A model generated the notes under the pieces. The model had not been told where the DNA came from and did not search any database. It was given only the letters and a program-made list of their open reading frames with translations. DNA of 64,000 bases from Candidatus Blautia faecipullorum (GTDB taxonomy: Bacteria > Bacillota > Clostridia > Lachnospirales > Lachnospiraceae), in contig DXEG01000001.1 in assembly GCA_019115125.1 (NCBI GenBank), forward strand, positions 1 to 64,000, given 5' to 3'. This document shows positions 1 to 64,000 of this stretch, in pieces (the stretch's first letter is position 1; each line of letters begins with the position of its first letter). Made by a program: the position numbers and the translations under genes.

Positions 1-130
1 CCTGGCATTTTCACCTGCTGAAAATGCACAGGCCAGTATGAAAAACAGCCAAAGAATCCAGCCCCTCGCCGTAGGCGATTTAAAATGGGCTGGATTCCGT
101 TACAGTTCACAGATGCCTGTGAACTGTAAC
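1..130 (+). repeat. Dispersed structured repeat, family A, copy 1 (cut by window edge)
   Basis: This intergenic block is the reverse complement of a second copy at 57078-57219, with most positions identical. It carries three nested inverted repeats: GCATTTTC/GAAAATGC near its left end, GAATCCAGCCC/GGGCTGGATTC in the middle, and GTTACAGTTCAC/GTGAACTGTAAC at its right end. In the second copy the GTTACAGTTCAC motif occurs at both ends, so this copy is cut by the window edge. It sits upstream of rho. Small reading frames across it are not believable genes. Confidence 0.75.
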
Positions 131-408
131 ACCCCATACAAAAACAGGCGTTTATTATCTGTTTTCACTTATGGACATAGCTGGATAAATGTGGTAATAT
201 TAATGCCAGAAGAAATAAGCGGCCCAGAGAGCGCAGACGGGCGGCGGATCTTATACTATGCAGGGCCCGGCCCTTAGAGAAAGACGGTTTATCCGGCAGG
301 CACAAACGCATATTTCAGCCGGAATTCTGATGTTCATGTCGATTCAGACAGAGTATCCCGTAGATAACAAATACCAAAAATATTATAAAGAAAAGACTGA
401 GGTTTTTT
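131..408 (+). promoter_or_regulatory. rho leader region, no gene seen
   Basis: No convincing gene is present between the repeat and rho. Short frames here lack ribosome binding sites and family signatures. Rho genes are often autoregulated through a long untranslated leader, so this stretch may be such a leader, but I see no decisive promoter or attenuator in it. Confidence 0.3.
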
Positions 409-2196
409 ATGAGAGAAAAATACGAGTCGTTGTCGCTGGCAACATTAAAGGAACTGGCAAAAGCGAGAGGCCTGAGGGGGATCTCCGTCCTCAGAAAGCC
501 GGAATTGATTGAGCGTATGCTTCAGGAAGATGAAAAGGAAGCGCAGGAGAAGAAAGAGAACCAGGCGGAAGCTGAGACTTCCCAGCCGGTTTCCGGAGAC
601 TCTCAGGGGAATTCCGGCGCGGAGCGGGCGGAATACAGCCGGGATCAGACCCGCAATGAAACAGCGCGCACGGAAGAAAACAGGACTTCCTATGATGGAA
701 GAAGAAGGGCTTATCATGAGGAATCCAGGAGAGCTCCCGGCCGGGAGGATACAAGAAGAACCCGGGGAACCCAGGAGGAAGGCCGCAGAAGCTACGGCTA
801 CCAGGAGGAGGGCCGGAGAACCTACGGCTCCCAGGAAGAAAATAGGAGATCTTACGGCTATCAGGAGGAAAACAGGAGAACCTACGGCTTCCAGGAAGAT
901 GGAAGAAGGAGCTACCCGTCCCAGGAAAACAGAAGAACATATAATCCTCAGGAGGATTCAAGAAGAAACCACAGCAGTCAGGAGGAGCCGAAAAAGGTCT
1001 GCGGGAACCAGGGAGGCGGAGCTTTCCAGCAAGATGAAGGAAAAATGCCCGCGGAGACAGCCCAGCTTGACAGCGGCGAGAAGGCCAACGGGATTCTGGA
1101 GGTGCTTCCCGACGGATACGGATTTATCCGCTGTGAAAATTATCTTCCCGGAGAAAATGATATTTATGTGTCTCCCTCTCAGATACGGAGATTTAACCTG
1201 AAAACAGGAGATATGCTCCAGGGAAGCATACGGATCAAAACCCAGGGCGAGAAGTTCAGCGCGCTTCTTTACGTGACCTCCATTAATGGTTTTCATCCCG
1301 GCGAGGGGCAGAGACGGTATAATTTCGAGGACATGACGCCGATATTTCCCGATGAGCGTCTGAAAATGGAGCGTCCGGGCGGAACGGTAGCAATGAGGAT
1401 CGTAGATCTGCTCAGTCCTATCGGAAAAGGACAGAGGGGAATGATCGTGTCTCCCCCCAAGGCAGGCAAGACCACACTTTTAAAGGATGTGGCAAAGTCT
1501 ATCCTGAAAAACAGTCCGGATATGCATCTGATCATTCTTCTGATCGACGAGAGACCGGAGGAAGTGACGGATATCAAGGAAGCCATTCAGGGATCGAATG
1601 TGGAGGTCATCTACTCTACCTTTGACGAGCTGCCGGAGCATCATAAGCGTGTATCGGAAATGGTGATCGAACGGGCCCGGCGTCTGGTGGAGCACAAAAA
1701 GGACGTGACCATTCTCCTGGATTCTGTTACAAGGCTGGCAAGAGCTTATAATCTCTGTGTTCCTCCCAGCGGAAGAACTCTTTCCGGCGGCCTTGATCCC
1801 GCGGCTCTCCATATGCCGAAACGGTTCTTCGGCGCAGCCCGGAATATGCGGGAGGGAGGCAGTCTGACGATTCTTGCCACAGCCCTTGTAGACACAGGCA
1901 GCAAGATGGACGACGTGATATACGAGGAGTTTAAGGGGACGGGCAATATGGAGCTTGTTCTTGACCGCAGACTTCAGGAAAAGAGAGTATTTCCCGCTAT
2001 TGATATCCAGAAATCAGGCACCCGCCGTGAGGATCTTCTGTTAAGCCGCGAGGAGCAGGAGACCGTTTATAATATGCGCAGGGCTCTGAACAGTCTCAAA
2101 GCGGACGAGGCCGTGGAGCAGATCCTGAATATGTTTTCCCGGACCCGCACAAATGCGGAATTTGTCCAGATGGCAAAAAAACAGAAATTTTTATAA
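409..2196 (+). CDS. rho: Transcription termination factor Rho with repeat-rich N-terminal insertion
   Basis: Hexameric RNA-dependent ATPase that releases transcripts. The 595-residue protein has the Rho N-terminal helical domain at about residues 5-40, a low-complexity segment at about 45-225, the cold-shock-like RNA-binding domain at about 228-300, Walker A PPKAGKTT at 349-356, and Walker B VTILLD ending at Asp438. The later motif [17 protein letters not shown] is the conserved R-loop region. It is much longer than the 419-residue E. coli protein because of the insertion, which is built of imperfect units of about a dozen residues (YGxQEExRR-like), rich in Gln, Glu, Arg and Tyr. Clostridial and actinobacterial Rho proteins are known to carry such disordered inserts. 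It heads a block rho-rpmE-DUF1385-prmC-prfA. The start is the first ATG before the Rho domain, with a weak GAGG site. Confidence 0.97.
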
Positions 2197-2201
2197 ACAT
2201 C

Positions 2202-2230
2202 TTGCATTTTAGGGTTTGGTATGCTATAAT
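2202..2230 (+). promoter_or_regulatory. rpmE promoter
   Basis: TTGCAT at 2202-2207 and TATAAT at 2225-2230 with a 17-bp spacer, plus an extended -10 TG at 2222-2223. It lies just after the rho stop and gives rpmE its own strong vegetative promoter. Confidence 0.8.
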
Positions 2231-2305
2231 CAGAAAGCTGCAAAATAGTAGATTCGTCTAGTATATACGAATAGAAAATAGAAGAACTATAGAGAGGTGA
2301 AAATC

Positions 2306-2509
2306 ATGCGTGAAGGAATCCATCCGAACTATCAGCAGGCGACCGTAACCTGTAACTGCGGAAATACATTCGTAACAGGTTCTGTAAAGAAGGACATCCA
2401 TGTGGAAATCTGTTCCAAATGCCATCCGTTCTATACCGGACAGCAGAAGGCTGCTCAGGCTCGCGGACGTATTGATAAGTTCAATAGAAAATACGGCTTG
2501 AACAAATAA
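2306..2509 (+). CDS. rpmE: 50S ribosomal protein L31, zinc-binding form
   Basis: Structural protein of the large ribosomal subunit, 67 residues. It begins MREGIHPNY, as is typical of bacterial L31, and keeps the cysteines of the zinc-binding form (CNC near residue 17 and CSKC near residue 37). The ATG at 2306 is preferred over an in-frame GTG at 2297 because it matches the family N-terminus and is correctly spaced from the AGAGAGG site at 2291-2297. It has its own promoter and a terminator, so it can be expressed apart from rho. Confidence 0.97.
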
Positions 2510-2536
2510 TCAGACAGAATATAAGAAAGAGAGAAC

Positions 2537-2569
2537 AGGTTGAGGTTGGGAAATCTCAACCTTTCTTTG
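2537..2569 (+). terminator. Terminator after rpmE
   Basis: AGGTTGAG and CTCAACCT arms followed by a T-rich stretch. Downstream genes may be reached by read-through, as no separate promoter is obvious. Confidence 0.65.
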
Positions 2570-2592
2570 CTTACAGGCAAGTGGAGAACTGA

Positions 2593-3579
2593 ATGAAATC
2601 ATCAAATATCGGTGGTCAGGCGGTAATGGAAGGCATCATGATGCGCCATAAGGATAAATATTCCGTGGGCGTGCGCCGTCCTGACGGAGAAATTGAATTA
2701 AAAACAGAAGATTATAAATGTATTTTCGGCAGGGGAAAGTTTCTGCGCTGGCCGCTGATCCGCGGCGTGGTGAGCTTTGTGGACGGCCTTGTGATAGGAA
2801 CGAAATGTCTGATGTACTCCGCGGAGATTGCCGGAGACGAAGAGGACGAGGCGGAAGCGAAAAAGAACGCCGCTCTGTCCGAGGAGGAGCGGGCGGCAAA
2901 AAAAGAAAAAGAGGACAGAATGTTCAAGTGGCTTTTGTACGCCACGGTGGCAGTCTCCATCGTTGTCTCCATCGCCGCGTTCATGCTGCTCCCCTATGCG
3001 CTGGCAAGCCTGATCCGCAGAGCCGGGGCTTCGGAGTTTCTGGTCACGGTGGCGGAGGCTTTTGTAAAAATGGTCCTGTTCCTGGGCTATATGTTCCTGA
3101 TCTCCAGAATGAAGGATATCCAGAGAACCTTCATGTATCACGGGGCGGAGCATAAATGTATCAACTGCGTGGAGCACGGACTGCCTCTTACCGTGGAAAA
3201 TGTCATGAAAAGCTCACGGCAGCACAAACGCTGCGGTACCAGCTTTCTTTTTCTGGTAATGCTGGTCAGCATCTGTCTGCATTTTGTCTTTGTGCTGGTG
3301 CCGTTTTTCTGGCTGCGTCTGCTGGGGCGCCTTCTGATGGTTCCTGTTGTCGCTGGCATTTCTTTTGAGATGATCCAGTGGGCCGGACGGACGGACAGCA
3401 GACTGGCTTCCGTTTTGAGCAAGCCGGGCATGGCTATGCAGAAGCTGACTACGAAGGAGCCTACCGCCGATATGGCCGAGGTGGCCATCAAGGCAGTGGA
3501 GGCGGTTTTTGACTGGAGAGCTTACTTAAAGGAAGAATTCAACTGGGAACCGGGAGAGGAAGCTGATGAGGACGCTTGA
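2593..3579 (+). CDS. DUF1385 family membrane protein
   Basis: A 328-residue membrane protein of the DUF1385 family, which is commonly encoded between rpmE and prmC in Firmicutes. It opens with the family signature GGQAVMEGIMMR. A charged linker rich in Glu, Lys and Ala lies near residues 75-105. Hydrophobic segments follow at about 113-141, 148-170, 215-241 and 245-265, and the conserved YHGAEHKCINCVEHG motif lies between the second and third. The biochemical role is not established. The ATG is preceded by GTGGAG. The end overlaps prmC by 14 bases, implying translational coupling. Confidence 0.93.
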   Translation: MKSSNIGGQAVMEGIMMRHKDKYSVGVRRPDGEIELKTEDYKCIFGRGKFLRWPLIRGVVSFVDGLVIGTKCLMYSAEIAGDEEDEAEAKKNAALSEEERAAKKEKEDRMFKWLLYATVAVSIVVSIAAFMLLPYALASLIRRAGASEFLVTVAEAFVKMVLFLGYMFLISRMKDIQRTFMYHGAEHKCINCVEHGLPLTVENVMKSSRQHKRCGTSFLFLVMLVSICLHFVFVLVPFFWLRLLGRLLMVPVVAGISFEMIQWAGRTDSRLASVLSKPGMAMQKLTTKEPTADMAEVAIKAVEAVFDWRAYLKEEFNWEPGEEADEDA

Positions 3580-4459
3580 GGAGCTGCTGCGGAAAGGAAC
3601 GGCGATTTTAAACGAAGCGGGAATAGAGGAGGCCAGGCTTGACGCCTGGCTCCTTCTGGAATATACCACAGGGAAAAACAGAGCGTATTATTACGCGCAT
3701 CCGGATGAACAGGCAGAATCGGACGCTGAAAGAGCATATCTGGAGCTCTGCGCCCAGCGGGCCGGACACAGACCGCTCCAGCATCTCACCCACAGCGCCT
3801 GGTTCATGGGCCATGAGTTTTATGTGGATCACAGGGTTCTGATCCCCAGACAGGATACTGAGATCCTGGCGGAGGAGGCGCTGCGTCTGCTGAAAGGCCT
3901 GGAGGAACCGGAAATACTGGATATGTGTACCGGTTCCGGCTGTCTGCTTTTGAGTATTCTGATGGAATTCCCGGGGGGAAAGGGCGTGGGAGCCGATATC
4001 TCCCCGGAAGCGCTGGAGGTGGCTGAAGAGAACGCCCGCAGGCTGGCGGTGGAGAAACGTGCTTCTTTTGTGGAGAGCGACCTCTTTTCCGGGGAATATT
4101 TTCAACAAAACAGTGGAAAAAAAATACAGGAATATGATATGCTTATCTCGAATCCTCCCTATATTCCGACAGATGAAATTCAGAAGCTTATGGAGGAGGT
4201 GCGTCTTCATGATCCGGCGGCGGCGCTGGACGGAAAAGAGGACGGGCTGTATTTTTACCGCAGGATCACGGAAAAGGCCGCGGAATATCTGAAGCCCGGC
4301 GGCTGGCTTTTATATGAGACCGGCTGGAACCAGGGGCCGGACGTGGCGGAGATCTTAAAGAAGGCAGGATTCGTCCACGTAGAGATCCGGAAGGATCTGG
4401 CAGGGCTGGACAGAGTCGTGCTGGGCCGGAAAAGCAATCAGGAGGAACAACATGTTTGA
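3566..4459 (+). CDS. prmC: Peptide chain release factor N5-glutamine methyltransferase
   Basis: Uses S-adenosylmethionine to methylate the glutamine of the GGQ motif in release factors. The 297-residue protein has the helical N-terminal substrate domain (about 1-80), the SAM-binding segment [12 protein letters not shown] near residue 113, and the catalytic NPPY motif at residues 196-199. It overlaps DUF1385 upstream and prfA downstream, so the enzyme is made alongside one of its substrates. Motifs and context leave little doubt. Confidence 0.96.
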
Positions 4460-5525
4460 TAAATTAGAAGATTTGCTGATTCGTTTTGAAGAAATTCTCA
4501 ACGAGCTGGGAGAACCGGGAGTTACAGATAACCCGGAGCGTTTCCAGCGTCTGATGAAGGAGCAGAGCGAGCTTCAGCCTATCGCAGATACCTATAAAGA
4601 ATACAAAAAAAATAAAGAGACTATCCAGGACAGCCTTTCCATGCTGGAAGAGGAAAAGGATGAGGAGATGCGGGAGATGCTCAAGGAAGAGCTTTCCGAT
4701 GCCAAAAAACAGGTGGAGGAGCTGGAGCACGAGCTGAAGATCCTTCTTCTTCCCAAGGATCCCAACGACAGCAAGAACGTGATCGTGGAGATCCGGGCGG
4801 GCGCCGGCGGCGACGAGGCGGCGCTGTTCGCGGCGGAAATTTACCGGATGTATGTAAAATACGCGGAAAGCCTCCGCTGGAAAACAGAAATGCTCAGTCT
4901 CAACGAAAACGGGATCGGCGGGTTCAAGGAAGTGACCTTTATGATCCATGGAAACGGCGCTTATTCCCGGCTGAAATATGAAAGCGGGGTGCACCGGGTG
5001 CAGCGTGTGCCGGAGACAGAGTCAGGAGGAAGGATCCATACCTCTACCTGTACTGTGGCTATCATGCCGGAGGCTGAGGAGATTGATTTTCACCTGGATA
5101 TGAACGACTGTAAATTTGATGTGTTCCGTGCGTCAGGAAACGGCGGACAGTGCGTCAATACCACAGATTCTGCGGTCCGCCTTACCCACATTCCTACAGG
5201 GATCGTGATTTCCTGTCAGGATGAGAAATCGCAGCTCAAAAATAAAGAAAAGGCGCTGAAGGTTCTGCGCTCCCGTCTCTATGAGATGGAGCTGGCGAAG
5301 CAGCACGACGCGGAGGCGGAAGCAAGAAGAAGCCAGATCGGAACAGGGGACCGTTCTGAGAAGATCCGCACCTACAATTTCCCCCAGGGCCGTGTCACGG
5401 ACCACAGGATCAAGCTTACGCTGCATCGTCTGGACAGTATTCTGGGCGGAGATCTCAGCGAGGTCATCGACAGCCTGATCGCGGCGGATCAGGCGGCGAA
5501 GCTCAGTAATCTGAGCGAGGAGTAA
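4452..5525 (+). CDS. prfA: Peptide chain release factor 1
   Basis: Recognises UAA and UAG stop codons and triggers peptide release. The 357-residue length is normal. The GGQ motif (GNGGQ) is near residue 231 and is the target of PrmC. The codon-recognition PxT tripeptide is present as PET within RVPETE, which points to RF1 rather than RF2. The start overlaps the prmC end by 8 bases and follows AGGAGG. A stem with AGCCGGA and TCCGGCT arms lies just downstream (5537-5560) but lacks a clear T tract. Confidence 0.97.
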
Positions 5526-5612
5526 TAAAGAATGGAAGCCGGAGAGACAGACTTCCGGCTGCCGCGGAGGACAGAACTGAAAAGAATATATAAATAATGG
5601 AGGAGTATTCAT

Positions 5613-6530
5613 ATGAAAAAAACAGCACTGGTGATCATGGCCGCCGGTATCGGAAGCCGTTTCGGAAAAGGAATCAAGCAGCTTGCTCCGGTGGGGCCAA
5701 ACGGGGAGATCATCATGGATTATTCCATTCATGACGCGCTGGAGGCAGGCTTCAATAAAGTGGTTTTTATTATCCGGAAGGATATTGAGGAGGAATTCCG
5801 CAGGGTCATCGGGAATAGAATTGAAAAGATCACGGAAGTGGAATATGCCTTTCAGGAGCTGAGCGACCTTCCGGAAGGATTTGCCAAACCGGAGGAGAGA
5901 ACGAAGCCCTGGGGAACCGGACATGCGGTGCTGGCGGCAAGGAAGGTTCTCTCTGAGCCGTTCGTAGTGATCAATGCGGACGATTATTACGGCAAAGAGG
6001 CCTATGTGAAGGTTCATGATTATCTTGTGCAGGATCAGCCCGGGGATGGACGGATGCACATCTGCATGGCAGGCTTCCGCCTCGGGAATACCCTCAGCGA
6101 CAACGGCAGCGTGACCAGAGGGATCTGCGATATAGAGGACGGCTCTCTTGTTGGAGTAAATGAAACCCACAATATCTTTAAGACAGCGGACGGCGCTGAG
6201 GAGCGGGGAGACGACGGCAGAACGACCGCTCTGGATGTGAAAAGTCTTGTATCTATGAATATGTGGGGGCTGACTCCGGAATTTATGGAAACGCTGGAAA
6301 AGGGCTTTGCGGAATTTCTTCAGGGTCTTGGCGAAGGGGATATTAAGAAGGAATATCTTCTTCCTGATATCATTGACCGCCTGATCAAGGAGGATAAAGC
6401 TAGAGTAGACGTTCTGGAGACAAAGGACACCTGGTTCGGCGTAACCTATCAGGAGGACAAGGCTTCTGTGACAGAGGCGTTCGCCGGCCTGGTAAGAGCG
6501 GGAGTATATCCGGAAAATCTTTATAAATAA
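5613..6530 (+). CDS. NTP-transferase-fold nucleotidyltransferase
   Basis: Member of the NTP_transferase superfamily, which joins a nucleotide to a sugar phosphate or related small molecule. The 305-residue protein starts with the nucleotide-binding signature MAAGIGSRFG, followed by KQLAPVGPNG. A likely metal-binding motif is NADDYYG near residue 128. The next gene, 14 bp on, is glmM, so the pair may act in cell-envelope sugar metabolism. The exact sugar is not evident, and it lacks the C-terminal left-handed helix of GlmU. The ATG has a GGAGGAG site. Confidence 0.85.
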   Translation: MKKTALVIMAAGIGSRFGKGIKQLAPVGPNGEIIMDYSIHDALEAGFNKVVFIIRKDIEEEFRRVIGNRIEKITEVEYAFQELSDLPEGFAKPEERTKPWGTGHAVLAARKVLSEPFVVINADDYYGKEAYVKVHDYLVQDQPGDGRMHICMAGFRLGNTLSDNGSVTRGICDIEDGSLVGVNETHNIFKTADGAEERGDDGRTTALDVKSLVSMNMWGLTPEFMETLEKGFAEFLQGLGEGDIKKEYLLPDIIDRLIKEDKARVDVLETKDTWFGVTYQEDKASVTEAFAGLVRAGVYPENLYK

Positions 6531-6544
6531 GAGGAGGCTATATT

Positions 6545-7891
6545 ATGGGTAAATATTTTGGAACCGACGGTTTTCGAGGCGAGGCAAACGTTCAGCTTAC
6601 AGTGAATCATGCGTTTATGGTGGGCCGCTATGTAGGCTGGTATTACGGAAGAGATCATAAGGCAAAAATTGTCATCGGAAAGGACACCAGAAGAAGCAGC
6701 TATATGTTTGAGTACGCTCTGGTGGCCGGGATCACCGCTTCAGGAGCGGACGCGTATCTTCTGCATGTAACGACCACCCCGAGCGTTTCCTACGCGGTGC
6801 GCACAGAGGATTTTGACTGCGGCATTATGATCTCCGCAAGCCATAATCCCTTTTATGATAATGGAATCAAGCTTCTGAACGGAAACGGACAGAAGATCGA
6901 GGCGGAGATCGAGTCGAGAATAGAGGCTTACCTGGACGGTAAGCTGGAGGAGCTGCCTCTGGCTACAGGAGAGGATATTGGAAGGACAGTGGATTTCGCT
7001 TCCGGAAGAAACCGTTATATCGGATACCTGATCTCCATTCCCTGCCGTGATTTCAAGAAGCTCAAGGTGGGACTTGACTGCTCCAACGGAAGCTCTTCCG
7101 CCATTGCCAAAAGTGTATTCGATGCTCTTCAGGCAAAGACCTATGTGATCAACAACAATCCGGACGGAACCAACATCAATACCAACTGCGGCTCCACTCA
7201 TATTGAAGTGCTTCAGCGGTATGTGGTGGAGAAGGGCCTTGACGTGGGCTTTGCCTACGATGGGGACGCGGACCGCTGTATCGCGGTGGATCATAAGGGA
7301 AATATCATCGATGGCGACAAGATCATGTATGTCTGCGGAAAGTACCTCAAGGAGCAGGGCAAGCTGAATGGAAATACCGTGGTGACTACCGTTATGTCCA
7401 ATATGGGCCTTTACAAGGCGCTGGAAAACGAAGGCATCCATTACGAGCAGACTGCTGTTGGAGATAAATATGTGGCTGAGAACATGATGGAAAATAATTA
7501 CAGCATCGGCGGGGAGCAGTCGGGACATATTATTTTCAGCAGATACGCGGCCACGGGAGACGGAATCCTGACCTCCCTGATGATCATGGAGGCGTGTGTG
7601 GAGAAGAAGTCAACCCTTTGTGATCTGGCGAAGGAGATGAAGGTGTATCCCCAGATCCTGCGCAATGTGCGGGTGGCGGATAAAAAGACCGCCAGAGAGA
7701 ATCCGAAGGTGAAGGCCGCGGTAGAGGAAGCGGCCCGGGCCCTTGGCACGGACGGACGTATTCTTGTGCGGGAAAGCGGGACAGAGCCTCTGATCCGTGT
7801 AATGGTGGAAGCGGGCACAGAGGATATCTGCGCGGAGCATGTGAATCATGTGGTGAAAGTAATGGAGGCCGAAGGGCTGGTTATAGAATAA
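6545..7891 (+). CDS. glmM: Phosphoglucosamine mutase
   Basis: Converts glucosamine-6-phosphate to glucosamine-1-phosphate on the way to UDP-GlcNAc and peptidoglycan. The 448-residue protein has all phosphohexomutase signatures: N-terminal KYFGTDGFRG, the phosphoserine loop SASHNP with Ser99, the metal loop DGDADRC, the sugar-binding GGEQSGH, and the phosphate-binding RESGTEPLIR near the end. The GAGGAGG site fits the ATG. It lies directly behind a nucleotidyltransferase gene and ahead of a lipoprotein gene with little spacing. Confidence 0.95.
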   Translation: MGKYFGTDGFRGEANVQLTVNHAFMVGRYVGWYYGRDHKAKIVIGKDTRRSSYMFEYALVAGITASGADAYLLHVTTTPSVSYAVRTEDFDCGIMISASHNPFYDNGIKLLNGNGQKIEAEIESRIEAYLDGKLEELPLATGEDIGRTVDFASGRNRYIGYLISIPCRDFKKLKVGLDCSNGSSSAIAKSVFDALQAKTYVINNNPDGTNINTNCGSTHIEVLQRYVVEKGLDVGFAYDGDADRCIAVDHKGNIIDGDKIMYVCGKYLKEQGKLNGNTVVTTVMSNMGLYKALENEGIHYEQTAVGDKYVAENMMENNYSIGGEQSGHIIFSRYAATGDGILTSLMIMEACVEKKSTLCDLAKEMKVYPQILRNVRVADKKTARENPKVKAAVEEAARALGTDGRILVRESGTEPLIRVMVEAGTEDICAEHVNHVVKVMEAEGLVIE

Positions 7892-7900
7892 AGGGTATAC

Positions 7901-8962
7901 ATGAAGAAAAGAAGAATCGGATGGATCCTGGCAGCCTGCATGGGCGTTACCCTTCTGGCCGGCTGCGGAGGACAGGAACGGAAAACATACAGACAGGCGG
8001 AGGAGGATCTTGAGCAGGGCAGCTATCAGACGGCCCTGGAGGGATTCGGGACAGCCGCGGAATATGGTTATAAGCTTCCGGAGTCATACAGAGGCATGGG
8101 AATCGCCTCCCTTCATCTGGGAGAGTATGAACAGGCGGTGGATTACCTTACCACTGCCCTGGAAAGCGAAGGCGCGGGGAAAGCGCTGAAGCAGGACGTT
8201 CTTTCCTACCGCGCTACCGCGGAGCTGAAAAGCGGGCTTCTGGACGACGCTATGGCCGACTGCCAGAAGCTGGCGTCGGATTATTCCATGACGGCGGATA
8301 ATTACTATCTGACGGGATGCGTGGCTCTTGCTATGGATTCCTATGATGAGGCGGCCTCCAACTTTGAGAAGGCATATGCGGAGGACGCGGACTATGATAT
8401 GGCGATCCAGATTTATGAGGCGTATCTGAACAGAGATATGGGCGCGGACGGCGCCAGATACCTGGAGGCTGTGCTGCAGTCGGAGCCTAAGAACGCGGAA
8501 GACCGCTGCAGCAGAGGTCAGGTGTACTATTATATGCAGGACTATGAAAACGCGAAAAAGGAGCTTACCCGTGCTGCCGAGCAGGAAAGCCAGGAAGCGA
8601 AGCTTCTTCTTGGTATGGTTTATCTGGCTCAGGGAGATACCGCCAACGCCCGTTCTATGTATCAGGAGTATATTGACGGGGAGGGCAGCGTTCCGGCAAA
8701 AGGGTATAACGGCCTGGCCCTCTGCGATATTGCCGACGGGGCCTACGACAGCGCGCTGGACAATATTTCCAGAGGGATCGCGGAGGCGGATACAGAAGAC
8801 AGACAGGATCTTTTGTTTAATGAGATTGTAGTCTATGAGAAACAGCTTGATTTTGCCTCAGCGCTTACGAAGGCCCAGGAGTATGTGGAAATGTTCCCGG
8901 AGGACGAGGAAGCGGCAAAGGAGCTGATCTTCCTTCAGTCCCGGGCGGGCGGCGCTTCATAG
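7901..8962 (+). CDS. TPR-repeat lipoprotein
   Basis: A predicted membrane-anchored lipoprotein of 353 residues. The N-terminus has a Lys/Arg start, a hydrophobic stretch and a lipobox LAGC with Cys22 as the acylation site. The rest consists of tetratricopeptide-like helical repeats (for example GMGIASLHLGEYEQAVDYL and YYYMQDYENAKKEL), a scaffold for protein-protein contacts outside the membrane. No catalytic motif is seen and the partner is unknown. It lies between glmM and hflX with gaps of about 10 bp, suggesting one transcript. Confidence 0.85.
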   Translation: MKKRRIGWILAACMGVTLLAGCGGQERKTYRQAEEDLEQGSYQTALEGFGTAAEYGYKLPESYRGMGIASLHLGEYEQAVDYLTTALESEGAGKALKQDVLSYRATAELKSGLLDDAMADCQKLASDYSMTADNYYLTGCVALAMDSYDEAASNFEKAYAEDADYDMAIQIYEAYLNRDMGADGARYLEAVLQSEPKNAEDRCSRGQVYYYMQDYENAKKELTRAAEQESQEAKLLLGMVYLAQGDTANARSMYQEYIDGEGSVPAKGYNGLALCDIADGAYDSALDNISRGIAEADTEDRQDLLFNEIVVYEKQLDFASALTKAQEYVEMFPEDEEAAKELIFLQSRAGGAS

Positions 8963-8971
8963 GAGAGAAAT

Positions 8972-10231
8972 ATGCAGCTTTATGATTTTAAGGAAATTCA
9001 GGAACGCGTGATCCTTGTAGGCGTGCAGACGGATCAGGGACAGGATGTGGAAGCGTCTCTGGATGAGCTGGAGGAGCTGGCTCAGACAGCCGGCGCCGAA
9101 ACAGCGGCAAAGGTGATCCAGAACAGAGAAGCGGTACATCCCGGAACTTATATCGGCAGGGGCAAGATCCAGGAGGTGAAAAGTCTCCTGTCAGCGCTGG
9201 ACGCCAACGGGGTGATCTGCGACGACGAGCTTTCCCCCGCGCAGATGAATAATCTGGAAAAAGAACTGGAATGTAAGGTGATGGACCGGACGCTTTTGAT
9301 CCTGGACATATTTGCGGGCAGGGCGGTGACCAGCGAGGGAAAGATCCAGGTGGAGCTGGCGCAGCTAAAGTACCGGGCGGCCCGTCTGGTGGGGCTTCGT
9401 GATTCCCTGTCCAGACTGGGCGGGGGGATCGGCACAAGAGGTCCCGGCGAGAAAAAGCTGGAAACGGACAGGAGACTGATCCGTACCCGGATTTCCGCGC
9501 TGAAAGCAGAGCTGAAGCAGGTGGAAAAGCACAGAGAGCTGATCCGGGGAAGCCGCGCCAGAGGAAGACTGAAAACCGCGGCCATCGTAGGATATACCAA
9601 TGCCGGAAAATCCACGCTCCTGAATACTCTCACGGGGGCGGGGGTGCAGGCGGAGGATAAGCTTTTCGCCACGCTGGATCCAACCACAAGGCTCTTGGAG
9701 CTGAAGGAGGGGCAGCAGCTTCTGCTGACCGACACGGTGGGATTTATCCACAAGCTCCCTCATCACCTGGTAGAGGCTTTTAAAAGCACCCTTGAAGAAG
9801 CGAAATACGCGGACTACATTATCCATGTGGTGGACGCCTCAAACCCGCAGGCGGAAATGCAGATGCATGTGGTCTATGAGACTCTGAGAGAGCTTGGCGC
9901 GTCAGGAAAAAAGGTGATCACTCTTCTGAACAAGCAGGATATCGCGGGAGGATCCGGTCTTCGTGATCTGCGGGCGGACTATACGGTGAAATGCTCCGCC
10001 AGAACCGGGCAGGGCCTGGATGAGCTGAAGGAGGTTCTGGCAGGACTTCTGGCCGAGGAGCAGATTTATATAGAAGAGCTGTTTTCCTACAGAGAAGGAG
10101 GGAAGCTTCAGCGGATCCGTGAATACGGACAACTGCTTTCCGAGGACTACAGGGATGACGGCATCCTTGTAAAGGCGAGAGTTCCGGCGGAAATTTTTGT
10201 TTCCGTGATGCCGGAAGTACTGGAAAAATAA
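8972..10231 (+). CDS. hflX: Ribosome-associated GTPase HflX
   Basis: GTPase that binds the large ribosomal subunit and can split stalled ribosomes. The 419-residue protein has the HflX N-terminal domain, a glycine-rich linker SRLGGGIGTRGPGEKKLE, a coiled region, the G1 loop GYTNAGKST at 207-215, the G3 motif DTVGF, and the G4 motif NKQD. Length and motif order are normal. It ends just before a palindromic region at 10241-10290 that can act as its terminator and also carries NrdR-like sites. Confidence 0.95.
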   Translation: MQLYDFKEIQERVILVGVQTDQGQDVEASLDELEELAQTAGAETAAKVIQNREAVHPGTYIGRGKIQEVKSLLSALDANGVICDDELSPAQMNNLEKELECKVMDRTLLILDIFAGRAVTSEGKIQVELAQLKYRAARLVGLRDSLSRLGGGIGTRGPGEKKLETDRRLIRTRISALKAELKQVEKHRELIRGSRARGRLKTAAIVGYTNAGKSTLLNTLTGAGVQAEDKLFATLDPTTRLLELKEGQQLLLTDTVGFIHKLPHHLVEAFKSTLEEAKYADYIIHVVDASNPQAEMQMHVVYETLRELGASGKKVITLLNKQDIAGGSGLRDLRADYTVKCSARTGQGLDELKEVLAGLLAEEQIYIEELFSYREGGKLQRIREYGQLLSEDYRDDGILVKARVPAEIFVSVMPEVLEK

Positions 10232-10240
10232 GGAATCAAC

Positions 10241-10286
10241 GCACCATATATTGTGTTTTGAAATGCGCGGACACATTATATGGTGT
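10241..10286 (+). promoter_or_regulatory. Pair of NrdR-box-like operators that also form a hairpin
   Basis: Two 16-bp sites, GCACCATATATTGTGT (10241-10256) and ACACATTATATGGTGT (10271-10286), each resemble the NrdR operator consensus (ACAC, AT-rich centre, GTGT). They start 30 bp apart, close to three helical turns, as usual for NrdR. Parts of the two sites (CACCATATA and TATATGGTG) are also complementary to each other and are followed by GTTTTTG, so the RNA could fold as the hflX terminator. They lie just upstream of the nrdD promoter. Confidence 0.75.
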
Positions 10287-10295
10287 GTTTTTGTG

Positions 10296-10324
10296 TTGAC
10301 GTTTTCTATATGGTCTGCTACAAT
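10296..10324 (+). promoter_or_regulatory. Promoter of nrdD (copy 1)
   Basis: TTGACG at 10296-10301 and TACAAT at 10319-10324 with a 17-bp spacer. The NrdR-like boxes end 9 bp upstream of the -35 element, a plausible position for dNTP-responsive repression. Confidence 0.85.
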
Positions 10325-10389
10325 GAATCTACGGCTGAATTTACAGCATACTTAATTTTGGTTTAGCAGCAAGGGAGGTTTAAGACAGA

Positions 10390-12759
10390 ATGTTTCAGGT
10401 AGTAAAACGCGACGGTGAGATCGCGGATTTTCAGATGCCGAAGATTACGGCGGCAATTCATAAGGCGTTTGACGCAAAAGAGAAAAATTACAGCGGCGAT
10501 ATGATCGATCTTCTGGGACTCCGGGTGACGGCCGATTTCCAGAATAAGATAAAGGACAACCAGATCAGCGTGGAGGATATCCAGGACAGCGTGGAGGACG
10601 TGCTGATACAGGCTGGCTACGGAGACGTGGCGAAGGCGTACATTCTCTACAGAAAGCAGCGGGAAAAGATCCGTAATATGAAATCCACGATCCTGGATTA
10701 TAAAGAGATCGTCAACAGCTATGTAAAGGTGGAAGACTGGAGAGTAAAAGAAAACTCCACAGTAACCTACTCGGTGGGCGGACTGATCCTGAGTAATTCG
10801 GGCGCGGTTACCGCGAATTACTGGCTGTCTGAGATCTATGACAACGAGATCGCGGAGGCTCACAGGAACGCGGACATCCATATTCATGATCTGTCCATGC
10901 TGACCGGGTACTGCGCGGGATGGTCCCTGAAGCAGCTTATCCAGGAGGGACTGGGCGGCATCGAGGGAAAGATCACCTCCGCTCCGGCCAGACATCTGAG
11001 CGTACTCTGCAACCAGATGGTGAATTTTCTTGGGATCATGCAGAACGAGTGGGCGGGGGCGCAGGCGTTTTCGTCTTTTGATACCTACCTGGCTCCGTTC
11101 GTAAAGGCGGATCACCTCAGCTATCAGGAGGTAAAAAAGTGCATTGAGTCCTTTATTTACGGCGTGAACACACCCAGCCGCTGGGGAACACAGGCTCCGT
11201 TCTCCAATATTACTCTGGACTGGACCGTGCCGGAGGATCTGGCCGAGCTTCCCGCTATTGTGGGCGGCAGGGAAATGGACTTCAAATATAAAGACTGCAA
11301 AGAAGAGATGGATATGGTAAACCGGGCGTTTATCGAGACCATGATCGAGGGAGACGCCAACGGAAGAGGCTTCCAGTATCCGATACCGACCTACTCCATC
11401 ACCAGGGATTTTGACTGGTCCGATACCTTAAACAACCGTCTTTTATTTGAAATGACGGCAAAGTACGGAACTCCGTACTTCTCCAATTACATTAACAGCG
11501 ATATGAAGCCCAGCGATATCCGCAGCATGTGCTGCCGTCTCCGCCTGGATCTCCGCGAGCTCCGCAAAAAGAGCGGCGGCTTCTTCGGCTCCGGCGAGAG
11601 TACCGGCTCCGTGGGCGTAGTTACCATCAATATGTCCAGGATCGCGTATCTGTCCAGGACGCCGGAGGAATTTTACCGCAGGCTGGATCATATGATGGAT
11701 ATTTCCGCGAGGTCTCTGCACATTAAGAGAGAAGTGATCACGAAGCTTCTGAACGAGGGACTCTACCCGTATACGAAGAGATATCTGGGAAGCTTTGACA
11801 ATCATTTTTCCACCATCGGTCTGGTGGGAATGAACGAGGCGGGACTGAACGCCTGCTGGCTGGGTAGCGATATGACAGACGAGCGCACCCAGAAATTTAC
11901 AAAAGAGGTTCTGGAGCATATGCGCAGCCGTCTTTCTGATTATCAGGAGGAATATCCGGGCGAGTTGTTCAATCTGGAGGCTACGCCTGCGGAATCCACC
12001 GCGTACCGTCTCGCGAAGCACGACCGCAAGCGCTGGCCGGATATCCGCACGGCGGGCAGTAAGGGCGATACGCCTTATTATACAAACAGCTCCCATCTTC
12101 CGGTGGAATTCAGCTCTGATATTTTTGACGCGCTGGATATCCAGGACGAGCTTCAGACTCTTTATACCTCGGGCACCGTATTCCACGGCTTCCTGGGCGA
12201 GAAGCTTCCCGACTGGAAGGCGGCGGCTTCCCTTGTGAGAAAGATCGCCGAGAATTACAGGCTTCCATATTATACGATCTCGCCTACTTATTCCGTATGC
12301 AGCGAGCACGGCTATATCAGCGGGGAGCATTTTACCTGCCCGAAATGCGGAAAGAAGGCGGAGGTTTACAGCCGTATCACCGGATACTACCGCCCGGTGC
12401 AGAACTGGAACGATGGAAAGGCTCAGGAATATAAGAACCGTACTCTTTACGACATCACACATTCCACGCTGAAAAAGGTACACACCAGCATGGTGACGAT
12501 GACGGAGGATGATGTGAAGGTAGAGCCGGTGGCAACGCATAAGTATCTGTTTACTACCAGCACCTGCCCCAACTGCAAGATGGCGAAAAAGATGCTGGAG
12601 GGAGAGGAGCTGGAGATCATAGACGCGGAGCAGAATCCGGATATGGCGCGCCAGTTCGGGATCCGTCAGGCGCCCACCCTGGTGATCACAGACGGGGAGC
12701 ACCTGAAGAAATATGTGAACGCCTCCAACATTCAGAAATATGTGGACGAGGAATTATAA
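10390..12759 (+). CDS. nrdD: Anaerobic ribonucleoside-triphosphate reductase with fused C-terminal redoxin
   Basis: Class III glycyl-radical enzyme that makes dNTPs without oxygen. The 789-residue protein begins with an ATP-cone regulatory domain (about 1-95). The catalytic barrel is followed by a metal-binding tail (CSEHG and CPKCG) and the glycyl-radical site RITGYYRP with Gly665. After the radical loop an extra domain of about 70 residues carries a redox motif C726-P-N-C729 and the cis-Pro-like QAPT, a thioredoxin or glutaredoxin fold. Some class III enzymes use redoxins rather than formate as reductant, so the fusion suggests the built-in domain delivers electrons. No nrdG activase is adjacent. 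A response-regulator gene starts 6 bp after its stop. Confidence 0.95.
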   Translation: MFQVVKRDGEIADFQMPKITAAIHKAFDAKEKNYSGDMIDLLGLRVTADFQNKIKDNQISVEDIQDSVEDVLIQAGYGDVAKAYILYRKQREKIRNMKSTILDYKEIVNSYVKVEDWRVKENSTVTYSVGGLILSNSGAVTANYWLSEIYDNEIAEAHRNADIHIHDLSMLTGYCAGWSLKQLIQEGLGGIEGKITSAPARHLSVLCNQMVNFLGIMQNEWAGAQAFSSFDTYLAPFVKADHLSYQEVKKCIESFIYGVNTPSRWGTQAPFSNITLDWTVPEDLAELPAIVGGREMDFKYKDCKEEMDMVNRAFIETMIEGDANGRGFQYPIPTYSITRDFDWSDTLNNRLLFEMTAKYGTPYFSNYINSDMKPSDIRSMCCRLRLDLRELRKKSGGFFGSGESTGSVGVVTINMSRIAYLSRTPEEFYRRLDHMMDISARSLHIKREVITKLLNEGLYPYTKRYLGSFDNHFSTIGLVGMNEAGLNACWLGSDMTDERTQKFTKEVLEHMRSRLSDYQEEYPGELFNLEATPAESTAYRLAKHDRKRWPDIRTAGSKGDTPYYTNSSHLPVEFSSDIFDALDIQDELQTLYTSGTVFHGFLGEKLPDWKAAASLVRKIAENYRLPYYTISPTYSVCSEHGYISGEHFTCPKCGKKAEVYSRITGYYRPVQNWNDGKAQEYKNRTLYDITHSTLKKVHTSMVTMTEDDVKVEPVATHKYLFTTSTCPNCKMAKKMLEGEELEIIDAEQNPDMARQFGIRQAPTLVITDGEHLKKYVNASNIQKYVDEEL

Positions 12760-12765
12760 GGACAT

Positions 12766-13437
12766 ATGTACAGGATTTTTCTGGTGGAGGATGATGAAAC
12801 GATCTGCTCCCTTGTGAAAAAGCATTTGGAATCGTGGGGCTATGAGGTGACGGCGGCGGAGGACTTCGCGGATGTGATGAAGGAGTTCGTACGGTCGGAG
12901 CCCCAGCTTGTGCTCCTTGACCTGAAGCTGCCTTATTTTAACGGCTTTCACTGGTGTGAGGAGATACGGAGGGTGTCTCAGGTTCCGGTGATCTTTTTAT
13001 CCTCCGCTGCGGATAATATGAATATTGTGATGGCTATGAGCCGGGGAGCGGATGATTTTATCGCGAAGCCCTTTCACCCGGAGGTTCTTGCCGCCAAGGT
13101 GCAGGCGATACTGCGCAGGGCCTACTCCTTCGGTACAGGAGCCAGTCTTCTGGAGCACGGCGGGGCGGTTCTGAATCTGGGCAGCAGTACGCTGAATTAT
13201 CAGGGAAAGACGCTGGATCTGACGAAAAATGAACTGAGGATCCTGAATCTTCTGTTTTCCCGTTCAGGCAAGGTGGTAGCCAGAGATTCTATTATGCAGA
13301 TGCTGTGGGAGAACGACGCCTTTGTGGATGACAATACTCTGACCGTAAATATTAACCGCCTCAGACGGAAGCTGGAGAGTCTTGGCCTGGATCATATGAT
13401 CGTGACGAAAAAGGGACAGGGCTATATGGTGCGGTGA
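12766..13437 (+). CDS. OmpR-family response regulator (BceR-like)
   Basis: DNA-binding response regulator of 223 residues. The receiver domain (about 1-115) has the acidic pair in VEDDE, the phosphoacceptor Asp in LLDLKLP, and the conserved Lys in AKPFHP. A winged-helix domain follows (about 130-220) with NELRILNLL and GKVVARDSIM motifs. The following sensor kinase and ABC genes make this a BceRS-BceAB-type module, which senses and exports peptide antibiotics in Firmicutes. It begins 6 bp after nrdD, so it may share that transcript. Confidence 0.92.
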   Translation: MYRIFLVEDDETICSLVKKHLESWGYEVTAAEDFADVMKEFVRSEPQLVLLDLKLPYFNGFHWCEEIRRVSQVPVIFLSSAADNMNIVMAMSRGADDFIAKPFHPEVLAAKVQAILRRAYSFGTGASLLEHGGAVLNLGSSTLNYQGKTLDLTKNELRILNLLFSRSGKVVARDSIMQMLWENDAFVDDNTLTVNINRLRRKLESLGLDHMIVTKKGQGYMVR

Positions 13438-14423
13438 TGATGAAAGATTATTTTAAAGCAAACTGGAAAACAGCGGCTCTTCTGTTTCTGTGCTTTGTCA
13501 CGTCGGGGACGGTATTCTGGCTGTACGGGTACCCGCCGGAGCCTGTGATCTACAGCGGCATTCTCTGCCTGCTTCTCTGTCTGGGCTTTTACGGGAGCGG
13601 ATATCTGCGCTTCCGGAAACGGAAAGAGCTGCTGGAGAATATCCGGAATTGCCTCCCGCTGGAGCTGGACAGGCTTCCGGAGCCTGCGGATATCCATGAG
13701 GCATATCTGGAAGAGATGATCCGCAGTCTGAACCGTAAGCGTCTGGAAGCGGAAGAAAACAGAATCCGTTCCTACAATGAAATGACGGATTACTATACTA
13801 TGTGGGTACACCAGATCAAGACGCCTATAGCAGCCCTCCGTCTTTTGCTGGCTGAGGACGAGCAGAAAAACAGGGCGGCTCTGGGAGAGGTTTTCCGGGT
13901 GGAGGAATATGTGGAAATGGTTCTGGGGTATCTTCGGACAGAGGATATTTCTTCAGATATGAAATTTTCTCAGTGCAGTCTCGATACTGTGGTACGGGAG
14001 CAGATCCATAAATATGCTCCTGTCTTTATCGCGAAAAAGCTGTCCCTGAATTTTGAGGATACAAAGGAGCAGGTGCTCACAGATTCCAAATGGCTGGGCT
14101 TCGTGATCGGACAGTGCCTTTCCAACGCTCTGAAATATACAAAAACAGGCGGTATCCATATTTATCTGTCGGAATCCCGGCCCCATACACTTGTGATCCG
14201 GGACAGCGGAACCGGTATCCGGCCCGAAGATCTCCCAAGAGTGTTCGAAAAGGGCTTCACCGGGCATAATGGAAGAGAGGAAAGCCACTCCAGCGGGATC
14301 GGCCTGTATCTTTCCAGAAAGATCATGAAAAAGCTGGGCCATGAGATCAGGGTGGAGTCATGCCAGGGAGAGGGAACCAGAGTTTATCTCGGACTTGGGA
14401 GAAAAGACGCGGAGATCTATTAG
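13437..14423 (+). CDS. Intramembrane-sensing histidine kinase (BceS-like)
   Basis: Sensor kinase of about 328 residues. Two hydrophobic helices lie near the N-terminus (about 12-32 and 36-55) with almost no extracellular loop, typical of Bce-type kinases that sense through their partner transporter. The phosphoacceptor histidine is in WVHQIKTPIAAL. ATP-binding boxes are GQCLSNALKYT (N box), IRDSGTGI (G1) and SSGIGLYL (G2). The ATG at 13437 overlaps the regulator's TGA, implying coupling; a GTG one codon earlier is also possible. Confidence 0.92.
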   Translation: MMKDYFKANWKTAALLFLCFVTSGTVFWLYGYPPEPVIYSGILCLLLCLGFYGSGYLRFRKRKELLENIRNCLPLELDRLPEPADIHEAYLEEMIRSLNRKRLEAEENRIRSYNEMTDYYTMWVHQIKTPIAALRLLLAEDEQKNRAALGEVFRVEEYVEMVLGYLRTEDISSDMKFSQCSLDTVVREQIHKYAPVFIAKKLSLNFEDTKEQVLTDSKWLGFVIGQCLSNALKYTKTGGIHIYLSESRPHTLVIRDSGTGIRPEDLPRVFEKGFTGHNGREESHSSGIGLYLSRKIMKKLGHEIRVESCQGEGTRVYLGLGRKDAEIY

Positions 14424-14462
14424 GATGGGACGAGGTGAACAACCTTACAAAAATGTCACATA

Positions 14463-14512
14463 AAACAGGAAACTGTAAGCCGGAGCTATGGCGGACGGGT
14501 TCCTGTTTTTGT
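14463..14512 (+). terminator. Hairpin with T tract between kinase and ABC genes
   Basis: Arms AAACAGGAA (14463-14471) and TTCCTGTTT (14500-14508) followed by more Ts. It could end the nrdD-bceRS transcript or serve as an attenuator ahead of the transporter genes. Confidence 0.55.
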
Positions 14513-14583
14513 ATACTGATAAGGAAATGAAAGAAGCCCTTTCACGGAGAGGGCAAATCCGGCATCAGAAGGAGGATACAGCC

Positions 14584-15351
14584 ATGTCGTTACTGGAAGT
14601 TACCAATGTAAAGAAAATATATACCACCCGTTTCGGCGGGAATCAGGTGAAGGCGCTGTCAAATGTGACCTTTTCTGTAGAAAAGGGAGAGTTTGTGGCT
14701 ATCATGGGCGAAAGCGGCTCCGGAAAAACAACGCTTCTGAATATTCTGGCGTCTCTGGACCGTCCCACAGAAGGCGAAGTTCTTCTGGAGGGAAGAAGCA
14801 CTGTCCATCTGACAGAAAAAGAAATCTCCGCCTTCCGGAGAAAAAATCTGGGCTTTGTATTTCAGGAATTTAATCTGCTGGATACCTTCAGTCTGAGAGA
14901 CAATATTTATCTGCCCCTGGTTCTGGCAGGCGAGGATTATCGGGAGATGGAGCAGAAGATCCGCCCTGTGGCAAAAACGCTGCGGATTACGGACATACTG
15001 GACAAATATCCATATGAGGTATCTGGAGGACAAAAACAGAGGGCCGCGGTGGCAAGAGCCCTCATCACGGAACCGCGTCTGATCCTGGCGGACGAGCCCA
15101 CAGGCGCTCTGGATTCCAGAGCGGCCTCCATTCTGCTTTCCTTTTTCGGGGAGATCAATGAGGAGGGCCAGACTATTTTGATGGTGACACACAGCGCTCA
15201 GGCGGCAAGTCACGCCTCCCGGGTACTTTTTATCAAGGACGGAGAGGTGTTTCATCAGATCTACCGGGGCGGCAAGACTCAGAGGGAAATGTATCAGATG
15301 ATCTCCGACACTCTTACAATCTTAATGACAGGCGGTGAGACATATGCGTAA
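14584..15351 (+). CDS. ABC transporter ATPase (BceA-like)
   Basis: ATP-binding subunit of a MacB/Bce-type ABC transporter, 255 residues. Walker A is GESGSGKTT, the signature is VSGGQKQRAAVARAL, and Walker B is LILADEPTGALDS, the form seen in LolD/BceA-type ATPases. The ATG at 14584 is chosen because it follows AAGGAGG and matches the family N-terminus (MSLLEVTNVKKIY); an upstream in-frame ATG at 14488 would add an unsupported leader. The end overlaps the permease gene. Confidence 0.94.
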   Translation: MSLLEVTNVKKIYTTRFGGNQVKALSNVTFSVEKGEFVAIMGESGSGKTTLLNILASLDRPTEGEVLLEGRSTVHLTEKEISAFRRKNLGFVFQEFNLLDTFSLRDNIYLPLVLAGEDYREMEQKIRPVAKTLRITDILDKYPYEVSGGQKQRAAVARALITEPRLILADEPTGALDSRAASILLSFFGEINEEGQTILMVTHSAQAASHASRVLFIKDGEVFHQIYRGGKTQREMYQMISDTLTILMTGGETYA

Positions 15352-17332
15352 AGGGCTGTTTTTGAAACTTGCCGTGATGAATATAAAAAAACACAGCGAA
15401 ACCTATATTCCCTACCTGATCTCCAATACAGGCTGCATCACTTTTCTGTATATTATCCTGTTTCTTCAGGCAAGTCCGGATACGCCTGATATACGGGGCG
15501 GAAGTACCGCGAGAGGCTTCCTGTCCATAGGGCTGACGGTGATGGCTCTGTTTTCGCTGATCTTTTTATTATACAGCAACAGCTTTGTGATGAAGAGAAG
15601 GCAAAAAGAAATCGGACTTTACAATATTCTGGGAATGGAAAAGATTCATATCAGTCAGATGCTCCTGGCAGAAACAGTGATCACCGGCGCGGCGTCCTTT
15701 GCGATGGGAATTCTTGCGGGGATCCTGCTCAGCAAGCTTGCTCTTCTGTTTCTTTTAAAATGCCTGCATATCCCGGCGGAGTTCGGATTTTATATAGCCG
15801 CGGAGGGGATCCTGATATGCGGGGGCTTTTATGGGATCGTTCTCTCGATCATTCTTATAAGAAATCTTGGAAGAGTACATCTGAGCCGTCCCGTAGAACT
15901 GCTGGCGGCGAGCAGCGCGGGAGAGCGGGAGCCGAAAAGCAAACGGCTGATGGCGCTGCTGGGATTTTTGTGTCTGGGAACGGGCTATTTTCTTGCAGTG
16001 ACCACAGAATCCATTCTTTCCGCCTTCGGAATCTTCCTGGTGGCCGTGCTTCTGGTCATGGCAGGTACCTATCTGACGTTTACGGCGGGGAGCATTATGA
16101 TTCTCAAGCTGATGCGCCGGAAAAAAAGCTTTTATTATAAAGTCCAGAATTTTACAAGCGTATCCGGGATGCTTTACCGGATGAAGCAGAACGCGGTGGG
16201 ACTCGCCAGCATCTGTATTCTCAGTACAGGAGTCCTTCTGATGATCTCCTCCACGGTATGTCTGAATGTGGGAATTAACGAAACCGTAAAAAATACCTAT
16301 CCCTTTGATATAAACGTGACGCTGTGGGGAGATTCTCTGGAGGGAATGTCTCAGGACGAAGAGCTTGTGATCCGGACGCTCGGGGAACAGGGCGCGGCGG
16401 TCAGCGAGCTTCAGAAAAATATCTGTCTTTCGATTATGGTGGAGGTAAATGGAGAGAGTCTGGAAGCGATTCGCTCCGGAACAGATCTTTCGCTGTCGGA
16501 GCTGGTGGAGCTGAAAATCATACCCGAAGGAATATATGAGGAAAATATCGGAAGCGCCGCAGGGCTGGACGGAGGCGAGGCTTTGCTGTACGGCCCTGAG
16601 CTTTCCCGGGTCAGGCTTATGGACGAGGAATTTTCTGTCCGGGAAAATCTGGACAAGGCGCCTGCGGAGGAGCGGTTCGGATTGAATGAAATGGGGGAAA
16701 GCTGCTGGCTGGTTCTGACAGATGAGGATTTTGAGCGTATGAACCAGAAGCAGCGGGAGTATTTGGAGTTTTCCTATGATATTATTGGAGAGATCGGCGT
16801 CAACATAGACGGAACAGAGGAGGATAAGACTGCTCTCGGCGAAAAAGTGGATCATATTCTCCGGGGTTATCAGGACAGAGGAGAGATATCATATATTTCC
16901 AAATCTCAGATCCAGGCGAAATACGACTATTATGATGTGAACGGCGGTCTTTTGTTCCTGGGAGTTCTGCTGGGAGGAGCCTTTCTTATGGGAACAGCCC
17001 TGATTATTTATTACAAGCAGATATCCGAGGGCTATGAGGACAGGAGCCGGTTTGAAATCATGCGAAAGGTGGGGATGAGCCGCAGGGAGGTAAAATCCTC
17101 CATAAGCCGGCAGATTCTGATGGTGTTTTTCCTGCCTCTTCTTATGGCGGTCCTCCATATCGGCATGGCGTTCCCGCTGATGAGAAAGCTTCTCTGGGCC
17201 CTGGGGATGCCGTCCACTGGCCTGTTTCTGCTCTGCACCGCGGCCACGGTCCTTGTTTTTGCCCTGGTATATGGAGGAATTTATATTTTTACAGCCAGAT
17301 CCTACTACCGGATTCTGGAAAAAGCAGAATAA
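15344..17332 (+). CDS. FtsX-like ABC permease (BceB-like)
   Basis: Large integral-membrane permease of 662 residues, partner of the preceding ATPase. It has the BceB layout: about ten hydrophobic helices grouped as an N-terminal FtsX-like domain, a single large extracellular domain near residues 310-520 that would bind the peptide antibiotic, and a C-terminal set of helices. The motif RQKEIGLYNILGMEK follows the second helix and is typical of the family. ATG at 15344 overlaps the ATPase stop and has a GGCGGTGAG site. Substrate specificity cannot be read from sequence. Confidence 0.93.
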   Translation: MRKGLFLKLAVMNIKKHSETYIPYLISNTGCITFLYIILFLQASPDTPDIRGGSTARGFLSIGLTVMALFSLIFLLYSNSFVMKRRQKEIGLYNILGMEKIHISQMLLAETVITGAASFAMGILAGILLSKLALLFLLKCLHIPAEFGFYIAAEGILICGGFYGIVLSIILIRNLGRVHLSRPVELLAASSAGEREPKSKRLMALLGFLCLGTGYFLAVTTESILSAFGIFLVAVLLVMAGTYLTFTAGSIMILKLMRRKKSFYYKVQNFTSVSGMLYRMKQNAVGLASICILSTGVLLMISSTVCLNVGINETVKNTYPFDINVTLWGDSLEGMSQDEELVIRTLGEQGAAVSELQKNICLSIMVEVNGESLEAIRSGTDLSLSELVELKIIPEGIYEENIGSAAGLDGGEALLYGPELSRVRLMDEEFSVRENLDKAPAEERFGLNEMGESCWLVLTDEDFERMNQKQREYLEFSYDIIGEIGVNIDGTEEDKTALGEKVDHILRGYQDRGEISYISKSQIQAKYDYYDVNGGLLFLGVLLGGAFLMGTALIIYYKQISEGYEDRSRFEIMRKVGMSRREVKSSISRQILMVFFLPLLMAVLHIGMAFPLMRKLLWALGMPSTGLFLLCTAATVLVFALVYGGIYIFTARSYYRILEKAE

Positions 17333-17345
17333 CAAAACGGTTCTG

Positions 17346-17374
17346 TTTACATTTTCGCCATTTAAAAGTATAAT
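17346..17374 (+). promoter_or_regulatory. Promoter of ACT-azlCD operon
   Basis: TTTACA at 17346-17351 and TATAAT at 17369-17374 with a 17-bp spacer, followed by the ACT-domain gene. Confidence 0.7.
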
Positions 17375-17446
17375 AATACACGAAGCGACAGCAGTCTTTG
17401 TTTCGGGAGGACGCGTCGGGATTCAGAAATGAGGAGTGGATTGATT

Positions 17447-17866
17447 ATGGTGAAACAGAATATTGTGTTTGTGGCGAATAAGGCGGGAAGTCTTCAGAAG
17501 GTGACAGGGCTTCTGGCGGAGAAAGGGATCAATATTTTCGGCTTCGCGTGCTTCGACGCCCCGGAATTCGCCCTGTTCCGCATGGTTTCCGACAACGCGG
17601 AAAAAGCGGCGGAAATTCTTTCCGGTGAAGGGTATATGAACCGCCTGACAGATGTGATCGCGGTGGACTTAAAGGATGAGGTGGGCGGCCTGAACGCAGT
17701 GCTCCAGGTGCTGGGAGACTGCAATGTGAACCTGGATTATATTTATACATCCTACCATAGAGGCAGCAGCCAGCCTATCATGATCCTGCAGGGCGAGGAA
17801 CTTTTTGTTACTGAGAATGTACTGAAAAACAACGGCTTCCATGTGCTGGACAGCCTGGAGGGGTAA
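17447..17866 (+). CDS. Tandem ACT-domain protein
   Basis: A 139-residue protein that appears to be two ACT domains in tandem (about 1-65 and 70-139), small-molecule binding modules that usually sense amino acids. The first has KAGSLQKVTGLLAEKGINI and the second VGGLNAVLQVLGDCNVNLD, both of the typical loop-helix form. No catalytic domain is attached. Because azlC and azlD follow within 10 bp, a role in sensing branched-chain amino acids is a reasonable inference. ATG 17447 is preferred over 17429 because GAGGAG lies between them at proper spacing. Confidence 0.85.
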   Translation: MVKQNIVFVANKAGSLQKVTGLLAEKGINIFGFACFDAPEFALFRMVSDNAEKAAEILSGEGYMNRLTDVIAVDLKDEVGGLNAVLQVLGDCNVNLDYIYTSYHRGSSQPIMILQGEELFVTENVLKNNGFHVLDSLEG

Positions 17867-17874
17867 TCGGGAAA

Positions 17875-18594
17875 ATGGATACAGTACAATTCAGACAGGG
17901 ACTCCGTGACGGAGTCCCTATTGGACTTGGCTATTTTGCCGTGTCGTTTACTTTTGGAATGATGGCGGTTTCCGGCGGCCTTACCCCGGGACAGGCGGTG
18001 CTGATCTCTCTTACAAACCTGACGTCGGCTGGACAGTTCGCCGGGCTGGATATTATCCTTGCTTCCGGTTCTCTGTGGGAGATGGCCCTGACTCAGCTTG
18101 TGATCAACCTGCGGTACTGCCTGATGTCTTTTTCGCTGTCCCAGAAGCTGGGCCAGGGCATTTCCCTGCCTCACCGCTTCGTGGTGGCCTTCGGCAATAC
18201 GGATGAAATTTTTGGAGTCAGCGCCGCCCGGGAGGGACGGCTGAGCCCCTGGTATAATTACGGGGCCATGTGCGTGGCGATACCGGGCTGGACGCTGGGC
18301 ACACTGGCGGGCGGCGTTTCCGGGGGACTGCTGCCGGATTTTCTGGTAAGCGCTTTCAGCGTGGCTATTTACGGCATGTTTCTGGCTGTGATCATCCCCC
18401 CGGCCAAGAAAAACAGAGCGGTGCTTCTGGTAGTGATCGGAGCTATGGCGGTCAGTACGTTGTTTACCGTGATCCCTGTGCTGAAGCAGGTATCCTCCGG
18501 GTTTGTAATCATTATAGCCACACTTTTGGCGGCCGGAGCGGCGGCATATTTCTGCCCGGTGCATGATAAAGGAGGAGACACAAATGAAGCCTGA
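17875..18594 (+). CDS. azlC: Branched-chain amino acid exporter, large subunit (AzlC family)
   Basis: Large subunit of the AzlCD exporter, 239 residues with several hydrophobic helices. It has the family N-terminal region FRQGLRDGVPIGLGY and the conserved LTSAGQFAGLD and NLRYCLMS segments. In this family the large and small subunits act together to export branched-chain amino acids or analogues. The gene follows the ACT-domain gene by 8 bp and overlaps azlD. Confidence 0.92.
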   Translation: MDTVQFRQGLRDGVPIGLGYFAVSFTFGMMAVSGGLTPGQAVLISLTNLTSAGQFAGLDIILASGSLWEMALTQLVINLRYCLMSFSLSQKLGQGISLPHRFVVAFGNTDEIFGVSAAREGRLSPWYNYGAMCVAIPGWTLGTLAGGVSGGLLPDFLVSAFSVAIYGMFLAVIIPPAKKNRAVLLVVIGAMAVSTLFTVIPVLKQVSSGFVIIIATLLAAGAAAYFCPVHDKGGDTNEA

Positions 18595-18904
18595 TATTTA
18601 TTTGTACATACTGGTGATGGCGGGAGTTACCTATCTGATCCGTATGCTGCCGCTGGTACTTTTTAAAAAGGAGATCACAAGCCCCTTTATACGGTCGTTT
18701 TTGTATTATGTGCCTTACGCCTGTCTGGCGGCCATGACCTTTCCGGCGATCCTTACCGCGCCGTCAGGCGGACTTCTTGCCGGAGCGGCGGGCCTAGGCG
18801 CCGCCCTGGCGGCGGCTTACCGGGAAAAGAGCCTGGTGACGGTGGCTTTCTGCGCCTGCGCGGCGGTGTTTATAGCGGAACGGATCATAGGGATGATGGG
18901 CTGA
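18584..18904 (+). CDS. azlD: Branched-chain amino acid exporter, small subunit (AzlD family)
   Basis: Small membrane subunit of 106 residues with about four hydrophobic helices and the family motif TYLIRMLPLVLF near the N-terminus. ATG at 18584 follows AAAGGAGGAG and overlaps the end of azlC by 11 bases, so the two subunits are translationally coupled. An upstream in-frame ATG at 18563 would start inside azlC without a ribosome binding site. Confidence 0.92.
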   Translation: MKPDIYLYILVMAGVTYLIRMLPLVLFKKEITSPFIRSFLYYVPYACLAAMTFPAILTAPSGGLLAGAAGLGAALAAAYREKSLVTVAFCACAAVFIAERIIGMMG

Positions 18905-18938
18905 ACAGTTACAAAATCATCGTTTACCGGAGCTGTTC

Positions 18939-18967
18939 TTGTCAGCGGGAGCCGGAGTTGGTATAAT
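18939..18967 (+). promoter_or_regulatory. aroK promoter
   Basis: TTGTCA at 18939-18944 and TATAAT at 18962-18967 with a 17-bp spacer, about 30 bp before the aroK start. Confidence 0.8.
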
Positions 18968-18997
18968 ATCAGAAAATACAGAAGAAGGGCGAGAAAA

Positions 18998-19531
18998 ATG
19001 GACAAATTATTCGATTATAATATTCTGTTGATTGGTTTTATGGGCGCGGGAAAAAGCACGGTAGCCGGTTATCTGGAAAAGACGTATTCTATGGATGTCG
19101 TGGAGATGGATCAGATCATTGCCCAGAGGGAGGGGATGAGCATTCCCGATATCTTTAAGATACATGGGGAAGAGTATTTCCGCGATCTGGAAACCAGCCT
19201 GCTGATCGAGATGCAGTCCAGAAGCAATGTGGTGATCTCCTGCGGGGGCGGCGTCCCCATGAGAGAGAGAAATATAAAAGAAATGAAAAAAAACGGGCGG
19301 GTGGTGCTTCTTACGGCGAAGCCGGAGACGATTCTGGAACGTGTCAGAGACGATCATAACCGTCCGCTTCTGGAAGGAAACAAAACAGTAGACTATATTG
19401 CGGAGCTGATGGAAAAACGCCGGGAAAAATATGAGGCCGCGGCGGACATTACGGTTGAGACAGACGGCAGAACAGCCGGAGAGATCTGCGAAGAGATTGT
19501 GGACAAAATGCACAAATTCATCTCAGAATAA
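18998..19531 (+). CDS. aroK: Shikimate kinase
   Basis: Phosphorylates shikimate in aromatic amino-acid synthesis. The 177-residue protein has Walker A GAGKST, the substrate-binding Asp and Arg region (VVEMDQII and FRDLE), the CGGGVP loop, and the lid-region Arg near NRPLLEG. Length is normal. It is followed after 263 bp by aroE, the enzyme one step earlier in the pathway. Confidence 0.95.
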   Translation: MDKLFDYNILLIGFMGAGKSTVAGYLEKTYSMDVVEMDQIIAQREGMSIPDIFKIHGEEYFRDLETSLLIEMQSRSNVVISCGGGVPMRERNIKEMKKNGRVVLLTAKPETILERVRDDHNRPLLEGNKTVDYIAELMEKRREKYEAAADITVETDGRTAGEICEEIVDKMHKFISE

Positions 19532-19794
19532 GAGTGCGTTCTGGAAAATCCCGAAAGAGAGATAACGGCTGAGAAGACACAAGTCGTGCTCCGGAGGAAC
19601 CCTGAGAGAAAGACGGCGGCAGCCAGTGCGGTTGGAGAGAGCTGTGAAAAAATTATCAGCAAAATTCGCGGTATTCCGGGAAAACAAAAGTCTGACGCGC
19701 GGATCCTGCGGGGCAGGAGCCTTCGACGGAAAATACGGCAGAAAGCGGCAGAGATAGCTGCTGAATATAGAAAGGCAATAAGGAGGAGTGAAAG
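19532..19794 (+). other. Gap between aroK and aroE
   Basis: A GTG-started frame (19586-19810, 74 codons) fills most of this gap and would encode an Arg/Lys-rich peptide. It lacks a clear ribosome binding site and recognisable domain and overlaps the aroE start, so it is not called. No terminator is evident, so aroK and aroE are probably cotranscribed. Confidence 0.35.
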
Positions 19795-20682
19795 ATGGAG
19801 CAGAGGATAAAGGGAACAACAGGCCTGATGGGGCTGATCGGAAGTCCGGTAGGACATTCCGGATCACCGGAAATGTACAATTTCAGCTTCCGCTATCATA
19901 ACCTGGATTATGCATATCTGGCCTTTGATATCAAAGAGGATCAGGTAAAGGAGGCTCTTGAGGCAATACGCCTTTTCCGCATGAGGGGCTGCAACGTGAC
20001 CATGCCCTGCAAGAATGAAGCGGCGAAATATATGGACGAGCTGTCCCCGGCCGCAAGAATCATCGGAGCGGTCAATACCATTGTCAATGATAACGGGAAG
20101 CTGACCGGACATATTACGGACGGCACCGGGTTCGTGCGGAATCTCAGAGAGCACGGAGTAGAGGTCAGAGACAAGAAGCTCGTGGTGCTGGGGGCCGGAG
20201 GGGCGGCTACAGCCATTCAGGTGCAGTGCGCTCTCGACGGAGCCAGAGAAATCTCTATTTTTAATCCGGACGATCCTTTCCTCGCGAGGGCAAAATCCAC
20301 AGCGGAAAAGCTCAGCAAGGAAAGACCGGAATGTAAGGTACGGGTGTTCTGCCTGGAGGACCAGGAGAGACTGAAAGCGGAGATCGCGGAAGCGGATATT
20401 CTTGTAAACGGCACGCTGGCGGGAATGAAGCCCCATGAGGAAGTTTCGCCGATTACCGATACATCCGTGTTCCGTCCGGAGCTTGTAGTAGCGGATGTAG
20501 TTTATAACCCTGAGGAAACGAGACTTCTGCGGGAAGCAAAGGAAGCGGGATGCAAAACCGTAGGCGGAAAGGGAATGCTCCTGTGGCAGGGCGCCGCCGC
20601 CTATAAGCTGTATACCGGCCTTGAGATGCCCGCTGAGGAATATCAGAAATTCCAGGCGGAGAATGAGGCGGAGAAGGCATGA
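19795..20682 (+). CDS. aroE: Shikimate dehydrogenase
   Basis: Reduces 3-dehydroshikimate with NADPH. The 295-residue protein shows the substrate site GSPVGHSGSPEMYN, the catalytic lysine region (CNVTMPCKNEAA), the GAVNTIV motif, and the nucleotide-binding GAGGAA loop. The C-terminal GKGMLLWQGAAAYKLYTG is characteristic. ATG follows AAGGAGGAG. A strong terminator lies 25 bp after the stop. Confidence 0.95.
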   Translation: MEQRIKGTTGLMGLIGSPVGHSGSPEMYNFSFRYHNLDYAYLAFDIKEDQVKEALEAIRLFRMRGCNVTMPCKNEAAKYMDELSPAARIIGAVNTIVNDNGKLTGHITDGTGFVRNLREHGVEVRDKKLVVLGAGGAATAIQVQCALDGAREISIFNPDDPFLARAKSTAEKLSKERPECKVRVFCLEDQERLKAEIAEADILVNGTLAGMKPHEEVSPITDTSVFRPELVVADVVYNPEETRLLREAKEAGCKTVGGKGMLLWQGAAAYKLYTGLEMPAEEYQKFQAENEAEKA

Positions 20683-20712
20683 GATTGTTTTAAAAGATTT
20701 GGAAAAAACGGA

Positions 20713-20759
20713 GCTGTCGCGTCAATGATTAAAAATCATAGATGCGGCAGCGTTTTTTT
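20713..20759 (+). terminator. aroE terminator
   Basis: GCTGTCGC (20713-20720) pairs with GCGGCAGC (20744-20751), followed by seven Ts. An inner ATGATT/AATCAT stem extends the hairpin. Confidence 0.85.
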
Positions 20760-20797
20760 GCCTTTTTTTAATCAGAGTGAGATGAGATAAACTGAAA

Positions 20798-20850
20798 TTA
20801 CAATATTAGAGTTAAAACTACAATACTGCAGGTGCAAAATATGATAAGTT
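20798..20850 (+). promoter_or_regulatory. Glycoside-regulon operator and promoter 1 (GH2 operon)
   Basis: Half-sites TTACAAT (20798) and CTACAATAC (20818) are 20 bp apart, measured from ACAA to ACAA. An extended -10 (TG at 20842-20843, TAAGTT at 20845-20850) lies exactly 22 bases from the second ACAA. There is no good -35 match. The same layout occurs at 29671-29723, 31091-31143, 33937-33989 and 35588-35640. Confidence 0.8.
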
Positions 20851-20895
20851 TTATTAAATAATAATAGCATACATATTGTCTGATAGGAGGTCACA

Positions 20896-23418
20896 ATGAA
20901 TAAAGTATCACTAAATCAAGACTGGCTGTTTGTCAATGGAACCATAACAATGATGGAACTCTTTACTGGAGGAGAAGAAAAGATTCAGCATATCGATCTT
21001 CCGCATGATGCCATGATATACAGAGATCGGACTCCAGATACGGCGAACGCGCACCAGACTGGATTTTATCCCGGAGGAGAGTATACATATCTGAAAAAAT
21101 GGAACATTCCAGAATCATGGAGGGACAAAAAGATCGTACTCGAATTTGAGGGAATTGCTGACACATGCCGGATCTACTGCAACGGAGATCTGGTGGCAGA
21201 AAATTACAATCCATATACAAGTGTATTTGTGGATGTGACCAGATACTTAAAATGGGGACAGGAAAATGAATTGAAAGCAGAAGTATGCAGTGTGGAGCGG
21301 TCCAGCCGATGGTACAGCGGAGCAGGTCTGTATCGACCTGTATATGCCTGGGTGGGCGGCCCGGCATATATTCCGGCACAAGGAGTACATATTTGTACAG
21401 AGGAGGCAACTTCCGAGATTGCCGCGGTAGAGATTGAGTTTCCGATTTGCAGCCATACCTTGTTTTCCGGCAAGATTCAGGCGATCATCTCCTTGGTTGG
21501 TCCTGACGGTAATACAGCTGCAAGGGAACAGATGTCTGTGACAGTTTATGGTGAAGATACACAGCGCTGTTATCAGAGGCTGGTGGTAGAACAACCGAAT
21601 TTGTGGAGCGATGAAGAGCCGAATCTGTATACATGCAAAATTGAACTTTACGAGGGAGAGAAAATACTGGACTGTTTCAGTCAGCCAGTGGGACTGCGTA
21701 CGATCAGGATCAATGCAAAACAGGGGCTTATGCTCAATGGAAAGGAAGTAAAACTGAGGGGAACCTGTATCCATCATGACAATGGTATTATCGGAGCAGC
21801 AGCTTTCCCAGATGCAGAATATCGTCGATGCAGGCAGATGAAAGAAGCAGGATTCAACGCTCTGAGAAGCTCCCATCATCCGATGGGGAAAGCAATGTTG
21901 GATGTTTGTGACCGTCTGGGGATGCTGGTGCTGGATGAATTGAGTGATATGTGGACGAGAACAAAAAATCAGCATGATTATGCCAACCATTTTCCGATAG
22001 TCTGGAAACAAGACGTAAAGAATATGGTTGAGAAGGATTGGAACCATCCGTGTGTGATCATGTATTCCACAGGGAATGAAATACCAGAAGCCGGTACGGC
22101 CAGAGGCGCCGAATGGAACCGCAGGATCAATGCGGAGATCAAGAGATTGGATCCCACGAGATATACTACGAGCGGAATAAACGGTCTTATGGCTGGGACA
22201 GACAGAATGATGGAAATTATGTGTCAGGCTTCAGGCATGACGCCGGAAGAGCTGACAGCGATGCAGATGGCGGATGGAGCGGAACAGGCAGATGCAGACG
22301 GGCAGAATCAGGCTGGGGCGGATGAAGTGAATGGAATGGCAGCAGTGATAGAAGGTCCATTAGCTGATGCAATCGCCACAAGTCCGATTCTGGAAGAGAT
22401 GATCGGAGAATTTGCTGATGCAACGGATGTTGCAGGATACAACTACCTGACAGCATTACATGAGGAGGATCATCGGAGACATCCGAATCGTGTCGTACTG
22501 GGAACAGAGACGTTCCCGGCGGATATCGTGCGGCTGTGGGATATCGTCCAGCACAATCACCATGTGCTGGGAGATTTTACGTGGACCGGATATGATTATC
22601 TGGGCGAAGCTGGATGCGGGGTCTTCCACTATGACGGCGGCGTGAACTTTTCAGCCCATTGGCCAGACAGACTGGCCGGAATCGGGGATATTGATATTCT
22701 TGGAGACAGAAAGCCGATCAGTTATCTCAGACAGGCCGTGTTCGGAATCGGGCACGATCCGGCAATCGGAGTTATGAGGATGGATAAGGATTGGAAGAAT
22801 GTCGTAAGGACCCCGTGGATGTGGAAGGATAATGTGGCAAGCTGGACATGGCAAGGATATGAAGGACAGACGGCAAGTGTGGACGTCTATGCCAATGCAG
22901 ATGAGATCGAGCTGTTTTTAAACGAGGAGAGTCTTGGCCGAAAAGATTTGGCCGGCGGATATATCGCAGTCTACGAAATTCCCTACTGTCCGGGAAAACT
23001 GGAGGCTGTAAGTTATGTAAACGGCGCTGCCGTCGGGAATACGATGCTCCAGACTGCCGGAGAAGCTGTAAAACTGTTGGCAGAAACCAGTCGCACGAAG
23101 CTTCCGGCGGATGGGGAAAGCCTTGCTTTTGTAAAAATCCGTCTGGCTGATCAGGATGGCAATATCAATAGGCAGGAGAGAAAGACAGTCTCTGTAAAGA
23201 CCGATGGCAATGTTGTTTTACAAGGATTTGGAAGTGCAGATCCGAGCTGTGAGGGCAGTTATCAGAGCGATACATGGCAAACTTATGATGGAACATTGAT
23301 GGCGGTGATAAAAGCAGGGAAAACTTCTGGAGAAGCAAAAGTCACTTTTACAGCGGATGGATGCACCCCGGTGACCGTGAAACTGCAAATTGGGGAGCAT
23401 ATCTGTCATGAGAGATAA
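20896..23418 (+). CDS. Glycoside hydrolase family 2 (beta-galactosidase-like)
   Basis: Intracellular retaining glycosidase of 840 residues. It begins with a GH2 sugar-binding jelly-roll (WYSGAGLYRPV near residue 139), then the immunoglobulin-like domain and the TIM barrel. The acid/base is Glu395 in STGNEIPE and the likely nucleophile is Glu538 in LGTETFP. C-terminal beta-sandwich domains resemble those of GH2 proteins with DUF4982-like tails. No signal peptide. Between the two catalytic residues lies a low-complexity stretch rich in Ala, Asp, Gln and Gly (about residues 457-482). It heads an operon with GH43 genes; exact sugar specificity (beta-galactose is likeliest) cannot be fixed. AGGAGG precedes the ATG. 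Confidence 0.9.
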   Translation: MNKVSLNQDWLFVNGTITMMELFTGGEEKIQHIDLPHDAMIYRDRTPDTANAHQTGFYPGGEYTYLKKWNIPESWRDKKIVLEFEGIADTCRIYCNGDLVAENYNPYTSVFVDVTRYLKWGQENELKAEVCSVERSSRWYSGAGLYRPVYAWVGGPAYIPAQGVHICTEEATSEIAAVEIEFPICSHTLFSGKIQAIISLVGPDGNTAAREQMSVTVYGEDTQRCYQRLVVEQPNLWSDEEPNLYTCKIELYEGEKILDCFSQPVGLRTIRINAKQGLMLNGKEVKLRGTCIHHDNGIIGAAAFPDAEYRRCRQMKEAGFNALRSSHHPMGKAMLDVCDRLGMLVLDELSDMWTRTKNQHDYANHFPIVWKQDVKNMVEKDWNHPCVIMYSTGNEIPEAGTARGAEWNRRINAEIKRLDPTRYTTSGINGLMAGTDRMMEIMCQASGMTPEELTAMQMADGAEQADADGQNQAGADEVNGMAAVIEGPLADAIATSPILEEMIGEFADATDVAGYNYLTALHEEDHRRHPNRVVLGTETFPADIVRLWDIVQHNHHVLGDFTWTGYDYLGEAGCGVFHYDGGVNFSAHWPDRLAGIGDIDILGDRKPISYLRQAVFGIGHDPAIGVMRMDKDWKNVVRTPWMWKDNVASWTWQGYEGQTASVDVYANADEIELFLNEESLGRKDLAGGYIAVYEIPYCPGKLEAVSYVNGAAVGNTMLQTAGEAVKLLAETSRTKLPADGESLAFVKIRLADQDGNINRQERKTVSVKTDGNVVLQGFGSADPSCEGSYQSDTWQTYDGTLMAVIKAGKTSGEAKVTFTADGCTPVTVKLQIGEHICHER

Positions 23419-23465
23419 AATATTTACCAGTGTTGCAGTTCCGCATTTCCAAAGGAGGATAAAGA

Positions 23466-24914
23466 ATGATGGAATACATAAACAAAAGGAATCCGATTCT
23501 TCCGCTTAAATATCATGTCCCGGACGGGGAGGCGCATATGATGCCGGATGGCAGGCTGTATGTGTACGGCAGCTATGACGCTCTGGATATGACGTACTGC
23601 AGCCAGAAGTATCATGTTGTATCTACAGGAGATATGGAGCATTGGACAGTTCATGGCGACGTGGCTTTCCATGCGCAGGACGTCCCGTGGATGGGGGATC
23701 CGCAGGCAAAGCGCTATCCGGGAATCGACTGGACTCATCCGACTCCGTTCCTGCAGAAGATGATAGATGCCATGCCGGAGGAGGTAAAGACTGCGGCTGT
23801 TGAAGCGCAAAAAGCAGAGGCGTCAAAAGCACAGGAAGGAGATGGAGCAGAATGTGAAACTCAGACTGCGGCAGCGCAAATGACGGATGGCTTTATGCAG
23901 GACAGAAAACAGGAGCTTCTTTTCGCGCCGGACTGCCTATACAGGAATGGGAAATACTATCTGTATTTCTGCATGTCTGACGACAGCGAAGGCGTGGCGG
24001 TGTCCGACAGACCGGAAGGCCCGTTTAAAAATCCTGTTCAGCTTCCGTGCGGAGGGATCGATCCTGCGGTATTCATTGATGATGATGGGCAGGCGTATTA
24101 TTACTGGGGGCAGGTATTCGCCCATGGCGTGAAACTCAATGATGATATGGTGTCGTTTAATGAAAATGAAATCGTGGATGACATTGTGACAGAAGAAGAA
24201 CACTGTTTTCACGAGGGATCTTCCATGCGTAAAATCGGTGACACTTATTACTATGTGTATGCGGATATGGAGCGGGGAAAGCCCACTTCATTAGGATATT
24301 CTACTGGAAAGAATCCTTTGGGTCCGTTTACATACAGAGGTATTATCATCGACAATGACGGATGCGATCCGCAGAGCTGGAATAATCACGGTTCCATTGA
24401 GTGTGTGGATGGACAGTGGTATGTATTCTATCACCGCTGCAGCAGAGGAACTCAGCAGTATAGAAGGCTGTGCGTTGAGAAGATCACGGTCAATCCTGAC
24501 GGTACGATAGATGAAGTGAAGATGACTTCTCAGGGAATCGGCGATCCGTTCGCGCCGGGAGAAAAGATCATGGGATATCAGGCGTGCGGACTGAAAGGAA
24601 ACTGCTGTATTGATGTTGACAATGATTACGGATATGAGGAAAAACTGACCAGGATATCAGATGGGGACGAAGCGGTGTTCCGCTATGTAAAAAGTGAAGC
24701 GGCATGGAAAGGGATTGAGATTACATGTACCGGCGGCGGAGTGGTCTCTGTATTTTTGAATGGGGAAAAGGCAGGAGAAGTACATGCTTCATGTGAGAAA
24801 GGAACTATTCAGACAATGAGCGCGCCGATCAACATGGACGCGGGAGAGTATGAGCTTCTGCTGAGATTTGAAAAGCCGGAGGAGCTGGAAGTGCTTTCAG
24901 TTACATTATTTTAA
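23466..24914 (+). CDS. Glycoside hydrolase family 43 with C-terminal beta-sandwich
   Basis: Family 43 five-bladed propeller enzyme of 482 residues; the family removes alpha-L-arabinofuranose, beta-xylose or beta-galactose units. Candidate catalytic acids are Asp in YHVPDGEAHM (base), Asp in GGIDPAVF, and Glu in CFHEGSSM (acid). A CBM6-like sandwich follows at about 375-482. No signal peptide. A low-complexity Ala/Glu/Gln stretch lies at about 105-145, between blades. The gene follows the GH2 gene by 47 bp with AAAGGAGG, and is part of the same operon. The first or second ATG (23466 or 23469) could be used. Confidence 0.9.
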   Translation: MMEYINKRNPILPLKYHVPDGEAHMMPDGRLYVYGSYDALDMTYCSQKYHVVSTGDMEHWTVHGDVAFHAQDVPWMGDPQAKRYPGIDWTHPTPFLQKMIDAMPEEVKTAAVEAQKAEASKAQEGDGAECETQTAAAQMTDGFMQDRKQELLFAPDCLYRNGKYYLYFCMSDDSEGVAVSDRPEGPFKNPVQLPCGGIDPAVFIDDDGQAYYYWGQVFAHGVKLNDDMVSFNENEIVDDIVTEEEHCFHEGSSMRKIGDTYYYVYADMERGKPTSLGYSTGKNPLGPFTYRGIIIDNDGCDPQSWNNHGSIECVDGQWYVFYHRCSRGTQQYRRLCVEKITVNPDGTIDEVKMTSQGIGDPFAPGEKIMGYQACGLKGNCCIDVDNDYGYEEKLTRISDGDEAVFRYVKSEAAWKGIEITCTGGGVVSVFLNGEKAGEVHASCEKGTIQTMSAPINMDAGEYELLLRFEKPEELEVLSVTLF

Positions 24915-24936
24915 GTTTGAGAAAGGAGTAACCTAA

Positions 24937-25664
24937 ATGGACAAGAAAAAAATATTTCCGGATGATTTTTTTATGGGGAGCTGCCAGTTCGGCAGTACAG
25001 ATAGAGGGAGCGTGGGATGCAGATGGAAAAACACCGAGCATCTGGGATACCATGCCGGCAGAGAAAATAAAAAGAGGAGAAAACTGCCATGTCGCGTGCG
25101 ACCATTATCACAGGTGGAAAGAAGATGTGGCGATCATGAAAAAACTTGGTTTAAAAGCGTACAGATTTTCTATCAGCTGGCCGCGGGTGATCCCGGAACA
25201 CGGCAAAGTCAATAAAAAGGGGCTTAAGTTCTACATTGATCTTGTCAACCAACTGCTGGAAGCGGGAATTGAACCAATGGTAACACTGTTCCATGCTGAT
25301 ATGCCGGTCAGAGAAAAGGCAATGTATTATTTCGCGAAATTTACATGGGAGAGATACGGGCTTCCTGTTCTGTTTACGGAAAATGGTTTTGCCAATATTG
25401 ATTTTGTCATGCTTAACGGGCGGGTGGGGGATCCGCAGAGAGCAGATTATATCCATCGGTATCTTGGGGAGGTAAAACATGCGCTCGAAGAGGGAATTCC
25501 GGTGATCGGATATTTATACTGGTCTTTATTGGACAACTTTGAATGGTTCCACGGATACGATATGCGGTTTGGGCTGGTTCATGTATCAGACGCAGAAGCG
25601 GACAATCAAGGATTCCGCATATTATTACGCAGAAATAATAAAAGCAAATGGAGCGATTATATAA
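24937..25664 (+). pseudogene. Broken GH1 beta-glycosidase gene (frameshifts plus internal deletion)
   Basis: Remnant of a family 1 beta-glycosidase. It starts KKKIFPDDFF, then a run of seven Ts at 24965-24971 shifts the frame; removing one T gives the family start FLWGAASSAVQIEG. Homology continues through YRFSISWPRVIP to LFHADMP, then jumps to KAMYYFAKFTWERYGLPV and the nucleophile motif TENG. About 230 residues are missing, including the NEP acid/base motif. Near 25595 the frame shifts again, and the natural tail DSAYYYAEIIKANGAII ends at a TAA at 25662-25664. It therefore cannot encode an active GH1. In the shifted frame the remnant reads straight into the next gene, but that gene has its own AGGAGG and ATG. 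Confidence 0.88.
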
Positions 25665-25687
25665 ATTTGCAGGAGGATTATAGAGAT

Positions 25688-26761
25688 ATGAGCAATAGTA
25701 TGAAGAACAACAGAATTTACCCGGGACAGACGATGAGAGATGAAAACGGGAACCGGATTCAGGCGCACGGCGCGGGGATGATCTATGACAATGGAACTTA
25801 TTACTGGTATGGTGAGAATAAAGAGTGTACCACGGGGAAGGACGATATCTGGACATGGGGGATCCGATTCTATTCCTCAAAGGATCTGGTCAACTGGAAA
25901 GAAGAGGGGCTGGTGATTCCGCCTGATACGGAGAATCCGGACTCCAGCCTGCATCCCTCAAAGCATGTGGACCGTCCTCATATCCTGTACAACAGGAAAA
26001 CAGAGAAGTATGTATGCTGGCTGAAGCTCAGTGAGGAGGAAGGCTATTTCGTGATCCTGAGTTCTGCGGACTTGCTGGGGCCGTACAGCATAGAGAAAGA
26101 CCACTACCGCCCGTTCGGAGTGTCGGTCGGTGACTTTGACCTCTGGCAGGATGAGGAGGGGAATGGATTCCTGTATTTTGAACACGATCACGCCGGGGTG
26201 ATCGCAACAGGTCTGACTGATGACTTTCTGGATGTTCAGGGAGAGTATCTGGATATGTTCACCGGGCTAAAGCCGCCGTATACGAGAGAGGCATGTACGC
26301 ATTTTGTCTATAAAGGCAGGCATTATCTGCTGACAAGCGGCATGATTGGGTATATCCCGAATCCAAGCGAAATTGCGGTGAGCGACAATCCTCTGGGATC
26401 GTATGAGGTGCTGGGAAACCCGCATATTGACGATGAGAGCAGCGCGTCCTTTAACAGCCAGATATCCTGCGTTTTTCAGGATCCTGCCCGACCGGGGGTT
26501 TATCTGGTGATGGCAGACCGGTGGGTGCCGGATTACGTCATGACAAAGGAACGTTATGAAAGGCTGGAACGGGTGATCACTTCACAGAGTAATCCGGACG
26601 TTCATCCCACAGAGGAGGATTATAAAGAAGCCATGAACGCACCATTTCTCGGAAACGCGAACACGTCCATTGCGGAATATGTATGGCTGCCGCTTAAGCT
26701 GGACGGGGAATACCCTGTGATCGAGTGGAAAGATGAATGGAGCGCTGAGGATTGGGAATAG
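25688..26761 (+). CDS. Glycoside hydrolase family 43-like protein
   Basis: A 357-residue propeller protein of the GH43 or closely related superfamily. Features are IQAHGAGMIYDNGTYYWYGE (blade one), DRPHILYN and GDFDLWQDEEG (the second acidic position), and YTREACTHFVYKGRHYLLTS (the region of the acid Glu). No signal peptide. The start at 25688 follows AGGAGG at 25671-25676 and separates it from the GH1 remnant, although the frame is open upstream. It is the last gene of the GH2 operon, before a bidirectional terminator. A galactan- or arabinan-directed activity is plausible but unproven. Confidence 0.85.
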   Translation: MSNSMKNNRIYPGQTMRDENGNRIQAHGAGMIYDNGTYYWYGENKECTTGKDDIWTWGIRFYSSKDLVNWKEEGLVIPPDTENPDSSLHPSKHVDRPHILYNRKTEKYVCWLKLSEEEGYFVILSSADLLGPYSIEKDHYRPFGVSVGDFDLWQDEEGNGFLYFEHDHAGVIATGLTDDFLDVQGEYLDMFTGLKPPYTREACTHFVYKGRHYLLTSGMIGYIPNPSEIAVSDNPLGSYEVLGNPHIDDESSASFNSQISCVFQDPARPGVYLVMADRWVPDYVMTKERYERLERVITSQSNPDVHPTEEDYKEAMNAPFLGNANTSIAEYVWLPLKLDGEYPVIEWKDEWSAEDWE

Positions 26762-26787
26762 ACCAGTAAGACGAGTCTTGAAATTAT

Positions 26788-26829
26788 AACAACGCCGGTG
26801 TGTGGATTCCATACATCGGCGTTGTTCTT
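26788..26829. terminator. Bidirectional terminator between GH43 and GH78
   Basis: AACAACGCCG (26788-26797) pairs with CGGCGTTGTT (26817-26826), with the inner part also pairing through G-T wobbles. Convergent genes flank it. Confidence 0.75.
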
Positions 26830-26866
26830 TGAAGTAAATTGAAGTTTGTTTGAAGTAAATCAAAGA

Positions 26867-29626
26867 TCAAAATACCGCCTCAACCTCAAATTCTCCATTT
26901 CCGATTTCTTTGATGCTTCCATCCGGCAGTCTGATCTCAGCAGACGTATTCGCCGGTATTTTGCCAAAGATGCGTATTTTGTCTATATCTTTCTCCCATC
27001 TCAGCTCAATGGCGCCGTGGGGACAGTGATAGCTGCCCTCCGCCCATTCAAATGGACAGCTGTACTCCGGCGTGATGAGGATCTTGTCATAGCCTGTCCC
27101 GGCATTGTTGAGACCGAGTACTCTGCGGTAGAGGAAATCACCTACACAGCCGAAGGCATAATGGTTAAAGGAGCAGTTTGCCAGTTCACCGTCGGGGCGC
27201 ACAGCGTCCCAGTTCTCCCAGACTGTTGTAGCGCCGTTCTTTATTTCATACAGCCATGAGGGACATTCCTCCTGAAGAAGCACTTTCCACGCGGTACCCT
27301 GATATCCGTACTGGCACAGAATATCCAAAAGATGAGGTGTTGCCATGAACCCGGTATCCAGACGGAAGCCGTTTCCTTCGACCAGCTCATTCAGCCGTTT
27401 TGCCAGCAGCGGTTCTTTCTCAAGAGACACCATATGGTGCTTCAATGCCAAAATGTAGTTTCCCTGCATTTCCTGCTCCAGCCTGCCGTCGTCGGAGACA
27501 TATTCTTCCTCAAATGCCTGCCGGACTCTCTTTGCGTAGGTACGGTATTTCTTCGCGTTTTCCTGATATCCAAGCAGCTCGGAGATCTCTGCGTACATAT
27601 CGGCATTTGCAGCGAGGAGACTGCTTCCCACGCAGTGCATGGTAAGAAATGCCGATGCAGGGCCGTCTGTAAATCCCTGTTCATTGACGACACTGGGGAT
27701 AATCCAGTCGCCGAAGTGGAATCCGGTGTTGATCAGGTAATGCATATTTTCAAGCCGGCGTTCATCTGTAGGAAGTTCCGGTATGGAACCCATGGTATTT
27801 GCGGGAGACGGAAGTTCGTCGGCTGCCTGTACCATTGCCTCCATCCATTTGCTCATGGCTTCATAGTTCGCCGCCAGAACATCCTTGTCTCCGCGCAGTT
27901 TGTAGAGCTGTAAAGGAAGCGTCATGATGACGTCGCCCCAGCCAAGGGAGCCGCCGGAATCCTGCATGATATAGCTGCGGATCTGCGGGACAGTCCCCAG
28001 AATATGTCCGTCTTCTCTCTGTTCCGTACGGATACTTTTTAGCCAGTCCTCATAGAAAGCGGTCATGTCCTGATTAAAAAGGGCGGTTGCGCCGTAGACT
28101 ACCACATCGCCTGTCCAGCCTGCCTTCTCACGGGTAGGGCAGTCGGTGGGGATGGTGATATTATTGGAGCGCTGGCTCCAGTAAATATTGCTCTGGAGCT
28201 GGTTGAATTGCGCGTCGGAGCAGCGGAAGCTTCCGGTCACCTCATTGTCCGTGCTGACAGCAAGGGCGGTAAAGTCTTCTTTTTTCCAGTCTGTGCCGCC
28301 GGTCACGCGGACATAACGGAAGCCGTGGTATGTAAAGTGAGGCTCAAATACCTCAAAGTCGTTCCCGCCGCAGATATAAGTATCTTTTTGTTCGATATTC
28401 GTACCCGAGAATATGTAGAAATAATTGCCGTCCTTGTCGAGCTGTTCTCCGTGCTCAAAGGTGATCTTCGTCCCTTTTGGCTCGCGAATCTGCACGCGGA
28501 TGACTCCGGCAAGATTCTGTCCGAAATCAACGATCGTATCACCGTTGGGCGCAGTCAGGATCTCCAGAGCAGGTACTTCTTTGAAGACCCGGGCAAGAGG
28601 ACTGATCTGCGCTTCCAGTGTATTGTCCGGAGCGTCTTTTACCTGCACAGGAAGCCATCTGCTGTCATCGTAAGAAGAAAGAGAAGGATCGCCGTCTGCC
28701 ATCTGTGCATCGTACACTTCTCCAAGGAAGAGATCGGCTGTGCGTACTGGACCGTCAAAGGAATATTTCCAGTTTCCGTCTGTGGCAATGATCTGTTTCT
28801 GACCGTCCGGCGCCGTCAGCTCAAGCTGGAGGAGCAGCCCCGGTACTTCGCCGTACTCGCAGCCACGGCCTACCGCGATCTTGCCCTTATACCAGCCGTC
28901 CGCGACTGTGGCGGAGATGGCGTTCGCGCTGCCGCAGATCAGGTCGTTTACATTATATACCTGATATTTCAGACGCTTATCATAAGTTGTAAATCCCGGG
29001 TTGAGCAGGGCGTCTGTGACCGGTCTGCCGTTGATCTTTACTTCATACAGGCCGTGCGCCGTCACATACAGGCGCGCTTTGGATACGGGGACTTCTGAGA
29101 TGAATGTGCGTCTCATCTGCACAGCGGGATCGTAAGGCTCCAGCGGGAGCGAATGGAGAATGTCTCCGTCCGAGCCCACCTCTGACGACTCGCCCCGCAT
29201 CATGGCTTCCAGGGATTCCGCCCACTGCTTCTTTGCGGTGATCAGCGGATTGACCTCAAGCTGAGGCAGCGGATCAGGCTCGATCCAATGGGCGCGCCAG
29301 TCAGTGAGATCAAAGAAAGCCGTCTCGAAAGCGTATGTATCGCTCTTAATCTCTGCCCCGGTGTCCGTCCGGACAGATACGCTATATGTATAGGAAGAAG
29401 CGGACTTAAGTTCTTTTCCCTCGTATGGGATTCCGGTGGAGTCAGAGCTGTTTCGGATGCCGCTGTCCCACATCAGACTGCTGTCTTTATCCTTGACGAT
29501 GATCTGATATGCAGTCTGAAATACATTATTATCTTTGGTTGCGATCTCCCAGGAAAAGCGCGGATGTTTACAGTCCAGAGAGATCGGGTGATGTGAAAAT
29601 TCGCAGGTTACATTTTGAATGACCAT
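26867..29626 (-). CDS. Alpha-L-rhamnosidase, family GH78 (copy 1)
   Basis: Releases terminal alpha-L-rhamnose. The 919-residue protein has the GH78 order of beta domains followed by an (alpha/alpha)6 barrel and a C-terminal sandwich. The conserved TIPTDCPTREKAGWTGD motif near residue 500 carries the candidate catalytic acid; it is one residue shorter than the RDERLGWTGD form in copy 2. ARLYVTAHGLYEVKINGR marks the N-terminal domain. No signal peptide. It is transcribed opposite to the GH2 operon from the regulon promoter at 29671-29723. It ends without the helical tail found on copy 2. Confidence 0.93.
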   Translation of the reverse strand: MVIQNVTCEFSHHPISLDCKHPRFSWEIATKDNNVFQTAYQIIVKDKDSSLMWDSGIRNSSDSTGIPYEGKELKSASSYTYSVSVRTDTGAEIKSDTYAFETAFFDLTDWRAHWIEPDPLPQLEVNPLITAKKQWAESLEAMMRGESSEVGSDGDILHSLPLEPYDPAVQMRRTFISEVPVSKARLYVTAHGLYEVKINGRPVTDALLNPGFTTYDKRLKYQVYNVNDLICGSANAISATVADGWYKGKIAVGRGCEYGEVPGLLLQLELTAPDGQKQIIATDGNWKYSFDGPVRTADLFLGEVYDAQMADGDPSLSSYDDSRWLPVQVKDAPDNTLEAQISPLARVFKEVPALEILTAPNGDTIVDFGQNLAGVIRVQIREPKGTKITFEHGEQLDKDGNYFYIFSGTNIEQKDTYICGGNDFEVFEPHFTYHGFRYVRVTGGTDWKKEDFTALAVSTDNEVTGSFRCSDAQFNQLQSNIYWSQRSNNITIPTDCPTREKAGWTGDVVVYGATALFNQDMTAFYEDWLKSIRTEQREDGHILGTVPQIRSYIMQDSGGSLGWGDVIMTLPLQLYKLRGDKDVLAANYEAMSKWMEAMVQAADELPSPANTMGSIPELPTDERRLENMHYLINTGFHFGDWIIPSVVNEQGFTDGPASAFLTMHCVGSSLLAANADMYAEISELLGYQENAKKYRTYAKRVRQAFEEEYVSDDGRLEQEMQGNYILALKHHMVSLEKEPLLAKRLNELVEGNGFRLDTGFMATPHLLDILCQYGYQGTAWKVLLQEECPSWLYEIKNGATTVWENWDAVRPDGELANCSFNHYAFGCVGDFLYRRVLGLNNAGTGYDKILITPEYSCPFEWAEGSYHCPHGAIELRWEKDIDKIRIFGKIPANTSAEIRLPDGSIKEIGNGEFEVEAVF

Positions 29627-29670
29627 GAAAGATACCTCCTCTGTTTTGATGATAGTTGTATACTGACGTT

Positions 29671-29723
29671 ATTTTAACAGGAGAATCAGAATAAATATTG
29701 TAGATATGACTTTTAAATTGTAA
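29671..29723 (-). promoter_or_regulatory. Glycoside-regulon operator and promoter 2 (GH78 copy 1)
   Basis: Read on the minus strand, half-sites TTTACAATT and TCTACAATA are 20 bp apart (ACAA starting at 29721 and 29701). The extended -10 (TG at 29679-29678, TAAAAT at 29676-29671) lies exactly 22 bases from the second ACAA. The GH78 start is 45 bp further on. Confidence 0.8.
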
Positions 29724-29728
29724 ATATG

Positions 29729-29771
29729 CTCTCTCTTTGCAAGGACACACATGTGTTTTTGTAAAGAGAGG
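29729..29771 (-). terminator. Hairpin after the AraC-type regulator
   Basis: CTCTCTTT (29731-29738) pairs with AAAGAGAG (29763-29770). There is no clear T tract on the minus strand, so termination may be weak. Confidence 0.4.
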
Positions 29772-29785
29772 GCAGGATAGATGTG

Positions 29786-30982
29786 CTATATTTTGTGCGT
29801 ATTATTACGGTACTGGAGCGGTGTGACTCCGTATTTTTTCTTAAATACATTCTGAAAATAAGACTGGCTGGAGAAGCAGAGGTAATTGCTGATCTCACTG
29901 AGTGACTTGTTAGAATAAGTCAGGAGGCTTTTGGCCTCTTCCAGCCGACATCGCATAATAAAGCTGCTTACGTCAAAACCCAGCTCCTTTTTGAACTTCC
30001 CGGTCAGGTAGGATCGGCTTCTGCCAATATGCTCCGCTACGTCTCCCACCTGGATCGGTTCGTTGACATGATGGGTGATAAATTGGATACATTGGAAAAT
30101 TTCAGGGGACATCCCTTGCGGGATCTTGTTCTGCGCAACACGTTCTGTAAAGTCGATGAGCATGGTATAATTCAGCGTAGAGATATGGGCGATGTCCTGT
30201 GAGCGTTCACACTCCTGAATATAGATATCAGAGAGCATATAAGCCTGTTCCATGTCCATGCCGCCTGCGATGGCGCTTCTTGTGACAATGGCGGCTGTGG
30301 AGATGAAAAGATTCTTCTCCTGCCGCAGAGAATTGTCAGCCATAATTCCCCCGGAGAGGTCAGCGGTTGTTTTGAGCAGTTGTTTTAAGCTTTTCAGGTC
30401 ACCGTTCTGGATATACTGGGAGAGCTGACGCTCAAATTCGTATGTATTGTGGAAACGCTGTGTTTCCTTAGCGTTGATAACCTGATCAGAATGCAGATTG
30501 GAAAATTCATGGATAGCGCTTGTATTATCAAGCCCGAAGTGCTGTCCGATGTTAATTTGCTCATCATTGAGGCACAGATGAAGATAGGCGACCATATGGA
30601 GGAACTGGTCAAAAGACAGCAGGGGGATATGGGATAGGAAATGTGTGATCGTCTCTTTATGCTCCCCATTGATGGCCCACTCCAGCATAAAAGAGTGGAT
30701 CGCCTGACCTGACACGGGTGTGCTGAAAACAGGACCTATCGTGATTCCGCTTTCCATGCTTTTTACGTTAATGTAGCCGAAATAACCGAATGACTGTGAG
30801 ATAAAGTAATCGGGATTTTTGTTAAGGTGTATTATATCCGAAGGGATGCTTTTGTAAAGCGCTTTATCTCCGGGAACAGTGGGATATGAGGTTATGTCTC
30901 CGGTGGGATAGTGGCAGCAGCTTACAGGAATAGCTGTTGAAAGATAAAATAAACGGCAGAATGCTTTCAGATCTGTGATCAT
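29786..30982 (-). CDS. AraC-family transcriptional regulator of the glycoside locus
   Basis: A 398-residue regulator. The C-terminal hundred residues hold two helix-turn-helix motifs of the AraC/XylS type (VGDVAEHIGRSRSYLTGKF and LSEISNYLCFSSQSYFQNVF) ending in GVTPLQYR. The N-terminal 290 residues show no obvious catalytic motif and probably bind the inducer. The ATG at 30982 is chosen because GGGAGG precedes it; an in-frame ATG at 31027 lacks such a site. The gene is central to the locus and diverges from GH78 copy 2. It is the natural candidate to bind the five 20-bp-spaced half-site pairs, which is an inference. Confidence 0.92.
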   Translation of the reverse strand: MITDLKAFCRLFYLSTAIPVSCCHYPTGDITSYPTVPGDKALYKSIPSDIIHLNKNPDYFISQSFGYFGYINVKSMESGITIGPVFSTPVSGQAIHSFMLEWAINGEHKETITHFLSHIPLLSFDQFLHMVAYLHLCLNDEQINIGQHFGLDNTSAIHEFSNLHSDQVINAKETQRFHNTYEFERQLSQYIQNGDLKSLKQLLKTTADLSGGIMADNSLRQEKNLFISTAAIVTRSAIAGGMDMEQAYMLSDIYIQECERSQDIAHISTLNYTMLIDFTERVAQNKIPQGMSPEIFQCIQFITHHVNEPIQVGDVAEHIGRSRSYLTGKFKKELGFDVSSFIMRCRLEEAKSLLTYSNKSLSEISNYLCFSSQSYFQNVFKKKYGVTPLQYRNNTHKI

Positions 30983-31053
30983 TACAGTCCTCCCTTGCGG
31001 TAAAAAAAGTTTCGGGTATGATATCATAATTTATAATCAACGTCTTTTTAATC

Positions 31054-31082
31054 ATTATAAGAAGTTTTTCTGACTGAATCAA
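31054..31082 (-). promoter_or_regulatory. Promoter of the AraC-type gene
   Basis: On the minus strand, TTGATT (31082-31077) and TATAAT (31059-31054) have a 17-bp spacer. It has its own -35 box, unlike the five target promoters, and lies back to back with the operator at 31091-31143. Confidence 0.75.
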
Positions 31083-31090
31083 GAATAAAA

Positions 31091-31143
31091 TTACAACTTT
31101 AAAGTCAAAATCACAATACAAAGGACGGTTTATCTGATATTCT
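31091..31143 (+). promoter_or_regulatory. Glycoside-regulon operator and promoter 3 (GH78 copy 2)
   Basis: Half-sites TTACAAC (31091) and TCACAATAC (31111) are 20 bp apart. The extended -10 has TG at 31135-31136 and TATTCT at 31138-31143, 22 bases from the second ACAA. Confidence 0.8.
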
Positions 31144-31174
31144 ATCAACAGAAAACGTTAGGAGGATAAAGGGT

Positions 31175-33928
31175 ATGATTTATGATTTCAGGATCGAATA
31201 TAGAGAAAATCCGCTGGGAATCGACAGAAAGCCGCGTTTCTCGTGGAAGCTTGAAAGCGGTGAACAGAATGTGGTGCAGACACATTACCAGATCCAGGTG
31301 ATCAGCGAGGGAAAGCTTGTGTGGGACAGCGGCCGCGTGAAGAGCAGTCAGTCCGTGCTTGTGCCTTGTCTGGGCGCGGAGCTGAAACCGTTCACATCCT
31401 ATCAGGTGCAGGTGAGCGTGTGGGATAACTACGGGAATCTGGGGCAGGCGTCGGGCAGCTTTGAGACGGGAGTTATGAGTGAAGAGAACCTGAATGCAAA
31501 GTGGGTCACTCATACACTTCCGGAAGAGGAGACGGCGTGCCCGGTGTTCGTGAAGTGTTTTTCGGCGGAGAAACCGGTGAAGAAAGCCAGATTGTACGTC
31601 ACGGCGTGCGGCGTGTATGAAGCGCAGGTTAACGGAAGGAAAGTGGGTGACTGCTTTTTGGCGCCGGGCTGGACGTCCTACCACAACCGTATCCAGTATC
31701 AGACCTATGACATTACAGAGCTTTTGGATGGGGAAAATGAAATCGCCATCACAGTGGGAAACGGCTGGTATAAAGGGGAGCTGGGATTTGACGCAAAACC
31801 CGATAATTACGGAGACAGAACGGCGCTCCTTGCCATGGCGCGGATCGAATATGAGGACGGGGAGACAGATGTTATCGGTACAGATACCGACTGGAGCGTA
31901 GAGACGAGAGAGATCCGTTTCTCCGAGATCTACCACGGCGAGACGCAGGACTTTACGAGCGGTATAATGGAGGTCGGAAACACGGTTCTTTTTGAACAGA
32001 CAGAGCGTATTGGCTGTATCACGGCACAGGAGTCAGAGCCTGTCCGTGTGACAAAACGATTTGAAGTGAAAGAGAAAATCGTGACGCCCAAAGGCGAGGT
32101 AGTCTTTGACTTCGGGCAGAACATGTCAGGACTTGTGGAAGTCAGACTTCCGAAGACAGAAGGAGGCAGACTGGTGATCCGCCATGCGGAGACGCTGGAT
32201 AAAGATGGAAACTTTTACACGGAGAATCTGCGTACCGCGAGATGCACGGATACCTATATCTATGGAGACGAGCAGGTGGGAATGACAGTGATGCCGCATT
32301 TTACATTCCATGGCTTTCGCTATATCTGCGTGGAAGGCGTGGGAACGGATGTGAGCGAACAGTGCTTTACAGCCTGCGCGCTGCATACAGATATGAGGCA
32401 GACCGTCAGCTTCCATACAGATAATAAATTAGTGAACCAGCTTCAGAGCAACATCGAGTGGGGGCAGAGGGGCAATTTCCTTGATATCCCCACGGATTGT
32501 CCGCAGAGAGACGAGCGTCTTGGCTGGACGGGGGATGCGCAGGTATTCTGCGGCACTGCTTCCTATAACTTTGATACGGCATTATTTTTCCGCAAATGGA
32601 TGAGGGATATGGCGGCGGAGACCACAGATGAATGGGGAGTGCCCCATGTAGTTCCGAACATTCTGGGAGATCAGGCGGGAGCCGCGGCGTGGAGCGATGC
32701 GGCGACCATTATACCGTGGACACTCTGGCAGGTGTACGGAGATAAGGAGATACTGGCGGAGCAGTTCCCCATGATGAAGCAGTGGGTGGACTACATTCAT
32801 GCAAGAGTGTCTGACAACGGACTGTGGCAGACAGGATTCCAGTACGGGGACTGGCTGGCACTGGATATTGAGTCCGGAAGTACAGACCGCACGGGAGGAA
32901 CAGACAAGTACTTAGTCGCAAATGCTTATTATGCATATTCCACAAGGATCGTCCGCGACGCGGCAGCGGTTCTGGGATATGAAGACGAGGCAAAAGCCTA
33001 CGGTGAGTTGTATGAACAGATCGTGGATGCGATCAATGTAGAATTTGTCACAAGGAGCGGGCGGCTGGTGAGCGAGACACAGACAGCCTGCGTGCTGATG
33101 CTGCATTTTGGCCTTGTAAAGCTGGAGTTCAGGGAGCGGATCTTAAATACTCTGGAGACAAATATCGGCGCCCATCACAATCATCTGACAACAGGGTTCG
33201 TGGGAACCCCATATTTGTGCCACTGCCTGTCTGAAAACGGGCTGCATGATCTGGCGGACGAGATCTTCATGAAAGAGGATTTTCCCGGATGGTTCTACGC
33301 GGTGAAGAAAGGCGCTACTACGATCTGGGAGAGATGGAATTCTATTCTCCCGAATGGGGATTTCGACGAGTCCGGTATGAACTCCCTGAACCATTATGCA
33401 TACGGTTCGATCGGAAGCTGGCTGTATGAGAAAGCGGCGGGTATCCGTTGTGAGGAGCCGGGGTACAAGAAGATCAGAATCCAGCCTATGCTCACGAAAG
33501 GCCTGACGGAAGCAGATGCCTCTTTTGAATCCGTATACGGGACAATCCGAAGCGCATGGAGCTGTAAGAACGGGAAGATCACAGTGGATGTGCAGATTCC
33601 GGCAAATACGACGGCGGTGATCTGTCTGCCGGAGAAAGAGGAAGAAATCAGCGTCGGCTCAGGCTCTTACCACTATGAATATGAGACAGAGACGAATCTG
33701 GAACTGGATAAATATACGATGGAATCCACTCTGGGCGAGCTTGTGGCAGAAGAACTGGGCAGGCAGCTGTTTGAGCAGATGGTTCCGGGAATGCTTGCCA
33801 ATCCGATGATAAAATTCGCTTATGGAATGACGATTTCCGAACTGATCATCCAGGCGCCGGATGCCAAGCCTTTGTATATGGCAGTTATTGACGCATTGAA
33901 TGAAAAATACAGGAATGAGATGAAATAA
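31175..33928 (+). CDS. Alpha-L-rhamnosidase, family GH78 (copy 2), with helical C-terminal module
   Basis: Intracellular rhamnosidase of 917 residues. The catalytic motif DIPTDCPQRDERLGWTGDAQ near residue 445 is the classical GH78 signature with the acid Glu in RDER. The N-terminal domain shows ARLYVTACGVYEAQVNGR. The (alpha/alpha)6 barrel ends near GATTIWERWNS. After the C-terminal sandwich comes an extra module of about 70 residues (33719-33925), starting STLGELV and ending VIDALNEKY, which resembles the tail of the GH3 gene in this locus and is absent from GH78 copy 1. AGGAGG precedes the ATG. Confidence 0.94.
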   Translation: MIYDFRIEYRENPLGIDRKPRFSWKLESGEQNVVQTHYQIQVISEGKLVWDSGRVKSSQSVLVPCLGAELKPFTSYQVQVSVWDNYGNLGQASGSFETGVMSEENLNAKWVTHTLPEEETACPVFVKCFSAEKPVKKARLYVTACGVYEAQVNGRKVGDCFLAPGWTSYHNRIQYQTYDITELLDGENEIAITVGNGWYKGELGFDAKPDNYGDRTALLAMARIEYEDGETDVIGTDTDWSVETREIRFSEIYHGETQDFTSGIMEVGNTVLFEQTERIGCITAQESEPVRVTKRFEVKEKIVTPKGEVVFDFGQNMSGLVEVRLPKTEGGRLVIRHAETLDKDGNFYTENLRTARCTDTYIYGDEQVGMTVMPHFTFHGFRYICVEGVGTDVSEQCFTACALHTDMRQTVSFHTDNKLVNQLQSNIEWGQRGNFLDIPTDCPQRDERLGWTGDAQVFCGTASYNFDTALFFRKWMRDMAAETTDEWGVPHVVPNILGDQAGAAAWSDAATIIPWTLWQVYGDKEILAEQFPMMKQWVDYIHARVSDNGLWQTGFQYGDWLALDIESGSTDRTGGTDKYLVANAYYAYSTRIVRDAAAVLGYEDEAKAYGELYEQIVDAINVEFVTRSGRLVSETQTACVLMLHFGLVKLEFRERILNTLETNIGAHHNHLTTGFVGTPYLCHCLSENGLHDLADEIFMKEDFPGWFYAVKKGATTIWERWNSILPNGDFDESGMNSLNHYAYGSIGSWLYEKAAGIRCEEPGYKKIRIQPMLTKGLTEADASFESVYGTIRSAWSCKNGKITVDVQIPANTTAVICLPEKEEEISVGSGSYHYEYETETNLELDKYTMESTLGELVAEELGRQLFEQMVPGMLANPMIKFAYGMTISELIIQAPDAKPLYMAVIDALNEKYRNEMK

Positions 33929-33936
33929 AAACAATA

Positions 33937-33989
33937 TTGCAATTATTTGTTCAAAATTACAATACTGAAATGAGTGACTGTGGTAAGTT
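33937..33989 (+). promoter_or_regulatory. Glycoside-regulon operator and promoter 4 (transporter)
   Basis: Half-sites TTGCAAT (33937) and TTACAATAC (33957) are 20 bp apart. TG at 33981-33982 and TAAGTT at 33984-33989 form an extended -10 at the common distance. The region after the second half-site resembles promoter 1 (ACAATACTG and TAAGTTT). Confidence 0.8.
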
Positions 33990-34043
33990 TATACCATCAG
34001 ATCTGAAGCGAAGAGACGAAGAGAAAAGTGAAGGAGGAATATT

Positions 34044-35444
34044 ATGAGTAAGAAACCGTTGGGGAAAGACAAAGACGGCATCCAGAAAGTGATGCGGTTC
34101 GGGGATTATTTTGGAGACGCGGCAGGACAATTCGCGCTGAACGCAATATCCGGTCTGGTCGGACAGCTTACATATTTCTACACAGACAAGGTCGGACTGG
34201 CGGCAGGAGCGGTAGGTACCGCTTTTCTGATCGTAAAGATTTTAGATGCTTTTACTGACCTGATCATGGGATACATTGTAGACCACACAGCACCCGGAAA
34301 AGAGCGTTATCGTCCATGGCTGCTCAGGATGGCGATACCTGCGGCGGCAATGATCATATTGCTGTTTACCGTACCGGCAAGTGTCAGCTCAACTTTGCAG
34401 ATGGTCTATATGTTTATCACGAACTTCCTGCTGACGGCAGTAATCTATACTGCGATTTGTATACCGTACAATTCTCTCATGGTTGTGCGTACGGCGAGCC
34501 AGCAGGAGAGAGGCAACATGGGAACATGGCGCGCAGGTGCCGGATATGTGGCAGGAATGGTGATCGCGGTGGCGATTATCCCGATTACGAATATGCTCGG
34601 CGGCGATCAGGCTGCATGGATCAAATTCAGCGTTGTACTCGCTGTACTTTCGGCACTGTGCCTTCTGCTTACATGGAAGACAAGCAAAGAGACGAATCCG
34701 GTTATGGGTGCAGAGAATGCACAGTCGGATGCAGACGAGGCAATTCCGTTTAAGGATGCGGTTGTGAATCTGTTCCACAATAAATACTGGGTGATGATCC
34801 TGATCATGGGGCTTGCGGCAAATATCACGTACGGTCTTGCGAATTCAGCAGGAACTTATTATGCGAAATGGATCTACGGCAATGACAACCTGGTCGGCAT
34901 CCAGGGCGCGGTTGGCCTGATCCCCACGGTGCTCGGCTTCGCTTTAGTCGGCCCAATGATCAAAAAGCTGGGCGTCACAAAGACCCTGAAAGTATCATTC
35001 TTTATAGGAATGGCAGCAAATATCCTGCGTCTGTTCAACCCGTATGACTTCGTATATAATACAGTACTCGGCTGCTTCAGCACATTTGCCAATATCCCGA
35101 TGATGTGTCTGCTCGGTGTGCTGACAGCAATGGCGATCGATTACAATGAATATAAATTCAACAATCGTATGCTTGCCTCTTCACAGGCGGCGTCCGGATT
35201 CGGAAACAAGGTTGGAAACGGACTTGGCTCATCGCTGGTTGCATGGTGCTTAGCGATCGCGTCATATAATCCGTTGGCAGAAACAGTTACAGGCGGAGTA
35301 AAACAGGCAATCTTCACATTCAATATCTATGTGCCGCTGATCCTGTTCGCGCTCATGTTTGCCATTTCTCTGAAATTTGATCTGGAGAAGAGACTTCCGG
35401 AGATCCACACGGAGATTGCGCAGAGGAAAGCGCAGAATAAGTAA
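34044..35444 (+). CDS. GPH-family sugar:cation symporter
   Basis: Major-facilitator-type symporter of the glycoside-pentoside-hexuronide family, 466 residues with about twelve membrane helices. Family features are FGDYFGDAAGQF in helix one, DAFTDLIMGYIVDHT in the loop after helix two, and a MGTWRAGAGY motif in the middle. It probably imports the oligosaccharide or glycoside handled by the neighbouring cytoplasmic hydrolases, driven by a cation gradient. It has its own regulon promoter and a GGAGG site. It is the only transporter in the locus. Confidence 0.93.
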   Translation: MSKKPLGKDKDGIQKVMRFGDYFGDAAGQFALNAISGLVGQLTYFYTDKVGLAAGAVGTAFLIVKILDAFTDLIMGYIVDHTAPGKERYRPWLLRMAIPAAAMIILLFTVPASVSSTLQMVYMFITNFLLTAVIYTAICIPYNSLMVVRTASQQERGNMGTWRAGAGYVAGMVIAVAIIPITNMLGGDQAAWIKFSVVLAVLSALCLLLTWKTSKETNPVMGAENAQSDADEAIPFKDAVVNLFHNKYWVMILIMGLAANITYGLANSAGTYYAKWIYGNDNLVGIQGAVGLIPTVLGFALVGPMIKKLGVTKTLKVSFFIGMAANILRLFNPYDFVYNTVLGCFSTFANIPMMCLLGVLTAMAIDYNEYKFNNRMLASSQAASGFGNKVGNGLGSSLVAWCLAIASYNPLAETVTGGVKQAIFTFNIYVPLILFALMFAISLKFDLEKRLPEIHTEIAQRKAQNK

Positions 35445-35463
35445 GAAATACAGAGATGCAGAA

Positions 35464-35490
35464 GCAGAGTCCCCATATCAGGGGACTCTG
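35464..35490 (+). terminator. Hairpin after the symporter gene
   Basis: CAGAGTCCCC pairs with GGGGACTCTG across a short loop. The T tail is weak (TTGC), so termination may be partial. Confidence 0.55.
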
Positions 35491-35587
35491 TTGCGTACAT
35501 ATGGATGCCCTCGGTCGATGTTTAACGAAAGCGTGATAATGCATGAGAATATAGGTTACAAACTATGAAAGAAAAACGGATTTAAAA

Positions 35588-35640
35588 TCACAAAATAAAA
35601 AGCAAAATTACAATACAAAAGAAGAGCAGAATGATACTCT
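35588..35640 (+). promoter_or_regulatory. Glycoside-regulon operator and promoter 5 (esterase-GH3)
   Basis: Half-sites TCACAAAAT (35588) and TTACAATAC (35608) are 20 bp apart. TG at 35632-35633 and TACTCT at 35635-35640 form the extended -10 at the common distance. Confidence 0.8.
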
Positions 35641-35672
35641 ATTAGAAATAGAATTAAGGGAGGAAGCAGGTT

Positions 35673-36677
35673 GTGGTGAAAAAACGTTATGATCTGTGGG
35701 AAAGCGGAGAATATACATATCCCCTGTCCTTTGGATTTCAGCCGAATCTTGTCAGTTATCTGCATGAAGATACGGATGAGCCCAGACCATGTGTGATCGT
35801 GGTCCCCGGCGGCGGGTACCGGATCGTATCACCGTCCGAAGGAGAGATCGTGGCAAAAAAGTTTTATGGGAAAGGGTACCAGACATTTGTATGTACATAC
35901 ACCGTTAATATAACGGGAGCAGCGCCGCTCAAGGACCAGCCGGTGAAGGATCTGGCGCGGGCAGTGCGTTATGTGAGAAAGAATGCGAAGGATCTGGGTG
36001 TAGATAAAGACAGAGTAGCAGTCTGTGGCTTTTCAGCCGGGGGACATGTGTGCGGAAGTCTCTGTGTACATTATGAAGATATCGAGGAGAAGAATTCCGA
36101 GTATGCGGACTGTTCCCCGCGCCCGGACGCCGGGCTTCTCTGTTACCCGGTGATCTCTTCGGGAAACTGCGGACACAGCGATTCGTTTAAGATGCTTCTG
36201 GGTGATGACGCAGATCCGACGGAACTGGAATATGCGTCTCTTGAGAAACAGGTAACGCAAAATACGCCGCCTTGCTTTCTCTGGCAGACAGCCACGGACG
36301 AGCTTGTCCCGGTGGAGAACAGTTATCTGATGGCACAGGCGCTGAAAGAAAAGGGAATTCCGTTTGCCCATCATATCTTTTCCCAGGGGAGGCACGGTCT
36401 TTCCCTTGCCAATCAGGAGTGGGCGGATGAAAACTACGGTGAACCGTATACAATGGAGCAGGTTTTTCGGTTCGTGGAACTGGTAAAAAGTGGGCGGATC
36501 CCCTGTACGAACGAGGAGAGAGAACAGCTTCCTGCCGCATTTGACTACAGCGATGAGAGCAGGGAGATCCCACGTCCGAAATGTGAACCCAACAGGGAAG
36601 TGGAGATCTGGCCGGATCTTGCAGACTGGTGGTTGCAGGAAATATTCAGCAAGAAAGAAATGAAACAAAATAAATAA
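35673..36677 (+). CDS. Alpha/beta-hydrolase esterase (acetyl-esterase-like)
   Basis: Serine hydrolase of 334 residues in the BD-FAE/acetyl-xylan-esterase-like group. The oxyanion motif is VPGGGYR, the nucleophile serine is in GFSAGG, a candidate Asp is in TATDELVPVENS, and the histidine is in GRHGLSLA. No signal peptide. In this context it probably removes acetyl or other acyl groups from the imported substrate. The start is a GTG (35673, or the next codon, also GTG) behind AAGGGAGG. It is followed by GH3 after 21 bp. Confidence 0.85.
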   Translation: MVKKRYDLWESGEYTYPLSFGFQPNLVSYLHEDTDEPRPCVIVVPGGGYRIVSPSEGEIVAKKFYGKGYQTFVCTYTVNITGAAPLKDQPVKDLARAVRYVRKNAKDLGVDKDRVAVCGFSAGGHVCGSLCVHYEDIEEKNSEYADCSPRPDAGLLCYPVISSGNCGHSDSFKMLLGDDADPTELEYASLEKQVTQNTPPCFLWQTATDELVPVENSYLMAQALKEKGIPFAHHIFSQGRHGLSLANQEWADENYGEPYTMEQVFRFVELVKSGRIPCTNEEREQLPAAFDYSDESREIPRPKCEPNREVEIWPDLADWWLQEIFSKKEMKQNK

Positions 36678-36698
36678 TGAATACGGAGGATTTTGAAA

Positions 36699-38990
36699 AT
36701 GGAAAGAGAAAAGATCAGAGAACTTATTTCGCAGATGACTCTGGAAGAAAAAGCCGGACTTTGCTCAGGGCTTGACTTCTGGCGCACGAAAGGGGTTGAA
36801 CGCCTTGGGATCCCGTCAGTTATGGTGACTGACGGACCTCACGGACTCAGAAAGCAGGATGGCGAGGGGGACCATCTGGGAATTAATGTCAGCATTAAGG
36901 CAGTCTGCTTCCCGGCGGGATGCGCTACGGCATCCAGCTTTGACCGGGAGCTGGTCACAAAACTCGGAGAGACGATCGGGGAGGAATGTCAGGCGGAGAA
37001 TGTCAGCACGATTCTTGGGCCGGCAATGAACATTAAGCGCTCTCCGCTGTGCGGACGCAACTTTGAATATTATTCCGAAGACCCCCTCGTGTCAACAGAG
37101 ATGGCGGCTGCACTCGTTCATGGCGTACAGAGCAAAAATGTGGGAACAAGCCCCAAGCATTTCATGGCGAATAATCAGGAGTACCACCGTCTGACCAGTT
37201 CTTCCGAGATGGATGAACGAACCATGCGGGAGATCTATCTTTCCTCCTTTGAAGGGATGGTAAAAAAGGAGAAGCCGTGGACGATCATGAACTCTTACAA
37301 CAAGCTGAACGGCACCTATCTCTGTGAAAATAGAGAGATGCTGACAGACGTCCTCCGCAAAGAATGGGGATTCGACGGTTATGTGATGACAGACTGGGGC
37401 GCGATGAATGATCGTGTGGAGTCATTAAAAGCGGGCTGCAATCTTGAGATGCCGGCAAGCGGCGGAGAGACGGACGGAGAAATCGTGGCGGCCATTAAGA
37501 ATGGTACGTTGGAGGAATCTGTGCTGGACGCATGCTGCGAGGAGTTTTTAAATATCGTGTTCCGTTATGAGGAGAATCGTGACAGAGAGGCTGTATTCAA
37601 TCTGGAAAAGGACCATGAGACCGCGCGCCGTATTGAGGAGGAGTGTATCGTACTTTTGAAAAATGAGGATGAACTCTTGCCGCTGACTGCGGATAAAAAG
37701 GCGGCATTTATCGGGAAATATGCGGCAGCGCCGCGCTATCAGGGCGGCGGAAGCTCACATATTAACAGCTTTAAAGTGGAATCTGCAATGAATGCGGTGG
37801 AAGCCTTTGATTATATAAAGAAAGAAAACATCACGTATGCACAGGGCTTTGATGACGCTGCGGATCAGGCGGATGAAACATTAGTAAGGGAGGCTGTCGA
37901 TGCAGCGAAGAATGCAGATGTGGCAGTGATCTTTGCCGGACTTCCGGATAATTTCGAATCCGAGGGATATGACAGGAAGCATATGAGGATGCCGGACTGC
38001 CAGAATGCGCTGATCGAGGCAGTGGCGGAGGTCCAGCCGAACACGGTTGTTGTGCTTCACAACGGAGCTCCGGTGGAAATGCCGTGGATCGATAAGGTGA
38101 AAGCCGTGCTGGAGGCGTATCTGGGCGGCCAGGCTGTTGGGGGAGCCACAGTGAATGTGCTCTATGGAGCGGTCAATCCCAGCGGACGTCTGGCAGAGAC
38201 ATTCCCGCTGAGAGTACAGGATACACCGTGCTATCTGAATTATGGCGGAGAGCATGAAAAGTCTGTTTACTCGGAAGGTGTGTTTGTAGGATACCGGTAT
38301 TATACTTCCAAAGACATGGAAGTACTCTTCCCCTTCGGACACGGGCTGACCTATACTGAATTCTCTTACAATGGTCTTACAGTCAGCAGTGAACGAATCA
38401 AAGAAAGTGAGACGCTGGCAGTGTCAGTGGATGTGACAAATACAGGAAGCCGGGCGGGAAAAGAGGTCGTACAGCTCTATGTGGCGCCCAGAGGCGGCAC
38501 GATCATCCGTCCGCTAAGGGAACTGCGTGCGTTTGAGAAGATCGAGCTTGCGGCGGGAGAGACGAAGAAAGTGACATTTATTCTGGACAAGAGAGCGTTC
38601 GCATACTGGAGCACAGAGATCCATGACTGGCATGTGGAGAGCGGAGAATATGAGGTCCAGATCGCAAAGAACGCGCAGGATGTCGTCCTTTCAACAGCAG
38701 TGTATGTTGAGTCCGGGACAATCATCCCGAAAGTATTCACATTGAATTCCACTATAGGCGAAATCATGGCGGATCCAAAAGGCAGGACGATCCTGGAGCA
38801 GTCCATGGGCGCTATGATGGGAGCGGAAGGACAGCAGATGGCGGAAGAAGCTCAGGAGGGCGACGGTGTGATCAATGATGAAATGATGGCGGCGACTATG
38901 GAGGCGATGCCTCTGAGACAGCTTGCAAGCTTCGTGCCGGGTGTGACGAGAAAGGCGCTGGAGCCTCTCATCCAGGCGTTAAATTCATAA
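36699..38990 (+). CDS. Glycoside hydrolase family 3 with helical C-terminal module
   Basis: Intracellular beta-glycosidase of 763 residues. The N-terminal barrel has VTDGPHGLR and the nucleophile Asp232 in VMTDWGAM. The alpha/beta sandwich domain and the fibronectin-III-like domain (VDVTNTGSRAGKEVVQLYV) follow. After the usual end comes an extra module of about 85 residues (38739-38987) starting STIGEIM and ending PLIQALN, matching the tail of GH78 copy 2. Likely substrates are beta-glucosides, xylosides or similar. The ATG at 36699 follows GGAGGA; a TTG two codons earlier is possible. It shares a transcript with the esterase. Confidence 0.93.
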   Translation: MEREKIRELISQMTLEEKAGLCSGLDFWRTKGVERLGIPSVMVTDGPHGLRKQDGEGDHLGINVSIKAVCFPAGCATASSFDRELVTKLGETIGEECQAENVSTILGPAMNIKRSPLCGRNFEYYSEDPLVSTEMAAALVHGVQSKNVGTSPKHFMANNQEYHRLTSSSEMDERTMREIYLSSFEGMVKKEKPWTIMNSYNKLNGTYLCENREMLTDVLRKEWGFDGYVMTDWGAMNDRVESLKAGCNLEMPASGGETDGEIVAAIKNGTLEESVLDACCEEFLNIVFRYEENRDREAVFNLEKDHETARRIEEECIVLLKNEDELLPLTADKKAAFIGKYAAAPRYQGGGSSHINSFKVESAMNAVEAFDYIKKENITYAQGFDDAADQADETLVREAVDAAKNADVAVIFAGLPDNFESEGYDRKHMRMPDCQNALIEAVAEVQPNTVVVLHNGAPVEMPWIDKVKAVLEAYLGGQAVGGATVNVLYGAVNPSGRLAETFPLRVQDTPCYLNYGGEHEKSVYSEGVFVGYRYYTSKDMEVLFPFGHGLTYTEFSYNGLTVSSERIKESETLAVSVDVTNTGSRAGKEVVQLYVAPRGGTIIRPLRELRAFEKIELAAGETKKVTFILDKRAFAYWSTEIHDWHVESGEYEVQIAKNAQDVVLSTAVYVESGTIIPKVFTLNSTIGEIMADPKGRTILEQSMGAMMGAEGQQMAEEAQEGDGVINDEMMAATMEAMPLRQLASFVPGVTRKALEPLIQALNS

Positions 38991-39002
38991 TACTGATGAC
39001 AA

Positions 39003-39060
39003 GGGGCTGACGCAGCTATGATGATGATTTTTATCATAGCTGCGTCAGCCCCATTTTCTT
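39003..39060 (+). terminator. Strong terminator ending the glycoside locus
   Basis: Perfect 20-bp arms at 39003-39022 and 39033-39052, with a 10-base loop, followed by ATTTTCTTT. It may also work for dapF from the other strand. Confidence 0.85.
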
Positions 39061-39130
39061 TACTTTATCACAGCAAGCCCCATTTTGATGCGTTAATGTA
39101 TAAAAGTGATGGTTTTCCTATGATTAATTG

Positions 39131-39985
39131 TCAGTTTCCGAGAAAGGAAAGATCGATCTCTCCCTCAAAAACCGTAGTGGCAGGTCCCGTCATGTAGACA
39201 AGATTTTCCTGGCGGTTCCACAGGATCTGGAGCTCGCCGCCCAGAAGCCGGACAGTGACAGGCATATCCTCGTCCACAAGACCGTTTAAGGTGGATGCCA
39301 CCGCTACTGCGCAGGCGCCTGTACCGCAGGCGAGAGTTTCCCCGGAGCCGCGCTCCCAGACCCTCATCTGCAGAGTCCGTCTGTCAATGACCTTTACAAA
39401 TTCCGTATTGATCCGGTCAGGGAAGGCGAGATGATTTTCAAACAGCGGCCCCACAGTCTGGATATCCAGGCTGTCGATATCGTCCATATATACGATGGCG
39501 TGTGGATTCCCCATAGAAACAGCAGTAATACGATACGTCTGTCCGTTTACTGTCAACGGATAGTCGATCACCTGCTCCGTATCAGAGACTACAGGAATCT
39601 CACTGGCCAGGAGGATGGGAGAACCCATATTCACCTTCACTGTGGAAACCTTTCCGTTTCTGGTGGAAAGAGATACATGCTTGATCCCGCTTCTGGTGGA
39701 TATGCTGAGGTTTTTCTTTTTGACGATACCCTTATCATAGACAAATTTTGCCACGCAGCGGATCCCGTTGCCGCACATGGCTCCCTGAGAGCCGTCCAGA
39801 TTATACATATCCATCTCGCAGTCGGCCGTGTCAGAAGGCTTGATGAGGATCAGCCCGTCTGAGCCGATGCCGAAGTGTCTGTCGCTGACAAATTTCGCCA
39901 CGGACGAAGGGTCGCTGACGGTCTCCTCAAAACAGTTTACATATACATAATCGTTGCCGATTCCCTGCATTTTCGTAAATTTCAT
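39131..39985 (-). CDS. dapF: Diaminopimelate epimerase
   Basis: Interconverts LL- and meso-diaminopimelate for lysine and peptidoglycan synthesis. The 284-residue protein starts KFTKMQGIGNDYVYVN and has the two catalytic cysteines in GAMCGNGIRC and LACGTGACA. Length is normal. On the minus strand AGGAGGAG precedes the ATG. It is the last core gene before the AT-rich mobile element. Confidence 0.96.
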   Translation of the reverse strand: MKFTKMQGIGNDYVYVNCFEETVSDPSSVAKFVSDRHFGIGSDGLILIKPSDTADCEMDMYNLDGSQGAMCGNGIRCVAKFVYDKGIVKKKNLSISTRSGIKHVSLSTRNGKVSTVKVNMGSPILLASEIPVVSDTEQVIDYPLTVNGQTYRITAVSMGNPHAIVYMDDIDSLDIQTVGPLFENHLAFPDRINTEFVKVIDRRTLQMRVWERGSGETLACGTGACAVAVASTLNGLVDEDMPVTVRLLGGELQILWNRQENLVYMTGPATTVFEGEIDLSFLGN

Positions 39986-40194
39986 AAAACTCCTCCTCTA
40001 TTATTATTTATACTTTTATCCCCTTTGACAGTTCCTTTGTACACTCTACCCAGTATATAGATAAAATGTTATGGTTCTGTGAAATCCATATAAAAAATAT
40101 GGGAATAATTTTATGATGCCAAAGGCAAAGCGGTTTATCCTGTGTGGATCCGCTTATAAAAGGGCAAATACATTGTCAACAAATATAAATACTT

Positions 40195-40228
40195 TTAAAT
40201 AAAAAAATGACCTATCTCTCGATAGGCC
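40195..40228 (-). terminator. Terminator of the small membrane protein gene
   Basis: On the minus strand CCTATC and GATAGG form a stem followed by a seven-T run. It lies downstream of the gene at 40393-40836. Confidence 0.7.
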
Positions 40229-40392
40229 AAAATAAAAACGCTCCAAACACTCATTTTTTCATTTTACAAGCAAAATTTCAATTAACTAATTTACTTTTTT
40301 ATGCTTTTGTTTTTAATGCTTTTTGTAGCTAATTGATTGAAGTTTCTATATCATTTCGTTTTAACCTTAATTAAGACTTACAAACTTGGAAT

Positions 40393-40836
40393 TTACGCTT
40401 CAATATTAAATGTATTCTTGTCTTTTTTATAAAGCAATGTCATAACGAACGCAACAATTATCAATATATGTAATACTATATGATATACATCAGGAACATA
40501 TCTTCCGTCTACATTTATCAGTTGAATACAGTCTGCAAAGTAGGCAATCTTCTTGTCCATATCTCCCATAAATCCGCTACCAAATATAGTATACCATTCG
40601 TGGCTTAAAAACTGGATAATAAACCACATTCCCAACCACGCCAAATGTATATTTTTTCCAATTTTTCCTGCGATTAAACATAAAATAAATGTAACAGTTG
40701 GAACAAGCATGAATATCCATTCTTCCTTAAATGCACTTGTTACTAAGTATTTATCTCCAATTTTCAACCCTGTCATAGAAAGAAAATACCACAATAACAG
40801 AATGATATTTCCGATTATTATATAAGATTTTTTCAT
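40393..40836 (-). CDS. Small four-helix membrane protein of unknown function
   Basis: I do not recognise this 147-residue protein. It has four hydrophobic segments (about 4-22, 40-58, 63-80 and 118-136), a short soluble region with GSGFMGDMDKKIAYFADC between the third and fourth, and a lysine-rich C-terminus. The pattern resembles small integral-membrane proteins that might confer resistance or immunity, but nothing in the sequence shows this. The start has GAGGTGATAT upstream. It is the only evident cargo gene of the mobile element. Confidence 0.7.
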   Translation of the reverse strand: MKKSYIIIGNIILLLWYFLSMTGLKIGDKYLVTSAFKEEWIFMLVPTVTFILCLIAGKIGKNIHLAWLGMWFIIQFLSHEWYTIFGSGFMGDMDKKIAYFADCIQLINVDGRYVPDVYHIVLHILIIVAFVMTLLYKKDKNTFNIEA

Positions 40837-40947
40837 AAAAATATATCACCTCGTCAACTTCCAATTTGTCTTTCCAACACATTATAACAAATAGGGCGGG
40901 AAAGTTCAATCGGACATCCAACGGATGGCCGGTGGAACTTTCCTCTG

Positions 40948-41883
40948 CTATCGTCTTATTTCTGGATTGTTTCGCTCTGGCTCTATCTCTTTTTTAATCT
41001 CTCTGTCTGGATTGTTTTTTTCTGGCTCTGGATATTCTCCATAACCTTTACTTGCATAAAAGCATTGCTTTTCATACTGCATGAAAGTAATTCCCTGTTC
41101 TCTGCAATATTCTTCAATCTTCAAATTGTGTTGATGTGATTGTTCAGCCTTTTCATATGCTTTATCAAGCTGTTTTTGTATATCCTTTAACTTCTCATTC
41201 TTAGCTAACAGTCGCTGTCTTTCCTGCTCAATTTCTTTCTTAAAGTCTTGATTTTCCTTATACTCTCGTACAGACATTTTCTTTCTATGTTCTTTCTCTG
41301 GGTCTGTACGTTCTAAGTTTTTATCAGGGCATCGTTCTTTCATATGCTCATAAAATCTGTCTTGAAAGCCCTTAAAATAATCTTTTCCCTTTTGGTGCTG
41401 AGTTACATTAAATGATTTGCTCCCATCTTCTTTTTCATGTATCGGCAACATGGAAGTATGACAATGAGGTAAGCCCTTTTCATCAAAATGTATTCTACTA
41501 TCCACTACATGAAAAGTTGGATATTCTTCCTTTAAGAAATCTAGTCCAGCCTTAAAATATTCTATTTGTTCTTCCCTTGTCATGCTTGCTATCAGGTCAT
41601 GGCTAGCCCCCATTACAAAACAAGACAGCACTTTTGTAGCGTTCCTATCGCTTGTTGTATCTATATTGAATCTTCCGCCAATATGTTCCTGCTCTTTGTA
41701 TGCTGTCACATATGCCCTAAATGTCTTATATTCGTCCGCTTTATTATCATGTTCCAATATTACATTATGCGAAGATTTGGCAGGGTCATAATTTACATGG
41801 CTTAAATCCTTGACGCACAAAGTGCGTTCCTGTTCTCTCTCCACACTGTTTGCGTCCTTGCAGTTATAATTTTCACACGTCAT
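40948..41883 (-). CDS. MobV-family relaxase (Pre/Mob)
   Basis: Nicking enzyme that starts conjugal mobilization. The 311-residue protein has the MobV catalytic histidine motif HFDEKGLPHCHTSMLPI near residue 160, flanked by a helical N-terminal domain. The C-terminal third is charged and coiled-coil-like (Glu/Lys/Gln-rich) and ends in repeated PERNNPE-like segments. It is somewhat shorter than plasmid Pre/Mob proteins. Its candidate oriT lies immediately upstream. Confidence 0.88.
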   Translation of the reverse strand: MTCENYNCKDANSVEREQERTLCVKDLSHVNYDPAKSSHNVILEHDNKADEYKTFRAYVTAYKEQEHIGGRFNIDTTSDRNATKVLSCFVMGASHDLIASMTREEQIEYFKAGLDFLKEEYPTFHVVDSRIHFDEKGLPHCHTSMLPIHEKEDGSKSFNVTQHQKGKDYFKGFQDRFYEHMKERCPDKNLERTDPEKEHRKKMSVREYKENQDFKKEIEQERQRLLAKNEKLKDIQKQLDKAYEKAEQSHQHNLKIEEYCREQGITFMQYEKQCFYASKGYGEYPEPEKNNPDREIKKEIEPERNNPEIRR

Positions 41884-41919
41884 TATTGCTATATTGATTA
41901 GCTATCAGCCTCCTTATAA

Positions 41920-41958
41920 ATTATCGTATAGGGCATATAGCACGCCCTACATGATAAT
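41920..41958 (-). other. Candidate origin of transfer (oriT) for the MobV relaxase
   Basis: An imperfect palindrome with ATTATC (41920-41925) and GATAAT (41953-41958) as outer arms and TAGGGC and GCCCTA as inner arms. Read on the minus strand it contains TAGGGCGTGCTATATGCCC, comparable in layout to the TAGTGTG-TTA nick region of pMV158-type MobV origins. Its position just upstream of the relaxase start supports the call. Confidence 0.5.
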
Positions 41959-41959
41959 T

Positions 41960-42438
41960 ATATAATTCCAGCCCCACCGACCGCAACAGTTCGATAGAGA
42001 ACCCACTCTGTCGATAAATCGACGTGGGCAGGGGAAATCCCCTTGACCCCTTTTCAAGTTCACAGATCGTTCAGACTTTGATCTATTGCTTCAGCAGATT
42101 TTCTATTATACAATCAATGTATAAGGTAACAGGAAGAAACCTGCTGGTGCGAATCCAGTCAAGTCTGTAATTCTTCCTTTCAGTATTGCGTTTCAAACTT
42201 GTCTAAAAGGGGTTATTAGTAGCCCCTTAATATTTATCAATGTATGTTCCTCTGGACTCTGCAAAGACTCATCAAGGACTCTTGTATTGTAGCGTCTGGT
42301 AAGATATTTTGATGTTTTTTGCTTATATGTCTTGTGAAATGATATGTTGATTTATATTGTAGAGTGCTTTATTGTTCTGTACTTTGATGTACTCTCCTAA
42401 TACTAAAATATATATGATACTGAAAGGAAAATCGAAAT
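41960..42438 (+). other. Non-coding, structure-rich region of the mobile element
   Basis: No gene is supported here. It holds several hairpins: one with TCGAT/ATCGA near 42010, GGGGAAATCCCC near 42031, TTATACA/TGTATAA near 42113-42131, a nested element at about 42090-42180 bounded by GGAAGAA/TTCTTCC, and a terminator-like stem at 42204-42230. A promoter for the next gene is expected near 42380-42420. Confidence 0.45.
42204..42230 (+). terminator. Terminator-like hairpin in the mobile element
   Basis: AAGGGG and GCCCCTT arms around TTATTAGTA, followed by an AT-rich tail. It might end a small non-coding transcript from the structured region upstream. Confidence 0.5.
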
Positions 42439-43083
42439 ATGAATAAGAAAGAAAAGAAAACCGCTATAGAAAAAAGAGAAAAACTGGATAACTCTGTACT
42501 TGCTGAAATCAACCAAAAATATCCTAAAGTCAGCGTAAACGGAGTTGCATACGACTTAGGGCTAACCTACTTTACAATAGAAACGGACTATTTATCATCT
42601 GTCAATGTGCGTAAGCTAATCAAAGCACAGGGCGCAGAAGTAATCGCAGTTATTTGTTTCTTCCGACAGGAGATGTGCCAACCTTATGGCTGGTATTGTA
42701 AGGTTGATAAGGATAATCTTGAAAACCTTATTGAACGATGTGCATTTACTCTCAAAATGAATGAGGAAGAAGTCCAAAACCACTACCAAGCCTTAATTGA
42801 TAACCAAATCTTTTTCTTGCTAAATGATGAAAAAGGCTCATACCTAGCTGACACACAACAGCTTTTCAACTTTGAGATTTTAAACAACTCCCGTATTGTG
42901 GACAGAGAACGAAAAGCGAAAGCGAGAAAAAAGGCAAAAGAACAGGAGCAAGAACAGGAACAAGAAGAAATTGAAGATACCACTCCCGAAACACCTGTCA
43001 AAGCACCTTTGGAAGAAATACCCAAAATATCTGCTGACGAATTTCTTCTTTTCAATGAAGATGAAAATGAGATATTCTTTTAA
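42439..43083 (+). CDS. Lin1244/Lin1753-like domain protein (DUF4373-like)
   Basis: A 214-residue protein of the mobile element. The N-terminal 120 residues resemble the Lin1244/Lin1753 domain often found near replication or phage-like modules (FTIETDYLSSVNVRKLI, then GWYCKVDKDNLENLIERC). A run of alternating Gln and Glu after basic residues (about 155-178) precedes an acidic tail. It might act in element maintenance or replication, but this is not shown. GAAAGG lies upstream of the ATG, and a terminator follows. Confidence 0.75.
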   Translation: MNKKEKKTAIEKREKLDNSVLAEINQKYPKVSVNGVAYDLGLTYFTIETDYLSSVNVRKLIKAQGAEVIAVICFFRQEMCQPYGWYCKVDKDNLENLIERCAFTLKMNEEEVQNHYQALIDNQIFFLLNDEKGSYLADTQQLFNFEILNNSRIVDRERKAKARKKAKEQEQEQEQEEIEDTTPETPVKAPLEEIPKISADEFLLFNEDENEIFF

Positions 43084-43085
43084 TG

Positions 43086-43119
43086 CTAAGCCACTGGCAA
43101 GTACGCTAGTGGTTTTTTA
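43086..43119 (+). terminator. Terminator after the Lin1244-like gene
   Basis: CCACT (43091-43095) pairs with AGTGG (43108-43112), followed by six Ts. Confidence 0.75.
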
Positions 43120-43133
43120 GATTTATTAAGAAA

Positions 43134-43175
43134 AAGAGTTCTTTCGGAATCACAGCGTGATTCCGGAAGAGCTCT
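43134..43175 (-). terminator. Terminator of the serine recombinase gene
   Basis: A near-perfect palindrome with GGAATCAC/GTGATTCC in its core and AAGAG/CTCTT outer arms. On the minus strand it is followed by TTTTTC. Confidence 0.8.
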
Positions 43176-43181
43176 TGCGGA

Positions 43182-44714
43182 TTAAATTTTCCAAACAATT
43201 TCAATTTCTCCATTTTCAAATAGCGAAACTTTTTCTATAAGTTCATTTGCTATCTTCTTTTTTTCTTCGTCTGATAACTCTATAAATAGAATATCTTCAT
43301 AATCTGCCAATTGTTCTGTGAAGAAATCTCCTTTTAATCGTAATTGGTTAATATGCGCTTGCTTTTCTTTGATTTTTTCAGCGACTTCTTTTATATCTAT
43401 TTGTAGTGCTAATTCGATAAGTCTTTGAATATCTTGTTCTTCTTTTTCAATCTCAATTTTGATGTTAGACCATTCATGTTTTTTGTTCTGATGTATTCTC
43501 TCGATGTCTGATATATGTTCTTGTATTTTATTAGCTACCTTTGATTTCAACTGTTCAAATGTAATATTTTTAACGCTAAAAGTCGCATCACATTCGTGCA
43601 TAACTGATTTACCAAAGCAAGAAAGATATTTATGTTCGTGACTATAAATTCTAATACCATAGCCACATTTCCCACATTTTACAAGACCAGCTAGCCATTC
43701 CATTTTAGAAGGTTTATTACCTCTTGCCATTTGCTTATTTTTTGCAAGTCTATTCTGAATTTTTATATATTCCTTGCTTGTGATAAATCCTTGAATATTC
43801 GTCAAATATACAACACAATCTTTGTAATAATCTGCCGTATATTTCTTGCCTGTCTTATTACAAATCAAATGTGCAGTATGTTGACCGTTCCAATCTTCAA
43901 TGTTATTTAAAATCGTACAATTAAGTGATTGAAAATAATAGTATAATGTCTGGTCTGCAATAACATAAATAGGATTTCGTAAAACATTCAAAACTAAAGT
44001 TGTTCTAAAGTTTTTACCTTTACGAGCCTTATAACCTAATTCTTCTAAATCACGAACAATTCTAACAAGAGAAATATTGTCATTGTTATAATACTTGTCG
44101 TACATAATTTTGACTGCTTCAATCTCTGTTGAATTGTATTCTAACATAGGCGGTTTACTGGCTTTCCTTACATTACACCCGAACGGAGCAGGTCCACCAG
44201 GCCACCGACCATCTCTTTCTATCCTTGAATAGTAATTATCAGTTATACGCATTTGTATAGTTTCTCTTTCAAGTTGAGCAAATACAACAATAATCCCAAG
44301 CATAGCCCTGCCTGTTGGGGTATCTGTATTAAACTGGTCATTTACACTAAAAAAAGCACAATCATTATTTTTAAGAATTTCGTATGTATCGTAAAAATCA
44401 ACCGTTGAGCGTGAAAATCTATCAAGTTTATAAACAATGATTTTATAAATCTTACCGTTTTTCACATCTTTAAGCATTTGTTGAAATGCAGGGCGGTCTG
44501 TATTTTTTCCAGAAAATCCTTTATCTTCATAAGTTTTAAATAATTCATTATCATTTAGAAATTTTTTGCATTCGTTGATTTGTGTTTCAATGCTTATACT
44601 GTCTTTTTTATCAACCGATTGACGAGCATAAATAGCAACACGCCGAGCAGGTTCAACGCCCCAATAGTCTTTTTCTTCAGTATGTTTCTGTTTGTAAAAA
44701 TCTAATCTACCCAT
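43182..44714 (-). CDS. Large serine recombinase (integrase of the mobile element)
   Basis: Site-specific recombinase of 510 residues. The catalytic domain (about 20-160) has the nucleophile Ser33 in YARQS and later YKLDRFSRS. The recombinase domain and a zinc-ribbon with cysteines in VKCGKCGYG, LSCFG and HECDA follow, then a coiled coil at about 405-470. This is the organisation of TnpX/Int-type enzymes of clostridial mobilizable elements. ATG 44714 is chosen because GAGGTG is six bases upstream; an in-frame GTG at 44723 overlaps that site. Its start lies close to the right boundary of the element. Confidence 0.93.
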   Translation of the reverse strand: MGRLDFYKQKHTEEKDYWGVEPARRVAIYARQSVDKKDSISIETQINECKKFLNDNELFKTYEDKGFSGKNTDRPAFQQMLKDVKNGKIYKIIVYKLDRFSRSTVDFYDTYEILKNNDCAFFSVNDQFNTDTPTGRAMLGIIVVFAQLERETIQMRITDNYYSRIERDGRWPGGPAPFGCNVRKASKPPMLEYNSTEIEAVKIMYDKYYNNDNISLVRIVRDLEELGYKARKGKNFRTTLVLNVLRNPIYVIADQTLYYYFQSLNCTILNNIEDWNGQHTAHLICNKTGKKYTADYYKDCVVYLTNIQGFITSKEYIKIQNRLAKNKQMARGNKPSKMEWLAGLVKCGKCGYGIRIYSHEHKYLSCFGKSVMHECDATFSVKNITFEQLKSKVANKIQEHISDIERIHQNKKHEWSNIKIEIEKEEQDIQRLIELALQIDIKEVAEKIKEKQAHINQLRLKGDFFTEQLADYEDILFIELSDEEKKKIANELIEKVSLFENGEIEIVWKI

Positions 44715-44854
44715 TTTTTGCACCTCGTTAATTGTATTCTAGCACATATAGGCTATATTTACAATTATACATAAGGTTAAAGCCTCTGGATATCGGCATC
44801 ATTTTTGTAAAAGAAATTATCTGGAATCAGAGGCTGACGCGCGGCTTTTCCGGC

Positions 44855-46117
44855 CTACGGAAGGAGCCGGAGGATATCCGGGAAAGGTTCCAGGCTTCTT
44901 TTGAGGATTCCGGTGATCCGGGCGATGAGTATGCCGTAATTTGTAATGGGGACATTCTGGTCCCGGCAGCAGGCAATCCGGTATTTCATTTCTCTTTCAT
45001 TGAGCATACAGCCTCCGCAGTGTACCACCAGCCTGTATCCGCTTACATCTTCCGGAAATTCCGTGCCGGAGACAAAAACAAATTCAGGAGATTTTCCGGT
45101 GTACTGACGGATCCATCCCGGGATTTTTACAGTGCCGATGTCGTCGCACTGGCGGTGGTGGGTACAGCCCTCCGCAATGAGGATCTTATCTCCGTCCTGA
45201 AGCTGGTCAAGGGCAGCGGCGCCCTGGACGGCGGTCTGAAGATCTCCTTTATATCTGGCGAACAGAATGGAAAAAGAAGTCAGAGGTATATCCCCGGGAA
45301 CATCCTGAGAAACCCGGGCGAAGGCCTGACTGTCCGTGACTACCAGACGTGGACGGACGCCTTTATCCAGAAGGTTCTCTAAAGAGTCCTTTAGTTCGGT
45401 ATCTCGAACCACCACGGAAAGTCCGCCGTGCTCCAGAATGTCCCGGATCGTCTGCTGCTGCGGCAGGATCAGCCGCCCTTTTGGAGCTGCTTTGTCAATG
45501 GGGACCACAAGGACGATCAGATCCAGAGGGGACATCAGATCCCCGATCAGCGGATATTTATGCGTATCCTCCGGCTTCAGAGACGCGATCAGCTCCTTTA
45601 GTTCGTAAATGTTTGTTTTCTGTGAGGCGCTGACCAGAATAGAGTGAGCGTCGGAGAATGGAGCGTCCTCTCTGCCGGAGAGCGCGCTGGGCACCGCAGA
45701 GGCTGCGTCTGTATCGTCTGAAAGCAGATCGCACTTGTTATAAACCACCACATAGGGGATTCCCTTTTCCTGGAAACGCCGGATCAGGGCATCTTCGGGA
45801 ACGCCCTTTCCTACAGTGCTGTCCACTACAAGCACCGCGATATCTGTTTTGTTCAGTACCTGGTAACTTTTTTTTACTCTGAGAGAGCCAAGCTCTCCTT
45901 CATCATCAATACCCGGAGTATCAATGACCATTACCGGTCCCAGCGGAAGAAGCTCCATTGTTTTATATACAGGGTCGGTGGTAGTGCCTTTCACGTCAGA
46001 GACAATGGCAAGCTCCTGACCAGTCACGGCGTTGATGATACTGGATTTTCCCGCGTTGCGCCTTCCAAAAAAGCTGATATGTACCCGTTCAGAGGCAGGT
46101 GTCTGATTCATTCCCAT
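44855..46117 (-). CDS. hydF: [FeFe]-hydrogenase H-cluster maturation GTPase
   Basis: Scaffold GTPase on which the diiron subcluster of [FeFe] hydrogenase is built. The 420-residue protein has G1 GRRNAGKSS, G3 DTPGIDDEG, and G4 NKCD, followed by the dimerisation domain. The C-terminal cluster-binding cysteines are present as CTHH and HCGGC, the HydF signature. HydE and HydG are not in the window. The gene shows that this organism makes an [FeFe] hydrogenase. The mobile element lies just downstream of its stop. Confidence 0.95.
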   Translation of the reverse strand: MGMNQTPASERVHISFFGRRNAGKSSIINAVTGQELAIVSDVKGTTTDPVYKTMELLPLGPVMVIDTPGIDDEGELGSLRVKKSYQVLNKTDIAVLVVDSTVGKGVPEDALIRRFQEKGIPYVVVYNKCDLLSDDTDAASAVPSALSGREDAPFSDAHSILVSASQKTNIYELKELIASLKPEDTHKYPLIGDLMSPLDLIVLVVPIDKAAPKGRLILPQQQTIRDILEHGGLSVVVRDTELKDSLENLLDKGVRPRLVVTDSQAFARVSQDVPGDIPLTSFSILFARYKGDLQTAVQGAAALDQLQDGDKILIAEGCTHHRQCDDIGTVKIPGWIRQYTGKSPEFVFVSGTEFPEDVSGYRLVVHCGGCMLNEREMKYRIACCRDQNVPITNYGILIARITGILKRSLEPFPDILRLLP

Positions 46118-46229
46118 AAGTATTTCCTCCTGACCGTTGAAGATTTTAGAAAAATGATTCTGTACAGAAAAGCGTTTGATTCCATGCTGACGTTTTTCTG
46201 TACGTCTGTTTCAGATATTTCTGAGTCTG

Positions 46230-46258
46230 AGTATAGCAAAAACGGCGCTTAAATTCAA
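46230..46258 (-). promoter_or_regulatory. hydF promoter
   Basis: On the minus strand TTGAAT (46258-46253) and TATACT (46235-46230) have a 17-bp spacer. Confidence 0.75.
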
Positions 46259-46289
46259 TGAACTAACGCGGCAGCGCGGAAGAAAAAAA

Positions 46290-46350
46290 GTTACTGTTCA
46301 GATCCAGCACCGTAGTCGGCTTAAAATGGGCTGGATTCTGTTACAGTTCA
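46290..46350 (+). repeat. Family A repeat, short variant (copy 3)
   Basis: Begins GTTACTGTTCAGATCCAGC and ends TTACAGTTCA, with the family core TTAAAATGGGCTGGATTC. It lacks the GCATTTTC hairpin of copies 1 and 2. It directly precedes a family B repeat. A related boundary motif, GGCTGAACTGATAC, occurs inverted at 46647-46660, so the whole 46290-46660 block may be one composite element. Confidence 0.65.
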
Positions 46351-46405
46351 GCCCGCGCCATTCGTAAAACCGCACTGCGTGCTTACTGTGGCTGACGCCA
46401 CTGTT

Positions 46406-46565
46406 TTATATTATAGGAAAGCACTCTAAATTGTTCTAAACTGTAATATACATACTTTCCTATAATATAAATGCTCCGCTGTGGATGCGACCAGATGCAT
46501 GTGGAATTATGACTGCCTGCGGCAGTCTGCATCTGGCGCGCAAAGTGTGCTCGCACACTTTGTTC
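46406..46565 (+). repeat. Dispersed repeat family B, copy 1
   Basis: A 160-bp element with a near-identical partner at 54539-54698. The first 65 bp have perfect 16-bp inverted ends (TTATATTATAGGAAAG and CTTTCCTATAATATAA), as in a miniature inverted-repeat element. The remainder folds into stems such as CAGATGC/GCATCTG, CTGCC/GGCAG and AAAGTGTG/CACACTTT. It is intergenic between hydF and the amino-acid transporter. Confidence 0.8.
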
Positions 46566-46689
46566 CTTATAAACGGGCGCTCAGCTCATACAGATGTCCG
46601 TTCACAAAAACATGCAGGCATGTTTTATGCTTCCCGACCACTGTATGGCTGAACTGATACAAATAAGTTTATATTATTCACGCAGGCTA

Positions 46690-46717
46690 TTGCAATTTGT
46701 AAAAAACATGGTACAAT
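46690..46717 (+). promoter_or_regulatory. Promoter of the amino-acid ABC transporter operon
   Basis: TTGCAA at 46690-46695 and TACAAT at 46712-46717 with a 16-bp spacer. It is followed by a leader of about 150 nt that contains small hairpins (ATACATT/AATGTAT and GCCTGC/GCGGGC). Confidence 0.75.
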
Positions 46718-46872
46718 TAGAACCATAATTTCAAGGGAGAGTTCTGTATTTGTGGGAAATATTTCAAACACAGGCGCTTCCGGACAACTGTGTTTCACAG
46801 TGAGCTTTATACATTGAAATGTATAAATATGCCTGCTTTCCATAGCGGGCCAAAAGGAGGAAAAGATTGAAA

Positions 46873-47655
46873 ATGAAAAACATGAAGAAATTTACAGCAT
46901 TAGCATTAAGCGCGGCTATGACAGCTTCCATGGCGGTATCCGTATCCGCGGCGGTAGAATCCAAGGACGATCTTCCGGGAAAGACCATCGGCGTTCAGCT
47001 TGGAACTACCGGAGATCTGGAGGCTTCCGAGTATGAGGCGGAGGGCGCTACCGTAGAGCGCTACAGCAAGGGAAGCGAAGCCGTTCAGGCGCTGAAGGCA
47101 GGACAGGTGGACTGCGTGATTATCGACTCCCAGCCTGCTCAGAAGTTTGTGGAAGCCAACGATGATCTGAAGATCCTCGACGATCCTTTTGTAGACGAGC
47201 AGTACGCGATCTGCCTGGCAAAGGACAATGAGGAGCTTCTGGAGGAGATCAACGGCGCTCTCAATGAGCTCAAAGAGGACGGCACCATCGACAGCATCAT
47301 GGATAATTACATCGGAGAGGATGTCGGCAAGACTCCCTACGAGTCTCCTGAGGATGTGGACCGCTCCAAGGGCGAGCTGGTAATGGCGACCAATGCGGAA
47401 TTCGAGCCCTATGAGTATCATGAAGGCGACGAGATCGTGGGAATCGACGCGGATATCGCTCAGGCGATCTGCGATAAGCTTGGCTACGAGCTGAAGATCG
47501 AGGATATGGAGTTTGACGCGATCCTTCCCGCTGTTCAGTCCGGCAAGGCGGATTTCGGCGCTGCAGGAATGACGGTGACAGAGGATCGTCAGGCAAGCGT
47601 AAACTTTACCGATACCTACGCAAACGCGAGCCAGGTAATCATTGTGAAGAAGTAA
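46873..47655 (+). CDS. Amino-acid ABC transporter substrate-binding protein with permuted domain order
   Basis: Extracellular solute-binding protein of 260 residues for the adjacent polar-amino-acid transporter. A signal peptide ends near SVSAA and has no lipobox cysteine, unusual for a Gram-positive binding protein. The two halves of the SBP_bac_3 fold appear in reversed order. The segment normally found second (KTIGVQLGTTGD to DGTIDSIMDNYI) comes first, and the normal N-terminal segment (ELVMATNAEFEPYEY to NASQVIIVKK) comes last. This is what a circular permutation would produce. ATG 46873 is used; TTG 46867 has better spacing from AAGGAGG and ATG 46882 is also possible. Confidence 0.9.
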   Translation: MKNMKKFTALALSAAMTASMAVSVSAAVESKDDLPGKTIGVQLGTTGDLEASEYEAEGATVERYSKGSEAVQALKAGQVDCVIIDSQPAQKFVEANDDLKILDDPFVDEQYAICLAKDNEELLEEINGALNELKEDGTIDSIMDNYIGEDVGKTPYESPEDVDRSKGELVMATNAEFEPYEYHEGDEIVGIDADIAQAICDKLGYELKIEDMEFDAILPAVQSGKADFGAAGMTVTEDRQASVNFTDTYANASQVIIVKK

Positions 47656-47700
47656 CTATCGGGATCCTATTTCCGGGAGGAGAACAACCGGAACACATAC

Positions 47701-47732
47701 AGAGCTGTTGACGATCGCCAACAGCTCTTTTG
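47701..47732 (+). terminator. Intercistronic hairpin between binding protein and permease genes
   Basis: AGAGCTGTTG (47701-47710) pairs with CAACAGCTCT (47719-47728), followed by TTTT. It probably allows partial read-through, giving more binding protein than permease. Confidence 0.7.
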
Positions 47733-47756
47733 CTGAGGAAAGCAGGGAGAAACCAA

Positions 47757-48455
47757 ATGATATTGGCAGATATTAAACAGGATTTTTATTTGAATTTTAT
47801 TAAGGAAGACCGCTATATGTGGCTGGTGGACGGATTAAAAACCACCCTCATCATCACATTATTCGCGGTGATCGTTGGGATCGTCCTGGGATTTCTTGTG
47901 GCGATCATCCGTTCTTCCCATGATAAGTCCGGACGCTTTAAGATTTTGAACGCCGTTTGCCGCGTTTATCTTACGGTGATCCGCGGTACGCCTACTATGA
48001 TCCAGCTTCTGATCATGAATTTTGTTATCTTCGGATCAGTGAGCATGAATAAAATTGTCGTAGGAGGCCTGGCGTTCGGAATCAATTCCGGCGCCTATGT
48101 GGCTGAGATCGTCCGCTCCGGGATCATGTCCATCGACCAGGGACAGACGGAGGCGGGCCGCAGCCTGGGGCTGAATTTTACCCAGACCATGCGCCTGATC
48201 ATTATGCCGCAGGCGTTCAAAAATGTTCTTCCGGCGCTGGTAAACGAGTTTATCGTGCTGATCAAGGAGACGTCTATTATCGGATATATCGGCATGATGG
48301 ATCTTACAAAGGGAGCGATGCTTATCCAGAGCCGTACATACAACGCTTTCTGGCCCCTTATGGCCGCGGCGGCGATCTATCTGGCGCTGGTAATGTTCCT
48401 GACCTTTGTTATGAATAAGCTGGAGAGGAGGCTGAGAACCAATGAGCGTAAATAA
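47757..48455 (+). CDS. Polar amino-acid ABC transporter permease
   Basis: Membrane subunit of 232 residues in the HisM/GlnP group with about five helices. It has the [10 protein letters not shown] start of the His/Glu/Gln permease family and the ATPase-contact (EAA) loop [23 protein letters not shown] 47757 is preferred because it follows GGGAG and matches the family start; an earlier in-frame ATG (47730) is in the hairpin region. It overlaps the ATPase gene by 14 bases. Confidence 0.93.
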
Positions 48456-49188
48456 GGACAACGTTCTGATAGAAGTACAGGGACTTCAGAAGGCTTTTGG
48501 AAGCAATCAGGTTCTTGACGGGATTACCACAGATATCTGCCAGGGCGAGGTTGTGGTCGTCATCGGTCCTTCCGGCTCCGGAAAATCAACATTCCTTCGT
48601 TCTCTGAACCTTCTGGAGGTTCCCACGGGAGGAAGGATATTGTTCGAGGGGACGGATATCACGGATCCAAAGGTGGATATCAACCGCCACCGCCAGAAGA
48701 TCGGCATGGTTTTCCAGCAGTTTAATCTTTTTCCCCATAAGACGGTGAAGGAGAATATTATGCTCGCGCCGGTGACACTGAAGCTTATGACTAAGGAAGA
48801 AGCCTCCAGACGCGCGGATGAGCTGCTGGAGAGAGTCGGACTGCCGGAGAAGGCGGATACCTATCCGGATATGCTTTCCGGCGGACAGAAGCAGCGTATT
48901 GCCATTGCGAGAGCCCTGGCGATGAATCCCGACGTGATGCTCTTCGACGAGCCTACCTCGGCTCTTGACCCGGAAATGGTGGGGGAAGTCCTGGAGCTGA
49001 TGAAGGAGCTTGCGCAGTCAGGAATGACGATGGTTGTGGTAACTCATGAGATGGGATTTGCCCGAGAGGTGGGAACAAGAGTCCTCTTTATTGACGACGG
49101 AAAGATCCAGGAGGAGAATACTCCCGAGGAATTCTTTACCAATCCAAAGAACCAGCGTCTGAAAGATTTTCTTTCCAAGGTGTTATAA
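48442..49188 (+). CDS. Polar amino-acid ABC transporter ATPase
   Basis: ATP-binding subunit (GlnQ/HisP type) of 248 residues. Walker A is GPSGSGKST, signature [15 protein letters not shown], and Walker [14 protein letters not shown]. The H-loop is VVTHEMGFA. It completes a three-gene importer with the two genes upstream. Substrate is a polar amino acid, not identifiable further. Confidence 0.95.
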
Positions 49189-49198
49189 TATGATTCAA

Positions 49199-49366
49199 GC
49201 GTCAAAAGTCATTCCACACGTTGTGCTTGCACATAAGTGGGGACATGACTTTATGACGCACCCCGACATGAGGAAGTAGTGGGGCGGGGACCCCGCGGAT
49301 TCCGAATGGCGGGTAGGATTGTGGGAGCACGAAGTGCGGAACAATCCGTGAATTAGCTTTTGACAC
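49199..49366 (+). repeat. Structured intergenic element, family C (single copy here)
   Basis: Bounded by inverted ends GCGTCAAAAG (49199-49208) and CTTTTGACAC (49357-49366). Inside are a stem between AAAAGTCAT and ATGACTTTATGAC, a GC-rich CACCCC/GGGG stem, and a perfect hairpin GGATTGT/ACAATCC (49316-49347) with an inner GCAC/GTGC. No gene is present. Confidence 0.55.
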
Positions 49367-49384
49367 CCTAATCATAATATGATA

Positions 49385-49425
49385 AGAAAAGAGCCCCGGA
49401 GCGGTTTGCCTCCGGGGCTCTTGAT
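49385..49425. terminator. Bidirectional terminator
   Basis: AAGAGCCCCGGAG (49389-49401) pairs with CTCCGGGGCTCTT (49410-49422). The minus-strand T tract (TTTTCTT) suits the CBS-domain gene, and the plus strand suits the ABC operon. Confidence 0.8.
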
Positions 49426-49490
49426 GTCTCTGGCTCTGTATGAGCGGCTGCGCGGGAAAAGTGCTGAGGTTCTCCCTGCGGCTGTATGTG

Positions 49491-49946
49491 TTACTGCTTC
49501 TCTGTCTGAAGGCGTCCTTCCAGCTCAAGCTTTTCCGCGTTGATGGCCTTCAGTTCCTTGTAGCAGTATTTGATGATCTCTTTGCGGGTGATGATGCCGA
49601 TGAAAAAGCCCTGGTCATCTATGACCGGAACGTAATTCTGATTGATGGCCCGGTCCAGGAGGTCTTCCATGTCAGCGTCCGCGTGAACGGGCTTATAGGT
49701 GGCTCTCCGGGGGATAGCCATAATGGAAATGTCCTCCATGTCCTTCACATCTATGATATTCATCCGTTTCAGCCCCCAGAGGAGATCGCCCTCGGAAATC
49801 GTGCCTGTGTAGCGGCCGTCCACGCTGAGGAGGGGAATACAGGAGAACTTCCGGTGTTCCATTTTCTCAATGGTCTGGCGCAGAGTGTCGTCTTCAAATA
49901 TATAAGCTACTTCACTTTTGGGTGTCAAAAAAAACAAAATATTCAC
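49491..49946 (-). CDS. CBS-domain pair protein
   Basis: A 151-residue protein made of two CBS motifs (about 15-65 and 80-130), with DDTLRQTIEKMEHRKFSCIP and DADMEDLLDRAINQNYVPVI as the repeated cores. CBS pairs bind adenine nucleotides and regulate other proteins. The tail (about 133-151) is Lys/Glu-rich. No other domain is attached and the partner is unknown. It has its own promoter on the minus strand. Confidence 0.9.
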   Translation of the reverse strand: MNILFFLTPKSEVAYIFEDDTLRQTIEKMEHRKFSCIPLLSVDGRYTGTISEGDLLWGLKRMNIIDVKDMEDISIMAIPRRATYKPVHADADMEDLLDRAINQNYVPVIDDQGFFIGIITRKEIIKYCYKELKAINAEKLELEGRLQTEKQ

Positions 49947-50037
49947 GTTATGTACCTCTGTCTTTCATTTCAATATGGGAAACCGGAAGAAAAATTCCGG
50001 TCCCCATCTCTGAACATATGTCTCAGATTCTATTGAT

Positions 50038-50066
50038 ATGATAGTATGAAGCCCCTCTGCTGTCAA
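50038..50066 (-). promoter_or_regulatory. Promoter of the CBS-domain gene
   Basis: On the minus strand TTGACA (50066-50061) and TATCAT (50043-50038) have a 17-bp spacer. Confidence 0.75.
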
Positions 50067-50127
50067 TAAGATCAAATATTAAATTTTTGTGAAAAATCAC
50101 CTATAAAAAGCGCGAAACATTCCTGTT

Positions 50128-51135
50128 TTACAGCAGTTTTACTCCTTTTTCTTCCGCCTGACGCAGCACCTCCTCAGGCCACAGGGAAGCGTGTACCTCA
50201 CCGATATGAGCCTTGCGCAGGAAGAACATACAGATGCGGGATTGACCGATACCGCCTCCTATAGTGTAGGGAAGCTCCCGGTTCAGGACAGCCTTCTGGA
50301 ACGGAAGCTCCCGGCGTTCGTCGCAGCCTGCTTCCCGAAGCTGGATATCCAGAGCGTCCTCATCCACGCGGATGCCCATGGAGGAAAGCTCCAGAGCAAT
50401 GTCGAGAACGGGATAATAAACAAGGATATCGCCGTTCAGCTCCCAGTCGTCGTAGTCCGGCGCGCGTCCGTCGTGGCGCTCCCCGTTGCTCAGGGTTTTG
50501 CCTACCTGCATAAGGAAGACAGCGCCCTTTTCTTTTACGATCTTGTATTCTCTCTCCTTGGGAGTGCAGTCCGGATACATATCAACCAGTTCCTGAGTGG
50601 AAACAAAAGCGATCTCTCTTGGAAGAATTTCTTCTATATAATCGTACTGAACGGCCATATATTTTTCGGTCTTGCGAAGAACGCTGTAAATGGTCCGCAC
50701 GGTGCTGACCAGAGTAGACATGTTCCGTTCTTCCTTGGAGATGATCTTTTCCCAGTCCCACTGATCCACATAAACAGAATGGATATTGTCGGTATCTTCG
50801 TCTCTGCGGATGGCGATCATGTCGGTATACAGACCTTCGCCCTGGGCAAAGCCGTATTTTTCCAGCGCGTAGCGTTTCCACTTGGCAAGGGAGTGTACGA
50901 TCTCCGCGTTTTCATTCAGTCCTTTGATATCGAAGCTGACCGGACGTTCCACGCCGTTCAGATTATCGTTGAGCCCTGAAGAAGGGGATACGAAGATGGG
51001 AGCGGACACACGCAGAAGATTCAGCTTCTGCGCCAGGGTCTGCTGAAAAAAGTCCTTGACTGTTTTGATGGCTACCTGGGTATCATGAAGGTTCAGGTCA
51101 GAACGATATCCGGCAGGAATTTTAAACTGTTCCAT
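50128..51135 (-). CDS. asnA: Aspartate-ammonia ligase
   Basis: Makes asparagine from aspartate and ammonia with ATP. The 335-residue protein has the class-II-synthetase-like AsnA signatures: LRVSAPIFVSPSSGLNDNLNG near the N-terminus, YTDMIAIRRDED, VDQWDWEK, and the C-terminal TIGGGIGQSRICMF. Length is normal. It is transcribed alone from a clear promoter. Confidence 0.96.
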   Translation of the reverse strand: MEQFKIPAGYRSDLNLHDTQVAIKTVKDFFQQTLAQKLNLLRVSAPIFVSPSSGLNDNLNGVERPVSFDIKGLNENAEIVHSLAKWKRYALEKYGFAQGEGLYTDMIAIRRDEDTDNIHSVYVDQWDWEKIISKEERNMSTLVSTVRTIYSVLRKTEKYMAVQYDYIEEILPREIAFVSTQELVDMYPDCTPKEREYKIVKEKGAVFLMQVGKTLSNGERHDGRAPDYDDWELNGDILVYYPVLDIALELSSMGIRVDEDALDIQLREAGCDERRELPFQKAVLNRELPYTIGGGIGQSRICMFFLRKAHIGEVHASLWPEEVLRQAEEKGVKLL

Positions 51136-51164
51136 AATAAGTCCTCCTCGTCATTAATAACGCT

Positions 51165-51193
51165 ATTATAGCAGGAAAAAACAGCCATTGCAA
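51165..51193 (-). promoter_or_regulatory. asnA promoter
   Basis: On the minus strand TTGCAA (51193-51188) and TATAAT (51170-51165) have a 17-bp spacer. Confidence 0.8.
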
Positions 51194-51344
51194 TTTTTAA
51201 CTTGTGCGGACAGGGATAATTTAATACAATGGTAATAGAAGAATGAGGCAGAAACCGCCGCGATTTTGGAAACTGCGGATGTAATGAAAGCAGTATCGCC
51301 GGAAGGCGGCGGCAGTACTGGGAGGAAAGGATGGAGGTATGGCT

Positions 51345-52190
51345 ATGATCGGAGAAAAATGTCCGCTGTGCGACGGCGCAGTTTCACAAGGAAGATGTAC
51401 CGTCTGCGGAATGCCCTATAAAAAAGACGAAATTCTGTATCACCTGAATGAGAACAGCAGGGATCACTACAAACATGCCACTGAGAAGGCCCGGGCGCTT
51501 ATGAGAGGAAAGGCCCCGGCGCCAGAGGGCAAGGCGGTGGGAAAGAACGCCACCAGAGAGGATATCCGCGCTTATCAGGAAAAGCTGCGCCAGGAGGCTG
51601 TGAAGCGTATGACGACTACCAAAGCTCCTGTATTTTCGGGGAAGAGCTCCGAAAAGAAGAAAAACCGGAAACAGGCGGAAGCCGCCCGTGGAGCCGAAAA
51701 GAAAAAAGGAAAAGCGAATTTTATTTTCTGGATCGTTCTGCTTCTGATCATTGTCCTGCCGTCTGCAGTCAGCTTTGTAAGGACGGAGTACGATCAGTAC
51801 ATGTACGAAAAGGAACTGGAGCGTTATATGGAAGAGCAGGATGACGGTACATACATAGAATCTGGAATTACAGATTTTGACGATCCTTATTTTTACGAAC
51901 AGACGGATGAGGACGGGCTGGGATATATCCTGATGGCCGGACATGGAGACGGAGAGGTGGGAACGGAGATTCAGCCCGGTTTATATACTCTTGTGGGCCT
52001 GGACGAGGAGGCTCCTGTCACTCTGGTTATAGAAAATTCATCTGAAGTAAGAGAGTTCAGGGTTTCTCTCAGCACAGTGATCCCGGACGTAGATCTGGAG
52101 GAGGGAGATGTCCTGAAAGTGGAGGATTTTTCGGAGGATTATGACGGAGTATACCTTTATCTCCAGGACGACTCCTCAAAAGAAGCATAA
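51345..52190 (+). CDS. Zinc-ribbon single-pass membrane protein of unknown function
   Basis: A 281-residue protein that I cannot assign to a characterised family. It has an N-terminal zinc ribbon (CPLC then CTVC), a basic Lys/Ala-rich linker, one transmembrane helix (about 124-143, IFWIVLLLIIVLPSAVSF), and an acidic extracellular domain with a beta-rich region near 205-275. The layout suggests a membrane-tethered protein whose outside domain binds something and whose inside carries a zinc module. ATG 51345 has better spacing from GGAGG than 51339. Confidence 0.8.
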   Translation: MIGEKCPLCDGAVSQGRCTVCGMPYKKDEILYHLNENSRDHYKHATEKARALMRGKAPAPEGKAVGKNATREDIRAYQEKLRQEAVKRMTTTKAPVFSGKSSEKKKNRKQAEAARGAEKKKGKANFIFWIVLLLIIVLPSAVSFVRTEYDQYMYEKELERYMEEQDDGTYIESGITDFDDPYFYEQTDEDGLGYILMAGHGDGEVGTEIQPGLYTLVGLDEEAPVTLVIENSSEVREFRVSLSTVIPDVDLEEGDVLKVEDFSEDYDGVYLYLQDDSSKEA

Positions 52191-52227
52191 AAAAGTAGAA
52201 TTTGCTCTTTTCTTTTACAGGATATTG

Positions 52228-52236
52228 TGCTATACT
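52228..52236 (+). promoter_or_regulatory. Extended -10 promoter of nrdD copy 2
   Basis: TGCTATACT is an extended -10 element; no good -35 is seen. A leader of about 90 nt follows, with a CGAAGA/TCTTCG stem. I see no NrdR box here, unlike copy 1. Confidence 0.5.
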
Positions 52237-52328
52237 CTCTCTTGCAACACCAGATATGGGAAGTGGAATTGACGAAGAGAGTGGTGTCTGCAGGGACTTC
52301 TTCGTACTGTGTAACAGGAGAAATTGGT

Positions 52329-54464
52329 ATGATCTATGTAATTAAGAAAGACGGAACAAAAGAAGAATTCAATCCGCAGAAAATCGTAGCTGCGGTAAAC
52401 AAATCCGCGGCGCGGATCCTTTATACGTTTTCTCAGGAGGAAAAGGACTTTATCTGCCGTTTCGCTGAGGAACACGCGGCGTCCCTGGGAAAAGAAGAAA
52501 TTCAGATCCAGGAAATGCACAATATCGTGGAGGGCGCTCTGGAGAGAGTGAACCCTGCTGTGGCGAAGAGCTACCGTGATTACCGGAATTATAAGCTGGA
52601 CTTTATCCACATGATGGATGACGTATACACGAAGAGCCAGGCGATCCGTTATATCGGAGACAAGAGCAACGCCAATACGGACAGCGCTCTTGTGGCTACC
52701 AAGAGAAGCCTGATCTTCAATGAGCTGAACAAAGAGCTTTACCGGAAGTTCTTTATGACCCGCAACGAGCTTCAGGCCTGCAAGGACGGATATATCTATA
52801 TCCATGACCAGTCCGCCCGTCTTGATACCATGAACTGCTGCCTTTTTGATGTGGCGTCTGTTCTGAAGGGCGGCTTTGAGATGGGAAACGTCTGGTATAA
52901 CGAGCCCAAGACTCTGGATACCGCCTTCGACGTTATGGGAGATATCGTGCTGAGTACGGCGGCCCAGCAGTACGGCGGCTTCACCGTGCCGGAGGTGGAC
53001 AAGATCCTGGGGCCGTACGCGGAGAAAAGCTATAATAAATATGTACAGGAATTTTTGAAATATGCGGATAAAAGCTGGCCGGGCAGAGAAGAAAAGGCTA
53101 TTGAGTACGCCCTTGACAAGGTTCGCAGGGATTTCGACCAGGGCTGGCAGGGAATTGAGTACAAGCTGAATACTGTGGGCTCTTCCAGAGGAGATTATCC
53201 CTTTGTCACAGTGACGCTTGGTCTGGGAACCGGGCAGTTTGAGAAGATGTGCAACATTTCCCTTCTTGAGGTGCACCAGGGAGGACAGGGAAAAGCGGGG
53301 CACAAAAAGCCGGTGCTGTTTCCGAAGATCGTATTCCTGTATGACGAAAATCTCCACGGCCCGGGCAAATGCTGTGAGGACGTGTTTGAGGCGGGCGTTG
53401 ACTGCTCCGCCAAGACTATGTATCCCGACTGGCTTTCTCTTACCGGCAAGGGTTACATTGCCAGCATGTACAAGCAGTACGGCAAGGTGATCAGCCCCAT
53501 GGGCTGCCGTGCTTTTTTGAGTCCATGGTACGAGCGCGGCGGTATGTATCCGGCGGATGAGAAGGACGTTCCCGTGTTTGTGGGAAGATTTAACGTGGGC
53601 GCGGTAAGCCTTCATCTTCCTATGATCCTTGCGAAGGCGAGAGCTGAGAGCAGAGATTTCTACGAAGTGCTGGATTTTTACCTGGAAATGATCCGGAATC
53701 TCCACATCCGCACCTATGAATATCTGGGTCAGATGAGAGCCTCCACCAATCCTCTGGCATACTGCGAGGGCGGTTTCTACGGAGGGCATCTGGATCCTCA
53801 CGAAAAGATCGGCAAGATCCTGAAGCCCATGACTGCGTCCTTTGGAATCACGGCTCTTAACGAGCTTCAGGAGCTGTACAACGGCAAATCCATCCGGGAG
53901 GACGGCAGGTTCGCCCTGGAGGTACTGAAATATATCAATGACAAGGTAAATGAGTTCAAGCAGGAGGACGGCAATCTGTACGCGATTTACGGAACTCCCG
54001 CGGAGAGTCTCTGCGGGCTCCAGGTGGAACAGTTCCGTAAGATGTACGGCATTGTGGAGGGCGTTTCCGACAGGCCCTATGTGAGCAACAGCTTCCACTG
54101 CCATGTGACAGAGGATGTAACTCCTATTGAGAAACAGGATTTGGAGGGACGTTTCTGGGAGCTGTGCAACGGCGGAAAGATCCAGTATGTGCGCTATCCC
54201 ATCGGCTATAATAAAGAAGCGATCCGCACTCTGATCCGAAGAGCTATGGATCTGGGTTATTATGAGGGAGTCAATCTTTCTCTGGCCTACTGCGACGACT
54301 GCGGCCATGAGGAACTGGAAATGGACGTATGCCCGGTCTGCGGATCCAAAAATCTTACCAAAATTGACCGTATGAACGGCTATCTTTCCTATAGCCGGGT
54401 GCATGGAGACACTCGTCTGAATGAGGCGAAGATGGCGGAGATCGCGGAGCGGAAATCCATGTAG
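52329..54464 (+). CDS. nrdD: Anaerobic ribonucleoside-triphosphate reductase, second copy
   Basis: Class III glycyl-radical RNR of 711 residues. It begins with an ATP cone (MIYVIKKDGTKEEFNPQKI). The zinc tail has CDDCG and CPVCG, and the glycyl-radical site is RMNGYLSY with Gly684. It differs from copy 1 by lacking a redoxin tail and by its C-terminus, which is closer to the E. coli formate-using form. The ATG at 52329 follows AGGAG and matches the family start; an upstream in-frame start at 52227 adds an unsupported leader. No nrdG is adjacent. Confidence 0.95.
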   Translation: MIYVIKKDGTKEEFNPQKIVAAVNKSAARILYTFSQEEKDFICRFAEEHAASLGKEEIQIQEMHNIVEGALERVNPAVAKSYRDYRNYKLDFIHMMDDVYTKSQAIRYIGDKSNANTDSALVATKRSLIFNELNKELYRKFFMTRNELQACKDGYIYIHDQSARLDTMNCCLFDVASVLKGGFEMGNVWYNEPKTLDTAFDVMGDIVLSTAAQQYGGFTVPEVDKILGPYAEKSYNKYVQEFLKYADKSWPGREEKAIEYALDKVRRDFDQGWQGIEYKLNTVGSSRGDYPFVTVTLGLGTGQFEKMCNISLLEVHQGGQGKAGHKKPVLFPKIVFLYDENLHGPGKCCEDVFEAGVDCSAKTMYPDWLSLTGKGYIASMYKQYGKVISPMGCRAFLSPWYERGGMYPADEKDVPVFVGRFNVGAVSLHLPMILAKARAESRDFYEVLDFYLEMIRNLHIRTYEYLGQMRASTNPLAYCEGGFYGGHLDPHEKIGKILKPMTASFGITALNELQELYNGKSIREDGRFALEVLKYINDKVNEFKQEDGNLYAIYGTPAESLCGLQVEQFRKMYGIVEGVSDRPYVSNSFHCHVTEDVTPIEKQDLEGRFWELCNGGKIQYVRYPIGYNKEAIRTLIRRAMDLGYYEGVNLSLAYCDDCGHEELEMDVCPVCGSKNLTKIDRMNGYLSYSRVHGDTRLNEAKMAEIAERKSM

Positions 54465-54538
54465 ACAGATATTGAGTTTTGACGAGAGAGCTTCGGCTTC
54501 CATTAGTATGACAGATATTGACGGGAGCAGGAGCCTTT

Positions 54539-54698
54539 TTATATTATAGGAAAGTACTCCAAATTGTTCTAAACTGTAATATACATACTTTCCTATAATA
54601 TAAACGCTCCGCTGTGGATGCGACCAGATGCATGTAGAATTATGACTGCCTGCGGCAGTCTGCATCTGGCGCGCAAAGTGTGCTTGCACACTTTGTTC
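54539..54698 (+). repeat. Dispersed repeat family B, copy 2
   Basis: 160 bp, differing from copy 1 (46406-46565) at only a handful of positions, including compensating changes in stems. Perfect 16-bp inverted ends bound the first 65 bp. It lies between nrdD copy 2 and arcC in a gene-free stretch. Confidence 0.8.
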
Positions 54699-54708
54699 TA
54701 TTATGCGA

Positions 54709-54754
54709 AAAAAACAGACAGCGGACTTCGCCGAGTTCCGCTGTCTGTTTTTTT
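54709..54754. terminator. Bidirectional terminator between nrdD and arcC
   Basis: Arms at about 54711-54725 and 54737-54751 with core CAGACAGCGGA/TCCGCTGTCTG, flanked by A and T runs on both sides. It serves both converging genes. Confidence 0.85.
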
Positions 54755-54776
54755 GCGCTCTTTAAAAGAGGATGTT

Positions 54777-55709
54777 TTATTTGATGATTGTGCCCGTCTT
54801 TTCCCTGTAGCCGTCTTTGGCGTGGGCGATATCGGTGATAACTGTCTTTCTGCCGGTTCCCTTTTCAATAAAGGAAAGACCTGCTTCGATCTTCGGGAGC
54901 ATGGAGCCTTTGGCGAACTGATTCTCGGAGATGTAGCGGCGGGCGTCCTCCGCGGAAATGACTCCAAGATATTTTTCGTGGTCAGTGCCTCTGTCCAGAC
55001 TTACCTTCTCTACACTGGTAAGGATCAGCAGCGTGTCCGCGTTTAATTCCTCCGCCAGAAGTCCGCTGGCAAAATCCTTCTCGATAATGGCGCTGGCGCC
55101 GTGGAGATCGATGCCCTGCTCCATTACAGGAATTCCGCCGCCGCCGGCCGCGATGACGATCTGCCCGGCCTCTGTAAGGGTACGGACGGTCTCAAGCTCC
55201 ACGATCTTCTGGGGCTTCGGTGAAGCTACGATTCTGCGGTATTCTCCGGGAGCGACTTCTGTGACGAAATTCCCCTTGTCTTCCTCCGCCTCTGCCTCCT
55301 CCGCGCTCAAAACCCGGCCGATGATCTTCTCAGGCTCAGCGAAAGCATCGTCATAGGGATCGATGACAACCTGGGTCAGCACAGTGGCGACAGGCTTATA
55401 TATGCCCCGTGAGATCAGCTCCGCGCGGATGGCGTTCTGCAGGTCATAGCCGATATATCCCTGGCTCATGGCGGAACATACGGACATCGGCGCAAAGGTA
55501 TAGCCAGGATGTGCCTTTCCGAATTCGTTCATAGCGGTATGGATCATACCTACCTGGGGGCCGTTGCTGTGGGAGATCACCACTCTGGCGCCCTCTTCTG
55601 CAAGATCAGCGATCGCTCTGGCAGCCTGCCGGGTAGCAAGCTTCTGTTCCGGCAGAGTCGTACCCAGAGCTCTGTGTCCAAGTGCAACTACTACAGTTTT
55701 TTCACTCAT
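54777..55709 (-). CDS. arcC: Carbamate kinase-like protein
   Basis: Amino-acid-kinase-fold enzyme of 310 residues; carbamate kinases make ATP from carbamoyl phosphate. It has HSNGPQVGMI, AAGGGGIPV and the later IEKDFASGLLA and TSVEKV motifs. The first glycine-rich loop reads ALGHRALGTTLPEQ in place of the usual ALGGNAL, a change in a substrate-contacting loop. I believe related clostridial YqeA-type proteins share this form, but I could not check. No arginine deiminase or ornithine carbamoyltransferase gene is nearby, so the pathway is uncertain. Confidence 0.85.
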   Translation of the reverse strand: MSEKTVVVALGHRALGTTLPEQKLATRQAARAIADLAEEGARVVISHSNGPQVGMIHTAMNEFGKAHPGYTFAPMSVCSAMSQGYIGYDLQNAIRAELISRGIYKPVATVLTQVVIDPYDDAFAEPEKIIGRVLSAEEAEAEEDKGNFVTEVAPGEYRRIVASPKPQKIVELETVRTLTEAGQIVIAAGGGGIPVMEQGIDLHGASAIIEKDFASGLLAEELNADTLLILTSVEKVSLDRGTDHEKYLGVISAEDARRYISENQFAKGSMLPKIEAGLSFIEKGTGRKTVITDIAHAKDGYREKTGTIIK

Positions 55710-55746
55710 AGAGAATCCTCATTTCTTTTTCAGTTTGAATATATTT

Positions 55747-55775
55747 ATTATAAAAGAACAGGTACGGAAATGCAA
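55747..55775 (-). promoter_or_regulatory. arcC promoter
   Basis: On the minus strand TTGCAT (55775-55770) and TATAAT (55752-55747) have a 17-bp spacer. Confidence 0.8.
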
Positions 55776-55834
55776 GAGAGGAATCACCGAAATGGATTAC
55801 GGACAGTATCAGTTCGATCACTGTATGGCTGGTA

Positions 55835-56662
55835 CTATGGACGTTCCACTGGGATCTGGATTTCAGTGACGAACTTGGAGATATCGTCGGTGAGACCATA
55901 ATCGATCATGGTGATTTCCCGGGAAAAGCCGCTGACCCTGAAGTGATGAGTCTCGATATACGACAGAAGCTGTTCATAATAATGGACGGCTTTTTCGTGA
56001 CCGCCCTGAAAACGGAGAACCGCGCAGTCGCTTTCCGGGAGAAGCATGGTATCGCCCCGGAACTGATCCTCCTCCTCCAGAAGTATAAAAACAAGATCAT
56101 AGGGATGGAAGCGGCGCTGCGTAAGATGCTCCGCGGAGATGCCTACGCCCACCTTTCCGAGGAAGGTGACGGCGGTTTTTTCTGACTGCTCTAACTGGCG
56201 GATGGAGTATTCCAGATCCAGGTAGCTTTTGGGAGAGACCTTCTGGCGGACGGATGTGATCTGCCGCTGGGAAAAGTGAACCACAGAAATCTCCTCCAGC
56301 CGGGAAGAGAGCGCGTCTCCGATCTGGGAAAGACGGTTGTCGATTTTTTTCTCAATGAGAAGAAGCTCCTGGCGGCGGCGTGCCACCTCCTCTTTCTGAG
56401 TCAGAAGAAGCTCGCGGATAGTGTCCAGATTCCGGTTCTGCAGAAAAGTGGAAATCTGTTCCAGAGGCATATCCAGAGCGCGGAGATACCGTATGGTGTT
56501 GAGACATTCGAACTGTCTGGCGCTGTAATAGCGGTAGCCTGTATCGGGATCAGTGTATTCCGGCTTTAAAAGTCCGATTTTGTCATAATGGCGGAGGATG
56601 CTGACGCTGATATGGAACAGCCGGGAAACCTCGCCGATCTGGAACCATTCATTGTTTTTCAT
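55835..56662 (-). CDS. MerR-family regulator with effector-binding domain
   Basis: A 275-residue regulator. The N-terminal winged helix (QIGEVSRLFHISVSILRHYDKIGLL) and GYRYYSARQFECLNTI are typical of MerR. A coiled dimerisation helix follows at about 75-120. The C-terminal 150 residues look like a GyrI-like effector domain, as in BmrR-type multidrug sensors. No cysteine metal site is evident. It starts 12 bp after a HicB-like gene. The target is unknown. Confidence 0.9.
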   Translation of the reverse strand: MKNNEWFQIGEVSRLFHISVSILRHYDKIGLLKPEYTDPDTGYRYYSARQFECLNTIRYLRALDMPLEQISTFLQNRNLDTIRELLLTQKEEVARRRQELLLIEKKIDNRLSQIGDALSSRLEEISVVHFSQRQITSVRQKVSPKSYLDLEYSIRQLEQSEKTAVTFLGKVGVGISAEHLTQRRFHPYDLVFILLEEEDQFRGDTMLLPESDCAVLRFQGGHEKAVHYYEQLLSYIETHHFRVSGFSREITMIDYGLTDDISKFVTEIQIPVERP

Positions 56663-56674
56663 GGCGATTGATCC

Positions 56675-56953
56675 TTATTCGTCCCAGCCCTCATAGAAGC
56701 GGATGTTTACAGAGATATTCCGTACAATGTCTCCCTCCTGAAGCTCCATATCCTCCTCGTCAGAAACACGGGGAAGCTCGCCGCCGTCCTCAGAAAGCTC
56801 AAGGGAGATCCAGTCACAGGCCGCTTCGTTGGCTTTCTCGATGGCGTCGTCCAGGGTGTCTCCTTCCGCGTAACAACATTCCAGATCCGGGAAAAAGCCC
56901 CTGTAAGTGCCAGATTCTGTTTTGCGGAAAACCGCAGGATAAATAAACTTCAT
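56675..56953 (-). CDS. HicB-like protein without a HicA partner
   Basis: A 92-residue protein with the HicB partial RNase-H-like fold: IYPAVFRKTESGTYRGFFPDL, then GDTLDDAIEKANEA. HicB proteins normally neutralise the HicA mRNA-cleaving toxin, but no hicA lies on either side. It lacks the C-terminal DNA-binding domain of many antitoxins. Orphans of this kind are common in Firmicutes and may have other roles. It probably shares a transcript with the MerR-type gene. Confidence 0.85.
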   Translation of the reverse strand: MKFIYPAVFRKTESGTYRGFFPDLECCYAEGDTLDDAIEKANEAACDWISLELSEDGGELPRVSDEEDMELQEGDIVRNISVNIRFYEGWDE

Positions 56954-57077
56954 AATTCAACGTCCTTTCCGGCAGCCGTATCCGGCGCCTGTTCGATAAT
57001 TCTCAGCTAGAAAATATAAACATATGATAACATAAGATGATCATGAAGGACAAGCCGTGATTCGCCTGAGTTTCCGC

Positions 57078-57219
57078 GTTACAGTTCACGCCATGCGTGA
57101 ACTGTAACTGAATCCAGCCCATTTTAAGTCGCCTGCGGCGAGGGGCTGGATTCTTTGGTCATTTTTCGTACTGGCCCGTGCATTTTCAGCGAGCGAAAAT
57201 GCCGGGAGTGAACTGTAAC
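57078..57219 (-). repeat. Dispersed structured repeat family A, copy 2 (complete)
   Basis: 142 bp, inverted relative to copy 1 at 1-130. It has GTTACAGTTCAC or its complement at both ends and once more internally, an inner GAATCCAGCCC/GGGCTGGATTC stem, a GTCGCC/GGCGAG-type hairpin, and a GCATTTTC/GAAAATGC hairpin. It lies in a gene-free stretch of about 595 bp between hicB and the MATE gene. Confidence 0.8.
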
Positions 57220-57331
57220 GTCTCCGTCCGTTCTGCTGAAATATAGGAAATTTTGCGGTTGATTTTTCCGCCTTTGTATTGTAATATAAAAAACACGGAT
57301 TGACACTTCTTGCCGCCGGGTAAGGAGTTAA

Positions 57332-57389
57332 GCGTCAGACTTTCTGTCATTAGGCCTTTGAAGACAGAAAGAGCTGGCGTTATTTTTTG
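57332..57389 (+). terminator. Terminator-like hairpin in the hicB-MATE gap
   Basis: CTTTCTGTC (57340-57348) pairs with GACAGAAAG (57363-57371). Outer bases pair with wobbles and a run of Ts follows. What it terminates is unclear; a small transcript from the gap is possible. Confidence 0.55.
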
Positions 57390-57396
57390 TATCATT

Positions 57397-57530
57397 TCGT
57401 GCAGCGATGCGCACAGATGCGCGCGGTATGATATTGCTTCGCAATACGCATCTGGCGCGCAAAGAGTACAAGTCCTTCATGAGTAAGGAATATAGGGAGT
57501 TGAAGAGGACTTGTCCTCTTTGTTCCAGAT
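57397..57530 (+). repeat. Family B-like scaffold, divergent copy 3
   Basis: It shares the second half of family B: CAGATGC, then GCATCTGGCGCGCAAAG, and an end at TTTGTTCC. The hairpins in between differ in sequence but keep pairing (ATTGC/GCAAT and AGGACTTGTCCT). The miniature-element end repeats are missing. It lies just upstream of the MATE gene. Confidence 0.6.
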
Positions 57531-57548
57531 TTAGGAGTGAGCAGACAT

Positions 57549-58892
57549 ATGGAACGACAGTCTTGTATGCGGGATTTTGTCCACTATACAATTTTAAGTG
57601 TTTTAGGAACACTGGGAGTATCCTGCTATATATTAGCGGACACATTTTTTGTATCAAAGGGGTTGGGAACAAACGGTCTTACCGCCTTAAATCTTGCGAT
57701 TCCTGTATATAATTTTATCCACGGCACAGGACTTATGCTCGGGATGGGCGGCGCGACAAGGTTTTCGATCTGTAAAAGTCAGGAAAAAATGGAGGAAGTG
57801 GACCGGGTTTATACAAATACCATATATCTTGCCCTGCTTTTTTCAGGAGTATTTGTCCTGCTTGGTTTCTTTTTCCCGCGTCAACTGGCGGCGCTCTTAG
57901 GGGCGGATACGAGCGTATTGGAAATGACAGCGACATATTTGCGCTGGCTGCTGCTGTTTGCCCCTGCGTTCATACTGAACGATATATGGCTTTGTTTTGT
58001 CAGAAACGACGGCAGTCCGCAGCTTCCCATGATAGCCCAGTTAATTGGAAGCTTTGCCAATATCCTATTGGATTATATTTTCATTTTTCCGATGGGAATG
58101 GGGATTTTTGGCGCTATTTTTGCCACAGGATTATCGCCGGTCATCAGTATTGTCATCATGCTTCCCCACTGGGGCAGGAAGAAAAATACGTTCCATCTTG
58201 TAAAAACAAAAGTCAGGAAATACATTATACAGCAGGATCTATCCTTAGGTTTTCCGTCTCTTATTGCCCAGGTATCCTCTGGGATCGTAATGATCACTTT
58301 TAACGCTATTATATTAAAATTGGCGGGAAATACAGGGGTTGCCGCATATGGAGTAGTTGCAAATATTTCACTTGTGGTCGCGGCAGTATATACAGGTATC
58401 GCACAGGGCATTCAGCCGTTGGTGAGTACCTTTTATGGCGCTGGGAATAACAGGCAGACAAAAGAGGTACTTAAATATGCCATGGTAACGTTGTTCTCAG
58501 TATCTATGATTGCTTATTTGTTTATTTTTGTGTTTGCGGATCCCATCACTGCCGTTTTCAATAGTGAAAAAAATCTGGAGCTGCAGCAAATTTCTGTAAC
58601 AGGATTAAAATTATATTTTATCTCTATTCCGTTTGTTGGTTATAATATTATTTTGGCGACCTTTTTTACTTCAATAGAAAAAGCGCTGCCCGCCCATATA
58701 CTTTCGATACTAAGGGGATTGGTTTTGATTATCCCTATGGCATTTTTACTGTCTGCATTATGGAAAATGACGGGGGTCTGGCTTGCTTATCCCATAACAG
58801 AATTTTTAACTGCGCTGCTTGGATTTATAATATATCAGCACAAAAATAAACAGAAAGGAACAACAGGCGGTCAATACAATACTATCATATAA
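57549..58892 (+). CDS. MATE-family efflux transporter
   Basis: Multidrug or small-molecule exporter of 447 residues with about twelve helices. Family features include the N-terminal GVSCYILADTFFVSKGLG and the mid-protein ISPVISIV-like segment, and a second half that repeats the first. ATG 57549 is preferred over a GTG at 57537 by spacing to AGGAG. The gene appears AT-richer than its neighbours, which may indicate transfer. It is followed after 17 bp by a HAD phosphatase gene. Confidence 0.9.
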   Translation: MERQSCMRDFVHYTILSVLGTLGVSCYILADTFFVSKGLGTNGLTALNLAIPVYNFIHGTGLMLGMGGATRFSICKSQEKMEEVDRVYTNTIYLALLFSGVFVLLGFFFPRQLAALLGADTSVLEMTATYLRWLLLFAPAFILNDIWLCFVRNDGSPQLPMIAQLIGSFANILLDYIFIFPMGMGIFGAIFATGLSPVISIVIMLPHWGRKKNTFHLVKTKVRKYIIQQDLSLGFPSLIAQVSSGIVMITFNAIILKLAGNTGVAAYGVVANISLVVAAVYTGIAQGIQPLVSTFYGAGNNRQTKEVLKYAMVTLFSVSMIAYLFIFVFADPITAVFNSEKNLELQQISVTGLKLYFISIPFVGYNIILATFFTSIEKALPAHILSILRGLVLIIPMAFLLSALWKMTGVWLAYPITEFLTALLGFIIYQHKNKQKGTTGGQYNTII

Positions 58893-58909
58893 GATAAGGA
58901 AGTGAAGAT

Positions 58910-59746
58910 TTGGGAATAAAATTAATTGCCAGCGATCTTGACGGAACGCTTCTCACAGATCAGAAAACACTGTCCCCCTATACAAGAAGCGTCCTTGGGA
59001 TGGCGGCGGAGAGAGGGATATTTATTGTTCCGGCCACCGGAAGGTCGTTTAAAGCCGTCCCGGATATCGTAAAGACACTGCCGGGCGTAGAATATCTGAT
59101 CACCGCCAACGGGGGAGCCGTTTATTCTGTTTCAGCTAAAAAGAGAATTTATCAGTGCCTGTTGGAAGAGACTTCCGTGGAAGCGGTTCTGGCGCTGGAA
59201 AAGCCGTCAAAGACCGTTCTTGAGGTGTTCATTGACGGCGTGCCCTATTCGGAGGAAGCATATGTAAAGTCTCCCATGGATTACGGAGCTACGGAATATG
59301 GCGCGGAATATGTGCGGCAGACGAGGACTCCGGTGAAGGACATGGCTGCCTTTGTCCGAGAGCATAAAAAAGAACTGGACAGCATGGCGTTCGTGTGCGG
59401 CGACAGGGCGGCAAGAGAAAAATTCCGCAGGGAGCTTGTCGGTAAAGTCCCGGATATCTATGTGACTGCCTCTGTCCCTCATCTACTGGAAATCGGCCAT
59501 AAGAACGCGGGTAAGGGAAATACCCTTCTGTATCTTCTGAAGCGGCTGGGGATCTCTCCGGAGGAGGCACTGGCCTTCGGAGACGCGGATAACGACTGCA
59601 GTATGCTTTCCGCGGTGAAATATGGAATCGCGGTAGCCAACGGGACCGCGGCCTGCAGGGAGGCGGCCGTCTGTGTCGCCGATACGAATCAGAACGACGG
59701 CCCGGCTAAGATGATTTATAAGGCTTTGGCGGCAAAATTAAATTAG
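58910..59746 (+). CDS. HAD-superfamily phosphatase (Cof type)
   Basis: Sugar-phosphate or nucleotide phosphatase of 278 residues in the Cof-type IIB group. Motif I is DLDGTLL with the nucleophile Asp, motif II VPATGRS, and motif IV GDADNDCSML. A cap domain lies at about 85-190. The start is a TTG at 58910 behind AAGGAAG, with no better ATG matching the family start. Substrate unknown. Confidence 0.92.
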   Translation: MGIKLIASDLDGTLLTDQKTLSPYTRSVLGMAAERGIFIVPATGRSFKAVPDIVKTLPGVEYLITANGGAVYSVSAKKRIYQCLLEETSVEAVLALEKPSKTVLEVFIDGVPYSEEAYVKSPMDYGATEYGAEYVRQTRTPVKDMAAFVREHKKELDSMAFVCGDRAAREKFRRELVGKVPDIYVTASVPHLLEIGHKNAGKGNTLLYLLKRLGISPEEALAFGDADNDCSMLSAVKYGIAVANGTAACREAAVCVADTNQNDGPAKMIYKALAAKLN

Positions 59747-59764
59747 AAAATATAAAAAAACATG

Positions 59765-59793
59765 TTGACAAATGAACTCTTATAGAGTAAAAT
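59765..59793 (+). promoter_or_regulatory. tRNA-Arg promoter
   Basis: Consensus TTGACA at 59765-59770 and TAAAAT at 59788-59793 with a 17-bp spacer. Confidence 0.85.
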
Positions 59794-59823
59794 ACATTTT
59801 GTTGCGAAGGAAATCGCAAGGAT

Positions 59824-59897
59824 GTGCGTTTAGCTCAGCTGGATAGAGCGTTTGGCTACGGACCAAAAGGTCGGGGGTTCGAATCCTCTAACGCACG
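59824..59897 (+). tRNA. tRNA-Arg (ACG)
   Basis: A full cloverleaf: acceptor arms GTGCGTT and AACGCAC, D arm GCTC/GAGC, anticodon arm TTTGG/CCAAA with loop CTACGGA giving anticodon ACG, and a T arm with TTCGAAT. ACG reads CGN codons after A34 is edited to inosine. CCA is not encoded. It is followed by a terminator and is not next to an integrase. Confidence 0.95.
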
Positions 59898-59910
59898 CTG
59901 CGGAGAAAAA

Positions 59911-59940
59911 GGAGTCTTGAGAAATCAAGGCTCCTTTTTT
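59911..59940 (+). terminator. tRNA-Arg terminator
   Basis: GGAGTCTTGA pairs with TCAAGGCTCC across a GAAA loop, followed by six Ts. Confidence 0.9.
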
Positions 59941-59986
59941 GCTACCCAGTTGGGCGGCCGGATTTTGCCGGGCCGCCCTGCTTTGT

Positions 59987-60150
59987 TCATCGGTAATCCA
60001 GATACTCCAAAAACCTCTGTACCGCCAGGGACGCGTTTTTTTTATTCCGCAGGGCGATGCCGATCCGTCGGTAAGCAGGGATATCCAGCTCCTTTGCCGT
60101 GATCCGGTAGGGAATGCGCTTCAATATCAGCTCCTGGCAGAGGAATGGTA
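59987..60150 (-). pseudogene. Remnant of a LysR-type regulator (C-terminal end)
   Basis: On the minus strand the last 40 or so codons (ITAKELDIPAYRRIGIALRN, then LAVQRFLEYL) resemble the end of LysR-family substrate-binding domains. Upstream in the same frame (to 60304) there is no helix-turn-helix. On the plus strand the same region has a frame ending TTGYMKIKTDDIYKKLLPF near 60259 that also looks like a gene end but is unassigned. The area seems to be a junction of decayed genes. Confidence 0.4.
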
Positions 60151-60288
60151 CGGCTGCAGCGACGGCACGACTACCGGATATATGAAGATAAAAACGGACG
60201 ACATATATAAAAAGCTTCTGCCCTTTGCGAATCATTCCGCCGCTGTGATCGAGGTGTGATATCCCCCCCTTGCCAGGCGACAAAAATC

Positions 60289-60317
60289 TTGAAAACCTCA
60301 TCAAAATCCCGTATAAT
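60289..60317 (+). promoter_or_regulatory. parA promoter
   Basis: TTGAAA at 60289-60294 and TATAAT at 60312-60317 with a 17-bp spacer. Confidence 0.8.
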
Positions 60318-60359
60318 TGACAATATCAGAAGTGAAACGACAATTAAGGGAGGTATCCC

Positions 60360-61151
60360 ATGAAAAAAACCACAACAATCTGTTTCGCGAACAATAAGGG
60401 AGGAAGCGGAAAGTCCACCACCTGTTCCAATGTGGGAGCCGCTATGGCCCGCTCCGGAAAACAGGTGCTGATGATAGACGGAGATATGCAGCTTAATCTG
60501 TCCCTCTCTTTTTTTTCAGAGGAGTGGGTGCTGGAGCAGGCTGCCGGAGAAAAAAATCTGTACAAGGCCATCGGCGGGCAGAAGGATCTGACGGATTATA
60601 TTGTACATACGCCCTATGAAAATCTAGATCTGATCCCCTCGTCCACTTTGATGAGCTCCGTTGAGTATGAGCTGTTTACGAAATGGCAGAGAGAATTTAT
60701 ACTCCGCAAATGTCTCCAGAAGATCAAGGACTCGGGAACCTATGATTATATTCTGATCGACGCGCCTCCTACCCTTGGCGGATGGGTGATGAATATTCTC
60801 TGTGCTTCCGATTGGGTAATCGTTCCGGTGGAGGCCAGTCCCTGGGGGATGTTCGGTCTGGCGAATATGTTCGATTTCCTGAACGAAGTCAGGCAGATCG
60901 CTCCGGAGCTGGAGGCGGCGGGGATTGTTGTGACGAAGGTGGATACCCGCAAAAACTATTTTAAACAAACCATGGAAACCCTGCGCGAGCTGGAGGGTAT
61001 TCATCTGTTTGAGACCTATATCCGGGTGGACAGCTCGGTAGAATGGGCCCAGGACAACAGCGCCCCGGTGGTGGAATACAAAAAATCCAGCAGAAGCGCG
61101 AAGGAATATACGGATTTGGCAGAGGAGGTAATAAAACGTGTCAGTAGGTAA
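60360..61151 (+). CDS. ParA/Soj-family ATPase
   Basis: Deviant-Walker ATPase of 263 residues, related to proteins that position DNA or protein cargo. The Walker A loop is KGGSGKSTT with the signature lysine, the A' motif is MIDGDMQLN, and the Walker B motif is ILIDAPPTLGG. The next gene overlaps it by 14 bases and encodes a small basic protein rather than ParB. No parB gene or obvious parS repeat is visible, and it sits by the chromosome's tRNA-Arg rather than an origin. It may segregate or position something other than the chromosome origin. Confidence 0.92.
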   Translation: MKKTTTICFANNKGGSGKSTTCSNVGAAMARSGKQVLMIDGDMQLNLSLSFFSEEWVLEQAAGEKNLYKAIGGQKDLTDYIVHTPYENLDLIPSSTLMSSVEYELFTKWQREFILRKCLQKIKDSGTYDYILIDAPPTLGGWVMNILCASDWVIVPVEASPWGMFGLANMFDFLNEVRQIAPELEAAGIVVTKVDTRKNYFKQTMETLRELEGIHLFETYIRVDSSVEWAQDNSAPVVEYKKSSRSAKEYTDLAEEVIKRVSR

Positions 61152-61458
61152 GGAAAGCATCAAACGCGCGGCTAGCGCGGGAACAAAGAAAAGTACAGTG
61201 AAGGCGCTGGCGGAAGAGGTAAAAGCGGCTGCGGAAAACAAGGCTGCGGAAAAACCGGCGGCTCCGGCAAAGAAGACCACGAGAGCGAAGACGGCCGCGC
61301 CCAGAAAGACGGCGGCTAAGGCGAAAACTGTAAAAACTTCTGTTCTTACTCCGGCCAACGCAGAAGAACTTCAGGCGAAGTTCCTTTCAGACAAAGCGAA
61401 AGAAAAGGCCGGCGGTCCGGTGCATATCACAGAAGAACTTCCGGTTTATCTTCTTTGA
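61138..61458 (+). CDS. Small Lys/Ala-rich basic protein, putative ParA partner
   Basis: A 106-residue protein of a type I do not recognise as a named family. Residues 10-75 are rich in Lys, Ala, Thr and Pro in a histone-H1-like pattern (AAPAKKTTRAKTAAPRKTAA), which suggests DNA or nucleoid binding. The C-terminal 35 residues (LTPANAEELQAKFLSDKAKE) look helical and might contact ParA. It starts at GTG with AGAGGAGG upstream, inside the end of parA, so the two are coupled. A terminator follows at 61578. Confidence 0.8.
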   Translation: MSVGKESIKRAASAGTKKSTVKALAEEVKAAAENKAAEKPAAPAKKTTRAKTAAPRKTAAKAKTVKTSVLTPANAEELQAKFLSDKAKEKAGGPVHITEELPVYLL

Positions 61459-61577
61459 TCGTGATTTTTGAAGACCGCTCCGGCACACCTTCAAATAAGA
61501 CGAAATTGGTGTGCCTGCCCTGGCGGTAAAAATGTTTTGGTTTTATATTTTATGGACATGATATCAAACGGATGTGA

Positions 61578-61626
61578 AAAATCCCATGCGGAAGGTGTTG
61601 GAGTACCTCGGGCGTGGGATTTTTTG
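61578..61626 (+). terminator. Terminator of the parA operon
   Basis: AAATCCCATGC pairs with GCGTGGGATTT, followed by Ts up to 61625. The loop has a GGTGTTGGAGTACC inner stem. Confidence 0.75.
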
Positions 61627-61681
61627 TGTCATAGGAAAGGCTGTATGAATTTAAACGTAAAATGCGATTTTCCTATGACAC
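61626..61681 (+). repeat. Perfect 13-bp inverted repeat
   Basis: GTGTCATAGGAAA (61626-61638) and TTTCCTATGACAC (61669-61681) around a 30-base AT-rich centre. The core ATAGGAAA/TTTCCTAT is shared with the ends of the family B repeats, suggesting a related miniature element. Confidence 0.65.
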
Positions 61682-61781
61682 CCCCGGGGATTCTTCATAA
61701 CGACTTGGATTTTGTTCCCTGTGTAACAGAAACAACATTCTTTTCCCGTTATACTTTTTCACAAGAAAGGAGAGATCGCTT

Positions 61782-62117
61782 ATGAAACATAAAGTAAAAA
61801 TCACAGTATTACGCCGAGAGCTTTTCCCCGATCTGCAGGAACAGTATCTTGCAGATCCTAAATCGGGAAAATGCGAGGTATTCCATGAGGGACAGGAATT
61901 TATTGTAGGCGCGGAGGAATATATGAATATGCTGAATGGAAAATTCTGCGCGGAAGCGTGGGATTGCGTGAGCAGATATATTTATACCGCATTGCAGGGC
62001 GGTTCCATTATGGGTGGGTGGACAAACGATGAAAAAATGATGATCGCCTGCTGTAATGACGGCACACGCCCTGTCATTTTTAAGCTGGAGCGAATGGATA
62101 TTGATGAGGATAACTAA
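61782..62117 (+). CDS. TIGR04076-family protein
   Basis: A 111-residue protein of the TIGR04076 family, whose function is unknown. It opens KVKITVLRRELFPDLQEQYL, then has a conserved CEVFHEGQEF segment and cysteines at FCAEAWDCV and IACCNDG. The family is often small and cysteine-containing, sometimes linked to anaerobic metabolism. GAAAGGAGAG precedes the ATG. It stands alone between a terminator upstream and a weak hairpin downstream. Confidence 0.85.
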   Translation: MKHKVKITVLRRELFPDLQEQYLADPKSGKCEVFHEGQEFIVGAEEYMNMLNGKFCAEAWDCVSRYIYTALQGGSIMGGWTNDEKMMIACCNDGTRPVIFKLERMDIDEDN

Positions 62118-62754
62118 AGGGAGGCTTTGACGGGACGGTCAAGCCAATAATTTACAGCCTGGGAAATGATTTGCGTAATTATGGAACCGACGAAATGATA
62201 TGAAGAAAAAAAGCCAAGGAAAAACCGCCTGTCTCCAGGCGGCCATTTTCCTTAACTTTTTGAGGGGGGAGATAGAGAGTGGTTATTCATCTATCCGAGA
62301 ATCATTATATCCAAAAAATGTGAGCAAAGTGTGTACGCTTTCTAAAAGAAAACGAAAATTTATAAAGAAAGATTAAATTAATTTTATAATTCAGAAGATA
62401 CCTTGTTTGTCTCCGAAAAACATGGTACATTAGCCTTGTCTGAACAATGCGTTCTGCAAAGTTTAAAAGCCGGACTTGCCGCTGTTCTAAAAAATGCGGA
62501 AGTTTCCGGCAGTCTTCCGCCGTTTCGGCGATTTTTCAATGTGATGAAAAGTATTGATAAAGGAAGGGGAGATGCCTATGTCCCGGGAAAACTGAAGCTA
62601 TGCCGGAAGTCATTCTGTAATGTTGGGATTATTTTGACTACTGTGATATTGGAGCGATGATTTTTTAATTCTGGTATCTTTTTATCCCGACAGAATGATT
62701 TCTGACTGCGTGTTGAAGTTGCACATTATAAAAATCAACAGAAAGGACAGTTAT
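62118..62754 (+). other. Gene-free stretch before the surface-protein gene
   Basis: Holds a weak stem GGCTTTGAC/GTCAAGCC at 62123-62145 and a strong palindromic hairpin at 62216-62264. A frame at 62403-62660 has no ribosome binding site or family signature and is not called. A promoter for the next gene is expected near 62690-62735 but none is clear. Confidence 0.5.
62216..62264. terminator. Terminator hairpin
   Basis: AAGGAAAA...CCGCCTG pairs with CAGGCGG...TTTTCCTT around a TCTC loop, followed by AACTTTTTG. Confidence 0.8.
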
Positions 62755-64000
62755 ATGAGGAGAAGAAAATTTCATAAGAGCAAAGGGACATGGACGGCGG
62801 CGGTTCTGGCTGCTGTATTTCTGGCGGGAGCAGGGCTCTCCAGGGGCACCCTGGCGGCGGAGGCGCCTCTGTATCATGTCTGGGAATCATCTCAGGAGAC
62901 GGAGAGCAGGAGCATGTCTGAAACAGGGAGGGAATGTGGAAAAACAGACGCAGGCCCGGAATATATTGTGGAAAAAGAGAGGGATAGCGCGGGAGGAAAT
63001 GCTGATTTTATGTCCGTTATAGAAGAAACGGACGAGAATAAACCAAATGCAGGGAATGCCGGAGAAAATGATCCGGATGCGGGAAAGGCCGGAGAGAATC
63101 CGCCGGATACAGGAAAGGCCGGCGAAAACCAGCCGGGCGCAGGGAATGCCGGGGAGAATGAGACGGATACCGGACAGAAACCGGGAGAAACGGGACAGGA
63201 CGCCGGAGAATGTACGGACATAAATATAGAAAACGGAAAGCCGGAGGCAGCAGAAAATACAGATCAGGAGTTCCCTGAGCCGGAGGATGAGAATAATCCG
63301 CACGGCTATGAAGAGAAACCTCCCAGTACAGACACAGCAGGAGCCGCCGGAAAGCAGCCGGGTACAGCCGCAGAGACAGAAAATATAGAGCAGGCTGTGG
63401 AAACGGAGACGCAGCCGGGCCGGGAAGAACCAGAAAATTCAGACCAGGAGCCTTCTGATATGGGAGATAGAGAATCCTCAAAAGAGGGAGAAGCTGAAGG
63501 GGCCGAAGTAACTAAGAAAGCGGACTTCCGCATCCAGGCTTCCGCCATTCCCGAAACCGCGAAGGCAGGAGAAATCCTCCTCTATGAAGTGACTGTGGAA
63601 AACACCGGGGAGCTTCCGCTGGAAGCCCTGAAGCTGTACAGCGTTTTCGGGCAAAGCGGACAGAATGGCCAGTGGGAGGAGACGCCGGGACTGATAACCT
63701 CAGAGGGAAACGCCGTCCTGGATCATCTGGAGACCGGAGAGGAGACGGCCCTTTTCCTGAGACTGCCCCTTGCAGAAACCCAGGAGACTCCGGTGAAGCT
63801 GAAGCTTACGGGGGAGGCAGAAAACGCGGCGGATGCGGAGGAAATCTCCGGTGAGGGAGGAAAACTGGTAAAAACAGTGGAAGTGCTGACGGAGATCACA
63901 CCTCTGAAGGCGGATTTTCAGGTGACCAAGACCGCGGACAGGGAGACTGCGGCTGCGGGAGATACCGTGTATTTTCAGATCTGTATCCGCAATACAGGGG
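62755..64000 (+). CDS. Large secreted repeat protein, truncated by the window end
   Basis: Reads open for at least 415 codons and continues beyond the window. The N-terminus has basic residues, a hydrophobic stretch and an alanine-rich cleavage region (TLAAEA), a signal peptide without lipobox. A disordered, acidic region follows, with four 10-residue repeats of the AGKAGENxPD type (63046-63165) and more Glu/Gly/Thr-rich sequence to about residue 255. Two related beta domains then start, each with KADFxxxxxA...AGxxxxYxxxxxNTG (about 260 and 383), of the DUF11-like or CARDB-like adhesin type. This looks like a cell-surface protein on a flexible stalk. ATG 62755 follows AAAGGAC. Confidence 0.85.
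   Translation, partial: MRRRKFHKSKGTWTAAVLAAVFLAGAGLSRGTLAAEAPLYHVWESSQETESRSMSETGRECGKTDAGPEYIVEKERDSAGGNADFMSVIEETDENKPNAGNAGENDPDAGKAGENPPDTGKAGENQPGAGNAGENETDTGQKPGETGQDAGECTDINIENGKPEAAENTDQEFPEPEDENNPHGYEEKPPSTDTAGAAGKQPGTAAETENIEQAVETETQPGREEPENSDQEPSDMGDRESSKEGEAEGAEVTKKADFRIQASAIPETAKAGEILLYEVTVENTGELPLEALKLYSVFGQSGQNGQWEETPGLITSEGNAVLDHLETGEETALFLRLPLAETQETPVKLKLTGEAENAADAEEISGEGGKLVKTVEVLTEITPLKADFQVTKTADRETAAAGDTVYFQICIRNTG

What the first reader, a model, noticed from the sequence alone, without database searches (positions are those of the whole stretch)
20798..35640. Five promoters with an identical operator layout define a glycoside regulon
At 20798, 29723 (minus), 31091, 33937 and 35588 there are two TTACAAT-like half-sites exactly 20 bp apart (ACAA to ACAA). 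Each is followed by an extended -10 (TG, any base, TANNNT) whose TG starts exactly 22 bases from the second ACAA. None has a good -35. All five lie 30-55 bp upstream of glycosidase, symporter or esterase starts. The AraC-type gene (29786-30982) has its own ordinary promoter. This fits activation by the AraC protein bound as a pair of direct repeats, but binding is inferred.
Basis: partly seen in the sequence, partly recalled or inferred. Interest (0 to 1): 0.75.

Follow-up and report, generated by a model that had tools for sequence, protein, structure and literature searches.

The report
AraC-type switch for plant-glycoside genes
Five promoters in a gut bacterium carry the same two-part docking site, very probably for the AraC-type regulator encoded beside them, which would switch on genes for importing and trimming plant sugars; the design is of a known kind, though I found no earlier description of this site.

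Summary
The exact pattern ACAA-N16-ACAA-N18-TGNTANNNT occurs four times in the window (0.01 expected) and nowhere else in the held 3.5-Mb genome; the fifth site differs by one base. A model built from 56 sites of other genomes ranks the five sites first of 16 hits in the whole genome. In 80 loci around relatives of the AraC-type gene, TACAAT pairs are 20 bp apart 32 times, against 0.54 on average per other spacing. Of 62 aligned regulator genes, 53 have a site just upstream, all 53 oriented away from the regulator. In 397 genomes, full-length sites occur in 12, all among the 19 that carry the regulator. Binding, activation and inducer are inferred. The layout is a known AraC-family kind (direct repeats of 21-bp periodicity). 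What seems new is the motif, the 20-bp spacing, its spread in Lachnospiraceae, and a second paralogous regulator-site set in this genome. Novelty: new member of a known kind.

The parts
20798..20850 (+). Operator/promoter 1: half-sites TTACAAT 20798-20804 and CTACAAT 20818-20824, TG 20842, -10 TAAGTT 20845-20850; before GH2
   Evidence: PWM 40.9; 27.8 bits
20896..26761 (+). Likely operon: GH2 (20896-23418), GH43 (23466-24914), GH1 remnant fused to GH43 (24962-26761)
   Evidence: 47-nt gaps between the genes
29671..29723 (-). Operator/promoter 2 (minus): TTACAAT 29723-29717, CTACAAT 29703-29697, TG 29679-29678, -10 TAAAAT 29676-29671; before GH78a
   Evidence: 36.9; 24.2 bits
26867..29626 (-). 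GH78 alpha-L-rhamnosidase a
29786..30982 (-). AraC-type regulator, 398 aa; start at 30982 has a GGGAGG ribosome site (the longest ORF runs to 31027)
31054..31082 (-). Candidate promoter of the AraC gene, TTGATT-17-TATAAT; its -35 edge (31082) is 8 nt from the distal half-site of operator 3
   Evidence: consensus match only
31091..31143 (+). Operator/promoter 3: TTACAAC 31091-31097, TCACAAT 31111-31117, TG 31135, -10 TATTCT 31138-31143; before GH78b, divergent from the AraC gene
   Evidence: 42.3; 32.4 bits
31175..33928 (+). GH78 alpha-L-rhamnosidase b
33937..33989 (+). Operator/promoter 4: TTGCAAT 33937-33943, TTACAAT 33957-33963, TG 33981, -10 TAAGTT 33984-33989; before the symporter
   Evidence: 43.6; 34.0 bits, best in genome
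34044..35444 (+). GPH-family cation symporter
   Evidence: MFS_2; TIGR00792, 248.6 bits against cut-off 231.35
35588..35640 (+). Operator/promoter 5: TCACAAA 35588-35594, TTACAAT 35608-35614, TG 35632, -10 TACTCT 35635-35640; before the esterase
   Evidence: 41.5; 27.2 bits
35673..38990 (+). Likely operon: BD-FAE-type esterase (35673-36677) and GH3 (36693-38990)
   Evidence: 15-nt gap; terminator-like hairpin at 39004-39051

Best explanation
The five sites are operators of the adjacent AraC-type protein (29786-30982). Two subunits bind the two direct repeats, whose core is about TTACAATA, 20 bp apart. The proximal repeat lies over the missing -35 element (about -37 to -32) and recruits RNA polymerase to an extended -10, so that binding of an unknown sugar or glycoside inducer to the N-terminal part switches on eight genes in five units: two GH78 rhamnosidases, GH2, GH43, a GH1-remnant/GH43 fusion, GH3, an esterase and a GPH symporter. 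Shown: the sites, their non-random layout, their conservation beside relatives of this regulator and their co-occurrence with it. Inferred: binding, dimer geometry, activation, inducer, operon limits, and that the products act on imported rhamnose-bearing plant glycosides.
For:: the exact pattern occurs only at this cluster in the held genome. (80 named loci, window not included): TACAAT direct repeats 20 bp apart 32 times in 26 loci, other spacings up to 60 bp 0.54 on average; given a 20-bp pair, the TG of TGNTANNNT is at offset 22 in 14 of 20; a PWM from those loci gives 151 hits of 16 or more against 1 in reversed sequence; the five window sites score 36.9-43.6, the next window hit 15.8; 148 hits of 20 or more in 73 of 81 sequences (80 loci plus window; the window's five included); downstream genes resemble the window's GPH (45), GH3 (20), GH78b (17), GH2 (15), GH78a (5), GH43 (5), AraC (5), esterase (2), GH1/GH43 (2); 32 matched none or had no ORF found; 53 of 62 regulators with a site, 53 of 53 oriented away; the five sites rank 1-5 of 16 in the genome with a model trained on 56 sites of other genomes; full-length sites in 12 of 19 regulator-bearing and 0 of 378 other genomes (Fisher 1.9e-18); 7 of 14 against 0 of 378 without five genomes whose sites trained the model (1.3e-11); 5 of 12 against 0 of 378 without two more (G412, G174) whose sites are close to training sites (1.1e-8). 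T, A and T of TANNNT kept in 50, 51 and 52 of 53 sites. (PMC8579813, passages): AraC-type tandem sites upstream of mapped starts are read there as activator sites.
Against: No binding or expression data. Many of the 80 loci are near-duplicates, and 8 of the 148 hits are weak reverse-strand echoes of real sites. Eight of 80 loci, 9 of 62 rows and 5 of 28 genome-search loci have no site at the cut-off. Seven of 19 regulator-bearing genomes show no site at E 0.001, though PWM sites stand at the regulator locus in five of those seven. Seven genomes without the regulator have weak truncated hits lacking the -10 part (not followed up). A paralogue with similar sites exists, so which protein binds which site in vivo is open. 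Residue-by-base covariation gave no clear contact map.
Confidence: 0.85

Rival explanations
1. The sites bind the adjacent AraC-type protein, but it mainly represses, or acts differently with and without ligand.
For: The proximal repeat covers the -35 region, where a bound protein could also block polymerase. In one search a second promoter-like match before GH78a (TTAAAA-17-TATCAT, 29677-29649, 9 of 12) overlaps the operator-linked -10.
Against: No -35 match was found for the five -10 elements, so they would be weak without help. The repeats lie upstream of the -10, not over the start, by construction of the motif and in all five window sites. AraC-type tandem sites in such a position are read as activator sites in published work (passages).
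Confidence: 0.07
2. Another regulator, such as the 42%-identical paralogue at G000:C9:106166-107338, binds these sites, alone or together with the adjacent protein.
For: Three weaker sites of similar layout stand at that paralogue's locus before GH3, a GH42-like gene and a GPH symporter. The second recognition helix is nearly identical in both proteins.
Against: The five sites score 24.2-34.0 bits and the paralogue's three 13.6-17.8. Four of the five window sites have AAAA before the proximal core, the paralogue's three have ATTTT. Site and regulator are neighbours in 53 of 62 cases.
Confidence: 0.06
3. The repeats are themselves a sigma-A promoter (TTTACA-16-TACAAT) and not an operator.
For: The consensus scan lists TTTACA-16-TACAAT (29724-29697, 10 of 12) and 9-of-12 matches at 20797 and 35587.
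Against: The position that would be the key A of that -10 is G in 19 of 53 sites. A promoter alone would not be confined to regulator-bearing genomes or need a second -10 at a fixed 22-bp offset.
Confidence: 0.02

Closest known systems
AraC-family rhamnose regulators of Bacillales, Bacteroides and Enterococcus (Rodionova et al. 2013, PMC3870299; passages seen)
   Same: AraC-family protein, direct-repeat operators, rhamnose-related genes
   Different: Repeats there have a 21-bp periodicity and motifs described as unique to each group (not shown in the passages); their genes are for rhamnose catabolism. Here 20 bp and TTACAAT, before glycosidases and a GPH symporter
XylS/Pm (PMC5481539; passages seen)
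   [quoted passage not shown] activation
   Different: Boxes TGCA and GGTA; benzoate-type inducers
AraC-type tandem-site regulons of Caldicellulosiruptor bescii (PMC8579813; passages seen)
   Same: Plant-sugar genes, tandem sites with a large spacer upstream of mapped starts
   Different: The passages name mostly ABC transporters and give no motif letters, so the motifs could not be compared
TIGR04094, AraC-type regulators beside YSIRK surface antigens (PMC7098570 passages)
   Same: Best curated family match (171.6 bits, residues 77-392); regulator gene divergent from its target; paired direct repeats proposed
   Different: Below the family's cut-off of 200; the targets are surface antigens
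Gram-positive polysaccharide utilization loci of Roseburia/E. rectale (PMC5320581; passages seen)
   Same: Glycosidases plus transporter (also GPH) plus AraC-type regulator
   Different: The passages give no operator motif for these loci

Membership tests
AraC/XylS transcription regulators | C-terminal AraC-type DNA-binding domain with two HTH motifs | tested here: met
   PF12833 69.1 bits (cut-off 33.6) and PF00165 59.7 (26.6); 62 of 62 aligned relatives match both at E up to 1; the model matches AraC, MarA and SoxS domains
AraC/XylS transcription regulators | Direct-repeat operator about two helical turns apart next to the core promoter | tested here: met
   20-bp repeats, proximal repeat at the -35 position; binding itself untested
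AraC/XylS transcription regulators | Ligand-dependent binding and activation | not testable with these tools
   needs protein and expression experiments
AraC-family direct repeats of 21-bp periodicity | 21-bp periodicity | tested here: not met
   20 bp at all five window sites; 21 bp by eye beside L158, L163 and L171 and in 4 TACAAT pairs
TIGR04094 (YSIRK-adjacent regulators) | Score above curated cut-off | tested here: not met
   171.6 against 200
RhaS/RhaR equivalogs | Score above curated cut-off | tested here: not met
   RhaS NF010028 46.1 against 288; RhaR NF010025 36.8 against 525
PocR-type sensor domain | PF10114 in the N-terminal part | tested here: inconclusive
   5 of 62 relatives match at E up to 1 (best 3.4e-5); the window protein does not
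Gram-positive polysaccharide utilization locus | Polysaccharide-degrading enzyme, carbohydrate transporter and regulator side by side (as worded in PMC10318527, passage) | tested here: inconclusive
   GH78, GH2, GH43, GH3, GPH and AraC genes present; whether any enzyme acts on a polysaccharide or is secreted was not tested

The most novel reading that the evidence does not exclude
A large Lachnospiraceae family of AraC-type regulators, with up to three members in one genome, uses one shared promoter blueprint (TTACAAT tandem at 20 bp, sometimes 21 bp, plus an extended -10 at a fixed offset) to run separate GPH/glycosidase clusters. The second HTH and the TACAAT core would stay fixed, and specificity would be set by the first HTH (residue 323) and the four bases before the core.
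Probability: 0.4. Interest if true: 0.55.

Novelty: new member of a known kind. Interest (0 to 1): 0.4.

Why it matters
It gives a searchable operator for a regulator family found in common gut Lachnospiraceae (loci titled Blautia, Coprococcus, Faecalicatena, Butyrivibrio) and so lets plant-glycoside regulons be predicted from sequence. Two paralogous regulator-site sets in one genome make a compact test case for how such paralogues avoid cross-talk. The regulator with its promoter is also a candidate inducible expression system for these bacteria (inference).

Tried and rejected
Chance or AT-rich noise: rejected. A plain sigma-A promoter made of the two repeats: rejected (G at the key position in 19 of 53 sites). 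Inverted-repeat reading: no preferred inverted spacing (at most 2 per spacing).

Protein-DNA covariation: mutual information over 53 regulator-site pairs put 28% of the top 100 pairs in the DNA-binding domain, which makes up 22% of the tested pairs, so no contact map. Residue 323 of the first HTH was the best of 100 positions for the TTTT variant before the proximal core (9 of 9 TTTT sites have non-R; 39 of 44 others have R; Fisher 4.5e-7, uncorrected, and the trait was picked after seeing the table). On a tree only 4 changes of each trait and 2 supported independent pairs remain, so it is not significant (which printed these numbers and then ended with an error in the tree drawing). Kept as a lead only.

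Sensor domain: the whole AF2 model was searched, not the N-terminal part alone. Of the 50 matches shown (254 in all), the significant ones are AraC-family proteins, and the best others are sensor domains at E 0.25-0.4, not significant.

Literature: the listings of searches showed no paper that I could recognise as being on this motif or regulator family. Four were complete lists (26: 20 papers; 44: 15; 46: 8; 58: 12); three were capped (25: 20 of 30; 45: 10 of 53; 70: 12 of 126). One search (TTACAAT anywhere) returned 2,839 papers, the 15 listed being unrelated. I saw titles and starts of abstracts, and passages of eight papers (PMC3870299, PMC10318527, PMC5320581, PMC9723621, PMC5481539, PMC7098570, PMC8954004, PMC8579813); no supplements.
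Full report
WHAT WAS CLAIMED AND WHETHER IT IS THERE. Reading the sequence and pattern searches confirm all five at the stated places. Four match ACAA-N16-ACAA-N18-TGNTANNNT exactly; the one at 33937 has GCAA as its distal copy. Shuffled windows give 0.01 exact matches on average. In the held genome (3.5 Mb, 67 contigs, 97% complete) the four are the only exact matches. With one mismatch there are 10 matches, five of them these, against 2 for the pattern read backwards.

THE GENES. The sites precede GH2 (20896), GH78 (29626, minus), GH78 (31175), a GPH-family symporter (34044) and a BD-FAE-type esterase (35673), by 32-55 nt from the end of the -10. Gaps of 47, 47 and 15 nt suggest that GH43 and a GH1-remnant/GH43 fusion follow GH2, and that GH3 follows the esterase, so about eight genes in five units. 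The GH3 resembles NCBIfam's exo-alpha-(1->6)-L-arabinopyranosidase (823 bits, below its cut-off of 1300), while its best solved relatives are named beta-glucosidases, so its substrate is open. The AraC-type gene (29786-30982, start with a GGGAGG ribosome site) is divergent from the second GH78.

RELATIVES OF THE REGULATOR. In 61 genomes (the window's own included), two same-genus genomes carry 70% identical orthologues, and the window's own genome holds a 42% identical paralogue on contig C9. Among 397 genomes of the family, 19, the window's own included, carry a relative at E 1e-55 or better. A scan of named genomes gave 80 loci (212 relatives found, the best 80 kept). Their record titles are mostly Lachnospiraceae and other Clostridia (Blautia luti, Faecalicatena orotica, Coprococcus comes, Butyrivibrio); Streptococcus henryi and one MAG titled Muribaculaceae stand outside. 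The Blautia luti MSK.16.34 contig (L100, 201,952 bases) has the length of contig C62 of G015, a same-genus genome, so the window is probably from the Blautia group; the genome itself is unnamed.

THE SITE TRAVELS WITH THE REGULATOR. In the 80 named loci, counted without the window, TACAAT-TACAAT direct repeats are 20 bp apart 32 times in 26 loci, against 0.54 on average for other spacings up to 60. Inverted pairs show no preference, and given a 20-bp pair the TG lies at offset 22 in 14 of 20 cases. A weight matrix from these loci gives 151 hits of 16 or more against 1 in reversed sequence and scores the five window sites 36.9-43.6, with the next window hit at 15.8. At 20 or more there are 148 hits in 73 of 81 sequences (80 loci and the window, whose five sites are included). 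Eight hits are low-scoring reverse-strand echoes of real sites, and several loci are near-duplicates, so this is not 148 independent cases. Downstream genes resemble the window's GPH symporter (45), GH3 (20), GH78b (17), GH2 (15), GH78a (5), GH43 (5), AraC (5, all echoes), esterase (2) or GH1/GH43 (2); 32 matched none or had no ORF found. Of 62 aligned regulators (the window's included), 53 have a site scoring 20 or more within 450 bp upstream, and all 53 are oriented away from the regulator gene. Of the nine others, three (L158, L163, L171) show by eye the same half-sites at 21 bp. Among 28 genome-search loci of relatives (L016, L031, L032, L041-L065), 23 have a site at 20 or more; 22 loci around more distant AraC-type genes (L017-L030, L033-L040; 79,627 bases) have none, the highest being 18.9.

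GENOME-WIDE TEST. A sequence-only model was built from 56 sites of other genomes. In the window's genome its five best of 16 hits are the five sites, 24.2-34.0 bits. Next come C9:112411 (17.8), C1:2812 (16.9, truncated), C9:107446 (14.4) and C9:103632 (13.6). The three C9 sites lie around the paralogous regulator, before a GPH symporter, a GH42-like gene (weak match, 19.9 bits) and a GH3: probably a second, separate regulon of the same design, although the proximal half of C9:103632 is poor. In 397 family genomes, 19 have a hit at E 0.001. Twelve of these have full-length hits (21 in all), and all twelve are regulator-bearing. The other seven lack the regulator at the cut-off and have only truncated hits of 20.9-22.6 bits that miss the -10. 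Full-length site against regulator: 12 of 19 versus 0 of 378, Fisher 1.9e-18; without five genomes whose sites were in the training set, 7 of 14 versus 0 of 378, 1.3e-11; without two more whose sites are close to training sites, 5 of 12 versus 0 of 378, 1.1e-8. Related genomes are not independent, so these p-values are too small. Seven of the 19 regulator-bearing genomes gave no hit here; five of those seven have a PWM site at the regulator locus.

MECHANISM. The -10 TANNNT is well kept (T, A, T in 50, 51 and 52 of 53 sites; the TG before it is looser, 30 and 32 of 53). Counting from it, the proximal ACAATA lies at about -37 to -32, where a -35 element would be, and no promoter-like match uses the five window -10s. 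That is the geometry of an AraC-type activator sitting on direct repeats beside the polymerase, as described for XylS and as inferred from mapped starts in Caldicellulosiruptor. Four of the five window sites have AAAA before the proximal core, as might be expected if the two HTH motifs read two boxes; I could not assign contacts. A possible promoter of the regulator gene has its -35 edge 8 nt from operator 3, so autoregulation is possible. The N-terminal part has no clear family: a weak PocR-domain match in 5 of 62 relatives, not in the window protein, and no significant fold match beyond AraC-family proteins among the 50 shown. The inducer is unknown; the two GH78 enzymes suggest rhamnose-bearing plant glycosides (inference).

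WHAT IS KNOWN. AraC-family rhamnose regulators with direct repeats of 21-bp periodicity are described for three bacterial groups (PMC3870299, passages), and AraC-type regulators beside GPH symporters and glycosidases are known in gut Firmicutes (PMC5320581, passages). The best curated family match, TIGR04094, is below its cut-off. The listings of searches showed no paper that I could recognise as being on this motif or regulator family, but three lists were capped and only titles and abstract openings were seen. I therefore file it as a new member of a known kind.

VERDICT. It is a solid but conventional regulatory system; its value lies in a precise, testable operator for a widespread gut-bacterial regulator family.

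Noticed in passing
window 24962-26761: A 599-aa ORF joins two parts of a GH1 glucosidase, without the stretch of about 200 aa that lies between them in relatives, to a GH43 domain; the GH1 part is probably inactive (inference). An assembly error cannot be excluded.
   Followed up: partly
G000:C9:103632-112468 (L070): Second AraC-type paralogue (42% identical) with three weaker sites of similar layout before a GH3, a GH42-like gene and a GPH symporter.
   Followed up: partly
L158, L163, L171: Regulators of the same family whose repeats are, by eye, 21 bp apart instead of 20, a natural spacing change.
   Followed up: partly
L125 (Streptococcus henryi): A 45% identical regulator with sites before GH3- and GPH-like genes lies outside Clostridia; possible horizontal transfer.
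   Followed up: no
window 40948-44723: Mob_Pre-type gene and a serine-recombinase-type gene next to hydF, perhaps an integrated mobile element just beyond the glycoside cluster.
   Followed up: no
L201-L207 (G109, G168, G220, G224, G324, G401, G443): Seven genomes without the regulator have truncated matches to the tandem repeats without the -10; they may be sites of other regulators or chance.
   Followed up: no
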